The notes under the pieces were generated by a model. That model worked only from the letters and a program-made list of their open reading frames with translations. It did not search any database and was not told where the DNA came from. The translations under genes and the position numbers were made by a program. Positions 1 through 64,000 of a DNA stretch of 64,000 nucleotides are shown piece after piece. The DNA comes from Planotetraspora phitsanulokensis. Its GTDB lineage: Bacteria > Actinomycetota > Actinomycetes > Streptosporangiales > Streptosporangiaceae. Numbering within the stretch: the stretch's first letter is position 1; every line of letters starts with the position of its first letter. The stretch covers positions 62,001 through 126,000 of the forward strand of contig NZ_BOOP01000026.1 of assembly GCF_016863295.1 (NCBI RefSeq). Direction: 5' to 3'.

Positions 1-109
1 CGCCGACGGCGACCACGCGTGCGCCGAACGCCTCGTCCGCCGAAGCGTCGAGCAGCGCTTGTAGGTTGGTCCCCGAACCGGAGACGAGGACCACGAGCCG
101 GAAGGACAG
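1..109 (-). CDS. purN: Phosphoribosylglycinamide formyltransferase PurN, N-terminal fragment
   Basis: Only the first ~36 codons lie in the window; the gene runs off the left edge. The reading RLVVLVSGSGTNLQALLDA is the typical PurN N-terminus (phosphate-binding GSGTN loop). The enzyme transfers a formyl group from 10-formyl-THF to GAR in purine synthesis. A Shine-Dalgarno AAGGAG (reverse complement of 117-122) lies 7 nt before an in-frame CTG at 109-107, which would be an unusual start; the alternative is the in-frame GTG at 94-92, with worse spacing. Its upstream neighbour on the same strand is the PerM-like gene, as in M. tuberculosis Rv0955-purN. Identity is secure, the start is not. Confidence 0.88.
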   Translation of the reverse strand, partial: MSFRLVVLVSGSGTNLQALLDASADEAFGARVVAVG

Positions 110-282
110 GGTGGAACTCCTTCATGTGCGGGCTTCGTTTTGCGGGTGACTGCGAAGAGATGATTCCTTAGAAGCATGCGAGCGCGGAGGGTGATGACCC
201 TCGACGCAGGACAAAGGGTATCGGGCCACGGTCACCACGACCCACGACGGTCGGGTGCGGCGCAACATGAGGCGAGGAGAAT

Positions 283-687
283 GTGACAACACCCATCCAG
301 ATGTCCATGCCGGAGATGGGCGGCCGGAGGGCGCTCGGTCTCTCCCTCATGGCGTTGGTCTTCTCGATGTACCTCCCCGCGGGCGGGCTGGCCTTGGCCG
401 TGTTCGGGCTCATCATCGCCATCCGCGACCTGCGCGCCCTGCATCAGAAGAAGCAGCGGACCGGGATGGCGACGAGCGCGGTCGTGATCTCCTGCATCTC
501 CCTCGTGCTGGGGACGTTCGCGCTGGCGGGTCAGCTGTACTTCTCCGCGGAGATCTCGGCGTACGGCGAATGCAGCAAGGGTGCGGGCACCGTCGAGGCC
601 CGTCAGGACTGCTCGGAGCAGTTCAAGCGAGCGATCGAGCAGAAGACGGGCTTCCCCTGGCCGTCGGACATCCCGTTCCCTGCGTAG
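283..687 (+). CDS. Small hypothetical membrane protein (DUF4190-like)
   Basis: A 134-residue protein starting at GTG 283, preceded by a purine-rich AGGCGAGGAGA stretch. Two hydrophobic segments are visible, about residues 17-47 (ALGLSLMALVFSMYLP onward) and 66-87 (AVVISCISLVLGTFALAG). A basic loop HQKKQR lies between them and a polar C-terminal tail with two cysteines follows. The two-helix hairpin with a charged turn resembles DUF4190-type proteins. It is transcribed away from purN and convergent with the PerM-like gene. Function is unknown. A perfect 14-bp inverted repeat lies just after the stop codon. Confidence 0.75.
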   Translation: MTTPIQMSMPEMGGRRALGLSLMALVFSMYLPAGGLALAVFGLIIAIRDLRALHQKKQRTGMATSAVVISCISLVLGTFALAGQLYFSAEISAYGECSKGAGTVEARQDCSEQFKRAIEQKTGFPWPSDIPFPA

Positions 688-699
688 CCGGTGAAACGG

Positions 700-738
700 C
701 GGTTCCGGGCGCGGCCGATTCGGGCGCGCCCGGAACCG
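700..738. terminator. 14-bp hairpin between convergent genes
   Basis: Arms 700-713 and 725-738 are perfectly complementary (GGTTCCGGGCGCG and CGCGCCCGGAACC plus one more pair) around an 11-nt loop. It starts 13 nt after the stop of the small membrane protein. There is no U-run, as is usual for actinobacterial terminators, and it could act in both directions between the convergent genes. Confidence 0.6.
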
Positions 739-794
739 TGACGGGCGTCCGGCCCCTCGTGGTTGATCCCCGGCGCGGCTGATTTCCGGCGTCG

Positions 795-850
795 TCTGGT
801 TCTTGGTGCGTCTGGTTCTTGGTGCGTCTGGTTCTTGGTGCGTCTGGCGC
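795..850. repeat. Tandem 16-bp repeat, three perfect copies
   Basis: The unit TCTGGTTCTTGGTGCG occurs at 795-810, 811-826 and 827-842, followed by a broken fourth copy (TCTGG). It sits in the 180-bp gap between convergent genes, just beyond the 3' end of the PerM-like gene. It is more T-rich than its surroundings. No function is evident; slippage is the simplest origin. Confidence 0.9.
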
Positions 851-867
851 GTGGACGGCTGTCGCCG

Positions 868-2508
868 TCACTCGTCGCGATCCCAGGCGTACGGGTCGAC
901 GTAGATGACGTGCCCACCACGATCGTCCGACTCGTCCACGATGTCCTTTCGTGGGGGTCTCGGCTCGTCGCGACGCGTGGGCCGCGATCGCTCTGGGCGG
1001 GCCGCGTCGGCCGCCATGCCGTCGAACGTCTCCGCCGCGGCGGCCGCGTGCTCGTCGGCCCAGTCGTCCTTGATCACCGGAATCGGCTGGGTGTCGCCCT
1101 CGGTGGCGTCGAGCCAGTGTCCGGGCAGGACACGCGGGTTCCGATCGGCCAGCCGTACCCTGCTCGCCGCCTTGGCGATGACCGCGCCCGCCTTGCGGAC
1201 CGGCTCAGGCGGGGCGGCGGGCCTGCGGGAGATCAGCCACCAGTTGGCGATCCCGGCGGAGATGCCGGCCGCCACGCCGACCTCCAGCGTGACCGACAGC
1301 GCCGCCTCCCACGGAGACGGCCCGACGGCCGACAACCTGGCGCCGCCGAGGGGACCTCCGGACAGGGCGGCGAGCAGTCCGGCCATGGCCCCGGTGCTCA
1401 GCCCGCAGACGAACCCCCACAGGGGCGCCACCTCGATCGTCGGCGTCGGCGCGACACGCGCCATCACGACGCCCGCGACCGCCCCCGCGGCGAACGGCAC
1501 CGCGATGACCCCCATCACCCAGGCCGGCGAGGCGCCCGGCGAGGGAAGGGCGCCCAGCAGCGGCAGCGAGGGCACGGCGCCGAGCTTGACCCCCGTCGGG
1601 GCGACCAGCGTCCCCGTGCCGATGGCGAACCCCGGCCCGGCGATATACGCCATCCCCCAGACGACGGCGTTGAACAGGTAGAGGCACTCAACGAGAAGGA
1701 GCAGCAGCCCGCCGACGAACCCCGGGGCGAGGACCCCGGACAACTCGTGGATCTGCTGGAAGTTCACCGCGATGGCGCCCACCACCAGCAGGGCACCCGC
1801 GGCGAGCAGGATCAGCACCGCGACGGCGGTGGCCGCGACGATCGACCGTGGGCGCTCCGGAAGCAGGCGCAACATGGACTTCCACGGCCCGATCGTGCGG
1901 GCGGTGGCCAGCGACCCCGCGACGAAGGCCAGCACCACGTGGCTGACCAGCGCCTCCCCCAGGAACGGCTGCGTCACCTCGTTGCGCGCCACGAGTGCGA
2001 TCATGCCCGCGAGCAGCGAGTAGGGCGCGGCAAGCGAGATGCCCGCCTGCGCGATCAGCACGAGTTGCGCCCGGCGCCGGGCGTTCTCGACATCGCGCGG
2101 CGTGCCCTTGGGGAGCCGGGCCGGCATGCGCAGCCGCAGGTCGGCGTCGCGGGCCATCCACAGACCGGCCCGGTAGAGCAGCAGTCCGGGAAGGATCATC
2201 AGGCCCAGCGGCAGCAGGCCTACCCGGCCTCCGGGGATGGCGAAGCCCGCGTGGTGGGCGGCGAGCCAGAGCTGGCATGCCGTACGGAAGACACCGGGAA
2301 GCCCGTCGCCCAAGGCGCTGAGCGGCGCGGCGATCCAGCCGACGAGCGTGAGGGTGGTGAGGACGGCGAGCCCGGCCCCGAGGGTCCAGACGGCGGCGAG
2401 CATGCCGGAGACCGGTAGGGGACGCCGGGTCTCTTCGTCGTCGCTTTGGGGCCCACGGCCGAGGACGGCACGGGGGGCGGTCCGAAGTTGGTCGAAAAGC
2501 GCCGTCAC
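868..2508 (-). CDS. perM: DUF6350 polytopic membrane protein, PerM-like
   Basis: A 546-residue integral membrane protein with about ten or more hydrophobic segments between residues 35 and 430 (for example LLAAVWTLGAGLAVLTTLTL near the N-terminus and LLLLLVECLYLF in the middle). A charged Arg/Asp-rich cytoplasmic tail follows (about 440-546). Sequence and position next to purN and sucCD match the DUF6350/PerM family; M. tuberculosis PerM (Rv0955) is linked to cell division and persistence. It starts at GTG 2508 with a weak GGGGTAG upstream. The tail is longer than I would expect for the mycobacterial protein. The family call is firm, and the role is transferred from the mycobacterial homologue. 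Confidence 0.8.
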   Translation of the reverse strand: MTALFDQLRTAPRAVLGRGPQSDDEETRRPLPVSGMLAAVWTLGAGLAVLTTLTLVGWIAAPLSALGDGLPGVFRTACQLWLAAHHAGFAIPGGRVGLLPLGLMILPGLLLYRAGLWMARDADLRLRMPARLPKGTPRDVENARRRAQLVLIAQAGISLAAPYSLLAGMIALVARNEVTQPFLGEALVSHVVLAFVAGSLATARTIGPWKSMLRLLPERPRSIVAATAVAVLILLAAGALLVVGAIAVNFQQIHELSGVLAPGFVGGLLLLLVECLYLFNAVVWGMAYIAGPGFAIGTGTLVAPTGVKLGAVPSLPLLGALPSPGASPAWVMGVIAVPFAAGAVAGVVMARVAPTPTIEVAPLWGFVCGLSTGAMAGLLAALSGGPLGGARLSAVGPSPWEAALSVTLEVGVAAGISAGIANWWLISRRPAAPPEPVRKAGAVIAKAASRVRLADRNPRVLPGHWLDATEGDTQPIPVIKDDWADEHAAAAAETFDGMAADAARPERSRPTRRDEPRPPRKDIVDESDDRGGHVIYVDPYAWDRDE

Positions 2509-2754
2509 GCTACCCCATGCTCCCAGCCCGCCCCCTCATTTCCCTGCCGCCACGCCGGGGGGCATGGGTGTGATCATGCACAGATTCGGGATCATCGCCC
2601 CCGACCCGCCAACCCCTTTGCGCGTGATCATGCACAGGGGCGGGGCCGGTCAGACGGCACGACGCCGAATCTGTGCATGATCACGCACGAGGGTGAGGCT
2701 GGTCAGGTGGCCTGATCACGAACTTGTACATGATCACGGCCAAGGGTGGGTGGG
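2509..2754. repeat. Intergenic block with interspersed TGATCA-centred repeats
   Basis: The gap between the PerM-like gene and sucD holds at least five copies of a GTGATCATGCACA-like element: 2570-2582, 2624-2636, 2672-2684 (inverted), then CTGATCACG at 2712-2720 and ACATGATCACG at 2728-2738. The outer pair form a perfect 20-bp inverted repeat, with arms 2570-2589 and 2665-2684. Similar elements recur at 40469-40510. No ORF is credible here. It may also act as the sucD terminator region. Confidence 0.8.
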
Positions 2755-3630
2755 TCAGCGGGACTGCATGACCTCGCGCATCAGGCGGGCGGTCTCGCTG
2801 GGGGTCTTGCCGACGCGGACGCCGACCTTCTCCAGGGCTTCCTTCTTGGCCTGGGCCGTACCGGCCGAGCCGGACACGATCGCGCCCGCGTGGCCCATGG
2901 TCTTGCCCTCGGGCGCGGTGAACCCCGCCACATAGGCCACGACCGGCTTGGTCACGTGCTGCTCGATGTAGGCCGCCGCCCGCTCCTCGGCGTCGCCGCC
3001 GATCTCACCGATCATCACGATCGCGTCGGTGCCCGGGTCGTCCTGGAAGGCCTGCAGCGCGTCGATGTGCGTCGTCCCGATGACCGGGTCGCCGCCGATG
3101 CCCACCGCCGTCGAGAAGCCGATGTCCCGCAGCTCGTACATGAGCTGGTAGGTCAGCGTGCCCGACTTGGACACCAGGCCGATACGGCCGGGCGTGGTGA
3201 TGTCGGCCGGGATGATGCCCGCGTTCGAGGCGCCGGGAGAGGCGATGCCGGGGCAGTTCGGCCCGATGATGCGGGTCTTGTTGCCCTTGGCCACGGCGTA
3301 CGCCCAGAACTCGGTGGTGTCGTGGACGGGAACGCCCTCGGTGATCACCACGCAGAGCGGGATCTCGGCGTCGATCGCCTCCTTGACCGCGTCCTTGGTG
3401 AAGGCCGGCGGCACGAAGACGACCGACACGTCGGCGCCGGTCGAGGAGATGGCCTCGGCGACCGTGCCGAAGACGGGCAGGCCCTCGTGGACGGTGCCGG
3501 CCTTGCGGGCGTTGACGCCGCCCACGACCTTGGCGCCCGAGGCGAGCATGCGGCGGGTGTGCTTGGTGCCCTCGCCACCGGTCATGCCCTGAACAATGAT
3601 CTTGCTGTCGGCATTGAGCCAGATAGCCAT
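2755..3630 (-). CDS. sucD: Succinyl-CoA ligase (ADP-forming), alpha subunit
   Basis: A 291-residue SucD with the CoA-binding Rossmann part first ([16 protein letters not shown], residues 10-24) and a ligase-CoA domain after. The phosphorylated active-site histidine is His247 in [21 protein letters not shown] (121-128) and [11 protein letters not shown] are the other family signatures. With SucC it converts succinyl-CoA, ADP and Pi to succinate, CoA and ATP in the TCA cycle. Its ATG overlaps the sucC stop codon by one base (TAATG), so the two are translationally coupled. Length is normal for the family. Confidence 0.97.
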
Positions 3631-4811
3631 TACGCACCTACCGCGGCGAGCTCGGCGGCACGCTGGGCCGCATCGTCCATCGTGTCCACCAGCTCGACGC
3701 CGGGCAGGCCCGCGTCGGCCAGAATCTGCCGCCCGAGAGCGGCGTTGTTGCCGTCCAGCCGCACGACCAGCGGACGGGTCACGGCCTCGCCGCGGCCCTC
3801 GAGCAGCTGGAAGGCAGAGACGATGCCGTTGGCGACGGCGTCGCAGGCGGTGATGCCGCCGAAGACGTTGACGAAGACCGACTTGACCGACGGGTCGGAC
3901 AGGATGATCTCCAGGCCGTTGGCCATGACCTCGGCCGAGGCGCCGCCGCCGATGTCGAGGAAGTTGGCGGGCTTGGGCTGCCCCGCGTAGCCCTCACCCG
4001 CGTACGCCACGACGTCGAGCGTGGACATGACCAGGCCGGCTCCGTTGCCGATGATGCCGACCGAGCCGTCGAGCTTGACGTAGTTGAGGTGCTTCTCCTT
4101 GGCCTTCGACTCGAGCGGGTCCTCGGCGGCCTTGTCGACGTAGGCCAGGTGCTCGGTCTGGCGGAAGTTCGCGTTCTCGTCCAGGGTGACCTTGCCGTCG
4201 AGGGCCTTCACCTGGCCGTCGGCCGAAAGGATCATCGGGTTGACCTCGACCAGCGAGGCGTCCTCGTCGACGAACACGGCCCAGAGCTTCTCGATGAGCT
4301 CGGCGGCGCCGTCCAGCGACTGCGGCGGCAGGCCGCCGGCCTGGGCGATCTCGCGGGCCGTGGCGCGGTCGATGCCCTCGAGGGAGCTCACCGGCACCTT
4401 GGCGACCTTCTCGGGCGCGGTGTGGGCCACTTCCTCGATGTCCATTCCGCCGGACGCGGAGCAGATCGCCAGGAAGGTCCGGTTCGCCCGGTCGAGCAGG
4501 AAGGAGAAGTAGTACTCCTCCGCGATCTGGCTGGCCTCCTCGATCAGGACCTTGTGAACCGTGTGGCCCTTGATGTCCATTCCGAGGATCTGGGTCGCCT
4601 TCTGGTACGCGTCTTCCGCGTCGTCGGCGACCTTGACGCCGCCCGCCTTGCCGCGCCCGCCGGTCTTGACCTGAGCCTTGACGACGACCTTGCCGGTCAG
4701 CTGCTCGGCGGCCGCGCGCGCCTCCTCCGCGGTGTGCGCGACGATGCCGCGTGGCACCGGGATGCCGTACTCCGCGAAGAGCTCCTTCGCCTGATGTTCG
4801 AACAGGTCCAC
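3630..4811 (-). CDS. sucC: Succinyl-CoA ligase (ADP-forming), beta subunit
   Basis: A 393-residue SucC. It begins [20 protein letters not shown] (GTG start, AAGGGACGG upstream) and contains an ATP-grasp domain ([16 protein letters not shown], about residues 45-60). The C-terminal ligase half has the glycine-rich FLDIGGGA and the [11 protein letters not shown] segment. It binds nucleotide and succinate and works with SucD, which lies immediately downstream with a one-base overlap. The 158-bp gap before it contains AT-richer sequence that could hold a promoter, so sucCD may be transcribed apart from the upstream B12-binding gene. Confidence 0.97.
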
Positions 4812-4969
4812 GAGGGTCCGTCCCTTTTGATGTCGAGGCCAGGCGCCGTCGCTGCCGCCCGGCGATTCCGCCCATGAAGCCTAGCCTTAGCCGGGACCCG
4901 GCCACATCATCGGGTCCTTGTCGCACCTTGCCCTGGGCGTGGAAATACGGCAGTCTTGGGCAAAATATC

Positions 4970-5371
4970 TCAAACCGATGCGGGCACCGCCGTACGGACC
5001 CAGTCGACGATTTCCTGGGTCGTGGCACCGGGTGTGAAGATCTTCGCCACTCCCATCTTGTGAAGCTCGGGAATGTCGGCCTCGGGAATGATTCCGCCGC
5101 CGAACACCACAATGTCCTCGGCGCCCTTTTCCCGCAGGATCTCGATCAGCCGCGCGAACAACGTCATGTGCGCGCCGGACAGGATCGACAGGCCGATCGC
5201 CGCCGCGTCCTCCTGGATCGCCGCCTGCACGATCTGCTCCGGGGTCTGGTGGAGCCCGGTGTAGACGACCTCCATGCCCGCGTCGCGAAGTGCCCTGGCC
5301 ACGAGCTTGACCCCGCGATCATGCCCGTCGAGCCCGGGTTTGGCGACGACGACGCGGATCCTGGCTTCCAT
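4970..5371 (-). CDS. Stand-alone cobalamin (B12)-binding domain protein
   Basis: A 133-residue protein consisting of a single B12-binding Rossmann-like domain. The base-off/His-on motif DxHxxG is complete (Asp15, His17, Gly20 in [10 protein letters not shown]). SGAHM (about 65-69) and FGGGIIP (94-100) are the other corrin-contact segments. This matches the C-terminal domain of methylmalonyl-CoA mutase and the small subunit of isobutyryl-CoA-type mutases, which work with a separate catalytic subunit. No large mutase subunit is encoded in the window. The ATG has a strong GGGAGG Shine-Dalgarno 5 nt upstream. It lies upstream of sucCD on the same strand, consistent with propionate/methylmalonyl-CoA flow into succinyl-CoA. 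The exact substrate cannot be read. Confidence 0.9.
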
Positions 5372-5520
5372 GAAGACCTCCCGAGTGATGCCCGCCGAGG
5401 TACGGCGCCGAAGGGCGCGGATCGCGCGCCCGGCCGTACCCGAGGCTACGTCGCCTCGATAGCGTGCCCGCTGCCCGAAGCGTAATCACCCGCGGCCGCC
5501 GCCGGGAGCCCGGCCTCGAA

Positions 5521-5605
5521 TCGCCGCGTGAACGGCTTCGGATCTCGCCGCACGAACGGCCTCGGATCTCGCCGCATGAACGGCCTCGAATCGCCACGTG
5601 AACGG
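5521..5605. repeat. Imperfect tandem repeat of about 24 bp, 3.6 copies
   Basis: Units start at 5521, 5545, 5569 and 5591, each beginning TCGCC and containing GAACGGC followed by TTCG or CTCG. The third unit is 22 bp and the fourth is cut after GAACGG. The copies differ at a few positions, so the array is not a recent perfect duplication. It is non-coding and lies between the pcrA terminator and the B12-binding gene. Confidence 0.85.
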
Positions 5606-5611
5606 CCCGCC

Positions 5612-5643
5612 GAGCCGGACCTCCCCCGAGGGGAGTCCGGCTC
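5612..5643 (-). terminator. Putative pcrA terminator hairpin
   Basis: Arms GAGCCGGAC (5612-5620) and GTCCGGCTC (5635-5643) are extended by a five-pair inner stem (5622-5626 with 5630-5634), one bulged C and a 3-nt loop. The hairpin begins about 40 nt past the pcrA stop codon in the direction of transcription. Confidence 0.7.
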
Positions 5644-5685
5644 TCACCGTGAGGGAAGGCCTCAGGTGTCTCCGGAGGACTCCGG

Positions 5686-7932
5686 TCAGAGCTTGTCGAC
5701 GTTGGCGTAGGCCAGCAGCAGGGTCTTCTCCCCCGAGGAGCCGAAGTCGATCTTCACCCGGGTCTTCTCCGCGCTGCCCTCCACGGCGACCACCGTGCCG
5801 AGGCCGAACGAGTCGTGGGTGACCCGGTCCCCCGGTGAGAGATTCGGGATCTCCTTGCCGCCCGTCTTCTTCGGGGCGGGAGCCGTACGGGCCGGTCCCC
5901 GGGAGACGGCCGCCGACCAGGCGTTCTTCCCCGGGTCTCCGCGCCAGTCGATGAGGTCGCCCGGGACTTCGGCCAGGAACCGGGACGCGGGGTTGAACGA
6001 GGGGGCTCCCCAGGAGGTCCGCACGGCCGCCCGCGAGAGGTAGAGCCGCTGTTCGGCCCGCGTGATGCCCACGTAGGCGAGACGGCGCTCCTCCTCCAGC
6101 TCCTTCGCGTCGCTGAGCGAGCGCATGTGCGGGAAGACGCCGTCCTCCAGCGCGGTGAGGAACACCACGGGGAACTCCAGCCCCTTGGCCGTGTGCAGGG
6201 TCATCAGCGTGACGACGCCGCCGTGGTCCTCCCCCTCCGGGATCTGGTCGGCGTCGGCGACGAGCGAGACCTGCTCGAGGAAGTCGACCAGCGTGCCCTC
6301 CGGGTTGGCCTCCTCGAACTCGGCGGCCACCGAGATCAGCTCGTTGAGGTTCTCCAGGCGACTCTCGTCCTGCGGATCGCCGGAGGTCTCCAGCTCGGTG
6401 CGGTAGCCGGTGCCGTTCAGCACCTCCTCCGCCAGGTCGGACAGCGGCAGTTCCTTGGCGCGCAGGTCGTCGAGCAGCGCGGTGAACTCCCTGATCGCGT
6501 TGAGCGACCGGGTGGCCAGGCCGGGAGCCTCGTCCGCCCGCCGCAGCCCCTCCCAGAAGTTGATCCGCTCCCGGTTGGCGAACGCCTCGATCATGGACTC
6601 GGCCCGGTCGCCGATGCCGCGCTTGGGCACGTTGAGGATGCGCCGCAGGGACACCGTGTCGCTCGGGTTGGCCAGGACCCGCAGATACGCCAGGAGATCC
6701 TTGACCTCCTTGCGCTCGTAGAACCGCACCCCGCCCACGACCTTGTACGGCAGGCCGGTGCGGATGAAGATCTCCTCGAAGACGCGGGAGGCCGCGTTGG
6801 TCCGGTAGAAGACCGCGACCTGGCCGGGGGTGACCCCCTCGTCGTCGGCGAGCCGGTCGACCTCCTGGGCGACGAACATGGCCTCGTCGTGCTCGTTGTC
6901 GGCCACATAGGCGACGATCTTCGCCCCGGCGCCCTGCTCGGACCAGAGGTTCTTGGGCTTGCGGCTCTCGTTTCTGGAGATCACGGCGTTCGCCGCGTTC
7001 AGGATCGTCTGCGTGGAGCGGTAGTTCTGCTCCAGCAGGATCGTCTTCGCGTCGGGGTAGTCGCGCTCGAACTCCAGGATGTTGCGGATCGACGCCCCCC
7101 GGAAGGCGTAGATCGACTGGTCGGCGTCGCCGACCACGACCAGCTCGGCGGGCTCGGTGCCCTCCCTGACCACGTCGCCGTCGGCGGTCCGGACCTCGGG
7201 ACGGCCGACCAGCTCACGGATCAGCATGTACTGCGCGTGGTTGGTGTCCTGGTACTCGTCCACCATCACGTGCCGGAACCGCAGCCGGTAGTGCTCGGCG
7301 ACCTCGGGGAAGAGCTGGAACAGGGTGACGGTGAGCATGATGAGGTCGTCGAAGTCCATCGCGCCGGCCTCGGTGAGCCGCTGCTGATAGGTCTTGTACG
7401 CCTCGGCGAGGGTGCGCTCCAGGTGGGTCTGGGCGCGCTCGGCGGCCGTCTCGTAGTCGATCAGCTCGTTCTTGAAGTTGCTCACCTGGGCCGAGAACGA
7501 CCGCGGCGGGTAACGCTTGGGATCGAGGTCGAGCTCGCGGCACACCAGCGCCATGAGCCGCTGGGAGTCGGCCTGGTCGTAGATCGAGAAGCTGCCGGTG
7601 AAGCCCAGCCGCTTGGCCTCCCTGCGCAGGATGCGCACACAGGCGCTGTGGAACGTCATCACCCACATCGCCTTGGACCGGGGGCCGATGAGCCGGTCGA
7701 CCCGCTCCTTCATCTCGCGCGCGGCCTTATTGGTGAAGGTGATCGCGAGGATCTCGGACGGCTGGACGCCCCGCTCGGCCAGGAGGTAGGCGATCCGGTG
7801 GGTGAGCACCCGTGTCTTGCCGGAGCCGGCCCCCGCCACGATCAGCAGAGGACTGCCCTGGTGGACGACGGCCTCCCGCTGCTGTGGGTTCAGGCCGTCG
7901 AGCAATGGGTGGATGGCTGTTCCGGTGGACAC
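5686..7932 (-). CDS. pcrA: ATP-dependent DNA helicase UvrD/PcrA
   Basis: A 748-residue SF1A helicase with all motifs in order: Q-motif LNPQQREAV (14-22), Walker A GAGSGKT (34-40), VDEYQDTN (Walker B), VVGDADQSIYAFRGA (motif III), QNYRST (IV), TLHTAKGLEFPVVFL (V) and VGITRAEQRLYL (VI). The last ~60 residues (SPGDRVTHDSFGLGTVVAVEG) form the Tudor-like domain typical of PcrA/UvrD1. It unwinds DNA 3' to 5' in excision repair and in displacing stalled complexes. AGGAG directly abuts the GTG start, an unusually tight spacing. Synteny with sucCD and perM matches M. tuberculosis uvrD1. Confidence 0.96.
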   Translation of the reverse strand: MSTGTAIHPLLDGLNPQQREAVVHQGSPLLIVAGAGSGKTRVLTHRIAYLLAERGVQPSEILAITFTNKAAREMKERVDRLIGPRSKAMWVMTFHSACVRILRREAKRLGFTGSFSIYDQADSQRLMALVCRELDLDPKRYPPRSFSAQVSNFKNELIDYETAAERAQTHLERTLAEAYKTYQQRLTEAGAMDFDDLIMLTVTLFQLFPEVAEHYRLRFRHVMVDEYQDTNHAQYMLIRELVGRPEVRTADGDVVREGTEPAELVVVGDADQSIYAFRGASIRNILEFERDYPDAKTILLEQNYRSTQTILNAANAVISRNESRKPKNLWSEQGAGAKIVAYVADNEHDEAMFVAQEVDRLADDEGVTPGQVAVFYRTNAASRVFEEIFIRTGLPYKVVGGVRFYERKEVKDLLAYLRVLANPSDTVSLRRILNVPKRGIGDRAESMIEAFANRERINFWEGLRRADEAPGLATRSLNAIREFTALLDDLRAKELPLSDLAEEVLNGTGYRTELETSGDPQDESRLENLNELISVAAEFEEANPEGTLVDFLEQVSLVADADQIPEGEDHGGVVTLMTLHTAKGLEFPVVFLTALEDGVFPHMRSLSDAKELEEERRLAYVGITRAEQRLYLSRAAVRTSWGAPSFNPASRFLAEVPGDLIDWRGDPGKNAWSAAVSRGPARTAPAPKKTGGKEIPNLSPGDRVTHDSFGLGTVVAVEGSAEKTRVKIDFGSSGEKTLLLAYANVDKL

Positions 7933-8027
7933 CTCCTAAGGGTATTGCCGTCCACCGACATCCGGTGCCCCGCCGTGCATACCGCCCCCTCTAAGGTGAG
8001 TTGCCGGAAACGAGGAGGCCGTGGCAC

Positions 8028-8747
8028 ATGCTCGACGAAGCTGAGATCAAGAACGTTCTCGTGGTGACCGCTCACCCCGACGACATCGACTTCGGCGGGG
8101 CGGGAACGGTGGCCAAACTCGTCGACGCGGGAGCCGAGGTGGTGTACTGCCTGGTCACCGATGGCGACGCCGGCGGCTTCGACAGAGAGGTCGACAACGG
8201 CGGGATGGCGGTCGCGCGCCGGGCCGAGCAGACCGTCGCCGCCAGGTGCGTCGGCGTCGAGGACATCCGGTTCCTCGGTTACCGGGACGGCATGGTCGAG
8301 CAGTCGCTCGGCCTCCGGCGCGACATCGCGCGGGTGATCAGGCAGGTGCGGCCGGATCTCGTGATGACGTCCACCCCCGAGCGCAACTACGCCCGTCTCG
8401 GCCCGAGTCATCCGGACCACCGGGCCGTCGGCGGCGCCACGCTCGACGCGGTGTACCCGGACGCCCGCAACCCCTACGCCTTCCCCGAACTGCTCTCGGA
8501 CGAGGGCCTGGACGCCTGGACCGTCCGCGAGGTCTGGCTGATGGGCACGATGACGCCCGACCGCTACGTCGACGTCACCGCCACGGTGGACCGCAAGATC
8601 GCGGCCCTGCGGGCCCACGAGAGCCAGACCGGCCACATGCAGGACCTGGACGGCTTCGTCCGGGGCTGGCTCGCCGCGAACGCCGCGACGGCCGGCCTCC
8701 CCGAAGGCGCGCTCGCCGAGGCGTTCCAGGCCGTCGTGACCGCCTGA
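8028..8747 (+). CDS. PIG-L family N-acetylglucosaminyl-type deacetylase
   Basis: A 239-residue protein of the LmbE/PIG-L zinc deacetylase family. The signature AHPDD (residues 15-19) supplies His and Asp ligands, and SHPDH (127-131) supplies the second histidine. I chose ATG 8028 because a strong CGAGGAGG lies 9 nt upstream; an in-frame TTG at 8001 has no such support. The family includes the mycothiol enzymes MshB and Mca, but many actinobacterial members act on other N-acyl sugars or antibiotic intermediates, so the substrate is open. It is transcribed divergently from pcrA across about 95 bp. Confidence 0.88.
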   Translation: MLDEAEIKNVLVVTAHPDDIDFGGAGTVAKLVDAGAEVVYCLVTDGDAGGFDREVDNGGMAVARRAEQTVAARCVGVEDIRFLGYRDGMVEQSLGLRRDIARVIRQVRPDLVMTSTPERNYARLGPSHPDHRAVGGATLDAVYPDARNPYAFPELLSDEGLDAWTVREVWLMGTMTPDRYVDVTATVDRKIAALRAHESQTGHMQDLDGFVRGWLAANAATAGLPEGALAEAFQAVVTA

Positions 8748-8916
8748 TCGTCAGGCCCGGCTCCCCCGCCCTCGGCCCCACAGGCCTCACCGGCCACCCG
8801 GGCACCTGACCGGCCCGGCCACCTGCCCCCCGCGTGACCCGGCTCGACCGCGGCCCGTAGCCCGCGGCGGTACCGAACCGGGGTCGAAAGGGCACGGCGG
8901 GGGCAGGATCGGTCAG

Positions 8917-9654
8917 GTGAACACGCTCCTTCCCGTCACCCCTCAGCTCGGCGTGGTGATGGTCCTGCTCGCACTCGCGGGCGCGGGTGTCGCCGCGGTC
9001 GGCAGGCTGGGGCACTCGCGGGCGATCCTCACCGCCTCCGTACGGGCCGCCGCGCAGCTTGCCCTGGTGTCCCTGGTCATCGTCGGGGCGATCGGCTTCC
9101 TGCCCGCCGCCGTGCTGTTCCTCCTGCTGATGTACGGCGTGGCGACCTTCACCGCGGGACGCCGGATCGCGCGGGGACGGGCCTCGTGGTGGGCGGCCCT
9201 GCCCATCGCCGCCGGAGTGGTCCCGGTGCTGGCCCTGATGCTGGGGGCCCGCGTGATGCCGGTGACGGGGCTGGTCCTGATCCCGGTCACCGGGATCCTC
9301 CTGGGCGGGTGCCTGACCGCCACGTCACTGGCCGGACGCCGGGCGCTGGACGAGCTCCGGATCCGGCGCGGCGAGGTGGAGGCCGCCCTGTCGCTGGGCT
9401 TCTCCCCCCGGGACGCCGCGCTGGAGATCTGCAGGCCGTCCGCCGCGCAGGCGCTCATCCCCGCACTGGACCAGACGAGGACCGTGGGCCTGGTCACGCT
9501 TCCCGGCGCGTTCGTCGGCATGATGATCGCCGGTTCCGATCCCGTCCACGCGGGAGTCGTCCAGGTCGCCGTCCTCGTCGCACTGCTCGCGGCGGAATCC
9601 GTCGCCGTCGTGGTCACAATCGAGCTGGCGGCCCGGGGCCTCTTCTCGGAGTGA
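8917..9654 (+). CDS. FetB/YbbM-family (UPF0014) ABC transporter permease
   Basis: A 245-residue membrane protein with about six to seven hydrophobic segments. Family hallmarks are visible: SVRAAAQLALVSLVI near residues 41-55, TATSLAGRR near the middle, and LIPALDQTRTVGLVTLPGAFVGMMIAG in the second half. E. coli FetB is the permease of an iron/metal exporter driven by the ATPase FetA. No ATP-binding partner lies beside it here, so it must pair with a distant subunit or act differently. It begins at GTG 8917 with a weak ribosome-binding site. It is convergent with the CAAX protease gene downstream. Confidence 0.85.
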   Translation: MNTLLPVTPQLGVVMVLLALAGAGVAAVGRLGHSRAILTASVRAAAQLALVSLVIVGAIGFLPAAVLFLLLMYGVATFTAGRRIARGRASWWAALPIAAGVVPVLALMLGARVMPVTGLVLIPVTGILLGGCLTATSLAGRRALDELRIRRGEVEAALSLGFSPRDAALEICRPSAAQALIPALDQTRTVGLVTLPGAFVGMMIAGSDPVHAGVVQVAVLVALLAAESVAVVVTIELAARGLFSE

Positions 9655-9713
9655 CTCGAGGTCGCGGTGAGGCGCGGCGGAGCCCTCTTAACGCGACGGC
9701 ACGCGTTCCGCGA

Positions 9714-10430
9714 TCAACGCGACGACACGCGCCTCGCGACACGGGCCGCCACGTAGCCGAAGGAGTTCGTGGCGAGGTGGAACAGCGACGGCGCGAGCAG
9801 CCCGCCCCGGCGCCGCAACTCGTGGAAGAGCACACCTGCCGCGGCGGTGGACACGACCGTCCCCGCCACCACGCGCGCCGTGGCCAGGCGGCGCCCCGCC
9901 GTGTGAGCCGGAGCGTCCGACACGAGGCCGCTCAGCGCCGGGTTGGCCCGGGCCATGTCCATCGAGGGCAGCACGTGCCACAGCCCGAACAGTGCCGCCG
10001 ATCCGGCGAGAGCCATACGCGCGGAGGTCCTGCGTGCCAGAAGGGCGGGCAGGACCCCGCGGAAGCCGATCTCCTCCAGCAGCACGGTCCCGACGGGCAC
10101 CTGGACGAGGACCTCCTCCAGCAGGCGGCCCCTGGACAACGCGAGCGCCCGCTCGTCGCGCAGCAGCGGGCGGGTCCGCGGCAGGGCGACTCCGGCCGCG
10201 TAGACCGCGGCCACCCCCGCCGCGAGGAGTCCGCCGGTCCGCGCCCCAAGCTCCGCACGCTCGAAGCCCAGCTCCGGCCACGTCAGTCCCTCGCGTCGCG
10301 CGACGCCGAGGAGCGCCGCTGTGGCCACGGCCGACGTCACCGGAGCCCAGCGCCGGGCGACGCGGTTGTTCAGCACGTTCGCCCCGGCGAGCACGCCGAG
10401 CGAGCACACGAGCGGATCGACGCGCCTCAC
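9714..10430 (-). CDS. CPBP (CAAX) family intramembrane metalloprotease
   Basis: A 238-residue membrane protein with the type II CAAX-protease/Abi motifs: EEIGFR (Glu119, Glu120, Arg124), a histidine in FGLWHVL and HLATN in the last motif. Four or more transmembrane segments surround them. The start was set at GTG 10430 because GGGGAGGG lies 5 nt upstream; the open frame continues further into the neighbouring gene but without a supported start. It is the last gene of a three-gene operon with the zinc lipoprotease and the GCS2-type ligase. Bacterial members are linked to peptide processing or bacteriocin self-immunity; the substrate here is unknown. Confidence 0.82.
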   Translation of the reverse strand: MRRVDPLVCSLGVLAGANVLNNRVARRWAPVTSAVATAALLGVARREGLTWPELGFERAELGARTGGLLAAGVAAVYAAGVALPRTRPLLRDERALALSRGRLLEEVLVQVPVGTVLLEEIGFRGVLPALLARRTSARMALAGSAALFGLWHVLPSMDMARANPALSGLVSDAPAHTAGRRLATARVVAGTVVSTAAAGVLFHELRRRGGLLAPSLFHLATNSFGYVAARVARRVSSR

Positions 10431-10495
10431 GAATGCCCTCCCCGCCGCGAGCAGCCCACGCCGCCATGCTGCCACCCGAAGGCGCGTCCCGGGCG

Positions 10496-11173
10496 TCAGC
10501 AGGCGCCGACGCCCTGGCCGTACCCCTTGGCGAAGGCCGCCTGCCGCTGCGCCGCCGTGCCGTGCGCGTCCGGCGCCAACCATGCGTCGGTTGGATCGCC
10601 GGCGGCCTCGAGGTTGGCCAGAAGTTCGGCGCCGTCTCCCTCGTCGGCCTGGAGCGCCTGTTCCTGGATCAGCCCGCTGAGCGTGGCCCCGGCATAGCAG
10701 TCCGCCTGTAATTCGCGCTGCACGTTGAACTGGAAGTCGTTGACGAGCTGCGCCTGTACGGCGTGCCCGAACTCGTGCGGGATGACGAGGTAGACGGCCC
10801 CGTCGCCCATCCGGTCGTACATCCCCTCCAGCCAGGTGGCATCGTAGGCGATGAAGTGGCCGCTCGGGCAGTAGAACGCGTTGTTCGGCACCGCGGGCTG
10901 CCTGCCGCACTCAGGGCCGTCCTCGCCGTTGTAGGCGACGAAATCGCTGATGGGAGCGTAGGTGTTCCCGCTCTGCCGGAAGCGCTCCGCCCAGAACCGC
11001 TCGGTGAGACACCTGGCCAGCTCGATGTCGCCGGCGAAGTCCTTGCCCGACGCGTCGCACGGCCCAGCAGCCGAACCGCGCGGGGACGTGCCGGCCGGGC
11101 CACCCGGTTCACCGCCGCAGGCCGCGACCAGTGTCCCCGCGAGGACGAGCGGGAGGAGCCGTCGAAGGATCAC
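10496..11173 (-). CDS. Neutral zinc metallopeptidase, lipoprotein (YpfJ family)
   Basis: A 225-residue secreted protein. The N-terminus is a lipoprotein signal (basic LRRLLP, hydrophobic core, lipobox LVAAC with Cys19), then a Gly/Pro/Ser linker. The catalytic HEFGH (His133-His137) fits the HExxH zinc motif and is followed by QRELQADCYAG, the family's second conserved segment. The domain is the putative neutral zinc metallopeptidase type (PF04228), probably anchored outside the membrane. It starts at GTG 11173, 23 nt after the upstream ligase gene, and precedes the CAAX protease gene. The start lacks a clear Shine-Dalgarno. Substrate unknown. Confidence 0.85.
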   Translation of the reverse strand: MILRRLLPLVLAGTLVAACGGEPGGPAGTSPRGSAAGPCDASGKDFAGDIELARCLTERFWAERFRQSGNTYAPISDFVAYNGEDGPECGRQPAVPNNAFYCPSGHFIAYDATWLEGMYDRMGDGAVYLVIPHEFGHAVQAQLVNDFQFNVQRELQADCYAGATLSGLIQEQALQADEGDGAELLANLEAAGDPTDAWLAPDAHGTAAQRQAAFAKGYGQGVGAC

Positions 11174-11196
11174 TCCGTCATATTCACCTATTCCGG

Positions 11197-12657
11197 TCAA
11201 AGATCCCAGAGGTGGACCGGCTTGTTCTCGTGCATGCGGTCCAGGTACCGCAGGGTCATCCTGCGCAGCGCGTCGTACCCGCCGCCGAGGTCGCGGACGG
11301 CGTCCACCTGCCAGGACGCTCCCGTGCGGCCCGTGAGGCAGCGCCGTTCGATGATGCCGAGCAGCCGGTCGCGGTGGGCGGGATCGACCCCCCACAGGTC
11401 CAGGCCCCGGTGGGCGAGCGGCAGCAGCCGGCGCAGGACGAGTTCGGCGGCGGGCACCTCCCCCAGCCCCGGCCAGTACAGGCGCGCGTCGAGGCCGTGG
11501 CGTGCCGCGTCGCGCAGGTTGTCCTCCGCGGCGGCGAAGGACATCTGCGTCCACACCGGCCGCTCCTCCATCGGCAGCACACGCATGAGCCCGTAGTAGA
11601 AGGCGGCGTTGGCGATGACGTCGGCCACCGAAGGACCCGCGGGGAGCACGCGGTTCTCCACCCGCAGATGCGGGACCCCGTCGACGACGGCGTACACGGG
11701 CCGGTTCCAGCGGTAGACCGTCCCGTTGTGCAGGGTCAGCTCGTGCAGTTCGGGTGTGCCTCCGCGCTCGAGCACCTCACGCGGATCCTCGTCGTCGCAG
11801 ATCGGAAGCAGGGCGGGGAAGTAGCGGACGTTCTCCTCGAAGAGGTCGAAGACCGAGGTGATCCACCGCTCGCCGAACCAGACCCTGGGGCGCACGCCCT
11901 GCGCCTTCAGCTCGTCCGGCCGGGTGTCGGTCGCCTGCTCGAACAGGCTGATGCGGGTCTCGCGCCACAACTCCCGGCCGAAGAGGTACGGCGAGTTGGC
12001 CGCCACCGCGATCTGCGGCCCCGCGACGGCCTGCGCCGCGTTCCAGTGGCCGGCGAACGCGGAGGGGCTCACCTGCAGATGCAACTGGACGCTCGTGCAC
12101 GCCGCCTCGGGAGTGATGCTGTCGGCGTAGGTGTCCAGGCGCTCGGTTCCCTCGATCTCGAAATGCAGGTCCTCTCCGCGCGCGGCGAAGATCTGCTCGT
12201 TGAGCAGCTTGTATCGGGGGTTGGCCGACAGGGTCGCCTCGCTGACGTCCGTCTCCTTCAGCGTGGGCAGGATCCCGACGAGCATGAGGTGTCCGCCGAC
12301 CTCGCGGGCGCGTTCCTCGGCGTGGTTGAGGCGGCGCCGTACGGACTCCTCGAGCCGGAGGAACCCGTCGCCGCCGAGCTCCTGGGGCTCGATGTTGATC
12401 TCGACGTTGAACTGGCCCAGTTCGGTCGCCCAGTCGGGCTCCGCGATGACCTCCAGGACCTCCGCGTTCTTCATGGCCGGTTCTCCGCGCGCGTCGACCA
12501 GGTTGAGCTCGATCTCCAGACCGGCCAGCGGGCGGTCGAGCTCGAAACGCGACTCGCGCAACATCTGCGCGAGGACGTCGAGCGACCGCCTGACCTTGTC
12601 GCGGTAGCGGCGGCGGTCTTCTCCGGTGAACGCGATGGCGGGAACGTCACGGCCCAT
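11197..12657 (-). CDS. Glutamate-cysteine ligase family 2 (GCS2) protein
   Basis: A 486-residue member of the GCS2 carboxylate-amine ligase family. Family features include GLEIELNLVD (46-55, first acidic metal-binding cluster), ELGQFNVEINIEP (79-91), the histidine-rich TSVQLHLQVSP, and RVENRVLPAGPSVAD in the C-terminal half. Such proteins join glutamate to an amine with ATP. Actinomycetes make mycothiol, not glutathione, and several paralogues act in other pathways such as ergothioneine synthesis, so a gamma-glutamyl ligase of unknown substrate is the safest reading. ATG with GGAGG 5 nt upstream. First gene of the operon with the two proteases. Confidence 0.88.
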   Translation of the reverse strand: MGRDVPAIAFTGEDRRRYRDKVRRSLDVLAQMLRESRFELDRPLAGLEIELNLVDARGEPAMKNAEVLEVIAEPDWATELGQFNVEINIEPQELGGDGFLRLEESVRRRLNHAEERAREVGGHLMLVGILPTLKETDVSEATLSANPRYKLLNEQIFAARGEDLHFEIEGTERLDTYADSITPEAACTSVQLHLQVSPSAFAGHWNAAQAVAGPQIAVAANSPYLFGRELWRETRISLFEQATDTRPDELKAQGVRPRVWFGERWITSVFDLFEENVRYFPALLPICDDEDPREVLERGGTPELHELTLHNGTVYRWNRPVYAVVDGVPHLRVENRVLPAGPSVADVIANAAFYYGLMRVLPMEERPVWTQMSFAAAEDNLRDAARHGLDARLYWPGLGEVPAAELVLRRLLPLAHRGLDLWGVDPAHRDRLLGIIERRCLTGRTGASWQVDAVRDLGGGYDALRRMTLRYLDRMHENKPVHLWDL

Positions 12658-12738
12658 CTGAACCTCCGAGCGGCGCCTGGACCCCCGATCACATAGGAGG
12701 TACTTCCCCGCATTCGACGCGAGTGCGACCGTTTCGCG

Positions 12739-12848
12739 GTTCAGTTCAGACGGTTCAGTTCAGCCCCGACCCGTTCAGCAGACCCGTTCAATTCGGCGCC
12801 GTTCAGCAGACCCCACTCAGCGGGCCCGTTGGGATCGGACCGTTCAGA
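12739..12848. repeat. Clustered GTTCAG repeats
   Basis: The hexamer GTTCAG occurs at least six times in about 110 bp. It includes a duplicated block CGGTTCAGTTCAG and two copies of CGTTCAGCAGACCC. The block lies between the GCS2 ligase promoter region and the stop codon of the response regulator gene, and its last copy touches that gene's 3' end. No pairing strong enough for a classic terminator is apparent. Confidence 0.8.
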
Positions 12849-13482
12849 CGAGGCGGCGGGCGGTCGCCCAGCGGGAGAGCTCGTGCCGGTTGGACAGCTG
12901 GAGCTTCCTGAGCACGCTCGACACGTGCGTCTCCACCGTCTTGACCGAGATGAACAGCTCCTTGGCGATCTCCTTGTAGGCGTAGCCCCGGGCGATCAGC
13001 CGCAGCACCTCGCGCTCGCGCTGGGTGAGCGAGTCCAGCTCGGGGTCGATCGGCGGGGCCTCGGTGGAGGCGAAGGCGTCCAGCACGAACCCCGCGAGCC
13101 GGGGCGAGAACACCGCGTCGCCGTCGGACACCCGGATGATCGCGTCGGTGAGCTCCGCGCCGCTGATGGTCTTGGTGACGTATCCGCGGGCGCCGCCGCG
13201 GATCACGCCGATCACGTCCTCGGCCGCGTCGGACACCGACAGGGCGAGGAACCGCACCTGCGAACCCGGGCCGAGCACCCGCTTGAGCACCTCCTGGCCG
13301 CCGCCGCCGGGCATGTGCACGTCCAGCAGGACGACGTCCGGCTCCAGGTCGGCGATGGCCGCGACGGCCGAATCCACGTCGTCGGCCTCGCCGATCACCT
13401 GGATCGACGGCCCGAGTTCGGCACGGACGCCCGACCGGAACAGCCGGTGGTCGTCGACGATCAGGACACGCACGGTCTTCAT
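12844..13482 (-). CDS. NarL/LuxR-family response regulator
   Basis: A 212-residue two-component regulator. The receiver domain (about 1-120) has the acidic pair DD near residue 10, the phospho-acceptor Asp in VVLLDVHMPGG (about 52), a Ser in ALSVSD and the Lys in YVTKTIS. The C-terminal LuxR helix-turn-helix runs from LTQREREVLRLIARGYAYKEIA to VETHVSSVLRKL. ATG 13482 overlaps the kinase stop codon (TGATG), so it is translationally coupled to its cognate kinase. By analogy with LiaR-like and other PspC-linked systems it may control an envelope-stress regulon that includes the divergent PspC/LiaF-like gene; that is inference. Confidence 0.93.
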   Translation of the reverse strand: MKTVRVLIVDDHRLFRSGVRAELGPSIQVIGEADDVDSAVAAIADLEPDVVLLDVHMPGGGGQEVLKRVLGPGSQVRFLALSVSDAAEDVIGVIRGGARGYVTKTISGAELTDAIIRVSDGDAVFSPRLAGFVLDAFASTEAPPIDPELDSLTQREREVLRLIARGYAYKEIAKELFISVKTVETHVSSVLRKLQLSNRHELSRWATARRLV

Positions 13483-14702
13483 CAAGTGTTCCTCTTCATG
13501 GTCAGCATGACCTCGGTACCGTCGCCGGGTTCGGTCCTGACCCGGGCGCTGCCTCCGTGGCGTTCCATCCTGCCGATGATCGACTGGCGGATGCCCATCC
13601 GGTCCTCGGGGACGTCGTCCAGTACGAAGCCCTTCCCGCGGTCGCGGACGAACACCGTCACCTCGTCCGCCTCGACCTCCGCGTAGACGGATATCACCGG
13701 CGACTCAGAGTATTTCGCCGCGTTCACCATCGCCTGCCTGGCGGCGTGGAGCAAGGCGACCAGACCGTCGGTCAGCTCGCAGTCGCCCACGCAGACCACT
13801 TCGATCGGCACGCCGTGCGCGTCCTCCTCCTCGGCGGCGACTCTCCGCACGGCGGCCGCGAGGGTGGCATCGGCGTCCTGTTTGGGCTGGTAGAGCCAGT
13901 TGCGCAGCTCGCGCTCCTGCGACCGGGCGAGCCGGGTCACCTCGCGCGCGTCGCTCGCGTTGCGCTGGATCAGGGTCAGGGTGTGCAGCACGGAATCGTG
14001 CACGTGGGCGGCGACCTCCGCACGCTCCTCCTGCCTGATGCGCTCGGTGCGCTCCCGCTGGAGCTCCTTGACCAGGGAGGCCAGGTACGGCGCCGCGATC
14101 ATGAGGATGCCGCCGACGACGACGGCGGTGAAGACCAGGCCGGTCCGCGCCTTGGCGAGTTCGCCGCTGGCGGCGAGGAACCCGACGGCCCCGACCGCCA
14201 CGAGCAGAGCCCCGATGATCGTCCGCACCCAGGTCGTGCTCACCTGCTTGACCGCGCCGGTCATCCACCGCTGCCGCCGGCCGGGGTCGGCCTGCTGCCA
14301 CAGGATCAGCGCGCCGATGCCGCCGACGGCGATCGGCCAGGTCCCGAATCCCCCGCTCGATGCGCCCGTCATCCAGCCGAAGGCGGCGAGAGCCAGCCAG
14401 AGCACGCCGTACGCCGCGAGCTGGCCCCAGTCACGCCCGGGCTCACGGCCCTTGACCTGCTCCTTCGGGGTGAACATCCACAACGCGGCATACGCCACGA
14501 ACCCGAGCCCGTCGACTACGGTGAGCAGCACGAAGGCCAGCCTCAGCACGACAGGGTCGAGCCTCAGCTGGGCGGCGGCGCCCTGGGCCACACCCGCGAT
14601 CACGCGGCCCTTCACGGGCCTGACGAGCCGCGGGTACGCCTCAGGCGCTTTGGACACCTCGGTTTCCCGCACGCGTATCCCGACTTCTGGAATGACTGAC
14701 AT
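13482..14702 (-). CDS. PspC-domain sensor histidine kinase
   Basis: About 406 residues. The N-terminus carries a PspC domain (YPRLVRPVKGRVIAGVAQGA, then a helix LRLAFVLLTVVDGLGFVAYAAL), followed by four further membrane segments. A HisKA_3-type dimerisation region (AEVAAHVHDSVLHTLTLIQ, phospho-His in HVHD) and a HATPase domain follow, with N-box QAMVNAAKYS, G1 DRGKGF and G2 GIRQSIIGR. The frame stays open to 14981, but no upstream start has a good ribosome-binding site. I use ATG 14702; GTG 14657 (GGGAAACCGAG upstream) is an alternative. The LuxR regulator follows with a one-base overlap. Confidence 0.9.
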   Translation of the reverse strand: MSVIPEVGIRVRETEVSKAPEAYPRLVRPVKGRVIAGVAQGAAAQLRLDPVVLRLAFVLLTVVDGLGFVAYAALWMFTPKEQVKGREPGRDWGQLAAYGVLWLALAAFGWMTGASSGGFGTWPIAVGGIGALILWQQADPGRRQRWMTGAVKQVSTTWVRTIIGALLVAVGAVGFLAASGELAKARTGLVFTAVVVGGILMIAAPYLASLVKELQRERTERIRQEERAEVAAHVHDSVLHTLTLIQRNASDAREVTRLARSQERELRNWLYQPKQDADATLAAAVRRVAAEEEDAHGVPIEVVCVGDCELTDGLVALLHAARQAMVNAAKYSESPVISVYAEVEADEVTVFVRDRGKGFVLDDVPEDRMGIRQSIIGRMERHGGSARVRTEPGDGTEVMLTMKRNT

Positions 14703-15038
14703 TTCGGCGACACAATCGGTGACGGCGGACATCTGGGCAAGCATCGTCACACGCCGCCGTACGGCGCGCATCAGGGCATGACCCTGGCTCGTCCCCGAGA
14801 GCGCGTCCCGTCCTTCGGGTCCCTCCTTCTGTCTCCTCACCTCCGACCCTATGGGGACGGCCGGCGAGTGTGGTGGCGAGCGCCCGGGAAAGCCCGCGCG
14901 GATCGGCGTCCGCATGGGCCCGCCGGGGCGCCGGTGTGAGCGGCCGGCACGCCTGTGAGCCGAGACGAGGTTCGTGAGCACGAGCGATGCCCCGTGAACC
15001 GCATGGGGCCACCGGGACCCCCGCGCACCCGGCGGCCC
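14703..15038. other. 336-bp stretch upstream of the kinase
   Basis: The kinase frame stays open through most of this region (to 14981), but the encoded residues are Arg/Gly/Pro-rich and lack any PspC-like sequence, so I treat it as untranslated or promoter sequence. A purine-rich GGAGACAGAAGGAGGG lies on the minus strand at about 14818-14833 with no start codon at the right distance. Nothing else is recognisable. Confidence 0.4.
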
Positions 15039-15314
15039 TCACGGTGGTCGGGAGCCGGAGTGGGCCTCACCTCCGTCCGGAGGCTCGGGGTCGTTCCGCC
15101 CGACCAGCAACGCGAGCACCTTCAGTGCCCGGTCGCCGCGGGACCGGGAGAACGTCGCGACGCAGGCGACGACCCCCAGAAGGATCACCGAGACTGCGGC
15201 CACGCCCACTGCGGTCGCCAGGATCGGTACGGGCGTCGGCTGGCCCGAGGCCAGGATGGCCGACCCGAGGCCGGCCGCCGCGCTCAACGTCGGCCCCACC
15301 CACTTGCGGCTCAC
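15039..15314 (-). CDS. Small hypothetical membrane protein
   Basis: A possible 91-residue protein with two hydrophobic segments (TLSAAAGLGSAILASG, about 9-24, and PILATAVGVAAVSVILLGVVACVA, about 30-53), then a basic/polar tail containing GDRALKVLALLVGR. It starts at GTG 15314. A strong AGGAGG lies upstream but 17 nt away, farther than usual. It lies between the kinase and the divergent PspC/LiaF-like gene. The membrane-like composition is what separates it from shadow frames. I do not recognise a family. Confidence 0.5.
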   Translation of the reverse strand: MSRKWVGPTLSAAAGLGSAILASGQPTPVPILATAVGVAAVSVILLGVVACVATFSRSRGDRALKVLALLVGRNDPEPPDGGEAHSGSRPP

Positions 15315-15543
15315 TGGATCACGATCGCGGTCCTCCTGTCTGGCGATCCTCTGCGCGCCGCTCGACGGACATCACCCCGAGATCGCCGATCTGATCTCTT
15401 TGATACCCCTCTGTACGGCTCTCGCCAAGTCCTCAGGCTCCCGCGGCTCATCCGTCACCGGCATCCCGGGCGTCCCCGGCTCGGGGACGAGTCAGGGGTT
15501 CCCCCGATGGTGCGCGGACGCCGCCGAACGCCAGGATGGACAT

Positions 15544-17136
15544 ATGACCGAGGCGCCACCCACCACCGACGAGCCCGCCGCGGGCCCCGAGCCTGATCGC
15601 CCGCTGTGCCGGAGCAGCTCCGGCCGCATGTTCACCGGCGTGTGCGCGGGACTCGGCAGGTACACGGGGATGGACCCGGTCCTGTTCCGGGTGGGCTTCG
15701 CCGTCCTCCTCCTCGCCTCGGGCATCGGGGCCATGCTTTACGTGGCCGCGTTCCTGCTCATGCGGGAGCCCCACGGAGGGCCCGGCTACCTGGAGCGCTG
15801 GACCCACCGCCTGTTCGACGCCGAGACCGTGCTGGCCCTGATGGCGGCCGTCTTCGCGTTCGGGCTGATCATCAACGTGGCGTCCGGCGGGATCAACCGG
15901 GGCACGATCGTGGTGGGTACGTTGCTGGCCATCGTGTTGCTCGCCGCCCACTCCCGCGGCGTCGACCTGCTGACGATGGCGAAGTCCGTGCCGGACCGGG
16001 CGATCGGACGGCGCGGCATGACCCGCAATCCCGCCGAGAACCCGTTCGGCTCCGCCTCCCCGGGGGCGGGGTTCACCGGCTGGCGTCCCTCGGCTCCCCA
16101 CATGCCGTTCGGCGGCACCTCCGCCGGGCCCGCGGGAGGCACGGCCTCCGGGCCCGCGGGAGGCACGGCCTCCGGGCAGGACACCGCTTCCCGGCAGGAC
16201 ACGGCTCCCGCACAGGACACCCCGCCCGGGCAGGACGCGGGCCAGGGCCCGGCGGGGGCCGGCGTCCAGGGGGAGGCCGCGGCGGCCGCCGAGTCCGCGA
16301 ACCCGGCCGACGCCACGCAGTCGTCCAGCGCGGCTCCGCCCACGGAGAGCGGCTACCGGCGGCTGTCCGATCTCGCCAGGGAGGCGCGCGCCGGCACGTA
16401 CGGCTACGCCTCCGGCGAGCCCTTCGCACCTCATGGTCCCTACTCGGTGCGGGAGCCGTACCGGCCCGAGGGACCGCCCCCGGCAGCGCCGCCGCCACCA
16501 CCGCGGCCGGTCAAGCCGAAGCGTCCCAAGTCTTTCATCGGCGGACTCACCCTCTGCCTGGCTCTCATTGTTGGAGGGGTCATGGCTGCGGTCCAGCAGT
16601 CGGGCACCGGCTCGGTCAGCCTGCCGATGGTCGGCGGGGCGGTTCTCGTGACGATCGGGGCGGGCCTGCTCGTCGCGACGTGGTTCGGCCGGGGCGCGGG
16701 GCTCGTCGTCCTCGGCATGTTCGTGTCACTCGTCCTGGTCGCGGGGTCAACGGTGAACGGAATTCCGAAGAAGGTCGGCAGCTTCGTCTGGCATCCGGTG
16801 ACGGTCACCCAGGCGAGCGAGGACTACACACTCGGGATGGGTGAGGGCAGGCTCGATCTGAGCGACGTGCCCCTCACTCCGGGGGCCCGGGTCAGGTTCA
16901 ACGCGTCGGTGGCGGTCGGGCAGATCACCGTGATCGTCCCCGCGACCGCCAGAGTCCAGGTGTACGGGTACACCCGGCTGGGCGAGGTGAAGATCGACCA
17001 CAAGGTCGAGGACGGCGCCGACGTCCAGTTCGACCGCGTCCTCGAGCCGGAGGTCACCGGCACCGGCGACGCGCCGACGATCGAGTTGCACGTCAAGGCG
17101 GGCATCGGGGACGTGGAGGTGCGCCGTGCGGCCTGA
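15544..17136 (+). CDS. PspC-domain membrane protein with LiaF-like C-terminus
   Basis: A 530-residue protein in three parts. First comes a PspC domain (CRSSSGRMFTGVCAGLGRYTG from about residue 22) with two or three membrane helices to about 138. A low-complexity linker follows (about 165-320), with repeated SGPAGGTA and Gln/Asp-rich units and a run of prolines. Then come three more helices and a C-terminal beta-rich domain (VRFNASVAVGQITVIVPATA onward) resembling LiaF/DUF2154-type cell-wall stress proteins. ATG 15544 has AGGA 8-11 nt upstream. It is divergent from the PspC-kinase/LuxR pair and so a likely target or partner of it. Confidence 0.85.
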   Translation: MTEAPPTTDEPAAGPEPDRPLCRSSSGRMFTGVCAGLGRYTGMDPVLFRVGFAVLLLASGIGAMLYVAAFLLMREPHGGPGYLERWTHRLFDAETVLALMAAVFAFGLIINVASGGINRGTIVVGTLLAIVLLAAHSRGVDLLTMAKSVPDRAIGRRGMTRNPAENPFGSASPGAGFTGWRPSAPHMPFGGTSAGPAGGTASGPAGGTASGQDTASRQDTAPAQDTPPGQDAGQGPAGAGVQGEAAAAAESANPADATQSSSAAPPTESGYRRLSDLAREARAGTYGYASGEPFAPHGPYSVREPYRPEGPPPAAPPPPPRPVKPKRPKSFIGGLTLCLALIVGGVMAAVQQSGTGSVSLPMVGGAVLVTIGAGLLVATWFGRGAGLVVLGMFVSLVLVAGSTVNGIPKKVGSFVWHPVTVTQASEDYTLGMGEGRLDLSDVPLTPGARVRFNASVAVGQITVIVPATARVQVYGYTRLGEVKIDHKVEDGADVQFDRVLEPEVTGTGDAPTIELHVKAGIGDVEVRRAA

Positions 17137-17353
17137 GGCGGAGCCGGCCCCTCCCGGCACGGAGCCGCAACGCCTCCGGCGGGTCCACAGGACCGACTGG
17201 ATGGCCCTGCTGTGCGGCCTGCTCTTCATCGGCATCGGCGTCACCTTCATGGCCGCGCCCGGGGCCGACGCCGTCATCATGGCCCCCGTGGTCGTCGGAG
17301 GCCTCGGCTTCGCCGCCTTCGTCGCGATCATCGCCAAGGCGATCCGCCGATAG
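17126..17353 (+). CDS. Small two-helix membrane protein
   Basis: A 75-residue protein overlapping the end of the PspC/LiaF-like gene by 11 bp, hence probably co-translated. A short charged N-terminus (RRVHRTDW) is followed by two hydrophobic helices (MALLCGLLFIGIGVTFMAA and VIMAPVVVGGLGFAAFVAIIA) and a basic end KAIRR. The start is GTG 17126. Function unknown; context suggests an accessory of the PspC-type envelope system. Confidence 0.7.
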   Translation: MRPEAEPAPPGTEPQRLRRVHRTDWMALLCGLLFIGIGVTFMAAPGADAVIMAPVVVGGLGFAAFVAIIAKAIRR

Positions 17354-17354
17354 C

Positions 17355-17376
17355 CCGGAACATTTCGTAGTTCCGG
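17355..17376 (+). terminator. Small hairpin after the PspC gene pair
   Basis: Arms CCGGAAC (17355-17361) and GTTCCGG (17370-17376) around an 8-nt loop directly follow the stop codon at 17351-17353. It is weak for a terminator and could instead be an operator half-site pair for the cox promoter that begins a few bases later. Confidence 0.4.
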
Positions 17377-17388
17377 AAACACGGGGGG

Positions 17389-17416
17389 TTGACCGGACAG
17401 AACGGGAGCGTACGTT
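17389..17416 (+). promoter_or_regulatory. Candidate sigma70-type promoter of the cox operon
   Basis: TTGACC (17389-17394) and TACGTT (17411-17416) are separated by 16 bp and lie 40 bp before the small-subunit start codon. A GGGAGG ribosome-binding site precedes ATG 17457. No transcription data are available, so this rests on consensus alone. Confidence 0.45.
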
Positions 17417-17456
17417 CACACGTATCCGGTCTCACTGCTCTGTTCGGGAGGCTGTT

Positions 17457-17933
17457 ATGGCCCGAATCTCCGTCAAGGTCGACGGAATCGCCTACGAGGA
17501 CGATGTGGAGCCGCGACTGCTCCTCGTCCACTACCTCCGAGATCGGTTGGGGAAGACGGGGACCCCGATCGGTTGCGACACCACCAACTGCGGCGCCTGC
17601 ACGGTGCTCCTGGACGGCAGGAGCGTGAAGAGCTGCTCCGTGCTCGCCGTCCAGGCGGACGGCTGCGACGTCACCACCATCGAGGGCGTTTCGAGCAACG
17701 GGGAGTGGCATCCCGTGCAGAAGGCCTTCCACGAGGAGCACGCCCTCCAGTGCGGGTACTGCACTCCCGGCATGATCCTGGCCTCCATCGACCTGCTGAA
17801 GGACGATCCCGACCCGTCGGAGGATGCCGTACGCCAGGGCCTGGAGGGGAACCTGTGCCGGTGCACGGGCTACTGCAACATCGTCCGCGCCGTACGGCGG
17901 GCCGCTCAGGAGATGCGGGTGACGACGCCATGA
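17457..17933 (+). CDS. coxS: CO dehydrogenase-type [2Fe-2S] small subunit
   Basis: A 158-residue iron-sulfur subunit of the xanthine oxidase family. The N-terminal plant-type ferredoxin domain has Cys40, Cys45, Cys48 and Cys60 (CDTTNCGACT). The C-terminal helical domain has Cys99, Cys102, Cys134 and Cys136 (CGYCTPGM and NLCRCTGYC). It passes electrons between the molybdenum site of the large subunit and FAD of the medium subunit. It is first in the S-L-M order seen in form II operons, and its stop codon overlaps the large-subunit start (ATGA). Confidence 0.95.
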   Translation: MARISVKVDGIAYEDDVEPRLLLVHYLRDRLGKTGTPIGCDTTNCGACTVLLDGRSVKSCSVLAVQADGCDVTTIEGVSSNGEWHPVQKAFHEEHALQCGYCTPGMILASIDLLKDDPDPSEDAVRQGLEGNLCRCTGYCNIVRAVRRAAQEMRVTTP

Positions 17934-20341
17934 CCGAGCAACTCGACGCGGGCGCGGTCGCCCAGCAGATCAGGGAGCACGACGCCCTCGACGCTCCCGG
18001 CGGCGGCTCCGAGGTCGGCCGGGCGCGCAGGCGCAAGGAGGACGCGCGCCTGGTGACGGGCCGCACCCAGTGGACGGACAACATCCAGCTGCCCGGCATG
18101 CTCCACGTGGCGTTCCTGCGCAGCCCGATGGCGCACGCCAGGATCACCCGGGTGGACACCTCCGCGGCCCGCACCCGCCGCGGGGTCGTCGGCGTCTTCA
18201 GCGGCCAGGACTTCGCCGGAGAGCAGGGCAGCCTGCCGTGCGCGTGGCCCGTCACCGCCGACACCGTCATCCCCGAGCACCCGCCGATGGCCGTGACCAC
18301 GGTCCGGTACGTCGGCGAGGCGGTGGCCTGCGTGGTCGCCGTCGACCGCTACGCGGCGGCGGACGCGCTGGAGGCCATCGAGATCGACTACGAGCCGCTG
18401 GAGCCGGTCCTCGACATGACCGAGGCGCTGGCGGAAGGCGGCCCGAAGGTCCACGAGGCCGGCAACGAGTCCTTCACCTGGAAGTTCGCCGGAGGGGACA
18501 TCGAGGCGGCCTTCCATGAGGCGCCCGTCGTCATCGACAGGACCTACGTCCAGCAGCGGCTCATCCCGTCGGCGATGGAGCCGCGCGCGGTCGTGGCCCA
18601 GACCGACGGCGACCACTTCACCCTGCACTCCTCGACGCAGATCCCGCACGTCCTGCGGGTCATGCTCGCGCTGACCACCGGGATCCCCGAGCACAAGTTG
18701 CGGGTCATCGCGCCGGACGTGGGCGGCGGTTTCGGCTCCAAGCTGCAGGTCACCGCGGAGGAGGTGCTCTGTCTCCTGATCACCCGCCGCCTCGGCAAGC
18801 CGGTCAAGTGGACGGAGTCGCGCTCCGAGGGCAACATGACCGTCCACCACGGACGCGACCAGCTCCAGAACATCCGCGTCGCCGCCGACGCGGACGGCCG
18901 GATCAGGGGCGTGCAGGTGAAGCTGCTCGCCGACATGGGCGCCTACCTGATGCTGGTCACGCCGGGCGTCCCGCTCCTCGGCGCGTTCATGTACAACGGC
19001 GTCTACAAGATGGACGCCTACGACTTCACGTGCACCGGCGTCTTCACCAACAAGATGCCCACCGACGCCTACCGGGGCGCGGGCCGGCCCGAGGCCACCT
19101 ACGCGATCGAGCGCCTCATGGACGAGCTGGCGGTCGAGATCGGCGTCGATCCGATGGAGATCAGGCGGCGGAACTGGATCCAGCACTCCGAGTTCCCGTA
19201 CACCACCATCTGCGGCCTGACCTACGACTCGGGTAACTACGAGGCGGCCACCGACCGGGCGCTCGCCCTGTTCGGCTACGACAAGCTGCGGGCCGAGCAG
19301 TCGGACCGGCGGGAGCGTCATGACCCCGTCCAGCTCGGCATCGGGATCTCCACCTACACCGAGATGTGCGGCCTGGCGCCCAGCCGCGTCCTGGGCAGCC
19401 TCTCCTACGGCGCGGGCGGCTGGGAGCACGCCGACGTCCGGGTGCTCCCGACCGGCAAGGTCGAGGTGGTCACCGGCACCAGCCCGCACGGCCAGGGCCA
19501 CGAGACCGCGTGGAGCCAGATCGTCGCCGACTCGCTGGGCGTGCCGTTCGAGGACGTGGCGGTCCTCCACGGCGACACGGCGACGTCACACAAGGGCATG
19601 GACACCTACGGCTCACGCTCGCTGGTCGTGGGCGGGATCGCGGTCGTCCACGCCTGCGACAAGGTGAAGGAGAAGGCGCGGCAGGTCGCCGCGCACCTGA
19701 TGGAGGCCTCGCCCGACGACGTCGAGTTCTCCGAGGGCCGGTTCCGGGTCCGCGGCACCGGGACGTCGCAGACCATCCAGGAGATCGCCCTCGCGACGTT
19801 CGCGGCGCACAACCTGCCGGACGGCTTCGAGCCGAGGCTCGACGCGAGCGCCACCTTCGACCCGGAGAACTTCTCCTTCCCGCACGGGACGCACCTGTGC
19901 GCCGTCGAGGTCGACACCGAGACGGGGGCGACGGCGATCCGGTCGTACGTGGCCGTCGACGACGTCGGCAACGTGATCAACCCCCTCATCGTCGAGGGGC
20001 AGGTCCACGGCGGCATCGCCCAGGGGATCGCGCAGGCGTTGTTCGAGGAGGCGGTCTACGACTCGGACGGCAACCTGCTCACCACGACGATGGCCGACTA
20101 TCTGGTGCCGTCCGCGGCGGACCTGCCGAACTTCACCACCGACCGCACCGAGACCCCCGCGACCACGAACCCGCTGGGCGTCAAGGGCGTCGGCGAGGCG
20201 GGGACGATCGCGTCGACGCCGGCGGTGGTCAACGCGATCGTCGACGCGCTGCGCCCGCACGGCGTGCACGACGTGCGGATGCCCTGCACGCCGGAACGCG
20301 TCTGGCGAACCCTGCGGACCGGAGGAGGGGAGCCCGCATGA
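17930..20341 (+). CDS. coxL: Form II CO dehydrogenase-like molybdenum large subunit
   Basis: An 803-residue molybdopterin-binding subunit of the xanthine oxidase family. The active-site loop reads AYRGAGR (residues 380-386). This is the form II signature; form I CODH has AYRCSFR with the copper-binding cysteine. Other marks are GGGFGSK for the cofactor and a late GVGEAGT segment near the catalytic Glu region. Form II enzymes have uncertain or varied substrates, and CO oxidation should not be assumed. ATG 17930 overlaps the small-subunit stop by 4 bp and the medium-subunit start overlaps its own stop in the same way, indicating tight coupling. Confidence 0.93.
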   Translation: MTEQLDAGAVAQQIREHDALDAPGGGSEVGRARRRKEDARLVTGRTQWTDNIQLPGMLHVAFLRSPMAHARITRVDTSAARTRRGVVGVFSGQDFAGEQGSLPCAWPVTADTVIPEHPPMAVTTVRYVGEAVACVVAVDRYAAADALEAIEIDYEPLEPVLDMTEALAEGGPKVHEAGNESFTWKFAGGDIEAAFHEAPVVIDRTYVQQRLIPSAMEPRAVVAQTDGDHFTLHSSTQIPHVLRVMLALTTGIPEHKLRVIAPDVGGGFGSKLQVTAEEVLCLLITRRLGKPVKWTESRSEGNMTVHHGRDQLQNIRVAADADGRIRGVQVKLLADMGAYLMLVTPGVPLLGAFMYNGVYKMDAYDFTCTGVFTNKMPTDAYRGAGRPEATYAIERLMDELAVEIGVDPMEIRRRNWIQHSEFPYTTICGLTYDSGNYEAATDRALALFGYDKLRAEQSDRRERHDPVQLGIGISTYTEMCGLAPSRVLGSLSYGAGGWEHADVRVLPTGKVEVVTGTSPHGQGHETAWSQIVADSLGVPFEDVAVLHGDTATSHKGMDTYGSRSLVVGGIAVVHACDKVKEKARQVAAHLMEASPDDVEFSEGRFRVRGTGTSQTIQEIALATFAAHNLPDGFEPRLDASATFDPENFSFPHGTHLCAVEVDTETGATAIRSYVAVDDVGNVINPLIVEGQVHGGIAQGIAQALFEEAVYDSDGNLLTTTMADYLVPSAADLPNFTTDRTETPATTNPLGVKGVGEAGTIASTPAVVNAIVDALRPHGVHDVRMPCTPERVWRTLRTGGGEPA

Positions 20342-21213
20342 TCCCCGCGTCGTTCGACTACTTCAGGCCGTCGACCATCGAGGAGGCCGTGGACGTGCTC
20401 GCGGGCGCGGGCGAGGAGGCCAAGGTCCTGGCCGGAGGCCACTCGCTGCTGCCCCTGCTGCGCCTGCGGCTGGCGTATCCCACGGCTCTGATCGACGTGG
20501 GCCGTGTCGCCGGATTGCGGGGCGTGTCCGATCGGGGCGACCACGTCCACATCGGGGCGACCACCACCCACGACGAGGTCGTCCGCTCCCCGATCGTCAG
20601 GGAGCACTGCCCGCTCGTCGCCCTGGCGACCGCGACCGTCGCCGACCCGGCCGTGCGGCACCGTGGCACGTTCGGCGGCTCGCTGGCACACGCCGACCCG
20701 GCCGGAGACCTGCCCGCCGTCGCGCTGGCCCTGGACATGGTCCTCGAGGTCAGGTCGTCCGCGGGCGAGCGGACGATCCCGGCGGCCGGCTTCTTCCTCG
20801 ACTACCTCGAGTCGGCTCTCGCGCCCGGGGAGATCCTCACCGGGGTCCGGGTGCCGAAGCTCGGCCCGGGATGGGGCTTCCACTACGAGAAGTTCCACCG
20901 TACGGCGCAGGCCTGGGCGACCGTCGGCGTCGCGGCGGCCGTCAGGCAGACGAACGGGACCGTCGAGGAGGTGCGCGTCGGCCTGACCAACATGGGTCCC
21001 ACCCCGGTGCGCGCCGCGGCCGTCGAAGAGGCGGCCCGGGGCGTCGAGGCCGGGCAGAACGGCGCGCTGCGCCGGGCGGCGGAGCAGGCCGCCGAGGGCA
21101 CCGATCCGCCGGCCGACCTGCACGCCCAGCCCGACTACCGGATGCATCTCGCCCGGGTGCTGACGCACCGGGCGCTGGTGTCCGCGTCGGCCCACCGCTC
21201 CCCGCTGACGTGA
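20338..21213 (+). CDS. coxM: CO dehydrogenase-type FAD-binding medium subunit
   Basis: A 291-residue flavoprotein of the CODH/xanthine dehydrogenase FAD family. The two FAD pyrophosphate-binding motifs are AGGHS (32-36) and TFGGSLAH (111-118). The C-terminal domain contains the family's WATVGVAAAV segment. It takes electrons from the [2Fe-2S] subunit and hands them to the respiratory chain. GGAGGAGGGG lies 7 nt before ATG 20338, which overlaps the large-subunit stop by 4 bp. Confidence 0.94.
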   Translation: MIPASFDYFRPSTIEEAVDVLAGAGEEAKVLAGGHSLLPLLRLRLAYPTALIDVGRVAGLRGVSDRGDHVHIGATTTHDEVVRSPIVREHCPLVALATATVADPAVRHRGTFGGSLAHADPAGDLPAVALALDMVLEVRSSAGERTIPAAGFFLDYLESALAPGEILTGVRVPKLGPGWGFHYEKFHRTAQAWATVGVAAAVRQTNGTVEEVRVGLTNMGPTPVRAAAVEEAARGVEAGQNGALRRAAEQAAEGTDPPADLHAQPDYRMHLARVLTHRALVSASAHRSPLT

Positions 21214-21423
21214 TCGGGCGGCGTACGGGGAACGAGCCGTAGGAGGGCGTTCCGCCGTCCGCGGCCTGGTGATCTCAGGTCGCGGACGGCGGAGCCGCAC
21301 GGGGTACGGCTCCCGCGAGGTGGCGGATCCGGTTTCGCGAGTCGTAGTGTCACAAATGGGGGTTCGCACGCGACCTCACGTCGGCTGCCGGGGTCGCGCG
21401 CCATTTCAGAACGGAGTCGAGCC

Positions 21424-22242
21424 ATGGCGATGCGCTTCGAGCATGAGTTCACGGTTCCGGTGCCGGTCGAGCAGGCCTGGTCGGTGCTCGTCGACGTCGA
21501 ACGGATCGCCCCGTGCCTGCCGGGCGCGGCCCTCGAATCCGTCGAGGACGGCGCCTTCGCGGGCCGCATGCGGGTGAAGGTCGGGCCGATCACCGTCACC
21601 TACCGCGGAGAGGCGACGTTCGAGGACGTCGACAAGGACGCCCGGACGGTCACGCTGAAGGCGTCGGGCAAGGAGGCCCGCGGGGCGGGCACCGCGAGCG
21701 CCGAGGTCACCGCCCATCTGTTCCCCGAGGCCGACCGGACCCGGGTGCACGTGGACACGTCGTTCAACATCACGGGGAGGCCCGCGCAGTTCGGGCGGGG
21801 CGTGATGGCCGACGTCGGCGCCCGGCTCATCGACCGCTTCGCCGCCAACCTCGCCGCGCTCCTCGAAGAGGCCGGGGAGGAAGTGGAGCGGGCGGAGTCC
21901 CCCGAGACCGTCACCTCCGGCGCGGCCGGCCCGAGGACCGAGGCTCCGGTGGGCGTCGCCGCACCGGCCGGCGGAACACGCGCCTCGGCCGGCGCCGGAA
22001 GCGAGAACGGCGTATCTCCGCATCCGGATCTTCGGGTGGTCCCCCCGTGGCCTGAGGCCGCCGGCAGCATGGACACCCAGCCTGAGGGCGTCTCGCGGGT
22101 CTACCGGTCCGCCGAGGAGGAGGCGCTCGATCTGCTCGAGGTCGCCGGCGCGCCGCTGTTGCGGCGGCTCGCGCCCGCGCTGGGCGCGCTGGCGGCCGTC
22201 GCCGTGCTGGCCTATCTGGTGCGCCGGCTGCTTCGCAGGTGA
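21424..22242 (+). CDS. coxG: CoxG-like SRPBCC protein with C-terminal anchor
   Basis: A 272-residue protein. Residues 1-150 are a CoxG/SRPBCC domain (FEHEFTVPVPVEQAWSVLVD, then CLPGAALESVEDG and RVKVGPITVTYRGEA). A variable Pro/Ala/Gly linker follows. The last ~30 residues form a membrane helix ending in basic residues (ALAAVAVLAYLVRRLLRR), so it sits on the inner membrane face. CoxG proteins recruit or support CO dehydrogenase-type enzymes at the membrane. It lies 210 bp downstream of coxM, probably with its own promoter. It is the only accessory cox gene in the cluster: no coxD, coxE or coxF is present. Confidence 0.88.
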   Translation: MAMRFEHEFTVPVPVEQAWSVLVDVERIAPCLPGAALESVEDGAFAGRMRVKVGPITVTYRGEATFEDVDKDARTVTLKASGKEARGAGTASAEVTAHLFPEADRTRVHVDTSFNITGRPAQFGRGVMADVGARLIDRFAANLAALLEEAGEEVERAESPETVTSGAAGPRTEAPVGVAAPAGGTRASAGAGSENGVSPHPDLRVVPPWPEAAGSMDTQPEGVSRVYRSAEEEALDLLEVAGAPLLRRLAPALGALAAVAVLAYLVRRLLRR

Positions 22243-22255
22243 GGCGCGGGCGCCC

Positions 22256-22283
22256 GATGCCGCCTGAAGCGAGAGGCGGCATC
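22256..22283 (+). terminator. Hairpin terminator after coxG
   Basis: Arms GATGCCGCCT (22256-22265) and AGGCGGCATC (22274-22283) pair perfectly over 10 bp with an 8-nt loop, 13 bp after the coxG stop codon and before the convergent sulfotransferase gene. No U-tract follows. Confidence 0.65.
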
Positions 22284-22399
22284 CGAGCGTCGCCGCGCGG
22301 GAGCCTCCGGGAGGCCAGGGATTGCCTCCGGGAGACCGGCCCGCCGCGATGGAACGCGGTGTGTTGTCGTGGGCCGGATCGGCTCCCGCGCGGGAGGCG

Positions 22400-23440
22400 T
22401 CAGCGGGCGACGAGCTCGCGGGTCCGCTGCTGGGGCAGCCCGGCCAGCCTGCGCTGGCCGTCGGTCAGCAGCGCCGCGATGGGGCCGGGCTCACGGAGCC
22501 GGCTGAAGCGGTCGCGGTTGTACTTGCGCAGCCGTGCCGACCTGCGCTTGGACGCGGCGTCCTTGTACGCGGCCACGTGCCGGCGCTCGGGCTTGGGCGC
22601 CCCGGTGAGCTCGTACCCGTGGTGGGCCAGCCGCTCGCTGAGGACGTCCTCGCACAGGGCGATCTCCCACGGCTCGAGCCGACTGGCCCAGCTTCCCGTG
22701 CGGGCGGTGGTCACCTCCTGGTGGGTGTTGCTGTGCCACACCTTGTGCGAGGGCACGGCCACCTCGGCCATGTGCTGGGGCTGGCACATCGCCGGGTCGT
22801 AGTCCTCCCCGATGAACATGCACAGCTTCTTGAGCTCGGCCTCCGGGTCGGCCGTCAGGTCCTCGTAGCGGAGCTGGTAGAAGGTGTCGGCCGGCAGCTT
22901 GCGGGCGTGACGGCGGCCGAAGTCGATCGCCTCCGCCCAGTTGGCCATCGCGCCGATGCTGTCCGGCTTGTACCAGGGCATCTCCTTCAGGGAGGCGACG
23001 CAGTCGCGGCCGTCCCTGACGATGTGCACGAACTGGGCATCGGGGAACAGGCGCGTGAGGATCTCGACGTGCCGGTAGTAGCTGGGCCGCTTGTCGCCCC
23101 AGCGCGGCTTGCCGAACCGCTCGGCGTACGACTTGAAGACCATCCCGATGACCGAGCCGAGGCTGCCGGGGCCGAGCATGGCGGCCTGGACGAACTCGGC
23201 CGTGTCGAGGCCGAGCTCCCGGAACTTGGTGTTGCGCCCGTTGGCGATCCACTTCGCGAGCTTGCGGCGGTTGTCGGCCAGCCGCATGTCGCCGTACATC
23301 CTGCGCGAGAAGTACGCGGTTCCCACGAAGCGCGTCTCCGGTGGAACGGCTATGCGCTGGTGGGAGTGCAGCATGAGCTGCAGCATCGTGGTGCCCGAAC
23401 GCGGGCAACCGACCACGAATACCGGCCTGTCGGACTGCAT
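22400..23440 (-). CDS. PAPS-dependent sulfotransferase
   Basis: A 346-residue sulfotransferase. The 5'-phosphosulfate-binding loop is GCPRSGTTMLQLML (about residues 10-23) and the 3'-phosphate-binding motif is FVHIVRDGRDCVASLK in the middle; both PAPS contacts are intact. The C-terminal ~50 residues are Arg/Lys-rich. The ATG at 23440 has GGGGGA 8 nt upstream; the frame stays open further but without a supported start. It heads the left side of the surface-polymer cluster, next to a CDP-alcohol phosphatidyltransferase and a Stealth phosphotransferase, so a cell-surface glycan or lipid acceptor is likely. The acceptor is not determinable from sequence. Confidence 0.9.
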   Translation of the reverse strand: MQSDRPVFVVGCPRSGTTMLQLMLHSHQRIAVPPETRFVGTAYFSRRMYGDMRLADNRRKLAKWIANGRNTKFRELGLDTAEFVQAAMLGPGSLGSVIGMVFKSYAERFGKPRWGDKRPSYYRHVEILTRLFPDAQFVHIVRDGRDCVASLKEMPWYKPDSIGAMANWAEAIDFGRRHARKLPADTFYQLRYEDLTADPEAELKKLCMFIGEDYDPAMCQPQHMAEVAVPSHKVWHSNTHQEVTTARTGSWASRLEPWEIALCEDVLSERLAHHGYELTGAPKPERRHVAAYKDAASKRRSARLRKYNRDRFSRLREPGPIAALLTDGQRRLAGLPQQRTRELVAR

Positions 23441-23559
23441 GAGATCAATCCCCCGTTGTGAGTTAAGAAGCGTGATGGCCGGCCGCCGCCCCCGTGGAGG
23501 CGGCCCGCCGCTCGTGCACCGGACGTAAGGCTCCGGCGCGCGATGTGGAGATCCGCCGA

Positions 23560-24447
23560 TCAGACAAGGATCTGTTCCTTCTTCGGCGCGCTCTTGGGAA
23601 TCTGGCGCGAAGCCAGCCAAACGCGATAGATGAGGCTGATCTCGAAGGCCAGCAGCAGCGCGCCCGCGCCGATCGACGTCGGCACGAACGCCCATGAGCC
23701 GAGCAGAGGGGCGACGACGAACACCGCCGCCTCGAACTCGATCCCGCTGAAGAAATGTGTGCGTACGCGGTACTTGATGAGAGTGAGTCGGAACCGGTCG
23801 TACCAGGGGAACCGAGCGTGGAACGCCTTCTGCAGGTCGACCACCGCCTTGCCGTCCTCACGGTTCTCCTTGGCCTCCCGCGCCACCGTGAGCGCGTCCG
23901 TCTCCGGCCGGGCCTTGAGCACGTCCTCGACGAAGACCACCTGCGTCTGAGCTCTCGCCTTGGCCAGTGCGCGGGTGGCTTCCCTGACCTTCTTGAGCTG
24001 CGGCCCGTTGATGTAACGGAAGAAGTCCAGGAGGACGACGCCCACGCCCGCGATGAGGAAACCGTGGTCCCCCGTGCGCGCGTACTCGCCGACGCCGAGC
24101 CCGAAGGCGCAGCAGGCGAACCTGATCCGGTCGCCGACGAAGTCGAGCCAGAGACCGAACGGCGTCCCGGTCCCCTTCAAACGGGCGATCTTCCCGTCCA
24201 TGCAGTCGACCATGAAGCTCAGATAGAACAGCGCCGCTCCGATAGCCAGCTCTCCCACGCCGAACGCGGCCACGGAGCCGAAGCCCAAGAGCATCGAGAG
24301 CCCCGTGAGCGCGTTGGGCGTGAGAGAGGTGTGGTTCGCGACGAGCAGCGCGAGCCGACAGGCGATCGGGTCGACCATGAACACGGTCCACCAAGCGTCC
24401 CTCGACTTGCGAGTTGCGAGTATGTCGTCCAGCGTGTAGCGCCCCAT
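23560..24447 (-). CDS. CDP-alcohol phosphatidyltransferase family membrane protein
   Basis: About 295 residues. The full CDP-alcohol phosphotransferase signature D-x2-D-G-x2-A-R-x8-G-x3-D-x3-D is present (VDCMDGKIARLKGTGTPFG, then LWLDFVGD). Six membrane segments are spread over the protein, and a long soluble insert (about 170-225) rich in Ala/Lys/Glu separates the first and second membrane halves. Such enzymes move a phosphoalcohol from CDP to an acceptor alcohol; acceptor and donor here are unknown. ATG 24447 (MGRYTLDDILATR) is my choice. An in-frame ATG at 24519 would add a hydrophobic 24-residue leader. Confidence 0.88.
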   Translation of the reverse strand: MGRYTLDDILATRKSRDAWWTVFMVDPIACRLALLVANHTSLTPNALTGLSMLLGFGSVAAFGVGELAIGAALFYLSFMVDCMDGKIARLKGTGTPFGLWLDFVGDRIRFACCAFGLGVGEYARTGDHGFLIAGVGVVLLDFFRYINGPQLKKVREATRALAKARAQTQVVFVEDVLKARPETDALTVAREAKENREDGKAVVDLQKAFHARFPWYDRFRLTLIKYRVRTHFFSGIEFEAAVFVVAPLLGSWAFVPTSIGAGALLLAFEISLIYRVWLASRQIPKSAPKKEQILV

Positions 24448-24603
24448 GCAGGTAAGAATGACTACAGCGAGTAGCGCGACACCCGCACTTCGATAACAGG
24501 CAGGGCATCTCGTTGCCACTTCTTGACCGTCATCCCCACCTGGGTAAACCCTCCGCCAACGCCGTCAGCCATCCGTTACAGTCCGTGTCCGGGGGGAGAG
24601 ATC

Positions 24604-26211
24604 ATGCCGGTTATCACCTTGTACCGGCAGCTGCAGGGGCGGCTGCCATCCGGGGAGTCCACGCCGCGGTCGGCTCTGATCCGTGAGGACGCGAGCCCAC
24701 TTCAGGCGCAACGGGAAACCCTGGACATCGTCTGCAGGCGGCTGTCCGCCGCCAAAGTGGCCTACTTCTGCGTTCGTCCCATGCCGGGCCACCCGCCCGT
24801 CGTCGCCGTCGCACAGCGCGACCGCGAGCGGGCGCTCACCACGTTGGCCTCGAGCGGCAGGCCGCTGCTCGCCGCGCGACTGCCGTACGGCAAGGGGGCG
24901 AGGGGCCGGGCGCCCGAAGAGATCGGCCGGATGCGCCCGCTGAAGCGGGTGGCCGCGCAGCTGCACGACGCCTGGGCCGTGCGGGTGGGGCTGTACTTCA
25001 CCAGCCCGTCGCGAACCTTGACGATCGGCCCCGAACACGGCTGTGACCTGGAGTTCTGGGCCAAGCAGAAAGGCATGCTCATCGCGCCGAGGCCCAATCC
25101 CGCGTGCGCGAGCGTGCCGGCCAAGGCCAAGGCGGTCCAGGGGGGCGAGGAACTGTTCAACACGCTCGTGTCCGCGGGCCAGGGAGTGCGCACCTACCGG
25201 ACGCGTCCGGAGTTCACCCGGCGCCTGGTCGGCGACATCGACTTCCCGATCGACGCGGTCTACACCTGGGTCGACGGCGCCGACCCCGCATGGCGCGCCC
25301 GTCGCGACCAGGCCCTCGCCGAGGGCGGCGGGCCGACGGGCACGCTCAGCGAGATGGCCACGACCGAGGCCAGGTTCACCAGCAGAGAGGAGCTGCGGTA
25401 CTCCCTGCGATCGTTGCTGACGTACGCGCCGTGGATCAACCGCGTGTGGATCGTGACCGCCGGTCAGACACCGCCGTGGCTCGACACGACGCACCCCATG
25501 GTCCGCGTGGTGGATCACAAGGAGATCTTCAACGACCCCTCGGTGCTGCCGGTCTTCAACTCGCACGCGATCGAGACCCAGCTGCATCACATCGACGGGC
25601 TGGCCGAGCACTTCCTCTACCTGAACGACGACTTCTTCCTGGGCAGGCCGCTGCCGTCGCGGACGTTCTTCGAGGCGAACGGAATCACCCGGTTCTTCCC
25701 CAGCCTGGCGCACGTGCCGTTCGGCGCTCCCGAGTCCGAGGAGTCGCCCGTCCACGCGGCCGGCATGAACAACCGGCGCATGCTGGAGGACCTCTCAGGG
25801 CGAACGCTGACGCAGAAGCTGAAGCACGCCCCCTACGCCCTGCGCCGCTCCGTCCTGTACGAACTGGAGGAGCGGTTCAATGACGAGTTCGAGGCCACGT
25901 CGCGCAGCAGGTTCAGGCGCACCTCCGACATCTCGGCCCTGTCGTCACTGGTGCACTACTACAGCTATCTGAACGGCAGGGCCGTGCCGGGCAACGTGGA
26001 GTACACCTACGTGGACCTGGCGCTGCGCAAGACGCCGGCCAAGCTGCGCCGCATGCTGGCCAGGCGCTGGCACGACGCCTTCTGTCTCAACGACACCGCA
26101 CCGACCACGCCCGAGCAGGACGCGCTGCTGGTCCGCTTCCTCCGGGCCTACTACCCGACGCCGGTGCCGTTCGAGCTCGACCAAGGAGGGTCGCCCGCTC
26201 GCCGCTCGTAG
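24604..26211 (+). CDS. Stealth family polysaccharide phosphotransferase
   Basis: A 535-residue protein. Residues 1 to about 210 are a variable N-terminal region. The four Stealth conserved regions then follow: CR1 IDAVYTWVDGADPAW (about 216-230), CR2 SREELRYSLRSLL with WINRVWIVTAGQTPPWL (about 260-297), CR3 HFLYLNDDFFLGRPL (about 337-351) and a CR4-like FCLNDTAPTTPEQ near the C-terminus. Stealth proteins transfer hexose-1-phosphate from UDP-sugars, making phosphodiester-linked capsules. ATG 24604 follows a GGGGGGAGAG ribosome-binding site. It is divergent from the CDP-alcohol transferase gene, and its last 61 bp overlap the convergent GT-C gene. Confidence 0.92.
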   Translation: MPVITLYRQLQGRLPSGESTPRSALIREDASPLQAQRETLDIVCRRLSAAKVAYFCVRPMPGHPPVVAVAQRDRERALTTLASSGRPLLAARLPYGKGARGRAPEEIGRMRPLKRVAAQLHDAWAVRVGLYFTSPSRTLTIGPEHGCDLEFWAKQKGMLIAPRPNPACASVPAKAKAVQGGEELFNTLVSAGQGVRTYRTRPEFTRRLVGDIDFPIDAVYTWVDGADPAWRARRDQALAEGGGPTGTLSEMATTEARFTSREELRYSLRSLLTYAPWINRVWIVTAGQTPPWLDTTHPMVRVVDHKEIFNDPSVLPVFNSHAIETQLHHIDGLAEHFLYLNDDFFLGRPLPSRTFFEANGITRFFPSLAHVPFGAPESEESPVHAAGMNNRRMLEDLSGRTLTQKLKHAPYALRRSVLYELEERFNDEFEATSRSRFRRTSDISALSSLVHYYSYLNGRAVPGNVEYTYVDLALRKTPAKLRRMLARRWHDAFCLNDTAPTTPEQDALLVRFLRAYYPTPVPFELDQGGSPARRS

Positions 26212-27674
26212 CGCACGACGAACAAGCCTCGTGAGGTCCAGCGGGCCCCGGGGGTGTAGGAACCGTTCAGGACGTCGAGTTGCCAGTTGCGGGTCCGCCC
26301 GGTGTGGCCGACCACCCACACGGTGGCGACACCGGCCAGGCGGCGGGCCAATGCCCGGCGCCCGACATGGCGCCCGCCGAAGCTGCCGTCGCGTATCGGC
26401 GACCTGGACAGGGCGACGTCGTCCAGGCGCGCGAAGACATCCGGGTACACGAGCTCGTACTTCCTGACCTTCCCGGGGATGAACACCACCCCGTCGCCCG
26501 GTCGCGCCGAGGACGCGAGCACCGCGGCGACGGGTTCGGGGTCGTCCTGCCTGCCGTCGGCCCCCCGCGTCGCGATCTGACCCGGGATCGACAACCCGAA
26601 CGCCACGCAGAGCAGGGCGACGGCGGCCTTCCGGGGAAGAGCGGCCAGCGCCGCCCCGGCGAGGAGCGCGGCGGCGGGCACGCTGCACACGACGTACCTG
26701 AAGACGTAGACGGGATGCCCCGCCCAGGAGACGGCCATCAGCACGAGTGGCGGAATCAACAGCCAGGGCACCGTCAGCCGGGTCAGCTCGGTGAGCGGCG
26801 CACGCGTCGGCGCGCCGTGCCTGGCCTGCCGCGTCCGCCGGATCCCGCGGGCGACGCCGAAGATCGCGAGACCCCACACCAGGGGGGCGACCCCTGCCCA
26901 CGCGGGAGTCAGCGCGCCGAGATCTCCGAAGAGCTGGACGGCGAGCATGCCGGCGTCCCCCGCGTCGGGCGCGGAGATCCAGCCGATCTGCGCGCTCTGC
27001 CCGGACGCGAACCAGGCGAACGGCGCCATCGCGGCCGTCGCCAGGGCCGCGGCGGCGGCCCATTTCGCGAAGGACCGCCGGGACCAGGCGACGTAGACGC
27101 CGTGCGCCCCCACCACGAGGAACGCGAACAGGTTCAGGAAGGCCAGGGCCGCGAGGGCCGTGCCGTACAGCAGGAACGCCCGTCGTGACGGCTCCCGGAC
27201 CGCGCGCAGGAGCAGCAGGGTCACGCCGATCGTCGCCGCCATCGTCATCGGATACGGCCTGGCCTCCTGCACGTACCGGGAGAAGACCGGTGTCACGGCC
27301 ATCAGGGCTCCGCCGTACAGACCTGCCCGCGGCTCGCCGAGCGCCCGACCGAGGGCGCCCACGCCCGCGGCGGCGAGCGCCCCGGCCAGGACGGACGGCA
27401 GGCGAAGCGCCACCTCGCCGGTCCCGAAGACCACCGCGACGACGTGCATGAACGCGTAGTAGACGCCGTGCACCGCGTCGACGCCGCTCAGCAGGTGCGC
27501 GAGCTGGAACGGCGTCCTGCTCACCGCGCTGACCGTGGCGGCCTCGTCCCGCCAGACAGGCGGGCCGCCCAGGTCCCACAGCCCGGCGACGAGCGCGAGC
27601 GCGGCCGGTACGGCGACGCAGGCGCTCGGCCGGGGAACGGACAGGCGTGCCAGGCGGGGGACGACGAGGTTCAT
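26151..27674 (-). CDS. GT-C (GT39-like) membrane glycosyltransferase
   Basis: A 507-residue polytopic protein with about ten to eleven hydrophobic helices. The first periplasmic loop carries the GT-C metal-binding acidic motif in VWRDEAATVSAV. A later VQEARPYPM segment and a soluble C-terminal domain (about 380-507) are typical of family 39/83-like, polyprenyl-phosphate-sugar-dependent transferases that work on the outer face of the membrane. Its ATG overlaps the stop codon of the upstream GT2-TagF gene by 4 bp (ATGA), so it is translationally coupled to polymer synthesis. Its 3' end overlaps the convergent Stealth gene. Confidence 0.88.
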   Translation of the reverse strand: MNLVVPRLARLSVPRPSACVAVPAALALVAGLWDLGGPPVWRDEAATVSAVSRTPFQLAHLLSGVDAVHGVYYAFMHVVAVVFGTGEVALRLPSVLAGALAAAGVGALGRALGEPRAGLYGGALMAVTPVFSRYVQEARPYPMTMAATIGVTLLLLRAVREPSRRAFLLYGTALAALAFLNLFAFLVVGAHGVYVAWSRRSFAKWAAAAALATAAMAPFAWFASGQSAQIGWISAPDAGDAGMLAVQLFGDLGALTPAWAGVAPLVWGLAIFGVARGIRRTRQARHGAPTRAPLTELTRLTVPWLLIPPLVLMAVSWAGHPVYVFRYVVCSVPAAALLAGAALAALPRKAAVALLCVAFGLSIPGQIATRGADGRQDDPEPVAAVLASSARPGDGVVFIPGKVRKYELVYPDVFARLDDVALSRSPIRDGSFGGRHVGRRALARRLAGVATVWVVGHTGRTRNWQLDVLNGSYTPGARWTSRGLFVVRYERRAGDPPWSSSNGTGVG

Positions 27675-30600
27675 GTCAGCATCCTGGAGACCACTCGTTC
27701 GGAGGCGCGGCCGTCGTCCCACGGGCAGAAGGCATATCGGAAGTCGTCGTATCTGACCTTGTAAGACGATGGGTCGCCATATTTCAGTACTTCGATGACG
27801 TCGTCCGACGTGCGGACGATCGGCCCGGGGGCGTCGGCCTCGAAGTCGAAGTAGAAGCCGCGCACCTCGTCGCGGTACCGCTCGAGGTCGTAGGCGAAGA
27901 ACACCATCGGCCGGCCCGTGCAGGCGAAGTCGAACAGGGCCGACGAGTAGTCCGTGACGAGCACGTCGGCGGCGGCCAGCAGATCGGCCATATCCGGAAA
28001 TCTCGAGACATCGATGGCACCCGGCGGGACGGACATGCGGTCGGCCACCAGGTAGTGCGCCCGGACCAGCAGCACGTGGTCGTCGCCCAGGGCGTCCACG
28101 GCCCGGCCGGCGTCGAGCCGCAGCCGGAGGTCGCCCCGGGCGCCCGGCTCGCCGTCCCGCCACGTGGGCGCGTAGAGGACGATCCGCTTGTCCTCGGGGA
28201 CGCCGAGGAGGCGGCGCACCCGCGCGCCCTGTTCCTGGCGGAAGAGCACGTCGTTGCGGGGATAACCCGAGTTCAGCACCTCCCCGGGAAAGCCGAAGGC
28301 GCTGCGCAGGATCGGTGTGGAGAACGGGTTGGGCGAGATCAGCACGTCCCACATCGCGGCGTAGCGCTCCAGGTCGCCGTCCAGGTCCCGCTGCGCGTAC
28401 GGCATGGCGCCGATGTCGCGGCCCAGGCGTTTGAGCGGCGTGCCGTGCCAGGTCTGCACGAACAGCTGGCCCGGACGCTTGCGGTACCAGCTGGGCTGGG
28501 TCCTCCGGTTGGCCACGACGAAACGGCTGGTGCGCAGCGCGTGCTCGTGTTCGCGGGAGCCGTACAGGACCGTTCGGACGCCCGGCGGCGGCGCGAACTG
28601 CCCGTCCCGGGTGACCCAGATCAGCTCCGTGCCGGGATGACGGCGCGCGAGCTCCTCGGAGATCGCCCTTGGGTTGCAGGAGTACTGGCCGCCTCCGTAG
28701 CTGTCGAACAGCGCGGCGTCCCCGAGCCGTCCGCCGCCGCGGAGCAGTCCGCCCGCGGGTCCGCCGTGGAACGGGCCGCCCCTGCGCCGCCGCAGGGTCG
28801 CGCGACGGCCGCGCTCGTCCGGTCCCAGCGCGGGCCTGACCGCCAGGCTGAGCTCCCCGGCCAGGTTGGTGCGGAAGGAGATCTCGTGGATCGGGGTCGT
28901 GCGTGGCCCGGGCAACTCCGCCACCAGGCCGGGGCTCAGCCGCAGCCATCGGCCGCCGGACGACACCCGCCATGTCCCGCTGCGCAGCGGCAGTCCCCCG
29001 GCCGTCCTGCCGACCGTCGCCGACCAGCGGCCGCCTTCGCGGCGCAGCGGCCACTCGTGGCGTTCCGCCCCGCACGCCGCCACGATCCGGTCCCCGTCGC
29101 CGTCCCCCACTCCGGACAGGACCAGTTCGTCGGCGTCGGTCCACTCGACGGCGGTCACCTGGTCTCCCGGGTGCGGCGCCGGGGCCGGATGGGCGGCCGC
29201 CCTGAGGACCAGCCCGTCCTCCCGGGTGAGGGTGACGCGCACCCCGCCGGCGCTGAACGTCCGCTCGCCCGCACTCCGGGCGCCCGCGGCACGGCCGGAC
29301 CGGGTCACCCCGTGGGCCGAGACGCGGACGTGGAGCGTCCACCGGCCGGACCGCAGGTCGTGTGCTGCGACCTCGGTCGCGAATCCCGACATGTCATGGC
29401 ACACGGCGGACTGTCGGGAGTTCGCGGTCACATCCGGCCGCGGGATCCGCGTGACAGGCAACTCGATCCGCTCACCGCCCCGCTGGAGCCAGAGCTCAAG
29501 GCGGCTGCGCCGGCTGCCGAGATGGGCGATGTAGGCATGCCCCTCGATCCGCACCACGCCGTCGCCGCCGCTTCGCACGTCGTCGACACGCGCGCGGAGC
29601 TTGAGGTCGTGCGCCGCCGAGAAGACCTCGTCGGAGATCCTGTCGTCGTACAGGAACGGGTAGTCGTGGAACCAGCGGGGGCGTAACAGGCCCCGCCGGA
29701 CGACGCCGCAGTCCATGACCTGCTCTCCGGCGAACCGCTGAACCTCCGACAACTCCTTCGCCATTCCCCGGATCAGCAGGAAGAACATGAGCCGCCTGAG
29801 CGCGGTCGACCCGTCGGCCGCGTGGGGGTGCAGCGTCGCGAGGGCGGGCGCGAGGGCCCAGAGCCCGCCGAGGTCCCTCCGGACGGCGGCGGTGTCGAGG
29901 ACCTCCGCGACCGCCTCCTCCACCTCCCCGTCCCAGTGCGTCCTCAGCCGGGGGTCGTGCCGCTCCAGCAGGGCGGAGACGTCCAGCATCGCCGCCAGCC
30001 GCCGTTCGGGGTCGGCGGGTTCGTCCGCCGCGGGGCGGCACAGCCGTACGACGTCGGCGAGCACGTCCGTCGACCGGGAGAGCACGTGCGCGGGAATGGC
30101 GACGGGGAAGTCCGCGGGCACGCCGTCGGGGAACCGGAACCGGTGTTCGTCCCAGAACGTGCGGCGGAAGACCTTGTTCGCCATCGATCTGTCATGGATC
30201 AGCTGGGGAAGCCGCGTTATGTGCGTGCGGGGGACGCCGACGCCGTCGGTACCCGGAAGCCAGGCGGAGTCCTCCACGGTCTCCCCCGGCGTGCGTCCCA
30301 CGGACAGCGGAACGGGCAACGGAGCGGACCTTCCACAGGCCAGATCCGACCCGGTGACCTCGAGGCTCTCCACGAGCGCCCGGTAGGCCCCGGTGGGCAC
30401 CACGGAATCGGCACCGGCGAAGGCCAGGTAGGTCCCTCTCGCCCGCTCGGCGCCCGCGTTCCTCGCCGCGCCCGCGTCCCGCCCCTCCGGCACGACGACG
30501 GACGACCACCGATCTCGTACGGCTCCCGCCCCCTGACCGGCGAGGACGATCTCGATCCCCGTGAGGGCCTGGCCCCTGAGCGAGTCGAGGCACTCCCCGA

Positions 30601-30706
30601 GATGCTCCTCCTCGCCCAGGACGGGCACGACCACCGAGAGCACGGGGGCAGGCGTCGACCGGCATGCGGATGCATGGTCCATCAATCTCGATCCCGTCGT
30701 CTCCAT
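27671..30706 (-). CDS. GT2 (degenerate) / TagF-like glycerophosphotransferase fusion
   Basis: A 1011-residue protein. Residues ~22-240 are a GT2 fold with key motifs lost: the VDDGS position reads VLAGQGAG (54-61), the DxD position reads FAGADS (96-101), and the acidic ED segment after the FRFP sequence is absent. A beta-rich middle part follows (about 370-640). Residues ~660-1011 are an intact CDP-glycerol glycerophosphotransferase domain: QTWHGTPLK, GYPRNDVLF, LYAPTWRD, LVRAHYL and VTDYSSALFDFACTGRP. Both histidines known to be essential in TagF enzymes are present. ATG 30706 lies 12 nt after the preceding fusion gene, and the GT-C gene follows with overlap. It probably builds or decorates a poly(polyol-phosphate) wall polymer. 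Confidence 0.9.
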   Translation of the reverse strand: METTGSRLMDHASACRSTPAPVLSVVVPVLGEEEHLGECLDSLRGQALTGIEIVLAGQGAGAVRDRWSSVVVPEGRDAGAARNAGAERARGTYLAFAGADSVVPTGAYRALVESLEVTGSDLACGRSAPLPVPLSVGRTPGETVEDSAWLPGTDGVGVPRTHITRLPQLIHDRSMANKVFRRTFWDEHRFRFPDGVPADFPVAIPAHVLSRSTDVLADVVRLCRPAADEPADPERRLAAMLDVSALLERHDPRLRTHWDGEVEEAVAEVLDTAAVRRDLGGLWALAPALATLHPHAADGSTALRRLMFFLLIRGMAKELSEVQRFAGEQVMDCGVVRRGLLRPRWFHDYPFLYDDRISDEVFSAAHDLKLRARVDDVRSGGDGVVRIEGHAYIAHLGSRRSRLELWLQRGGERIELPVTRIPRPDVTANSRQSAVCHDMSGFATEVAAHDLRSGRWTLHVRVSAHGVTRSGRAAGARSAGERTFSAGGVRVTLTREDGLVLRAAAHPAPAPHPGDQVTAVEWTDADELVLSGVGDGDGDRIVAACGAERHEWPLRREGGRWSATVGRTAGGLPLRSGTWRVSSGGRWLRLSPGLVAELPGPRTTPIHEISFRTNLAGELSLAVRPALGPDERGRRATLRRRRGGPFHGGPAGGLLRGGGRLGDAALFDSYGGGQYSCNPRAISEELARRHPGTELIWVTRDGQFAPPPGVRTVLYGSREHEHALRTSRFVVANRRTQPSWYRKRPGQLFVQTWHGTPLKRLGRDIGAMPYAQRDLDGDLERYAAMWDVLISPNPFSTPILRSAFGFPGEVLNSGYPRNDVLFRQEQGARVRRLLGVPEDKRIVLYAPTWRDGEPGARGDLRLRLDAGRAVDALGDDHVLLVRAHYLVADRMSVPPGAIDVSRFPDMADLLAAADVLVTDYSSALFDFACTGRPMVFFAYDLERYRDEVRGFYFDFEADAPGPIVRTSDDVIEVLKYGDPSSYKVRYDDFRYAFCPWDDGRASERVVSRMLT

Positions 30707-30718
30707 CCCGCCGGCGCG

Positions 30719-33700
30719 TCAGGCGAACAGCCGGTCGGCCACCCGGGCGGCGGCCCGGCCGTCGTCCATCGGGCAGTAGCGTGCGGCGAAGGCGTCGCCC
30801 AGTCCCGCGTACTTCTCCGCGACCTCGCCGAGGTCCCGGATCGCCTCGGCGACCTCGTCCGCGGTGCTCAGCCAGGGGCCCGGCGCCTCGGCCCGGAAGT
30901 CGAGGTAGAGGCCGGTCGGCGGGACGTCGACGTGGAACAGGATGGGACGGCCCGTGACGGCGAAGTCGAACATCGCCCTGGAGCAGTCCGTCACCAGCGC
31001 GTCGGCGGCGAGATAGAGCTCGTGGCAGTCGGGGAACGCCGACACGTCGAGCACGCCGGCGGGCGTGGCCCGGCCCTCGTCCGCGCGCCGGGCGAGCAGC
31101 ACCCGGTCGTCACGGAGCGCGGCGGCGACGAACTCGAGGTCGAGCGTCTCCTCCCCCTCCGGGGCGTACAGGACGAGCCGCCACCCGTCCGGGACTCCGA
31201 GCCTCCTCCTGACACGCGCGGCCCCCGCTTCGTGTCCCGACGCCCGCAGGACGTCGTTGCGTGGCAGGCCCGCCTCCACGATCTCCCCATGGAACCCGAA
31301 GGCCTGCCGCAGCAGCGGCGTCCACCAGGGGCCGGCCGACAGCAGGTGGCTCCACTGCGCGACCTGCCTGGACAGCCGCCCATGCCGCACGGCTCCGTCG
31401 TGGCCGATCTTCCCCAGCGGGGACCCGTGCCAGGTCTGCAGGACCGTCTGACCGGGCCGACGCTCGAACCAGGGCGGCAGATGGTCGTTGGTCACGACGT
31501 AACGGCAGCGGGCGAGCGCCTCGTAGTACTCCCGCCCGTGCGTCCGCACCGCCTCCACATCACCGGGGAGCGCCACCTGGCCGTCGTGCACGTTCCACAG
31601 GACGGTGAGCTCCGTCCCCCGCCGCCTGAGCTCCTGGTAGATGGCACGGGGGCTGTCGGAGAACGCCGTGCCGTCGTCGCAGTCGAACAGGACCGCGGGC
31701 CACATCGGCTTTTCGCGCGACGCCGGATAGGACTCCTTGCGAAACGCCCGCTGAGCCCGGACGCCCCGCTCGTCGCCCGACAGATCGCCGCTCACGGCGA
31801 GGACCGCGTGCCCGGCGCCGTCCCCGTCGAGCGTGAAGGTGCGCCGGGCCGTCTCGTGGACCAGCGCGCAGCCGGGCGTGAACTCGACCGGCAGGTCCCG
31901 GTCCGAGCCCCGGACCCGCACGGCCAGGCCGTACCGGCCGCGCGGCAGCGGAAGCCGGCCCAGTGGCGAGCCGACGGCCTCCGGCGTGAGCCGCGCCCGG
32001 AACCGGGCGCCCGTCCCTTCGACCGGCGCCGTCCGCTCGAGTCTGCCGTCGCGTGCGCGCACCACCAGGGCGGCCGGCTCGTACGGCTCGGCGAAGCCGC
32101 CCTCGATCAGCAGTTCGCCGCCGGGGAGCCATTCCGCCAGGTCCACGAACGCGGCTGCGGGCTGGTCGCGCAGCATGAGGCCGCCGCCATGGTCGCGGAA
32201 CACGACGACCTCCCGCCCGGCGAGGCCATGACGCCCGGCCGGCAGGTCCTCGGCGAAGGTCACCGGAGTCACCACTCCGTCGGCCGATCGCACCTCGACC
32301 CGCCACTCGGCGGACGGGTCCGCCAGCCCTCTCTCGGTGACGGACCTCCTGCGTGCGGGAAGGACGTCACGCAAGTCGATGTCGGCCGAGAACACGCGGC
32401 CGTCGGTCCTGATCGGATAAAGCAGCGGCACGCCGCCGGGCCTGCGCGTCACGCGGAGCACCGGCTCTGGGCCGAGGCCCCCGGCGACGCGATCCCCGGC
32501 CCTGCGCCCTCCGGCGTGCGCCGACCGGCTCCGGGCGTCCCCCTTGGCGGCCGCGCCTCCCTTTGCGGCCGCGCCCCCCTTGGCGGCCGGGCCGTCCGCC
32601 ACGATCTCGCCCTCCAGGCGCAGGCGGCCGCCCCACAGGCTCTGCCTGACGACCCGCGCCCGCTCGCCGTCCACTCGCAGAGCCAGGACCCCGGCCTCCG
32701 TGAAGTGTGGCACCACGTACCGGCCCCGCCCGGCAGACCGGGCGCCCACCTGCGTGGAGCGGCCGGCTCCCGGATCGGCGAGCGGCCCCCGCACCACCGC
32801 GCCCCGGTGGAGCAGCCGCATCTCGACGTGCCACAGTCCCTCGTCGGCGGCGAGCCTCCTCGGATCGATCGTGAGGCGGAACCCGCCCCAGTCCTCGCGG
32901 CCGTCGTGCCCGCCCCGGGACACCTTCGAGCGCCTGACCGACGCACCGACGCGGACGCGCCGCCCGGTCTCCTCATGGACGACCGACGCGAAGACCTGCT
33001 GGTGGAACCGCCGGGTCGGGCGCAGATGACGCGGCGTCGCCCGTCCCTCCACGACCAGCCTGCCCTCCCGCCAGCCGATCTGGTCGATCCGGTGGTGGAG
33101 GGTGTCGGCGAAGCGCGAGAGCGCGGCGGGCAGCCGTTCCAGCAACGGGGTGGCCAGGTACGACCGGCCGAACCGTCGCACGAGCCTGTCCCCCGACGCC
33201 GCCTGACGGTCCCAGGTGACGACCTCCAGCAGGTCGGCCGCCCGCCTGTGCCGGACGAGGTGCCATTCCAGCCGCCTGAGGGCCGGCAGCCCGTCCAGCA
33301 CGGCGGGCGAGACGCGGCCCAGATACTCGCCGGCGAGATCGAGGAAGCGCTCGCGGTAGGCCTCCGACGCCTGGTCGAGGACGTCGACGAAGTTCGTCAG
33401 GTCGCTGTCGAGGACGGCGTGGTCCCAGGCGGGGATGTGCGCGGCGAGCCGTTCGGCCTCGAGGAACCTCCGCACCGACAACACGGCGGAGAAGCGGTCG
33501 GTGAGGTGCTGCACCCGGGTCTTCTTCTGGGTGATGGACCGGCTGCCCGCGGCGCGTTCACGCCACAGGTACACCTGGGCCGGCAGGACGTCGACCGAAC
33601 CCGCGAGGACGTGGCCGCGCAACGCCACGAGCATGTCCTCGTACAGCACGCCGTGGGGGAAGCTGAAGCCGTGCGCGTCCCAGAAGGACCGGCGCCACAA

Positions 33701-34180
33701 TTTGTTGGTGACCTGCCGGTCCCTCATCAGGCCTGCGCTACGCGTCACGTGCGTGGTGGTCGCCGGCCCGGCGAAGACGGCCCGGTGCATCGCCGACTGC
33801 CGGACCCGCCGTCCGTCGTACCTGCCGACGTTGCCCGTGGCCAGGTCGGAGCCGGACTCCTGCAGGCTCCCCAGCATGTACTCGAGCGCGTACGGCGGAA
33901 GCAGGTCGTCGCCGTCGAGGAAGGCGAGGAAGTCGCCGGTCGCGTGGCGGACCCCCGTGTCGCGCGCCGCGCCCAGCCCGCGGTTGGCCTGGCGGATCAA
34001 CCGGAACCGCCCGTCCCGCTCGGCGAACCGCCCGGCGATCTCCGCGCTCGAGTCCGGGGACCCGTCGTCGACCATGACGACGTCGAGGTCCTCCCAGGTC
34101 TGCGCCGCCACCGACTCCAGGCAGGCGGGAAGGTAGAGCTCCACGTCGTGGATCGGGACGATGACGCTGATGCGAGGCAC
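30719..34180 (-). CDS. GT2 / TagF-like fusion with degenerate phosphotransferase
   Basis: An 1153-residue paralogue of the next gene. The N-terminal GT2 is canonical: VIVPIHDVELYLPACLESV, VVMVDDGSPDSS, FLDGDD and, after the NKLWRRSFW segment, YEDM. The middle is a long beta-rich region with an AAKGGA repeat linker near 545. The C-terminal TagF-like domain keeps QTWHGSPLG and GLPRNDVL, but LYAPTWR is changed to LYAPEGEE, the second catalytic-histidine segment reads LARRADEG, and TDYSS reads TDCSR. Glycerophosphotransfer by this copy is therefore doubtful while its glycosyltransferase looks active. It shares an operon with the neighbouring GT2 genes. Confidence 0.88.
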   Translation of the reverse strand: MPRISVIVPIHDVELYLPACLESVAAQTWEDLDVVMVDDGSPDSSAEIAGRFAERDGRFRLIRQANRGLGAARDTGVRHATGDFLAFLDGDDLLPPYALEYMLGSLQESGSDLATGNVGRYDGRRVRQSAMHRAVFAGPATTTHVTRSAGLMRDRQVTNKLWRRSFWDAHGFSFPHGVLYEDMLVALRGHVLAGSVDVLPAQVYLWRERAAGSRSITQKKTRVQHLTDRFSAVLSVRRFLEAERLAAHIPAWDHAVLDSDLTNFVDVLDQASEAYRERFLDLAGEYLGRVSPAVLDGLPALRRLEWHLVRHRRAADLLEVVTWDRQAASGDRLVRRFGRSYLATPLLERLPAALSRFADTLHHRIDQIGWREGRLVVEGRATPRHLRPTRRFHQQVFASVVHEETGRRVRVGASVRRSKVSRGGHDGREDWGGFRLTIDPRRLAADEGLWHVEMRLLHRGAVVRGPLADPGAGRSTQVGARSAGRGRYVVPHFTEAGVLALRVDGERARVVRQSLWGGRLRLEGEIVADGPAAKGGAAAKGGAAAKGDARSRSAHAGGRRAGDRVAGGLGPEPVLRVTRRPGGVPLLYPIRTDGRVFSADIDLRDVLPARRRSVTERGLADPSAEWRVEVRSADGVVTPVTFAEDLPAGRHGLAGREVVVFRDHGGGLMLRDQPAAAFVDLAEWLPGGELLIEGGFAEPYEPAALVVRARDGRLERTAPVEGTGARFRARLTPEAVGSPLGRLPLPRGRYGLAVRVRGSDRDLPVEFTPGCALVHETARRTFTLDGDGAGHAVLAVSGDLSGDERGVRAQRAFRKESYPASREKPMWPAVLFDCDDGTAFSDSPRAIYQELRRRGTELTVLWNVHDGQVALPGDVEAVRTHGREYYEALARCRYVVTNDHLPPWFERRPGQTVLQTWHGSPLGKIGHDGAVRHGRLSRQVAQWSHLLSAGPWWTPLLRQAFGFHGEIVEAGLPRNDVLRASGHEAGAARVRRRLGVPDGWRLVLYAPEGEETLDLEFVAAALRDDRVLLARRADEGRATPAGVLDVSAFPDCHELYLAADALVTDCSRAMFDFAVTGRPILFHVDVPPTGLYLDFRAEAPGPWLSTADEVAEAIRDLGEVAEKYAGLGDAFAARYCPMDDGRAAARVADRLFA
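32536..32592. repeat. In-frame 18-bp tandem repeat in the 1153-residue fusion
   Basis: Three imperfect 18-bp units containing TTGGCGGCCG or TTTGCGGCCGCG encode AAKGGA-AAKGGA-AAKGDA in a linker between the middle region and the next beta-rich part. It is a low-complexity hinge with no catalytic meaning, and probably arose by slippage. Confidence 0.75.
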
Positions 34181-34232
34181 AGGTGGAATCCTTAGAACTC
34201 GTCCGTCGGATGGCGGTCTTCCGGTGCGCCGA

Positions 34233-35735
34233 TCAGCGGTGGACGTTTCCCCGCATCGCCGCCCCGAGGACGCGCGCCCTGGTCACGGCACAGCGCAGCG
34301 GTCCGGTCCTGGTGACGACGAGCCCGGCTCCCTCCGGGGTGCCGCGCAGCCTGACGCGGCGTCCCTCGAAGTCGGCGACCACGCGCTCGTCCCGGATGAC
34401 GCTCAGCGGCAGCCCGGTCTCGGCTCCGAACCGGTCGCGGGCGACCAGCCGCAGCCCCGCCTCGCCGTACGGCAGGGCGCGTTCGGGCAGGTCGCAGGAC
34501 CAGGAGAAGAACCCCGGCCTGGCCCGGGTCACGTGCACCTCCCGGCGGCAGACGGCGTCGCCCACCTCGAGCAGCAGGTCGGAGCGCACCTCTCCCTGCG
34601 TGGCGAGGAGCCCGGGCGCGAGGACCTGGCCGCCCACCCGGAGCAGGGTGGCGTGGCCGGCCGGGCGAAGCCTGCAGACGACGGCGGTCAGCGGCTGGAC
34701 CCTGAGCAGGTCGCCGAACGTCTCGAGATCAGGCAGGTCCAGGTAGACGCGGCCCGAGAGCACACGGAGCCGCCCCCGGGCGACCGGGCGCCGGATCGTC
34801 TCGGGCTCCCCCAGGCAGGTCCCGATCGCGCGCAGCCCGTCGTCCAGGCGGCCGCCGCGCCTCGCCAGGGCCTCGGTGAGGATCTCGGTCATCACCGGCG
34901 GGGAGATCTCCTTGAACATGATCGACGTCCGGTGGGCGAAGTCGGCGAGCCCGGCGTCGTCGAGAGTGGCCGCGGCGGCCTCGGCGTGACGGAGCTGCGT
35001 GGCGCCCACCCAGCGCATGAGAGCCCGCCGCACCTCGGGCGGACGGCCCTCACAGTGCCCGGCGACCTGTTCGGCGTCCGCTAGACGTGCCATGATCCCG
35101 TCCTCCTCGAGGGACGGATCGTCCCCGGAGTACGGGGCCTTGACGCGAGCCGCGTCCTGGTCGCGGGCCGGCCTGCAGCAGATCTGGTCGCTCAGCACCA
35201 GGCGGCGCGCGTCGAGCATGAGCGCCAGCAGGGCCGGGACGCCATGGGACAGATCGGCCCGTGTGGTCGCCACCAGCTCACGCGCGAAGAGCTTGTTCGA
35301 GGCAGGCCCGCCGCAGACGATGTCCGGCGCCTCGGCGACGGAGCCGATGACCCGCTCGCCCAGCGCGAGCTCCTTGCGCCACGCGCAGCCGGGAGCGGTG
35401 CCGGCCATGTCACCGACGACCACGTCGGCGTCATGCCGGGCGGCCAGCTCCATCAGGCCGTCGAGCCCTCCGGGCACGTACACGTCGCCGGCGTCGAGGA
35501 AGGCGAGATGGCGGCCCTGCGCGCCGGCCACGGCGGCGGTGACGGTCTCGGCCCGGCGCATGGGCTTGCCGAGCACACGGACCTCGTCCGCGAGGTCTCC
35601 GCGGGCACCCTCCTCGACGAGGATCACCTCGACGCGGTGGCGGAACCTCTGGACGTCGATGGAGTCGAGAGCGTCTCGCAGCCACCCGCCCGCGTCCCGC
35701 GTCGGCAGGATCACGCTCACCTCAGGCTTTGCCAT
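34233..35735 (-). CDS. GT2-like glycosyltransferase with C-terminal beta-rich region
   Basis: A 500-residue protein. The GT2 fold occupies residues 1 to about 220 (SVILPTRDAGGWLRDALDSI). The VDDGS position reads VEEGAR and the DxD position reads LDAGDVY, so catalysis is uncertain. The SNKLFAREL segment matches the NKxFxRxFW region of the two big fusions, so this is a relative that lacks the glycerophosphotransferase domain. The remainder (about 300-500) is beta-rich and resembles the middle region of the fusions. ATG with a GGGGGGAC stretch upstream. It sits between the fusions and the other GT2 genes on one strand, 52 bp from the next. Confidence 0.8.
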   Translation of the reverse strand: MAKPEVSVILPTRDAGGWLRDALDSIDVQRFRHRVEVILVEEGARGDLADEVRVLGKPMRRAETVTAAVAGAQGRHLAFLDAGDVYVPGGLDGLMELAARHDADVVVGDMAGTAPGCAWRKELALGERVIGSVAEAPDIVCGGPASNKLFARELVATTRADLSHGVPALLALMLDARRLVLSDQICCRPARDQDAARVKAPYSGDDPSLEEDGIMARLADAEQVAGHCEGRPPEVRRALMRWVGATQLRHAEAAAATLDDAGLADFAHRTSIMFKEISPPVMTEILTEALARRGGRLDDGLRAIGTCLGEPETIRRPVARGRLRVLSGRVYLDLPDLETFGDLLRVQPLTAVVCRLRPAGHATLLRVGGQVLAPGLLATQGEVRSDLLLEVGDAVCRREVHVTRARPGFFSWSCDLPERALPYGEAGLRLVARDRFGAETGLPLSVIRDERVVADFEGRRVRLRGTPEGAGLVVTRTGPLRCAVTRARVLGAAMRGNVHR

Positions 35736-35777
35736 TGTCCCCCCCGGTGTCGCATGCGACAGCGAGTTGAAACGTTA

Positions 35778-35796
35778 CCGTCACGCATAGTGACGG
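35778..35796. promoter_or_regulatory. 7-bp inverted repeat in the inter-GT2 gap
   Basis: CCGTCAC (35778-35784) and GTGACGG (35790-35796) flank a 5-nt spacer in the 82-bp gap between two GT2 genes. On the plus strand a T-rich GTTTTGCTTT follows. It could be a terminator for the upstream GT2 gene or an operator for the downstream one; position alone does not decide. Confidence 0.4.
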
Positions 35797-35817
35797 CCGT
35801 TTTGCTTTACCAGCTCT

Positions 35818-37236
35818 TCACGTGCGCGTCAGAAGCGGTATAAGCACGCGTCGCAGAGAGGTGCGGATTGGCCGGGCGGGTTCCCTCTTCCGGCCGTCAT
35901 GTCCCGTCTCCTGGGGCGGGGCCGGGGCGGGAGCCTCGCGCCGGACGATTCCCCAGGTCTCTCCGGCCTCCCAGAGCGTCGCGAACGTCTCGTGGACCAG
36001 ATCGTCCAGGTCGTCCCCCGGTAGCGCGAGGCGACGGGCCCGGTTCACGGCGGCCGTGCGCTCCAGCCGGGCGCTGACGACGCCCTCCTGTTCGTCGAGG
36101 GCCAGCGACAACACGCCGAGGCCCCTCCGCTCGGCGAACGCGAGGATCGATTCCAGGGTCTTCCGCGAAGGCACCCAGCCCGGCGGGCAGTGGAAGCGGA
36201 ACGGGACGGGGAGTTCCGGGTCGGGGACGTGCCCGGCGAACGACACCCGGGTCTCGCCCGCGTAGGCGTCCCGGATCATCCGCGCTCCGCCGCGCGGCAG
36301 GCCGGCCACGATCACGACGACGTCGGGCAGGTCGCTCGCGAGCAGACCGTCGACCGTGGCCCGCACGTCCTGGACGGCCGCGCCTTCCGCGGGCACGACG
36401 GCCTCGACGTACGGCACGAGGTAGGTCCGCCCGGGCCGCCTCCTGAGCCGGCGCATCGACGGCACGCGCTCGGCCAGGTACGACCGGTCGGGCCCGGCGA
36501 CGGGGCCGCCGACCCGCACGCTCCGTGCACTCCTTTCCGCCACGAATACCGCCCCGGCCTGGGCGAGCCGGTATCCCAGCTCGAGATACTCCTGCGCCGG
36601 CTGAATTCCGCCACTCGCGCGCAGCAGGGTCGCCGGAACCGAGGCGGGGGCGCCCCCCATCGCGGTGAACGCCTTCGCCCCCGCCTCCCGCAGATCCGAG
36701 GCTCCGTCCCACTCTTGCCTGCGCTCCAGGGCTCCGGACCGGCCCGCGAACCCCTCGACCGACCCGGCCTCGACGGCGGCGAGCGCCTCGGCGTCGAGGC
36801 TCCCGCCGTGCGCGCCGGGCACGTGCAGCGGACGGCTCAGGACGACTAGGTGGTCCGCGAGGTGATGCCAGCGCATGTGCGCCTCGATGTGCTCGGGCGG
36901 GACGAGCAGATCGGCGTCGAGCAGATGGACGACGTCGCCGTCGCACGCGCCAGGCGTCCACGGCGTTCCCGGCTCCGGCCTGACGACCCGGATGCGCTCG
37001 GGCACACGGCCGGAAAGCGAGATCGGCGGTCCGTCACCGGCGTCAACGACGATGACCTCCATCAGATGGCGTGGATAGCTCTGGGACGCGAGGCCGGCCA
37101 GGGTCAGCGGCAACGTCCGCTCGCGGCCGCGTGTGGAGACGATCACGCTGACCGTCAGCGTCGGCGTCCACGCACCCGGGTCCGGCGGATCGCCGAGCAC
37201 TCCGTAGTCGTTGAGCGGGATCCGGATGCCGGCCAT
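35818..37236 (-). CDS. Glycosyltransferase family 2 protein
   Basis: A 472-residue protein with a GT2 domain at residues ~25-260. It has VSVIVSTRGRERTLPLTLAGL, an acidic VVDAGDG at the nucleotide-binding position and the DxD-like HLLDADLLVP. GT-A fold features continue to about 280. The C-terminal 200 residues look like a second, weaker Rossmann-like unit and end in a basic tail. ATG 37236 starts 5 nt after the stop of the upstream 607-residue GT2 gene, so the two are co-translated. Sugar donor and acceptor are unknown. Confidence 0.85.
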   Translation of the reverse strand: MAGIRIPLNDYGVLGDPPDPGAWTPTLTVSVIVSTRGRERTLPLTLAGLASQSYPRHLMEVIVVDAGDGPPISLSGRVPERIRVVRPEPGTPWTPGACDGDVVHLLDADLLVPPEHIEAHMRWHHLADHLVVLSRPLHVPGAHGGSLDAEALAAVEAGSVEGFAGRSGALERRQEWDGASDLREAGAKAFTAMGGAPASVPATLLRASGGIQPAQEYLELGYRLAQAGAVFVAERSARSVRVGGPVAGPDRSYLAERVPSMRRLRRRPGRTYLVPYVEAVVPAEGAAVQDVRATVDGLLASDLPDVVVIVAGLPRGGARMIRDAYAGETRVSFAGHVPDPELPVPFRFHCPPGWVPSRKTLESILAFAERRGLGVLSLALDEQEGVVSARLERTAAVNRARRLALPGDDLDDLVHETFATLWEAGETWGIVRREAPAPAPPQETGHDGRKREPARPIRTSLRRVLIPLLTRT

Positions 37237-37241
37237 CCGCG

Positions 37242-39065
37242 TCACCCCCGCCTGCCGTACGCGGGGGTGCGCTCCATCAGGGCGTTGAAGACCAGGCCGC
37301 GCCACTGCTCCTCGTAGGACGTGAGGAACGACTGCACGGGCGGCTGCCACGTGTGCTCGCGCGCGTTCCGGCGGCGCAGCAGGTAGTTGAAGCCGTGGGA
37401 GCGGTAGATCCGTCCCCCTGCGGCCCGCACGGCGTCGAGCAGTTGCCCGTCGACCGTGCGCGGGATGGGCCGGAACCCGCCGACCGCGTCGAACATCGCC
37501 CGGGTGATCACCATGGTTCCCCCGGCCACGAAAGGGGCGAACCGCTCCGTGCCGACGCGTCTCCTGATCGTCACGTCGAGGGGCTCCAGGTAGACGAACT
37601 CCGGGGCGGAGCCGACCAGGTCCGCACCGGAGTAGCGCTGGGCCAGCAGGAGGTCGGCGAGGTGGTCGGGCCCATACCAGTCGTCGTCGTCGACCTTGGC
37701 GAGGAACGTCCCCGAGGCCACGGCGGCCATCCGGTTGAGGACCGAGCCGAAGGGCAGCCCGCCGGGGGCCTCGACCACCGTGACCGGGAGGTCCGTGGCG
37801 GGCACCGCGGCGACCGGCAGTCCGTGGAGTCCCACGACGAGCTCCAGCCGTACGCCGCGCTGGCCTTCCATCTGCTCGATCGCGAAGGGGATCATCTCCG
37901 GCCTGCGCGTGCACAGCAGGACCGACACCAGCGGCTCGGGAGGCACGGGCAGGCCGGCGGACGAGGCCACGGCACGCCAACGGGGGACGGCGCCGTGGAC
38001 GCGCAGTGCGATCCTGCGCAGCCGGATCGCGATCTCCTCCCGCCGCTGGTCGGTCGCCAGATCCTCCTCGCACACCGCCGCGACGGCTTGGGCCAGCTCG
38101 GGTCCGAGGGCGGCGTCGCGTTCCGCGTCGGGCCTGGCGATCACCGGGACCCCGGCGGCGGCCAGTCCGGCGACGATCCTGGCGGCCGCCCTGGCCGTGG
38201 CGGGCCCTCCCTCTCCGGCAGGCGGGATCACCACGCCCCTGACGTCCCTGAGGCGCGCCACCTCGACGTCCGTCAGCTCTCCGCGTGGCCCCAGCCGTAC
38301 GAGCACGTCCGATCCGCAGATCACGGCGGGGCCGGAGCCGAGCGTCGCGACAGAACCCGTGGGGTGCCGTCTGAAGCCGATGGGGTTGACCACGGCCTCG
38401 TCGACGGGCGGCAGCGCGCCGGGATCGACGCGATCACGCCCCAGGTTCAGGTGGGGACCGCCCGCACGCACGTCGGCGCGTTCGCCGTCGAGGCGGAGCA
38501 GCAGGTCGCAGCCGGGGGCGTCCCGGCGCTCCGGCGTCCGGAGCGCGCGGTCGGCGGGGGCCGCGTCGGCGTCGCCGGGCCGCCACTCACCGGCGTACTC
38601 CCCTGCGAGGCCGATCACCGGCTGGCCCGGCTGGCGGCCCGTCCCGAGAAGGCCCCGCGCCACCGACGCGACCACCTCGCCCGCCGCGACGGGTTCGGTG
38701 AACGACGCGTCGAGGTGCCAGCCGGTGGCCGTACGGGTGACCCGCAGGTCGGCGAGCCGCGCCCAGGCGTCCGATTGGCCGGGGACGGGCGTCGGCGGCG
38801 GCGCCCACAGGGACGTCTCCGCCAGCACGACACGGATCCGTCCGGCGCTCGGAAGGAGCCCGCGCATCGGGACGAGCACGCGCAGGTCCCGCAACGTCCG
38901 GACGGCGACGACCACGCAGTCGAACGGCTCTCGCGGCGCGCCCTCCGCGTCGAGGTCATGCCAAGGACCGCTGAAGCCGTCGACCCGGCCGAACGACTCC
39001 GGGCAGTGGCCGAATCCGACGCTCGTTCCCCATGTTCGCGGCGATCGGGGGGTGGAACGGATCAA
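37242..39065 (-). CDS. GT2 glycosyltransferase with large uncharacterised N-terminus
   Basis: A 607-residue protein. The C-terminal GT2 domain (about 375-590) is canonical: PLVSVLLCTRRPEMIPFAIEQM, the DxD motif in FLAKVDDDDWYGPDHL, and GGTMVITRAMFDAVGGF. Residues 1 to about 360 are unrecognised. They contain a segment VNPIGFRRHPTGSVATLGSG and a possible alpha/beta unit VRGVVIPPAGEGGPATARAA. The start is TTG 39065, supported by GAGGAGGAGG (complement of 39071-39080) 5 nt upstream. First of the co-transcribed GT2 series running toward the fusions. Confidence 0.85.
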   Translation of the reverse strand: MIRSTPRSPRTWGTSVGFGHCPESFGRVDGFSGPWHDLDAEGAPREPFDCVVVAVRTLRDLRVLVPMRGLLPSAGRIRVVLAETSLWAPPPTPVPGQSDAWARLADLRVTRTATGWHLDASFTEPVAAGEVVASVARGLLGTGRQPGQPVIGLAGEYAGEWRPGDADAAPADRALRTPERRDAPGCDLLLRLDGERADVRAGGPHLNLGRDRVDPGALPPVDEAVVNPIGFRRHPTGSVATLGSGPAVICGSDVLVRLGPRGELTDVEVARLRDVRGVVIPPAGEGGPATARAAARIVAGLAAAGVPVIARPDAERDAALGPELAQAVAAVCEEDLATDQRREEIAIRLRRIALRVHGAVPRWRAVASSAGLPVPPEPLVSVLLCTRRPEMIPFAIEQMEGQRGVRLELVVGLHGLPVAAVPATDLPVTVVEAPGGLPFGSVLNRMAAVASGTFLAKVDDDDWYGPDHLADLLLAQRYSGADLVGSAPEFVYLEPLDVTIRRRVGTERFAPFVAGGTMVITRAMFDAVGGFRPIPRTVDGQLLDAVRAAGGRIYRSHGFNYLLRRRNAREHTWQPPVQSFLTSYEEQWRGLVFNALMERTPAYGRRG

Positions 39066-39197
39066 CCGGACCTCCTCCTCGAATCGCGTTGGCCCCGGTC
39101 GCCGGTCTCAGGACGGCGACCCGGGACAGCATCGCGAAACGCGCGGACGCCTGCCGTGGTGCTTGGCCGAACGTTTACGGGCCCGCTCCCCGTGTGG

Positions 39198-40412
39198 TCA
39201 CCCCTCGGAGGACCCGGTCTGGGGTGACCTCAGCGAACGGCTGATCCGCTTGCCGAGCCGCTGCGCCGGGGCCTCGACGAAGCGGTACGTCAGCCAGCTC
39301 AAGGTGAGGAGCACGACCAGATATCCCAGGCTGACCGCCGACTGGAGCGCGGCGGGCAGGCCTCGGAGGTCGCCCAGCAGGGAGTTCAGCCCCCGCAACA
39401 GGGGATGGTGGAGCAGGTAGATCGAGTAGCTGATCAGGCCGATCCACGTGAGCACGCCGGGGATCGGGCGGCCGCGCAGCGCCATCGCGAGGGCGAACGT
39501 GCCGCCCGCGAGCGCCATCGTCGTGATCCACACGTCCGGCTGCACCCACCACCAGCCCGCCTGGATCGACCACACGGGAGAAACGGCCACCAGGGCGGCC
39601 GACACCACGACCGGGGTCAGCCCGCCCGTGCCCGCCTCCCAGCGCTGGATGGCCGTCCCGGTGAACATCACCGCGAGGATGGCCGCGCCGAACCAGGGCA
39701 CGAAGCTGGCGAACACGAGCAGCACCAGGGCCATCAGGCCGAGGGAGTAGGCGGCGACCATCCGGAAACGGCCCGAGATCAGGCAGGCGAGCCCGGCGAC
39801 GAAGATCACACAGGTCACGATGGCCGGCCACTCGCCCGGCAGCAGCGGCGCCGACAACACCAGGCCCGACGCGACCGCCACGACGCCGAACGCGATGGCC
39901 AGCAGGCCGCTGCGCCGGTGCGCACCCCCCACGAAGAGCGCGGTGACGATCAGGTAGAACACCATCTCGTACGACAGGGTCCACATCGGATCGGCGACCC
40001 CGCCCATGTGGACGACGTCGAGCAACATCGACAGGTGGGCCGCCACGGACGACGGATGGCGCGGGACCTCCATGCGCACCGGCACCCAGATCGCCATCAC
40101 GAGCACAAGCCCGATGACCAGCAGGTACAGAGGGTAGAGGCGGAAGATCCGGCTGATCCAGAAGGCTCTGACGTCTCCCCTGTGCTCCAGGGACGCCGGG
40201 ATGATGTACCCGCTGACCAGGAAGAACACCAGAACGCCGTACATGCCGAGGTTGAACCAGTACGGTCGCAGCGCGGGCATGAGCCACGGGAGCATGTGCT
40301 CGGCCACCACGGCCATCGCCCCGATTCCGCGTAACGCGTCCAGCCAGGCGAGCCGGGTGACCTGCGTGCGTGAGGGTGCGACGGCGACCTGTGTGGCAAT
40401 CACCAGCCTCAA
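39198..40412 (-). CDS. Acyltransferase 3 family membrane protein
   Basis: A 404-residue membrane O-acyltransferase (OafA/NolL-type acyltransferase 3). The N-terminal signature WLDALRGIGAMAVVAEHM has the key Arg and His. It is followed by YGVLVFFLVSGYIIPASL and about ten membrane helices. The C-terminus ends with SYSIYLLHHPLLR and YRFVEAPAQRLGKR, as in the family. Such proteins O-acylate sugars of surface polymers. The start is uncertain: TTG 40412, GTG 40403 or a later codon are all possible. It is upstream of the GT2 series on the same strand, separated by 132 bp, so it closes the polymer cluster on its right. Confidence 0.9.
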   Translation of the reverse strand: MRLVIATQVAVAPSRTQVTRLAWLDALRGIGAMAVVAEHMLPWLMPALRPYWFNLGMYGVLVFFLVSGYIIPASLEHRGDVRAFWISRIFRLYPLYLLVIGLVLVMAIWVPVRMEVPRHPSSVAAHLSMLLDVVHMGGVADPMWTLSYEMVFYLIVTALFVGGAHRRSGLLAIAFGVVAVASGLVLSAPLLPGEWPAIVTCVIFVAGLACLISGRFRMVAAYSLGLMALVLLVFASFVPWFGAAILAVMFTGTAIQRWEAGTGGLTPVVVSAALVAVSPVWSIQAGWWWVQPDVWITTMALAGGTFALAMALRGRPIPGVLTWIGLISYSIYLLHHPLLRGLNSLLGDLRGLPAALQSAVSLGYLVVLLTLSWLTYRFVEAPAQRLGKRISRSLRSPQTGSSEG

Positions 40413-40468
40413 CTTACCGCTGACGCCTGAGCCACACCCTTATGTACGCCTTTTTCACTCCCCGCTGT

Positions 40469-40510
40469 CATGATCATACATTTCCGCCCCCGTCCCCTTC
40501 CATGATCACG
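40469..40510. repeat. Second site of CATGATCA-type intergenic repeats
   Basis: CATGATCATACA (40469-40480) and CATGATCACGCG (40501-40512) share the core found five times at 2570-2738. They lie in the 113-bp gap downstream of guaA, which is otherwise free of genes. Confidence 0.7.
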
Positions 40511-40525
40511 CGCGGGAAGGGGGGG

Positions 40526-42073
40526 TTACTCCCACTCGATGGTGCCCGGGGGCTTGCTGGTGACGTCGACGACCACTCGGTTGACCTCACGTACCTCGTT
40601 CGTGATCCGGGTCGAGATGCGGGACAACACGTCGTAGGGGACGCGGGCCCAGTCGGCCGTCATCGCGTCCTCCGAGGTGACGGGCCGCAGGACGACGGGG
40701 TGCCCGTACGTGCGACCGTCGCCCTGGACGCCGACCGAGCGGACGTCGGCCAGCAGGACAACCGGGCACTGCCAGATGTCACGGTCGAGCCCCGCCCGGG
40801 ACAACTCCTCGCGCGCGATGGCGTCGGCCTCGCGGAGGATGTCGAGCCGCTCCGCGGTCACCTCGCCGATGATCCGGATGCCGAGCCCCGGTCCCGGGAA
40901 CGGCTGCCGCCAGACCATCGCCACGGGAAGGCCCAGCTCTTCGCCGGCCCGCCGGACCTCGTCCTTGAACAACGTCCGCAACGGCTCGACCAGCTGGAAC
41001 CGCAGGTCGTCGGGCAGGCCGCCCACGTTGTGGTGAGACTTGATGTTCGCGGTGCCGGTGCCGCCGCCGGACTCGACCACGTCGGGGTACAGCGTGCCCT
41101 GGACCAGGAAGTCCGCCGGGCCGTCCGCCAGGATCGCCCGCTGCTCGTCCTCGAAGACGCGGATGAACTCCCGGCCGATGATCTTCCGCTTCTCCTCGGG
41201 GTCGACCACCCCGGACAGGGCCTTGAGGAACCGCTCGGCGGCGTCCACCACCCGGAGCTTCACCCCGGTCGCGGCGACGAAGTCACGCTCGACCTGCTCG
41301 GCCTCGCCCTTGCGGAGCAGGCCGTGGTCGACGAAGACACAGGTGAGACGGTCGCCGATGGCGCGCTGGACGATGGCGGCCGCCACGGCGGAGTCCACGC
41401 CGCCCGACAGCGCGCAGATCGCCCTGCCGTCGCCGACCTGCTCGCGCACCGCCGTGACCGCGTCCTCGACGATGTTGAGCATGGTCCACGACGGACGGCA
41501 CCCGGCCGCCTTGAGGAAGTGCTTGAGCACCGTCTGGCCGTGGGCGGTGTGGAGGACCTCGGGGTGGAACTGCACGCCGTACAGTCCCTGCTCGGGGTTT
41601 TCGATCGCGGCGACCGGCGTGGCCTCGGTGGACGCGGTGACGATGAACCCGGCGGGCGCCCCCGACACGGAGTCGCCGTGGGACATCCAGACCGACTGCG
41701 TGGACGGCAGACCCGCGAACAGCACGCCGTCGCCCAGCACCTGCAACGAGGTGCCGCCGAACTCCGCGACTCCCGTCCTGTTGACGGTCCCGCCCAGCGC
41801 CTGCGCCATCGCCTGGAAGCCGTAGCAGATGCCGAAGGTCGGCACGCCCGTCGCGAACAGCCCTTCGGGGACGGGCGGGGCGCCCTCGGCGTACACGGAC
41901 GAGGGACCGCCCGACAGGATGATCGCCTTGGGCTTCCTGGCCAGCATCTCCGCCACCGGCATCGTCGACGGGACGATCTCGGAGTAGACGTGGCATTCAC
42001 GCACCCGGCGGGCGATCAGCTGCGCGTACTGCGCGCCGAAGTCGACCACCAGGACCGTGTCGAACTCAGACAC
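40526..42073 (-). CDS. guaA: GMP synthase (glutamine-hydrolysing)
   Basis: A 515-residue bifunctional enzyme converting XMP, glutamine and ATP to GMP. The class I glutamine amidotransferase domain has Cys83 in GICYGFQ and His170/Glu172 in FHPEV. The ATP-pyrophosphatase domain has the P-loop SGGVDS (223-228), and the C-terminal dimerisation domain ends KPPGTIEWE as usual. I set the start at GTG 42073 ([15 protein letters not shown]), the normal N-terminus of actinobacterial GuaA; a TTG 15 nt upstream is less likely. It is the last gene before the polymer cluster. Confidence 0.97.
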
Positions 42074-42214
42074 CGGAAGGACCCCCAAAGGAAACGAGCG
42101 GTGTCGTCAGTCTATCGGCGCGGTTCCGGCACCCACCCCCCCACACGGTCCGGGCCCGCGACCCCCACACGGTCCGGCCCCGTGACCGGCTCCGATGCGG
42201 CCAGGTAAAAATCC

Positions 42215-42238
42215 AAATGACACTTATTTGTGTTATTT
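42215..42238. promoter_or_regulatory. Putative operator upstream of the MarR/GbsR-like gene
   Basis: AAATGACAC (42215-42223) and GTGTTATTT (42230-42238) form an inverted repeat with one G-T mismatch and a 6-bp spacer. It lies in an unusually AT-rich stretch 26 bp before the regulator start codon. A further GTCATGTCA follows. Position and symmetry suggest autoregulation by the encoded dimeric regulator. Confidence 0.5.
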
Positions 42239-42263
42239 GCGTCATGTCAGTTACCATCGTGGC

Positions 42264-42740
42264 ATGACCACGCCAGACGAGCTCACCTTCACCGACCGGA
42301 TGGCCCACTTCTACGCACGGGAGTACGGGTTCCCCCCCGTGGCCGGCCGCGTGCTGGGCTATCTGCTCATCTGCCGGCCCCCTCAGCAGACCATCGCGGA
42401 GCTCAGCGAGGCGCTGCTCGCGAGCCGCAGCGCGATCACGGGGGCGGTCACCCTCCTGGCCGGCCATCGCGTCGTGCGCCGCTCCCGCTCAGCCGGGCAG
42501 CGCGTGGACCACGTCACCCTCGACCCCCGGGCGCTCGACCCCACGGGCTTCGCGAGCGCGACGTACCAGGAGCAGGCCGCGCTCGCGCGCGAGGCGCTCG
42601 AGCTACTCGAGGACGGCCCCTCCGAACGGCGCTCGATGCTCGAGGAGGGCGCCGCGTTCTACGACTTCCTCGCCGAGCGGATGCCCGCCCTGCTGTCCGA
42701 ATGGCACGTCCAGCGCGACACCCTCAGGCGCCGGCCCTGA
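42264..42740 (+). CDS. GbsR/MarR-type transcriptional regulator
   Basis: A 158-residue winged-helix protein starting at ATG 42264. Residues ~15-95 carry the DNA-binding part (FPPVAGRVLGYLLICRPPQQTIAELSEALLASRSAITGAVTLL), with the recognition helix around ASRSAITGAV and a basic wing RRSRSAGQRVDHV. The C-terminal helices (about 105-158) would form the dimer. This arrangement matches the GbsR/MarR-like group. An inverted repeat lies just upstream. The alpha/beta hydrolase gene follows 108 bp downstream on the same strand and is a likely target; the ligand is unknown. Confidence 0.85.
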   Translation: MTTPDELTFTDRMAHFYAREYGFPPVAGRVLGYLLICRPPQQTIAELSEALLASRSAITGAVTLLAGHRVVRRSRSAGQRVDHVTLDPRALDPTGFASATYQEQAALAREALELLEDGPSERRSMLEEGAAFYDFLAERMPALLSEWHVQRDTLRRRP

Positions 42741-42848
42741 TCACCCCACGGACCGGCACATAACACCGCAAGAAACACAGGTCCCCGTAAGAACCACGGT
42801 CCCGAAGACTCCGAAGACGCGCAGGCCCACACGAAAGGCTGGCCCCCC

Positions 42849-43616
42849 ATGTCTCGTCAGCTCACGATCACCGCCGCGGACACCCGTCTCCACGCTGTCG
42901 ACACCCCCGGAGAGGGACGCCCGCTCCTCTTCCTCAACGGCGGCTTCGCGACGCAGCGGCACTGGAACCACGTCCTCCAGCGCCTCGCCGGGAGGCACCG
43001 CACCGTCACATTCGACGCGCGGGCGCGCGGGAAGTCGGGCAGGTCGGCCGACTACTCCGCCCGGGGCGCCGTCGACGACATCGGCCGCGTGATCGAGGCG
43101 ACCGGGATCGAGCGGCCGGTCCTGGTGGGGTGGTCCCACGGCGCGACGCTCGCGGTGCGGTACGCCGCCGAGCATCCCGACCAGGTCGCCGGGCTCGTCC
43201 TCGTCGACGGCGCCTACCCGATCTCGATGTTCGACGAGGCCGGCAAGGATGCGGCGCGCAAGCAGTTCCGCCGGCTCGGCTGGATCATGCGCATCATGGC
43301 GGCCCTCGGCCTTTCCGCCCGGATGACGCCCGCCGAGTCGGCCGAGATGGTCATCGAGCTGGACACCGTGAACGGCGAGCTCGGCCCCGACTTCGAGGCA
43401 CTGCAATGCCCGGCCGTGTACGTCGTCGCCACCGGTCCGCACTCGGGCGCCTCGGACGAGGACATGCGGACGCTGCGGGCCGCCGCCGCCAAGGCCGAGT
43501 CGCTGAACGAGCGCGTGTCGGTGTTCGCGACGACGCCGAGCAACCACGTGCAGATCCTGAGCAAGGACCCCGGCACCGTCGTCGCCGCGATCGAGGACGT
43601 CGTCGCCCGGGCCTAG
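42849..43616 (+). CDS. Alpha/beta-fold hydrolase
   Basis: A 255-residue alpha/beta hydrolase. The nucleophile elbow is GWSHG (94-98, Ser96), the oxyanion-hole region is FLNGGFATQRHW, and the catalytic histidine is probably in SNHVQIL near residue 233. An acid in the VVATGPHSGASDEDM region would complete the triad. Cap residues (about 125-175) are Met/Arg-rich. Substrate unknown. It follows the GbsR/MarR-like gene, and its last 4 bp overlap the convergent GMC oxidoreductase gene. Confidence 0.88.
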   Translation: MSRQLTITAADTRLHAVDTPGEGRPLLFLNGGFATQRHWNHVLQRLAGRHRTVTFDARARGKSGRSADYSARGAVDDIGRVIEATGIERPVLVGWSHGATLAVRYAAEHPDQVAGLVLVDGAYPISMFDEAGKDAARKQFRRLGWIMRIMAALGLSARMTPAESAEMVIELDTVNGELGPDFEALQCPAVYVVATGPHSGASDEDMRTLRAAAAKAESLNERVSVFATTPSNHVQILSKDPGTVVAAIEDVVARA

Positions 43617-45283
43617 GTGATCCCCACGATCGGCAGGCGGAGCGCTCCCGGAGCCGACGCCGGCACCACCGGGTGGAGCGGCACGACCGGCGAGACCCTC
43701 GCGTAGGCCGATCCCACCGCCGGGCGGGGATCGGCCTCGCCCTTGTTCGGCCACAGGGCCATGGCCCGTTCCGCCTGCGCGGTGATGGTGAGCGAGGGAT
43801 TGACCCCCAGGTTGGCGGAGATCGCCGACCCGTCGACGATGTGCAGCCCCTCGTACCCGTAGACCCGGTGGTAGGCGTCGATCACACCGCTCTCCGGGGA
43901 GTCGCCGATCGCGCAGCCGCCGAGGAAGTGCGCCGTGGCCGGGATGTCGAACAGGTCGAGCCAGGACCCGCCCGGCATGCCGCCGATCTCCTCCGCGGCC
44001 AGCCGCGCGGCCCGGTGCCCCGCGGGGATCCAGGTGGGATTGGGCTCGCCGTGGCCGGGGTCGGCCCTCAGCCGCCGTCCCCGGAGGGAGACCGTGACCG
44101 AGTTATTCTTGGCCTGCATGACGAGGGCGATGACGGCCCGTTCCGACCACCTCCGGTGGTTGAACAGCCGGGGCACCAGGTGCGGCCGGCGCAGGGCCGC
44201 GCCGAGGAACTTCAGCCAGCGGGGCGCCCTGCCCCCGCCGTCCACGAGCAGCGTGCGGAGCATGCCCATCGCGTTGGAGCCGTCGCCGTACCTGACGGGT
44301 TCGATGTGCGTCTCGGCGTCGGGGTGGATCGACGAGGTGATCGCCACCCCGCGGTTGAGCTTGTCCCCCGTGACCTTGAGCCGCTCGAAGCCGAGCAGCG
44401 CCTCGGAGTTCGTCCGGGTCAGGACGCCGAGCCGCGGCGATAGCCCGGACAGGGTCGTCGCCCTCAGGGTGTGCAGCAGCCGCTGCGTGCCGTACGTGCC
44501 GGCGGCGAAGACGACCTGCCGCGCGGTGAAGGCGCGGGTGCCGCGCAGGGAGCCGGTCCTGCGGGCCGTGACCTCGTACCCGCCGTCGATCGGCCGCACG
44601 CTGGTGACGGTCGTCTCGGGATGGACCGTCGCCCCCGCGTTCTCCGCCAGGTGGAGGTAATTCTTGACCAGCGTGTTCTTCGCGCCGTGGCGGCAGCCCG
44701 TCATGCATTCGCCGCACTCCAGGCAGCCCCGCCTGCGCGGTCCGACGCCGCCGAAGTACGGATCGTCGACCTCGACGCCGGGGGCGCCGAAGAACACCCC
44801 CACGGGGGCGAGGTGGAAGGTGTCGCCGACGCCCATCCGCTCGGCCACCTTCCGCATGACCTCGTCGGCGGGCGTCACCGTCGGGTTCCGCGCCACCCCC
44901 AGCATCCGTTTGGCCTGGTCGTAGTAAGGAGCGAGCTCACTCTTCCAGTCCGTGATGCGACTCCACTGGGGGTCGTCGAAGAAGGGGTCGAGCGGCTCGT
45001 AGAGCGTGTTCGCGTACACCAGCGAGCCGCCGCCCACCCCCGCGCCGGCGAGGACCATGACGCCGCTTCCGCCGCGCAGCACGTGGATCCGCTGGATCCC
45101 CTTCAGCCCGAGCCGCGGGGCCCACAGGAAGTCCCTGGCCCGCCAGGACGTCTTGGGCAGCGTGCCGTCCTCGAACCGCCTGCCGGCCTCAAGGACGCCG
45201 ACCGAGTAACCCTTCTCCGTCAGGCGGAGGGCCGTCACGCTCCCGCCGAAACCCGACCCGATGACGACGACGTCGTAGTCCAT
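43613..45283 (-). CDS. GMC oxidoreductase, ChoD-like
   Basis: A 556-residue FAD enzyme of the glucose-methanol-choline family. The ADP-binding GSGFGG (9-14) opens the protein. GAGVGGGSLVYAN (80-92) is the second FAD contact and LGVNPSLTITAQAERAM closes the catalytic domain. A cysteine cluster (187, 190, 193, 197 in CLECGECMTGC) is seen in some members. Size, cysteine cluster and proximity to guaB3 and guaA match M. tuberculosis ChoD (Rv3409c), annotated as a cholesterol oxidase, although its true substrate is debated. It starts 7 nt after the stop of the dehydrogenase gene upstream, so the two form an operon. Confidence 0.85.
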   Translation of the reverse strand: MDYDVVVIGSGFGGSVTALRLTEKGYSVGVLEAGRRFEDGTLPKTSWRARDFLWAPRLGLKGIQRIHVLRGGSGVMVLAGAGVGGGSLVYANTLYEPLDPFFDDPQWSRITDWKSELAPYYDQAKRMLGVARNPTVTPADEVMRKVAERMGVGDTFHLAPVGVFFGAPGVEVDDPYFGGVGPRRRGCLECGECMTGCRHGAKNTLVKNYLHLAENAGATVHPETTVTSVRPIDGGYEVTARRTGSLRGTRAFTARQVVFAAGTYGTQRLLHTLRATTLSGLSPRLGVLTRTNSEALLGFERLKVTGDKLNRGVAITSSIHPDAETHIEPVRYGDGSNAMGMLRTLLVDGGGRAPRWLKFLGAALRRPHLVPRLFNHRRWSERAVIALVMQAKNNSVTVSLRGRRLRADPGHGEPNPTWIPAGHRAARLAAEEIGGMPGGSWLDLFDIPATAHFLGGCAIGDSPESGVIDAYHRVYGYEGLHIVDGSAISANLGVNPSLTITAQAERAMALWPNKGEADPRPAVGSAYARVSPVVPLHPVVPASAPGALRLPIVGIT

Positions 45284-45290
45284 GGCAGTC

Positions 45291-46847
45291 CTATTTGAGG
45301 TGGAGCCGCTTCATCGTCTTGAGGATGCCGGCAAGGGTGTCGGCGTAGGTGTCGTACGACATGCCGAGCATCGGCTCGAAGCCGAGCCACGACGCCTGGC
45401 TGGCGACGGTCTGGACCTCGGTGTACTTGAGCAGGCCCTCGGATCCGTGGCGGCGGCCGAGTCCGGAGGCCTTCATGCCGCCCATCGGGGCGTCGTAGGA
45501 CGCGTAGGCCGAGCCGTACCCCTCGTTGACGTTGACCGTGCCCGCCTTGACGCGGGCGGCGAGCCGCCTGGCCCGCCCGAGGTCGCGCGTCCAGAGCGAG
45601 GCGTTCAGCCCGTAGGGCGTGTCGTTCGCGAGGGCGACGGCCTCGTCCTCGTCCGAGAACCGGTAGAGGGCCACGACGGGGCCGAAGGTCTCGTCACGGC
45701 ACAGATCCATGTCCTCGGTGACGCCCTCGACGACCGTCGGCTCGTAGAACAGCGGCCCGAGGTCCGGCCGCGCGCGGCCTCCGGTCAGCACCTTCGCGCC
45801 CTTGGCGACGGCGTCGGCCACGTGCTCGGTCACCGCGTCGAGCTGCCGCCGATGGGTCAGGGACCCCATCTGCGTGTCCCACTCGGACCCGGCGGCGATC
45901 TTCATGTTCTCCACCGCGCGGACGAACTTGTCCCGGAACGCGTCGGCGACCGATTCCTGCACGTAAAGCCGTTCGATGGAGATGCACAGCTGGCCGGCGT
46001 TGGTGAAGCACGCCCGGATGGCGCCCTGCGCGGCCAGGTCGAGGTCGGCGTCGTCGAGCACGATCATCGGGTTCTTGCCGCCCAGCTCCAGCGAGCAGCC
46101 GACGAGCCGGGCGGCGGCCTCGACGGCGATCTTCCTGCCGCCCCTGGTCGATCCGGTGAACGCCACGTAGTCGGCGCCGTCGATCAGCGGCTCGCCCACG
46201 TCCTCGGGGTCGCCCAGCACGACCTGCCAGATGTCGCGCGGCATGCCAAGCTCGGCCAGCAGGTCGATCGTCCAGAGGGTGGACAGGGCGGTCTGCGTGT
46301 CGGGCTTGTGGACGACGGCGTTGCCCGCGATCAGCGCGGGGACCACGTCGGTCACCCCGAGCGACAGGGGATAGTTCCACGGGCTGATCACGGCGACGAC
46401 GCCCTTGGGGTGGCGGAGCTCGGTCACCCGGGTGGCCAGCGGGAAGATGCCCCGGCGGCCATGCGGCTCCAGCAGCCCGGGCGCGCGCCTGGCGAAGTAG
46501 AGGCTGCAGCCGGCCACGTCGAGGACCTCCTCGAACGCGTGCCGCCTCGCCTTGCCCGTCTCCGTCTGGACGATGTCGAGGATCTCGTCCCTGCGGTCGA
46601 TCATCGCGTCGTGCAGCCGCAGGAACGGCCTGATCCGCTCGCGGACGGGCAGCGCGGCCCATGCCTCCTGCGCGGCCCCGGCCTTGGCGTACGCGGCCTT
46701 GACGTCGCCGGCCGAGGAGATCGGGACGTCGGCGAGGGGCTCACCGGTGAACGGGACGGCGATCTGCCGGGTCTCGCCCTCAGAGGTGACGTGCGCGAGG
46801 ACTCGATCGACCATGGCGCTGTCGAGCGTCCGAATCGTGGCGGCCAT
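45291..46847 (-). CDS. Aldehyde dehydrogenase, succinate-semialdehyde type
   Basis: A 518-residue aldehyde dehydrogenase. Catalytic Glu254 lies in LELGGKNP and Cys288 in NAGQLCISIERL; the cofactor-binding SPWNYP (155-160) and FTGSTRGG (230-237) are intact. Overall sequence and length fit the actinobacterial succinic-semialdehyde dehydrogenase (GabD2-like) group that oxidises succinate semialdehyde to succinate. Lack of any GABA genes nearby leaves the physiological aldehyde open. Operon with the ChoD-like gene suggests that the alcohol/ketone chemistry there could feed it; that is inference. Confidence 0.88.
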   Translation of the reverse strand: MAATIRTLDSAMVDRVLAHVTSEGETRQIAVPFTGEPLADVPISSAGDVKAAYAKAGAAQEAWAALPVRERIRPFLRLHDAMIDRRDEILDIVQTETGKARRHAFEEVLDVAGCSLYFARRAPGLLEPHGRRGIFPLATRVTELRHPKGVVAVISPWNYPLSLGVTDVVPALIAGNAVVHKPDTQTALSTLWTIDLLAELGMPRDIWQVVLGDPEDVGEPLIDGADYVAFTGSTRGGRKIAVEAAARLVGCSLELGGKNPMIVLDDADLDLAAQGAIRACFTNAGQLCISIERLYVQESVADAFRDKFVRAVENMKIAAGSEWDTQMGSLTHRRQLDAVTEHVADAVAKGAKVLTGGRARPDLGPLFYEPTVVEGVTEDMDLCRDETFGPVVALYRFSDEDEAVALANDTPYGLNASLWTRDLGRARRLAARVKAGTVNVNEGYGSAYASYDAPMGGMKASGLGRRHGSEGLLKYTEVQTVASQASWLGFEPMLGMSYDTYADTLAGILKTMKRLHLK

Positions 46848-46958
46848 GGCGGAAGAATATTCCGGAGACCTCCCTAAAGCTACTGATTGGTAAAGCCACC
46901 TTCAGGCGCCCCCAAGGGAGCGCTCGAACCGAAGCCCGCCACGATACGTCCTAGGGGC

Positions 46959-48932
46959 ATGAGGACATCGATTCGCACGGCGGGCGCCATCGCCCTGGCC
47001 GGGCTTCTCGCCACGGCGTGCACGGAGGGGCGCGCGGCTCAGGCACCGCCGCGGGTCGACCTGACCGACAAGGTCTCCCTCGTCTCGTACACGAGCTGCG
47101 ACGACATGCTGAACGACATCCGGCGCAGGACCGCCGAGAACGTGAGCCCCTGGGGCGTCGGCCCCGCGATGTACGCCGCGTCGGAGGACGCGTCCCTCGC
47201 GGCGACGGCCACCGCCAAGGGAGCCGCCCCGGACCAGTCCTACTCGACGACCAACGTCCACGAGGCCGGAGTCGACGAGCCCGACCTGGTCAAGACCGAC
47301 GGGCAGCGGATCATCACGGTCAGCCAGGGCGTGCTCCGCGTCGTCGACATCGAGAGCCGCCGGGTGACCGGCACCCTGCGTCTCGTCCCCAAGGAACAGG
47401 CCTGGGCGCGGGCCGACCTGCTGATCTCCGGAAATCGCGCGCTGGTGCTGTTCGAGGGCATGGGCGGGATGATCCCGCTGGGCGCGATGGCCAAGGTGCG
47501 GCCGGGGTCGTCGGGATCCACGTACATGCTCGTCGACCTGTCCGGCGCGCCGAAGGTGCTGGCCACGATGACCGCCGACGGCACGCACGTCGACGCCCGG
47601 CAGGTCGGCTCGACCGTGCGGCTCGTCGTCCGGTCCCAGCCGAACATCACGCTCCCTCCGCCCAAGCCCGACATGTCCGAGTCCAGGTTGCTCGAGCGCA
47701 ACCGCAGGGCCGTGCTGGCCGCACCGGTCAACGCCTGGTTGCCGTCGTTCCAGATCGTGGCCGACGGGGTCACCCGCACCGACGCGGTGAAGTGCGAGCA
47801 GATCAGCCACCCGGCCGAGTACACCGGGACCTCGATGCTGACCGTCCACACGATCGACCTGGCCGCCGACCAGACCTTCTCCCCCGACTCGCCGATCAGT
47901 GTGGCCGCCGACGGCGACACCGTGTACGGCACGGCGACCAGCCTCTACGTCACCAGCAACCCCCGCTGGTGGGCGCGGCCGATGATCATCGATGACATGC
48001 CGATGCCGACTCCCCGGGTGTCGGACAGGCCGCGAAAGCCGGCTCCCACGCCGACGACGCCTCCCGAGCGCACCGAGGTGCACCGGTTCGACATCACCGG
48101 CGCGGGCTCCCCCCGCTACGTCGACTCGGGCTCGGTGCCCGGACGGCTGCTCAACCAGTACTCCCTGTCGGAGAGCAAGGGCAACCTCCGGGTGGCCACG
48201 ACGTCCAACTCGGAGACGTTCGGCGGGACCCGCGAGACGAGCGAGAGCGGCGTCTACGTCCTCGACGCGACCAGCCTGTCCTCCGTGGGCTCGGTGACGG
48301 GGCTCGGCAAGGGCGAGCGCATCTACTCCGTGCGCTTCATCGGCGACGTCGGCTATGTGGTCACGTTCAAGCAGACCGACCCGCTCTACGCCCTGGACCT
48401 GCGTGATCCTGCCGATCCCAAGGTCACCGGCGAGCTGAAGATCTCCGGCTACTCCTCCTACCTGCACCCCGGCGGGGAGGGGCGTCTGCTCGGCATCGGC
48501 CAGGAGGCCACCGAGTCGGGCCAGACGCTCGGCACGCAGATCTCCCTGTTCGACGTGAGCGACCCGGCCAGCCCGAAGATCGTCTCCAGGTTCCTCCAGG
48601 AGAAGTCCGCCTCTGAGGCCGAGTGGGACCCGCACGCCTTCGTCTACTGGCCGCAGTCGGGCCTGGCGATGTTGCCCCTCCAGAGTTGGGCCGGCGACTT
48701 CGTCCAGGGCAGCTCCGCCCTCGTGCTCAAGGTCGGCGACGGCGGGATCGACAAGATCGGCATGATCAACCACCCCAGCGAGAACCAGGGGGACGGCTCG
48801 TTCGCACCGGTCGACAACGGCATCCGCCGCTGCGTCGTCATCGGGAACACCATCTGGACGGTCTCCGACAGCGGCCTCAAGGTCAGCGACGCGACGAGCC
48901 TCGCCGACCGGGCCTGGATCCCCTTCGCGTGA
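46959..48932 (+). CDS. Secreted beta-propeller lipoprotein
   Basis: A 657-residue exported protein. Its N-terminus is a lipoprotein signal: RTSIRTAGAIALAGLLATAC, with the lipobox LATAC. Most of the mature chain matches the C-terminal beta-propeller family (PF09826), as in TNVHEAGVDEPDLVKTDG near residue 90, a signature block, and GKGERIYSVRFIGDVGYVVTF in the second half. A Pro-rich stretch (about 345-370) interrupts two blades. I set ATG 46959 because it directly precedes the signal peptide; an in-frame codon at 46887 would add an implausible hydrophilic leader. Function unknown; probably a cell-surface scaffold or sensor. Confidence 0.85.
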   Translation: MRTSIRTAGAIALAGLLATACTEGRAAQAPPRVDLTDKVSLVSYTSCDDMLNDIRRRTAENVSPWGVGPAMYAASEDASLAATATAKGAAPDQSYSTTNVHEAGVDEPDLVKTDGQRIITVSQGVLRVVDIESRRVTGTLRLVPKEQAWARADLLISGNRALVLFEGMGGMIPLGAMAKVRPGSSGSTYMLVDLSGAPKVLATMTADGTHVDARQVGSTVRLVVRSQPNITLPPPKPDMSESRLLERNRRAVLAAPVNAWLPSFQIVADGVTRTDAVKCEQISHPAEYTGTSMLTVHTIDLAADQTFSPDSPISVAADGDTVYGTATSLYVTSNPRWWARPMIIDDMPMPTPRVSDRPRKPAPTPTTPPERTEVHRFDITGAGSPRYVDSGSVPGRLLNQYSLSESKGNLRVATTSNSETFGGTRETSESGVYVLDATSLSSVGSVTGLGKGERIYSVRFIGDVGYVVTFKQTDPLYALDLRDPADPKVTGELKISGYSSYLHPGGEGRLLGIGQEATESGQTLGTQISLFDVSDPASPKIVSRFLQEKSASEAEWDPHAFVYWPQSGLAMLPLQSWAGDFVQGSSALVLKVGDGGIDKIGMINHPSENQGDGSFAPVDNGIRRCVVIGNTIWTVSDSGLKVSDATSLADRAWIPFA

Positions 48933-48939
48933 CCCTGCG

Positions 48940-50682
48940 TCAGACGCCGTGACCCTCCGGGAGGGCGACCGGAACGATCTCGGGTGCACCGAGACGGATC
49001 GCGTCGGCCTCCCGGTCGGTGTCCTGCTCCTGTGAGGCCCGCTCGGCCTCGACCCTCTTGGTGAAGTACTCCACCTCCCGCTTGACCTGCTCGGTGTCCC
49101 AGCCGAGCGGCTTGGCCATGAGCTCCGCGGCCTCCTGCGCAACGGCGGAGCCGCGGTGGAAGGTCTCGATCGAGATGCGGGTCCGCCGGCTCAGCGCGTC
49201 GTTGAGATGACGGGCGCCCTCGTGGGTGGCCGCGTGGACGATCTCGGCACGCAGGTAGTCGTCGGCCCCCGAGAGCGGCCGGCCGAGCGAGGGATCCCGC
49301 TCGATCAGCTCCAGCACCTCGTCGATCACGGAGCCGTAGCGCTGGAGCAGGTGCTCGATCCGCGCGACGTGCAGACCGGACGAGCGGGCGAGCCGGTGGC
49401 GGGAGTTCCACAACGCCCGGTAGCCCTCCGCGCCCGCCAGCGGGACCTGGTCGGTGCAGGACGGCGGCACGCGCCGGTCGAGGCCGTGCGCGACGGCGTC
49501 GACCGTGTCGGCCGCCATCACCCGGTACGTCGTGAACTTGCCGCCGGCCACCATGACCAGGCCCGGGACGGGGTGGGCCACCACGTGCTCCCGCGAGAGC
49601 TTGGAGGTCTCCTCCGACTCCCCCGCGAGCAGCGGCCGCAGCCCGGCGTAGACGCCTTCGACGTCGTCCCTGGTCAACGGCACCGCGAGGACAGAGTTGA
49701 CGTGGTCGAGCAGATAGTCGATGTCCGTCCGGGAGGCGGCGGGATGGACCTTGTCTAGCGTCCACTCCGTGTCGGTGGTGCCGATGATCCAGTGCCGGCC
49801 CCAGGGGATCACGAACAACACCGACTTCTCGGTGCGCATGATGATCCCGGTCAGGGAGTGGATGCGGTCGCGCGGCACCAAGAGGTGGATGCCCTTGGAG
49901 GCCTTGACGTGGATCTGGCCGCGCCCGCCGACGAGTTCCTGGACGTCGTCGGTCCAGACCCCCGTCGCGTTGACGACCTGACGGGCCCGAACGTCGAACT
50001 CGGTCCCGCTCTCCAGGTCGCGCACGCGGACGCCGGTGACGCGCTCACCCTCGCGCAGGAAGCCGACCGCCTGGACGCGCGACGCCACATCGGCCCCGTA
50101 CGTCGCGGCCGTCCTGAGCATGGTCATCACGTACCGGGCGTCGTCCACCCCGGCGTCCCAGTACTGCACGGCGCCGGTGAAGGCCGACCGTTTGAGGGCG
50201 GGGGCGATGCGCAGCGCCCGCCGCCGCGACAGGTGCCGGTGGCCCGGCATGCCCCGGCTGAAGCCGAAGGAGAAGCCCAGCGTGTCGTAGAGCGCGAGCC
50301 CGGCCCCGACGTACGGCCGCTCCCAGCCCGGATGGGTGAGGGGGAAGAGGAAGGGCACGGGCCTGACCAGGTGCGGAGCGATCCGCTGGAGCAGCAGGGA
50401 CCGCTCCCGCAGCGCCTCACGCACCAGGTCGAAGTTGAGCTGCTCCAGGTAGCGCAGCCCACCGTGGATCAGCTTGGACGAGCGTGAGGAGGTCCCCGAG
50501 GCGAAGTCCCGCGCCTCGACGAGGCCGACGGACAGTCCCCTCGTCACAGCGTCGAGGGCGACGCCGGCGCCGACGACACCGCCGCCGATCACGACCACGT
50601 CGAGTTCCTGCGATTCCATCCGGTCAAGGGCGGCGGAACGCTCTGTGGGGCCGAGCGCCGCGGTGCCCATCCGCGCGGTCAT
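48940..50682 (-). CDS. glpD: Glycerol-3-phosphate dehydrogenase (FAD)
   Basis: A 580-residue membrane-associated flavoenzyme that oxidises sn-glycerol-3-phosphate to DHAP and reduces quinone. The FAD-binding VIGGGVVGAG (31-40) is followed by the GlpD-specific SSRSSKLIHGGLRYLEQ; MVAGGKFTTYRVMA marks the second FAD segment. The C-terminal GlpD domain (about 400-540) is complete. ATG 50682 has AGGGAG upstream. It is convergent with the propeller gene and divergent from nagA, and provides for glycerol phosphate turnover. Two direct repeats CCAGCAAAT (50741-50749 and 50767-50775) lie in its promoter region. Confidence 0.95.
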   Translation of the reverse strand: MTARMGTAALGPTERSAALDRMESQELDVVVIGGGVVGAGVALDAVTRGLSVGLVEARDFASGTSSRSSKLIHGGLRYLEQLNFDLVREALRERSLLLQRIAPHLVRPVPFLFPLTHPGWERPYVGAGLALYDTLGFSFGFSRGMPGHRHLSRRRALRIAPALKRSAFTGAVQYWDAGVDDARYVMTMLRTAATYGADVASRVQAVGFLREGERVTGVRVRDLESGTEFDVRARQVVNATGVWTDDVQELVGGRGQIHVKASKGIHLLVPRDRIHSLTGIIMRTEKSVLFVIPWGRHWIIGTTDTEWTLDKVHPAASRTDIDYLLDHVNSVLAVPLTRDDVEGVYAGLRPLLAGESEETSKLSREHVVAHPVPGLVMVAGGKFTTYRVMAADTVDAVAHGLDRRVPPSCTDQVPLAGAEGYRALWNSRHRLARSSGLHVARIEHLLQRYGSVIDEVLELIERDPSLGRPLSGADDYLRAEIVHAATHEGARHLNDALSRRTRISIETFHRGSAVAQEAAELMAKPLGWDTEQVKREVEYFTKRVEAERASQEQDTDREADAIRLGAPEIVPVALPEGHGV

Positions 50683-50740
50683 AGGGCTCCCTCTGTACGG
50701 CTTTCGCCTGTGCGGACGATTTCCTACCCGTAGGTCCTGA

Positions 50741-50775
50741 CCAGCAAATCCTACTTCCCTCTCTCCCCAGCAAAT
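50741..50775 (-). promoter_or_regulatory. Direct repeats upstream of glpD
   Basis: CCAGCAAAT occurs at 50741-50749 and 50767-50775, 26 bp apart (about 2.5 helical turns), 59 and 85 bp before the glpD start. This arrangement could be a regulator binding site, but no family is implied and chance cannot be excluded. Confidence 0.3.
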
Positions 50776-50907
50776 GATCTTCATCTGCACGGTAGACGTG
50801 GAGGGAACAGGTGTGAAGCAGGGGACCGAGTCCGGATTTTTGCTATAAACGAGCCGTTCGACCTCCCCCATTCGGCGATCCCGGCCCTCGGGCGGAAAGA
50901 TGGGCGC

Positions 50908-52044
50908 ATGAGCCTCACTGTCTCTGACGTTCGCCTCGTGACGCCGGAAGGGGTCCACGACGGCTGGCTGACCATCGAGGACGGCAAGATCACGCACGTC
51001 GGCCGCGGCCAGGCGCCCGGCAACGGCCGGTCGCTGGGCGGCCGGACGGTCGTCCCGGGCTTCGTGGACATCCACACCCACGGCGGCGCCGGGGCCTCCT
51101 ACCCGGACGGCGATGTGGACAAGGCGGCACAGGCCGCCGCCTTCCACCTCGGGCGCGGCACCACGACCACGCTGGCCAGCCTGGTCACCGCGGCGCCCGC
51201 CACGCTGGCCCGCACGGCGTCCGCCCTGGCCGACCTCTGCGAGCAGGGGCTCATCGCGGGCATCCACTTCGAGGGGCCGTACATCTCGAAGGCCCGCTGC
51301 GGCGCGCACGACCCGGCGCTGCTGCGCGAGCCCGACCGGGCGGAGTTCCGCGAACTGGTGCGGGCCGGGCGCGGCCACGTCCGCATGCTGACCATCGCGG
51401 CGGAGTTGCCGAACGCGCTCGACGTCATCAGGGACGCCGCGGCCGAGGGCGTGATCGCCGCGCTCGGTCACAGCGACGCCACCTACGAGCAGACGATCGC
51501 GGGGATCGAGGCGGGCGGCAGCGTCGCCACGCACCTGTACAACGCCATGCCGCCGCTGAGCCACCGCGATCCCGGCCCGATCGCGGCCCTCCTCCAGGAC
51601 GATCGCGTCACTGTGGAGCTCATCAACGACGGAGTCCACGTCCACCCGGCGATGTTGCGCCTCGCCGCGCACGAATCGGGACCCGGCCGGACGGCGCTGG
51701 TCACCGACGCGATGGCCGCGGCCGGCATGGGCGACGGCCGCTACCCGCTCGGCCCGATGACCGTCGACGTCGAGGACGGCGTGGCACGCCTGACCGAGAA
51801 CGGCACGATCGCCGGAAGCACCCTGACCATGGACGTGGCCTTCCGCCGCACGGTCCGCGAGATGGGGGCCTCTCTCGTCGAGGCGTCCGCGATGGCCTCG
51901 CTGACCCCCGCCCGGGTGCTCGGCCTCCAGGACGAGATCGGCTCGATCTCCGTCGGGAAGTACGCCGACCTCGTCGTCCTCGACGAGGATCTGCGCCTCG
52001 ACGGCGTCATGAGGCGCGGCGTCTGGGTGCGGGAGCCCGCGTGA
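50908..52044 (+). CDS. nagA: N-acetylglucosamine-6-phosphate deacetylase
   Basis: A 378-residue amidohydrolase. Metal-binding His56 and His58 lie in VDIHTHGG, FEGPYIS holds the family glutamate, and LGHSDAT and THLYNAMPPL contribute further histidines. The catalytic Asp is in LVTDAMAAAG. It removes the acetyl group from GlcNAc-6-P during amino-sugar and peptidoglycan recycling. No nagB or PTS gene is adjacent. GGAAAG precedes ATG 50908. A 14-bp terminator hairpin follows at 52087-52118. Confidence 0.95.
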   Translation: MSLTVSDVRLVTPEGVHDGWLTIEDGKITHVGRGQAPGNGRSLGGRTVVPGFVDIHTHGGAGASYPDGDVDKAAQAAAFHLGRGTTTTLASLVTAAPATLARTASALADLCEQGLIAGIHFEGPYISKARCGAHDPALLREPDRAEFRELVRAGRGHVRMLTIAAELPNALDVIRDAAAEGVIAALGHSDATYEQTIAGIEAGGSVATHLYNAMPPLSHRDPGPIAALLQDDRVTVELINDGVHVHPAMLRLAAHESGPGRTALVTDAMAAAGMGDGRYPLGPMTVDVEDGVARLTENGTIAGSTLTMDVAFRRTVREMGASLVEASAMASLTPARVLGLQDEIGSISVGKYADLVVLDEDLRLDGVMRRGVWVREPA

Positions 52045-52086
52045 CCACCCGGTCCCGCGTGACCATCCGATCCCTTGTGACCGCCC

Positions 52087-52118
52087 GGTCCCGCGTGATC
52101 ACCCGATCACGCGGGACC
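52087..52118. terminator. 14-bp terminator between nagA and guaB3
   Basis: Arms GGTCCCGCGTGATC (52087-52100) and GATCACGCGGGACC (52105-52118) are perfect over 14 bp with a 4-nt loop. An extra direct copy of the left arm's start (GGTCCCGCGTGA) lies about 37 bp upstream. The genes are convergent, so it can serve both. Confidence 0.8.
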
Positions 52119-52130
52119 CGCTGCCGGTGA

Positions 52131-53249
52131 TCAGGGCTGCGGAGGGGCGACGACGACCTCGACGCGCTGGAACTCCTTGAGGTCGGAGTAGCCCGCGGTC
52201 GCCATCGTGCGGCGCAGCGCGCCCATGAGGTTCATCGAGCCGTCGGCCACCGAGGACGGGCCGTGCAGGATCTGCTCCAGCGTCCCGATCGTGCCGAACT
52301 CGACCCGCCTGCCGCGCGGCAGGTCCGGGTGGTGCGCCTCCGACCCCCAGTGGAAGCCGCGGCCCGGGGCCTCGGCGGCCCGTGCCAGAGGCGACCCGAC
52401 CATGACGGCGTCGGCGCCGCAGGCGATCGCCTTGGCGATGTCCCCCGAGCCGCCCATGCCTCCGTCGGCGATGACGTGGACGTAACGGCCGCCCGACTCG
52501 TCCATGTAGTCGCGGCGGGCCGCGGCCACGTCCGAGATCGCGGTGGCCATCGGCACGACCACGCCGAGCACGTTGCGGGTGGTGTGCGAGGCGCCGCCGC
52601 CGAATCCGACCAGCACGCCGGCCGCGCCGGTGCGCATCAAGTGCAGCGCGGCCGTGTAGGTGGCGCAGCCGCCGACGATGACGGGCACGTCGAGCTCGTA
52701 GATGAACTGCTTCAGATTCAGCGGCTCGGCCCGCCCCGAGACGTGCTCGGCCGAGACCGTGGTGCCGCGGATGACGAAGATGTCGACGCCGGCGTCGATC
52801 ACGGCCTTGTGGTGCTGCACCGTGCGCTGCGGCGACAGCCGTACCGCCGTGGTCACGCCCGCCGCGCGGATCTCCCCGATGCGCCGGGCGATCAGCTCGT
52901 CCTGAATCGGAGCCGTGTAGATCTCCTGGAGCCGCCGCGTGGCGGCCTCCTCGTCGAGGGTGGCGACCTCCTCCAGCAGCGACGCGGGGTCCTCGTACCG
53001 CGTCCACAGGCCTTCGAGGTCGAGGGCGGCGAGACCGCCCAGCCGGCCGATCTCGATCGCCGTGGCGGGCGAGACGACGCTGTCCATCGGGCTCACCACG
53101 AGCGGCAGCTCGAACCGGTAGGCGTCGATCTGCCAGGAGATCGAGACCTCCTCGGGGTCACGGGTACGCCGGGAGGGCACGATGCCGATCTCGTCCAGCG
53201 CGTACGCGCGACGGCCGTTCTTGCCGCGCCCGATCTCCACCTGAGTCAT
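52131..53249 (-). CDS. guaB3: GuaB3, IMP dehydrogenase/GMP reductase family protein
   Basis: A 372-residue TIM-barrel protein of the IMPDH/GMPR family without CBS domains. The catalytic loop that reads GPGSICTTR in IMP dehydrogenase reads GGGASHTTR here, so the cysteine nucleophile is replaced by His222. ADGGMGGSGDIAKAIACGADAVMVGSPLA is the conserved phosphate-binding region, and the rest matches actinobacterial GuaB3. Recent work on cyanobacterial GuaB3 reports GMP reductase activity, but how a protein lacking Cys works here is not known. ATG preceded by the usual leader, 91 bp downstream of guaB2. Confidence 0.92.
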   Translation of the reverse strand: MTQVEIGRGKNGRRAYALDEIGIVPSRRTRDPEEVSISWQIDAYRFELPLVVSPMDSVVSPATAIEIGRLGGLAALDLEGLWTRYEDPASLLEEVATLDEEAATRRLQEIYTAPIQDELIARRIGEIRAAGVTTAVRLSPQRTVQHHKAVIDAGVDIFVIRGTTVSAEHVSGRAEPLNLKQFIYELDVPVIVGGCATYTAALHLMRTGAAGVLVGFGGGASHTTRNVLGVVVPMATAISDVAAARRDYMDESGGRYVHVIADGGMGGSGDIAKAIACGADAVMVGSPLARAAEAPGRGFHWGSEAHHPDLPRGRRVEFGTIGTLEQILHGPSSVADGSMNLMGALRRTMATAGYSDLKEFQRVEVVVAPPQP

Positions 53250-53339
53250 CTCGCCTGCTCTTTCCCATTCATGTGCGTACGGCTACCGCCGGGCGCGGAA
53301 GCCGTACCGTGCCGGTCGCTCCCTAGGAAGCGTGTCTCC

Positions 53340-55133
<1,794 letters not shown>

Positions 55134-55235
55134 TCAGGCCACGCCATCGAGCCCCCCTCCGCGCTCGAATGACGTACCGTTCGCTAACGCTGAGTCAAGG
55201 ATGCGTCACGAAGCGTCCAAGCGCAATGTCGGTCG

Positions 55236-55312
55236 ATGCAACTGCACAAAGTTGCATTTTGTCGGCCATTCGAAACTGCGAACGAAGAAAGCTTTGGAAC
55301 GTGCATTTGCAC
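55236..55312. promoter_or_regulatory. Two inverted repeats with shared TTGCA/GCACAAA words
   Basis: ATGCAACT (55236-55243) and AGTTGCAT (55250-55257) form a perfect 8-bp inverted repeat with a 6-bp spacer. GTGCATTTGCAC (55301-55312) is a shorter palindrome. Both contain GCACAAA. They lie about 155-230 bp before the TrmB/LuxR-like gene in the most AT-rich part of this region, so they are good operator candidates. Confidence 0.5.
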
Positions 55313-55467
55313 AAAACCTCAACCGGCCCTCTTCCGAATATGCGAACGCCCGGCGCGGCCCGGGAGGGCGAGGCTATTCTCGCGACGCGAGGGATCGGAC
55401 TTCCGCGAGTTCCGCCGTCGGCGTGATCGCGGTTTCGGCGCGAAGCGGAACGACCAACGGAGCGGTG

Positions 55468-56463
55468 ATGATCACGACGCGGAACGCGGACCCTCTCGAA
55501 TCGCTCGGCCTCACCCAGGAGCACAGGGACCTCTACACCGTGGTGCTGAAGCTCCATCGCGCCACCCTCGCGGAGATCGCCCAGGCCGTCGACGAGCCCG
55601 CCGACGACGTGCTCGACCGGCTCACCCGGCTCGTACGGCTGGGCACGGTCGACGAGCAGCAGGGGGAGTACCTCGCCCGTCATCCGGCCGCCGCCATCGG
55701 ACGACTGGTGGCCGAGAGGCTCGACCGGCTCGCTCGGGAGAGCCGTCAGATCGACGCTGCCCTGGCCTCCGTCGCCCCCCTCACCCACCACTACGACGCC
55801 GGCCGCGACTACCAGGACGGCCAGTTCGCCGTCGACCTCGTGAGCGGGGCGGACGAACTCTACGAGAGCGTCGTCGGCCTGGCGCTGCAGGCGCCGCCGG
55901 CCGATCTGGTCTCCGCGATCCCGGACCGGCGGACGATGAACGACCTGGTCGAGAAGTACACCGGCCCCTGGACCCAGGCGATGAGGGACGGCCTGCTGTC
56001 CTCGCGGGCGGTCATCCCCATCGCGGTGATGGCGGCGCCCGGCGTCCGGAAGGTGTGCGAAAGGCTGACCGAGGCGGGAGCGCGCATCCGCACCCTCGAC
56101 CGGGTGCCGAGCTGGTTCTTCGCCCTGGGCGACCACACCGCCGGCCTGCCCGCCGAATGGGGTGACTCGCTGCCGGAGCACGGCTACAACTGCTACCTCG
56201 TCCGGGCGCCGATCGTGGTGTCCGCGCTCCGCACGCTCTTCGAGGAGTTGTGGGCCAGGGCCGTCCCGATCTCGTCGTACGACAACGGCACGTCCCACGT
56301 GCTGAGGCTGGCCGCGCAGGGGCTCAGCGACGAGGGCATCGCCCGCCACCTGGGGTTGTCCGTCCGGACCGTCCGGGCGAGATTCGCGGAGGCGATGGCC
56401 GAGCTGGGGGCGCAGTCGCGGTTCCACGCGGGAGTCGAGGCCGCGCGTCGCGGCTGGTTGTGA
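55468..56463 (+). CDS. TrmB/LuxR-type transcriptional regulator
   Basis: A 331-residue regulator with two DNA-binding-like ends. Residues ~10-75 are a TrmB-like winged helix (LTQEHRDLYTVVLKLHRATLAEIAQAV). The middle (about 100-255) resembles the sensor part of such proteins. The C-terminus has a LuxR/GerE helix-turn-helix (VLRLAAQGLSDEGIARHLGLSVRTVRARFAEAM). ATG 55468 (or GTG 55465) follows GGAG. It lies next to the DUF5319 gene and the sigma-factor pair, with inverted repeats upstream. Signal and targets are unknown. Confidence 0.85.
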   Translation: MITTRNADPLESLGLTQEHRDLYTVVLKLHRATLAEIAQAVDEPADDVLDRLTRLVRLGTVDEQQGEYLARHPAAAIGRLVAERLDRLARESRQIDAALASVAPLTHHYDAGRDYQDGQFAVDLVSGADELYESVVGLALQAPPADLVSAIPDRRTMNDLVEKYTGPWTQAMRDGLLSSRAVIPIAVMAAPGVRKVCERLTEAGARIRTLDRVPSWFFALGDHTAGLPAEWGDSLPEHGYNCYLVRAPIVVSALRTLFEELWARAVPISSYDNGTSHVLRLAAQGLSDEGIARHLGLSVRTVRARFAEAMAELGAQSRFHAGVEAARRGWL

Positions 56464-56571
56464 CCACTGCTGAGCGGGCATCTGACACGCTGGGTCCGTT
56501 ATGACAGCCCAATCAGTAGATGGGGTCCACTTTCACTCACCATGGTGGGTCCTGGTCATAAGGTGGGATGC

Positions 56572-56949
56572 GTGCTCGAAGACGTCCCCCGCGACCCGTT
56601 CGCGGATGACCCGAACGACCCCGCCGCCGAGCTGGGCGAGCCCGACGACCCGGAGCCGCTCAGCGTCGCCGAGCGGGATGAGGCGCTGACCGACCTCGGC
56701 GACGTGGAGGTCTTCCGTTCCCTACTGGAGCCCCAGGGGGTGCTGGGGCTCGTCCTCGACTGCCCCGAGTGCGGCGAGCAGCACTACTTCGACTGGGATC
56801 TGCTCCGCGGCAACCTTCGCCAGATGATCGACAACGGCCGGCCCCAGGTCCACGAACCGGCCTTCCAGCCCGACCCGTCCGACTACGTCAGCTGGGAGTA
56901 CGCCCGGGGCTACGTGGACGGGGTGATCGACACCGAGGAGAGCCGCTGA
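56572..56949 (+). CDS. DUF5319 family protein
   Basis: A 125-residue soluble acidic protein of the DUF5319 family (M. tuberculosis Rv3412 is the orthologue in the same neighbourhood). The N-terminal half is Asp/Pro/Glu-rich (ADDPNDPAAELGEPDDPEPL). A CPECGEQH segment near residue 62 could bind zinc. HYFDWDLLRGNLRQMIDNG and [14 protein letters not shown] are conserved-looking helices. GTG 56572 has AAGGTGG upstream. Its last 40 bp overlap the convergent RsdA-like gene. Function unknown. Confidence 0.85.
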   Translation: MLEDVPRDPFADDPNDPAAELGEPDDPEPLSVAERDEALTDLGDVEVFRSLLEPQGVLGLVLDCPECGEQHYFDWDLLRGNLRQMIDNGRPQVHEPAFQPDPSDYVSWEYARGYVDGVIDTEESR

Positions 56950-57131
56950 CTCTCCACGTCGGCCACGAGCGCGCCCAGCAGCCGGATCGCGGCGTCGGCG
57001 CCCGAGGCCACCGGCTCACGGCGGGCCAGCCCGTCGAGGATCGCGTCGGTCCGCAGTACGTCGGCCTCCACGTCGGCGTCGCCGTACGACCCGAGGAAGC
57101 GTGCCGGACGACGACGACGTTTCGTGGTCAC
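56910..57131 (-). CDS. 73-residue RsdA-like sigma-factor partner (minimal)
   Basis: A 73-residue protein encoded immediately after the sigma factor; its GTG overlaps the sigma stop codon (GTGA). The N-terminus is basic ([11 protein letters not shown]). Residues ~25-65 ([17 protein letters not shown], then [14 protein letters not shown]) follow the D-x-LLDALA-R pattern that I recall for the sigma-binding segment of RsdA, the anti-SigD factor encoded at this position in M. tuberculosis (Rv3413c). Unlike RsdA (about 300 residues, with a membrane helix) it has no hydrophobic segment. It could be a soluble anti-sigma factor, a remnant, or a separate small regulator. Confidence 0.7.
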
Positions 57132-57784
57132 GCAATCGACTCCAGCTCGGCCAGCTGCCTCAGCCTGGCGAGGGCGCGATGCTGGGCGACCCGGACGGCA
57201 CCTGGTGACATGCCGAGTACATTACCGGTCTCCTCGGCCGAAAGACCCGACACCACCCGAAGGATGAGGAGCTCACGCTGGTTGTCCGGAAGGCGTGACA
57301 GCAGGTCACGGGCGTGCTGCGCCTCGATGTAGCGGACGACGGTCTCCTCCGGCCCGGGCCCCTCGTCCGGCCCGTCCGGCAGGTCCTGCGTCGGCACGGC
57401 GGAGCGGACGGAACTGCGCAGCGCGTCGGCCACCTTGTGCGAGGCGATTCCGAACACGAACGACGCGAACGGCCGGCCCATATCGCGATAACGCGGTAAC
57501 GCGGAAAGAACGGCGATGCACACTTCCTGCGCGACGTCGTCGGCGATGTGGTAATGACCGGAGACCCTGCCCAACCGGGCTCGGCAATAACGCACCACCA
57601 TGGGGCGCAGATGCCCCAGAAGCGATTCGATCGCTCTGCGATCTCCTTGTACGGCAAGGCTGGTCAGTTCCCTGAGGTCGGACTCATCCGATCTCGTCGC
57701 AAGCCTTACCCCAGTTGCGGCGTCGGCGACGCGTCCCTCGGTCACGTTAGGCATGATGCCCGCCACGATCGTGCATGTCGTCAT
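57128..57784 (-). CDS. ECF-like RNA polymerase sigma factor, SigD/ShbA type
   Basis: A 218-residue sigma factor. Region 2 (about 50-120) contains [43 protein letters not shown]. Region 4 (about 160-212) contains [44 protein letters not shown]. Sequence and neighbourhood (DUF5319, RsdA-like gene, groEL1) match mycobacterial SigD and streptomycete ShbA; the latter drives the principal sigma-factor gene hrdB. I keep ATG 57784, though ATG 57754 (GGCGGG 4 nt upstream) is also possible. The RsdA-like gene overlaps its stop codon. Confidence 0.9.
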
Positions 57785-57852
57785 GGTTGACGGCTACGGA
57801 TTGGTCACATTGACGCGGCGATAACCAGGTGTAATCGACTGAACACAATACC

Positions 57853-57868
57853 GTTGGAACATTCCAAC
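57853..57868. promoter_or_regulatory. Inverted repeat upstream of the sigma-factor gene
   Basis: GTTGGAA (57853-57859) and TTCCAAC (57862-57868) flank 2 bp, giving a near-perfect 16-bp palindrome in an AT-rich stretch about 70 bp before the sigma-factor start. It is a plausible operator; no binding protein can be named. Confidence 0.5.
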
Positions 57869-57918
57869 CAAATGGCCAAATCGTCAGGAATTGTCAGTCG
57901 ACCGACTTCTATAAAGAA

Positions 57919-57953
57919 GTACGGCTCCCGCCTCAGTGAGGCGGGAGCCGTAC
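57919..57953 (-). terminator. Intrinsic terminator of groEL1
   Basis: A 17-bp perfect inverted repeat (GTACGGCTCCCGCCTCA, 57919-57935, and its complement 57937-57953) with a very short loop. In the direction of groEL transcription it is followed by TTCTTTATAG. It begins 39 bp past the groEL stop codon. It is the clearest Rho-independent terminator in the window. Confidence 0.88.
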
Positions 57954-57991
57954 CGCATTCTCAGGCGCCTCCCCCAGGGAAGGCTCGGGTG

Positions 57992-59617
<1,626 letters not shown>

Positions 59618-59640
59618 TCAAGTCTCCTTATAAGCGCACG

Positions 59641-59671
59641 GGAGCCCCGGGCGCGAACGTCCCGGGGCTCC
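59641..59671 (-). promoter_or_regulatory. 11-bp hairpin between groES and groEL1
   Basis: GGAGCCCCGGG (59641-59651) and CCCGGGGCTCC (59661-59671) pair perfectly around 9 nt, in the 70-bp gap between groES and groEL1. It could be a processing or attenuation element that sets GroES and GroEL levels apart. The groEL1 ribosome-binding site AAGGAG lies beyond it. Confidence 0.65.
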
Positions 59672-59687
59672 TCATGCTTGGCGCAGC

Positions 59688-59999
59688 CTACTTCTCGATG
59701 ATGGCGAGCACGTCGCGGGCCGAGAGCACCAGGTACTCCTCGCCGCCGTACTTGACCTCGGTGCCGCCGTACTTGCTGTAGAGGACGACGTCGCCCTCCT
59801 TGACGTCGAGCGGAATGCGCTTCTCGCCGTCCTCGTCCCAGTTGCCGGGGCCTACAGCGAGGACCCGACCCTCCTGGGGCTTCTCCTTGGCGGTGTCCGG
59901 GATGACCAGACCGGAAGCGGTGGTCTGCTCAGCCTCGAGCGGCTGGACCACGATGCGGTCACCAAGCGGCTTAACGGGAACCTTAGTGGCGGTCGTCAC
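59688..59999 (-). CDS. groES: Co-chaperonin GroES
   Basis: A 103-residue 10-kDa co-chaperonin. It starts [20 protein letters not shown], with the mobile-loop segment [19 protein letters not shown] and the C-terminal [13 protein letters not shown]. It caps GroEL rings. First gene of the groES-groEL1 operon, 90 bp downstream of a CIRCE element, so the operon is expected to be HrcA-repressed. Confidence 0.97.
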
Positions 60000-60403
60000 G
60001 ATCGGACCTCCCCTTCAGATTGCGATGAATGAGCTGAAGAGGCGACCAGCGGCCTGCCGTCGCGGGTGTCAGACCTGCCTCGTCGCATGTTGGCACTCTC
60101 GATAGGCGAGTGCCAACACGAAACAGTATGCAAGGGGGCCGTGACAGTCAACACGAACCCACGCCGCAGGTCATCTCGCTTTCCGGACGCACCGGACAAG
60201 CCCCCTGGGCCACGGTGCTCGCCGTGCGGGCCGCCGGAATCACGGTACCGACCGCTGAGACCGCCCCGCCGACCGCCGGGGCCACCGTGCCGACCGCTGG
60301 GTCCGCCCCGCCGACAGGCCGGGACCGCCGGGCGGGCCGTCCTCCCTCCGGTGACCCATGGGCGCGGCGCCGGCCGTACGGCGAGGCGCTAACGTCGGGA
60401 GGC
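60000..60403. other. 404-bp divergent region between groES and a methyltransferase
   Basis: It contains the CIRCE element (60090-60116). An imperfect ~42-bp duplication follows (about 60237-60320, each copy with CCGACCGCTG and CCGCCCCGCCGAC). A possible promoter element TAACGT (60390-60395) and GGGAGG (60397-60402) stand before the methyltransferase start. An open frame runs through part of it, but its residues are Pro/Thr/Ala repeats and its only upstream ATG overlaps CIRCE. Confidence 0.6.
60090..60116 (-). promoter_or_regulatory. CIRCE element (HrcA operator)
   Basis: TTGGCACTC-N9-GAGTGCCAA, a perfect 9-bp inverted repeat that extends one further G-C pair on each side. It is the textbook CIRCE operator of the HrcA repressor and lies upstream of groES. 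Confidence 0.95.
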
Positions 60404-61741
60404 GTGGACCTCGTGGCATTTCGCGACCTGCTCGAACCGGCCGGGCAGAAGGCCCTGGCGCAGGCCGTCGAGCTGGCGGAGGCGGGGGCAGATCCGATCG
60501 TGGCGGCAACCACTCTCCGTAAAAGCCACCCGCCCGAGCTCACCGCGGCCGCGCTCACCCAGGCCTCGCTGCGGCGGCGGGCGGAGGCCAAGTTCGGCGC
60601 GGACGCCGCCGTGATGTATTTCACGCCCCACGGACTGGAGCAGGCCACCCGCACGGAGGTCGCGGCCCACCGCGCCCGTCGCGCCCGCCTGCTCGCCGCG
60701 CCCGCCGCCGGCCCCGTCACGGCATCGGCCACCCGGCCGGCCCGGGAAACGGCCGTGGACCCGGTCACGGACCCGGTCACGGACCCGGTCACGGACCCGG
60801 TCACGGACCCGGCCGCCGGACCAGCCGAGGAACCGGTCACGGGACCGGCTCCGGAGCCGGTCGCGAGGGTCCTCGACGTGTGCTGCGGCATCGGCGGAGA
60901 CGTCATCGCGCTCGCCCGCGCCGGGTTCGCCGTCGACGCCGTCGACCTCGACCCGCTGACCGTGGAGGTCGCCAGGGCCAACGCCGAGGCGCTGGGGTTG
61001 TCCGCCCTCGTCGGCGTCCGCACCGCCGACGCTCTCGAGACCGATCCGTCCGGATACGACCTGCTCTTCGCCGACCCGGCGAGGCGGGGGGCCAGGGGAC
61101 GGATCTTCGACCCGATGGCCTACTCCCCCACCTGGCCCGCCGTGCTCGACCTGGTCTCCCGGGCGCGCACGGCCTGCCTCAAGGTCGCGCCGGGCATCCC
61201 GCACGAACTCGTCCCCGAGGGGGCGGAGGCCGAGTGGATCTCCCACAGGAGAGAGGTCAAGGAGGCGGCCATCTGGGTCGGCACGCAGGCGAGCGGGCGG
61301 CGCGCGACCATGCTGCCGTCCGGCGCGACGCTCACGTCCTCCGGCGCCGAGGCCGAGACGGGACCGGTGGGCCGCTACCTCTACGAACCCGACGGCGCGG
61401 CGGTCCGGGCGCATCTGGTCGCCGAGGTGGCCGCGATGGTCGGCGGGCGCCTGCTCGACCCGCGGATCGCCTACATCACCGGCGACGGCCGGGTGGCCAC
61501 GGAATGGGCGTCCTGTTACGAGGTCACCGACATGATGCCCTTCTCGCTCAAGCACCTCCGGAGCGCGCTGAGAAACCGGAAAGTCGGGAACGTCACCATC
61601 AAGAAACGCGGTTCCGCCGTCGATATCGAGCGATTGCGGAAAGACCTCCGGCTTTCCGGTGGAAATTCAGCGGTCGTCGTTCTCACCCGTATCGACGACC
61701 GGCCGTACGTGTTGCTGTGCGACACCGCCGACCAGCACTGA
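60404..61741 (+). CDS. SAM-dependent methyltransferase with THUMP-like C-terminus
   Basis: A 445-residue protein. The N-terminal helical part (VDLVAFRDLLEPAGQKALAQ) is followed by a DPVT-repeat linker (about 118-137). A Rossmann methyltransferase fold then begins at VLDVCCGIGGDVI (156-168), with VDAVDLDP and DLLFADPARRGARGR as motifs II and IV. The C-terminal ~70 residues match the THUMP-like domain that accompanies such enzymes. The target is probably RNA but unproven. GTG 60404 gives the N-terminus I expect for this family; GTG 60413 has better spacing from GGGAGG. It is transcribed divergently from groES. Confidence 0.85.
   Translation: MDLVAFRDLLEPAGQKALAQAVELAEAGADPIVAATTLRKSHPPELTAAALTQASLRRRAEAKFGADAAVMYFTPHGLEQATRTEVAAHRARRARLLAAPAAGPVTASATRPARETAVDPVTDPVTDPVTDPVTDPAAGPAEEPVTGPAPEPVARVLDVCCGIGGDVIALARAGFAVDAVDLDPLTVEVARANAEALGLSALVGVRTADALETDPSGYDLLFADPARRGARGRIFDPMAYSPTWPAVLDLVSRARTACLKVAPGIPHELVPEGAEAEWISHRREVKEAAIWVGTQASGRRATMLPSGATLTSSGAEAETGPVGRYLYEPDGAAVRAHLVAEVAAMVGGRLLDPRIAYITGDGRVATEWASCYEVTDMMPFSLKHLRSALRNRKVGNVTIKKRGSAVDIERLRKDLRLSGGNSAVVVLTRIDDRPYVLLCDTADQH
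60757..60812 (+). repeat. In-frame 12-bp tandem repeat in the methyltransferase
   Basis: GGACCCGGTCAC is repeated four times perfectly (60757, 60769, 60781, 60793), with a partial fifth copy at 60805. It encodes (DPVT)4 in the hinge between the N-terminal helices and the Rossmann domain. Perfect conservation at the DNA level suggests recent slippage. Confidence 0.9.
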
Positions 61742-61905
61742 CCGCATCAATCCCGGCAATTCATCGAGAATTGCGATCTTTTACAGTCCACCCGAAAGCC
61801 GCGCCACTCAGGGCCTACAGTTGGCCGCGCGGTCTGTTTCCCCTGTTCGTTCATTTCCGCGAGATCGGGCCGATACCACCGCCTCAGCGAGTGAAGGAGC
61901 TTTCG

Positions 61906-62718
61906 GTGGACCATTCCAGCCACACCCTCCTCCAGGCGGGCAGCCAGACCGCCATCTCCGACCGGATGCGCGAACTCCTGGCCCGCGCGGCTCAGGACCA
62001 CGTCTACGAGCAGCGGACGCAGGGGGCCGTGCTCGACGAGATCCGGCAGCGTCTGGAGGGCATGGAGTGGCTGCTGCGCGAGGTCCGCGAGCGTGAGCTC
62101 GGCGGCCTGAGCGGCGCCGTGGAGAACGTGGCGGGACGGCTCGAGGACATGACCACCCGGCCGCCGGCCTGGGCCGAGGCCCTCGCCCAGCATGTCGAGT
62201 CGCTGCGCGAGCACGTGGACGAGGTCAGGGGCCGCACCCAGGACGTCGCGGACCAGATGTCCGCCGTCGGCCAGCGCCTCGGCCAGGTCCACGCGAGCAT
62301 GGAGGCCGCGGCGGGCCGGTTCACCCGCCTCGACAAGGCCGTCACCGAGGTGGTCCAGCGGGTCGAGAGCCTGGAGGCCGCCGTCCTGGGCCGGCTCGAC
62401 GCCGTGGACGAGCGGCTGGAGGCGGCGAGCGAGCGCGTCGGAGGGCTGCCCGCGGAGCTCGAGGTCGCCGAGCTGCGCGCCGCCGTCGCCGAGATGGGCG
62501 TCGAGGTCGGCGCCACCGCGAGCTCGATCGCACCCCTCCTCGAGGCGATCAGGAACCGGCCCGGCCTCGAAGAACTCGCGGACACCGTCTCAGACGCGAC
62601 GAGCCGGGTCGTGGAGCCCGTCCACGGCGACGTGGCCCGGCGGCTGGCCGCGCTCGAGGAGACCATGCTGGCGCTCGCCGAGGCCCTGCTGCGCCCCGTT
62701 CGCTCCTCCGGCGACTGA
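61906..62718 (+). CDS. Predicted coiled-coil protein of unknown function
   Basis: A 270-residue Ala/Glu/Arg-rich protein. After a short leader (DHSSHTLLQAGSQTAISDRM), nearly all of it is helical with heptad-like spacing (VENVAGRLEDM, VESLREHVDEVRG, TRLDKAVTEVVQRVESLEAA, RLDAVDERLEAASERVGGL), so it is probably a long coiled coil. No signal peptide, membrane helix or enzyme motif is seen. GTG 61906 has AAGGAG 6 nt upstream. It lies between the methyltransferase and the convergent tsaD gene. It could be a cytoskeletal or scaffolding component; no family is recognised. Confidence 0.75.
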   Translation: MDHSSHTLLQAGSQTAISDRMRELLARAAQDHVYEQRTQGAVLDEIRQRLEGMEWLLREVRERELGGLSGAVENVAGRLEDMTTRPPAWAEALAQHVESLREHVDEVRGRTQDVADQMSAVGQRLGQVHASMEAAAGRFTRLDKAVTEVVQRVESLEAAVLGRLDAVDERLEAASERVGGLPAELEVAELRAAVAEMGVEVGATASSIAPLLEAIRNRPGLEELADTVSDATSRVVEPVHGDVARRLAALEETMLALAEALLRPVRSSGD

Positions 62719-62811
62719 TCACCGATCGCCCACGGCGAAACCACCCGCGTACGACCGCTGCGCGAAACGATCAGGACGCGCGAGTCGCCTGATGTGAACG
62801 GCCGGGACCGG

Positions 62812-63849
62812 TCAGACGTGGACGGTCGTGATCGGGAGCGACGAGTCCGCGGGGATCTCCAGGGTGGAGGGCGCGGTGCCGGCGGCGACCAGCTCCGATC
62901 CCAGTGCGGCCACCATGGCGCCGTTGTCGGTGCACAGTCCCGGCCGCGGGACCCTCAGCCGCACGCCCGCGGCGTCGCACCGCTCCTGAGCCAGTGCGCG
63001 GAGCCGGGAGTTGGCCGCCACTCCGCCACCGATCAGCAGGTCCTCGACGCCGTGACGGGCACACGCCTGGAGGGCCTTGCGGGTGAGCACGTCGACGACG
63101 GCCTCCTGGAACGACGCGGCGACGTCGTGGACCGGCACGGACTCGCCCGCGGCCGTACGGGCCTCCACCCAGCGGGCGACCGCCGTCTTCAGGCCGGAGA
63201 AGGAGAAGTCCAGCGTGCCGTCGTCGTACTTGCCCCGCGGGAAGGCGACGGCCGTCCCGGAGCCTTCGCGGGCCGCGCGGTCGATGTACGGGCCTCCGGG
63301 GAACGGCAGGCCGAGCACCCGCGCCACCTTGTCGAACGCCTCCCCGGCCGCGTCGTCGACGGTGGAGCCGAGCGAGACGACCTCCCGCGCCACGTCGGGC
63401 ACGAGCAGCAGCGAGGAGTGGCCGCCCGAGACCAGCAGCGCGATGGCGGGCTTCGGCAGCGGTCCGTGTTCGAGCTGGTCGACGGCCACGTGCGCGGCCA
63501 GGTGGTTGACGCCGTACAGCGGGACGCCGAGCCCCATGGCGTAGGCCTTGGCGGCGGCGACGCCGACAAGCAGTGCGCCGGCGAGCCCGGGGCCAGCTGT
63601 GACGGCGACCGCGTCGATGTCCGAGAAGCGCAGGCCCGCCTTGGCGAGCGCGCTTTCCACCGTCGGCGTCATGGCCTCCAGGTGGGCGCGTGAGGCCACC
63701 TCGGGCACGACGCCGCCGAACCTCGCGTGCTCCTCCATGCTGGAGGCGATCGTGTCCGCGAGCAGCGTGTGACCGCGGACGATGCCGACGCCGGTCTCGT
63801 CGCAGGACGTCTCGATCCCCAGGACGATCGGCTCGTCAGCTCCGCTCAT
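62812..63849 (-). CDS. tsaD: tRNA N6-adenosine threonylcarbamoyltransferase TsaD
   Basis: A 345-residue Kae1/TsaD protein. The N-terminus [16 protein letters not shown] and the iron-binding histidines His116 and His120 (NHLAAH) are intact. [11 protein letters not shown] and the glycine-rich [13 protein letters not shown] follow; the last is the nucleotide-binding region. With TsaB, TsaC and TsaE it makes t6A37 in tRNAs that read ANN codons. Its start overlaps the rimI stop by 14 bp. The order groES-tsaD-rimI matches M. tuberculosis Rv3418c-Rv3420c, with two extra genes inserted here. Confidence 0.97.
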
Positions 63850-64000
63850 GCCCTGTCCCCTCGCCCTCGAGTTTCTTCATCATCGTGATGGCGTCGGTCC
63901 CGTCCTCGTAGTAGCGGCGCCGCACGCCGAGCCGCTCGAAGCCGAATCGCTCGTACATGGCCTGGGCGGGCTCGTTGTCCGACCGCACCTCGAGGAAGAC
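63836..64000 (-). CDS. rimI: Ribosomal-protein alanine N-acetyltransferase RimI, C-terminal fragment
   Basis: The last 54 codons of a GNAT acetyltransferase; the rest is beyond the right edge. [19 protein letters not shown] is the typical RimI acetyl-CoA motif (motif B, with the conserved YERFGF). [18 protein letters not shown] is the normal family C-terminus. RimI acetylates the N-terminus of ribosomal protein S18. The stop codon lies inside tsaD, 14 bp into it, so the two are translationally coupled. Confidence 0.9.

Follow-up and report, generated by a model that had tools for sequence, protein, structure and literature searches.

The window, a stretch of 64,000 nucleotides from Planotetraspora phitsanulokensis, contains two genes, A and B, that lie on the same strand with a gap of 12 bp between them. 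Both encode fusions in which a GT2 half is followed by a linker and a TagF-type half. In Pfam searches, A matches the GT2 profile PF00535 with 48.4 bits (residues 24–126) and the TagF profile PF04464, which has a cut-off of 22.1 bits, with 341.6 bits (residues 663–1009). The corresponding matches of B are 126.2 bits (residues 5–165) and 221.4 bits (residues 829–1152). The features of the locus are collected in Table 1.

Table 1. Genes A and B and the neighbouring features of the locus (positions in the window).
Feature	Position	Strand	Description	Basis
Sulfotransferase	22400..23695	-	sulfotransferase of the locus	Pfam
CDP-OH_P	23560..24519	-	CDP-alcohol phosphatidyltransferase-family protein of the locus	Pfam
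Stealth	24523..26211	+	Stealth-family protein, conserved beside A	Pfam
PMT_2	26151..27653	-	PMT_2-type glycosyltransferase, directly downstream of A	open frame used as query
Gene A	27671..30706	-	1011 aa; degenerate GT2 half (~20–330), linker, intact TagF-type half (~660–1011)
Gene B	30719..34180	-	1153 aa; intact GT2 half (~1–330), long linker, degenerate TagF-type half (~825–1153)
Gene C	34233..35735	-	GT2 and linker, no TagF half	Pfam
GT2d	35818..37251	-	weak GT2 match, 28.0 bits	PF00535; coordinates are those of the open frame used as query
GT2e	37242..39065	-	weak GT2 match, 23.9 bits	PF00535
Acyltransferase	39198..40412	-	PF01757; locus border beside guaA	Pfam

The TagF half of A has QTWHGTP with H754, APTWRD at residue 846, VRAHYL with H884, and TDYSS at residue 918. 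Its GT2 half reads LAGQGAG at residue 55, AGADS at 97, and VPADF at 196 in place of the motifs. That is, VDDGS has become AGQG with the loss of about 10 loop residues, the first D of DxD is replaced by G, and the E of ED by A, the D of ED still being present. B is the reverse. Its GT2 half has VDDGS at residue 37, LDGDD at 88, and YED at 180, whereas its TagF half reads APEGEE at 1006, LARRADEG at 1029, and TDCSR at 1064; the first catalytic histidine is kept (H918, in QTWHGSP), and the second histidine, TWR, and an intact TDYSS are gone. Every motif that an earlier note had quoted for the two copies was found in the corresponding open reading frame, and its description of the 1011-residue copy as intact in TagF and degenerate in GT2, with the 1153-residue copy as the reverse, is borne out by Pfam, motifs, and alignments.

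TagF of S. epidermidis is a single-activity polyglycerol-phosphate polymerase, unlike a two-activity fusion. Residues 355–710 of its structure (3l7i) align with the TagF half of A, both catalytic histidines included, and residues 2–109 resemble the GT2 half of B with 38.5 bits. H754 and H884 of A are placed by this alignment, a check that the earlier note had proposed, at H444 and H584 of TagF, which are named as catalytic in PMC5974469, and in B the second of the two is missing. The other deposited TagF variants have Asn and Ala at these positions. The C-terminal half of A combines a PF04464 score above the cut-off with both histidines; that of B has the score without both histidines and is, by its sequence, a pseudo-TagF. 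At the N-terminal side, B has the full set of VDDGS, DxD, and ED, and A lacks this set, yet still matches PF00535. Both proteins retain the architecture of a GT/TagF polymerase, and one motif set is missing from each. Across 16 fusions used for comparison, none of the eight TagF columns checked varies, and conservation of the six GT2 columns ranges from 13 to all 16 fusions, which argues that the motif losses in A and B are not due to chance.

The locus was seen in three forms, as follows. The A-type form is guaA–acyltransferase–A–Stealth–CDP-OH_P–sulfotransferase. The B-type form is GT2e–GT2d–B–CDP-OH_P–sulfotransferase, with guaA and the acyltransferase absent from the stretches examined, and within these stretches it has one flank only in common. 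The third form is merged, as in the window. The GT2 motifs of gene C are degenerate in the genus of the window and intact in genomes G157 and G178. Trees were made of the TagF halves (83 of 182 rows) and of the GT2 halves (85 rows) by quick searches that gave long-branch warnings, and in both A and B fall into separate clades. The order of genera in the two clades is alike, though not fully resolved, as expected under joint inheritance of A and B. The separate clades and the union-like locus point to a merger of cassettes rather than to local duplication, and A and B are probably ancient paralogues brought together by the merger of two cassettes. The earlier note had supposed that each copy kept the opposite activity after a duplication, which the separate clades and the two-cassette locus do not support. 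A recent tandem duplication was rejected, since A and B are not the nearest relatives of each other in the trees of either half. In the plasmid collection, no record covered 80% of B in a single stretch.

Searches for relatives used A as query against 149 genomes and residues 1–787 of B against 120 genomes of the same family, from 68 genera; 40 stretches around the best matches were examined. The family searched includes Microbispora, Microtetraspora, and Herbidospora (Streptosporangiaceae of NCBI) together with Nocardiopsis and Allonocardiopsis and is broader than that of NCBI. An adjacent B–A pair is present in at least 14 genomes of six genera in one actinomycete family, a lower bound, since only best matches were examined. 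All 14 pairs have intact GT2 motifs in B and intact TagF motifs in A. The TagF half of B is degenerate or deleted in every pair, with at least one catalytic histidine missing in 11 and both retained in three, and the GT2 half of A is degenerate in eight, deleted in two, and intact in four. The reciprocal state is found in 10 genomes of four genera (four of the window's genus, G042, three of Microbispora, and G037 with G086), and no pair of the opposite polarity occurs among the 14, so that opposite halves are lost consistently, the pattern for which the earlier note had asked that related genomes be searched.

The four genomes with an intact GT2 half in A (G064, G157, G178, and G041; in G157, the E of ED is replaced by Q) include the three in which B has both histidines, and the split there looks incipient. 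In B of G157 and G178, the stretch of the first histidine is unaligned in the profile alignment and reads QTRHG in the full alignment. A of G042 has lost the VDDGS loop and retains DxD and ED, so the inactivity of its GT2 half is less sure. Among named records, Microbispora sp. H11081 and M. hainanensis have the reciprocal state and Microtetraspora fusca the incipient one; the locus of M. triticiradicis ends at a contig edge. The residues lost differ from genus to genus. In some species a half has gone outright. In G037 and G086, where A is an open frame of 785 and 801 aa, respectively, Pfam reports only TagF for it, and a stub of the GT2 start followed by a gap up to the linker suggests that a former fusion underwent an internal deletion. 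In G042, Pfam gives no TagF match for B, an open frame of 879 aa. Such outright loss argues that the degenerate half is dispensable for catalysis in those species.

The earlier note had held that its reading would suffer if the same state were seen regardless of the partner gene; for A this is not so, whereas for B it is so in part. Where A-type genes occur without an adjacent B, both halves are intact in six of six (G054, G030, G036, G085, G169, and Herbidospora yilanensis L089), and loss of the GT2 motifs of A is found only where B adjoins. In the first five of these genomes, the best match to B genome-wide is only 38–46% identical, which makes a B elsewhere in the genome unlikely. In the eight B-type genes without A, the GT2 motifs are kept throughout, with the first D of DxD replaced by E in one gene, while the first TagF histidine is Arg in three and absent in one (G166, in which the TagF half is truncated). 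Loss of TagF function motifs in B is consequently not strictly partner-driven, and we infer that this decay is older than the pairing or partly independent of it.

The genomic background differs among these species. The sole full-length PF04464 domains of the window genome are those of A and B, a third match covering 100 of the 367 profile positions with 41 bits; the protein with this weak match (L207:7478-9454) had no match in the PDB. The same holds for G002, G003, and G004, in which the other one or two matches per genome score about 35–42 bits over part of the profile. In these four pair-bearing genomes of the window's genus, A must supply the activity, if it is needed. All ten pair-bearing genomes of other genera have another full-length PF04464 domain elsewhere, and other full-length domains are also present in the five that were searched of the eight genomes with B and no A (G061, G156, G009, G162, and G089). 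The sister species G001 has no A in the genome and lacks GT2d and GT2e at the locus. Its B is still an open frame in which DxD, the E of ED, and the TagF motifs are lost, a decay that, in this one case, is as expected were B dependent on A.

Selection on the halves was estimated as the median dN/dS (w) of pairwise comparisons, which within a group are not independent. For A, the GT2 and TagF halves have w of 0.40 and 0.17 in the window's genus (GT2 higher in 6 of 6 comparisons) and 0.32 and 0.20 in Microbispora (GT2 higher in 10 of 10). The degenerate GT2 half of A is relaxed in both groups tested. In the group of G064, G157, G178, and Microtetraspora, where the GT2 half of A is intact, the values are 0.30 and 0.35, the GT2 half being higher in 3 of 10. 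For B, the GT2 and TagF values are 0.23 and 0.21 in the window's genus (GT2 higher in 5 of 6), 0.22 and 0.38 in Microbispora (TagF higher in 10 of 10), and 0.32 and 0.30 in the third group (GT2 higher in 10 of 10). The degenerate TagF half of B is relaxed in one of the three groups, Microbispora. In the window's genus, it is as constrained as the live GT2 half, which suggests a structural role. The degenerate GT2 half of gene C, with w of 0.20–0.26 (G000 against G002, G003, and G004), is likewise under purifying selection.

A survey of 118 sequences, less five duplicates, gave 54 same-strand tandem pairs of TagF-domain proteins. Twelve are reciprocal, 13 have both copies intact, 19 have lost the GT2 motifs in the second copy only, six have lost TagF in the first only, and four are of other kinds. 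One of the reciprocal pairs, from Kitasatospora phosalacinea (L144), falls in neither the A nor the B clade. When 150 genomes of its family were searched and 38 stretches from Kitasatospora examined, 36 scorable fusions were obtained, all of which have DxD and ED (one, G226, is cut before VDDGS). A TagF-only protein directly adjoins 26 of the 36, and both histidines are kept in the 25 of these proteins that are readable. This is a separate pairing of GT2-only and TagF-only proteins. The first histidine of the fusion is lost in 17 of the 26 with such a neighbour and in 6 of the 10 without, so that no association with an adjacent TagF-only partner was found among the 36 fusions; on the tree it has changed at least six times. 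A careful tree built from 28 TagF halves, A-type and related, needs one change each for the adjacency of B and the loss of GT2, and the association between them amounts to one origin plus the Kitasatospora case.

The TagF-like capsule polymerases Cps1B, Cps7D, and Cps3D resemble A and B in having a GT and a TagF-type domain in one chain, and in Cps1B the GT-A residues that were mutated lie ahead of those in TagF, as GT2 precedes TagF in A and B (PMC5974469). In their natural forms both halves are active, unlike A and B, which are two half-degenerate versions from actinomycetes. According to PMC5974469, the product of GT-A/TagF proteins was deduced to be a poly(oligosaccharide phosphate), and polymer synthesis in vitro is restored when a GT-dead mutant is combined with a TagF-dead one, for Cps1B as well as for Cps7D. 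This complementation by engineered half-dead mutants makes complementation in trans by A and B likely. HS1.09 of Campylobacter jejuni also has TagF-type and GT domains, which alternate to make a glycerol-phosphate/galactose chain, and its glycerol-phosphate transferase domain was purified on its own as well, as described in PMC11924219. It is one protein with both domains active, and its GT domain is GT4, whereas that of A and B is GT2.

We consider it likely that A and B are a split of ancient fusions in which the GT2 half of B and the TagF half of A extend one chain in trans. The proposed course is as follows. Two ancient GT2-TagF fusion polymerases would have been united in one cell-surface polymer locus, and redundancy would have permitted the loss of one activity from each, by decay of the TagF-type half of B and of the GT2 half of A. 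On one growing chain, the GT2 half of B would add a sugar and the TagF-type half of A a phospho-unit (either a polyol phosphate or a sugar phosphate), the pair performing in trans the job of one intact fusion. We infer that the lost motifs stand for lost activities and that both proteins work on one chain, and the chemistry proposed for the product has the same footing. A stable physical heteromer of A and B is possible, and their products are probably builders of a cell-surface polymer. With regard to the donor, a TagD-type CDP-glycerol synthase (TIGR01518) was sought in 12 genomes and none scored above the cut-off, the five genomes of the window's genus having no match. The window genome has an IspD-type/short-chain dehydrogenase fusion beside an LCP gene, which scores below every curated cut-off of the listed models that separate ribitol from erythritol. 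Going by PMC5974469, the phospho-donor could also be a sugar phosphate.

Other explanations have to be weighed against this split. A and B may serve the same pathway without acting as one polymerase: the TagF half of A would be partnered by GT2d or GT2e, and B would be a glycosyltransferase for side chains or the linkage unit, its TagF remnant having a structural role. The merged loci contain both GT2d and GT2e (the G037 stretch ends inside GT2d), as do five of the eight B-type stretches, and in G001 the two are missing from the locus along with A while B stayed; moreover, B-type genes retain GT2 and lose TagF motifs even without A. We nevertheless regard this reading as rather improbable: the absence of A from G001 accompanies the loss of DxD in B, as if B depended on A, though this is one case, and GT2d and GT2e match PF00535 weakly in comparison with B. 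Equally improbable, in our judgement, is that the altered halves are changed rather than dead, binding or transferring another donor or holding the acceptor chain. Such a role would fit the purifying selection on the TagF half of B in the window's genus and on the degenerate GT2 half of gene C. It fits poorly with the deletion of the former half in G042 and of the GT2 half of A in G037 and G086, and residues that differ from genus to genus look more like decay than a new shared active site.

Simple modular decay, in which either half is lost whenever another gene covers its activity and in which adjacency and reciprocity are incidental, strikes us as fairly unlikely. The four pair-bearing genomes of the window's genus have no other full-length PF04464 domain to cover the activity, and A-type GT2 loss occurs only beside B. 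What such decay would account for is the one-sided loss in 19 and in 6 of the 54 tandem pairs, the repeated change of the first histidine in Kitasatospora regardless of an adjacent partner, and the additional full-length PF04464 domain in all ten pair-bearing genomes outside the window's genus.

To our knowledge, the EXT1-EXT2 heparan sulfate co-polymerase is the nearest eukaryotic analogue of A and B, and we know of no relation between the EXT and GT2-TagF families. It likewise consists of two related two-domain glycosyltransferases, of which EXT2 has a pseudo-domain; according to PMC9675754, it is a solved complex in which one of the four domains is dead, whereas in A and B two of the four look dead, reciprocally. 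A literature search over titles and abstracts, with most subscription journals outside its coverage, found no description of such reciprocal pairs. It is tempting to propose, as a tentative generalization, that a bifunctional alternating polymerase may have become an obligate two-protein enzyme at least two independent times, in A and B and in the Kitasatospora fusion with its TagF-only protein, each partner having one live half and one that is dead or missing. Nature would then have arrived at the trans-complementation that was engineered in Cps1B and Cps7D, and bacteria would have a parallel to EXT1-EXT2. The loci form a graded natural series, from the intact fusion through a decaying half and a deleted half to decay after loss of the partner, that bears on the possible route from a two-activity polymerase to an obligate pair. 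The proposal also makes a testable prediction of which enzymes make the wall polymers of these actinomycetes. Lastly, the annotation "bifunctional GT2/TagF" can mislead for one half of each gene.

Gene C, which lies in the same locus as the adjoining GT2-TagF fusion genes A and B, is degenerate in its GT2 motifs in the window genus, where the sequences read VEEGA and FLDAGD and the ED motif is absent; the motifs are intact in G157 and G178, two pair-bearing relatives outside that genus. Purifying selection still acts on gene C. The locus of the sister species, G001, is missing A and both further GT2-type genes, GT2d and GT2e, and its copy of B retains an open frame with both halves degenerate.

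Coordinates of gene C, the sister-species locus and a protein with a partial TagF-type domain.
Feature	Location	Strand
Gene C, GT2 and linker without TagF	window 34233-35735	-
G001 locus	L068, 5256-13043	
658-aa protein, partial PF04464 match (39.5 bits)	L207:7478-9454	

Residues 2-107 of B (window 31 kb region) align to residues 2-109 of Staphylococcus epidermidis TagF (3l7i) at 38.5 bits, and the N-terminus of the latter is GT2-like and has NDGS and DADD motifs.

Strong IspD-type genes number two each in G000, G002, G003 and G004, and one in G001. In the window species, a short-chain dehydrogenase and an IspD-type cytidylyltransferase are joined in one fusion near an LCP (LytR-CpsA-Psr) gene (L208:8434-9834 and 11083-12600). 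The second IspD-type gene is near the 658-aa protein, for which a PDB search returned no match.

Tandem GT2-TagF fusions also occur in Actinomadura, with GT2 motifs degenerate in the second copy only and TagF halves intact in both copies (L094, L097, L099, L102, L104, L105, L106, L108, L121 and L158). Of 36 Kitasatospora fusions (loci L227-L264), 23 carry Gln, Leu, Thr, Val or Ile in the TagF half where the first catalytic His would stand, with at least six changes on their tree, and the remainder of the TagF domain is conserved.
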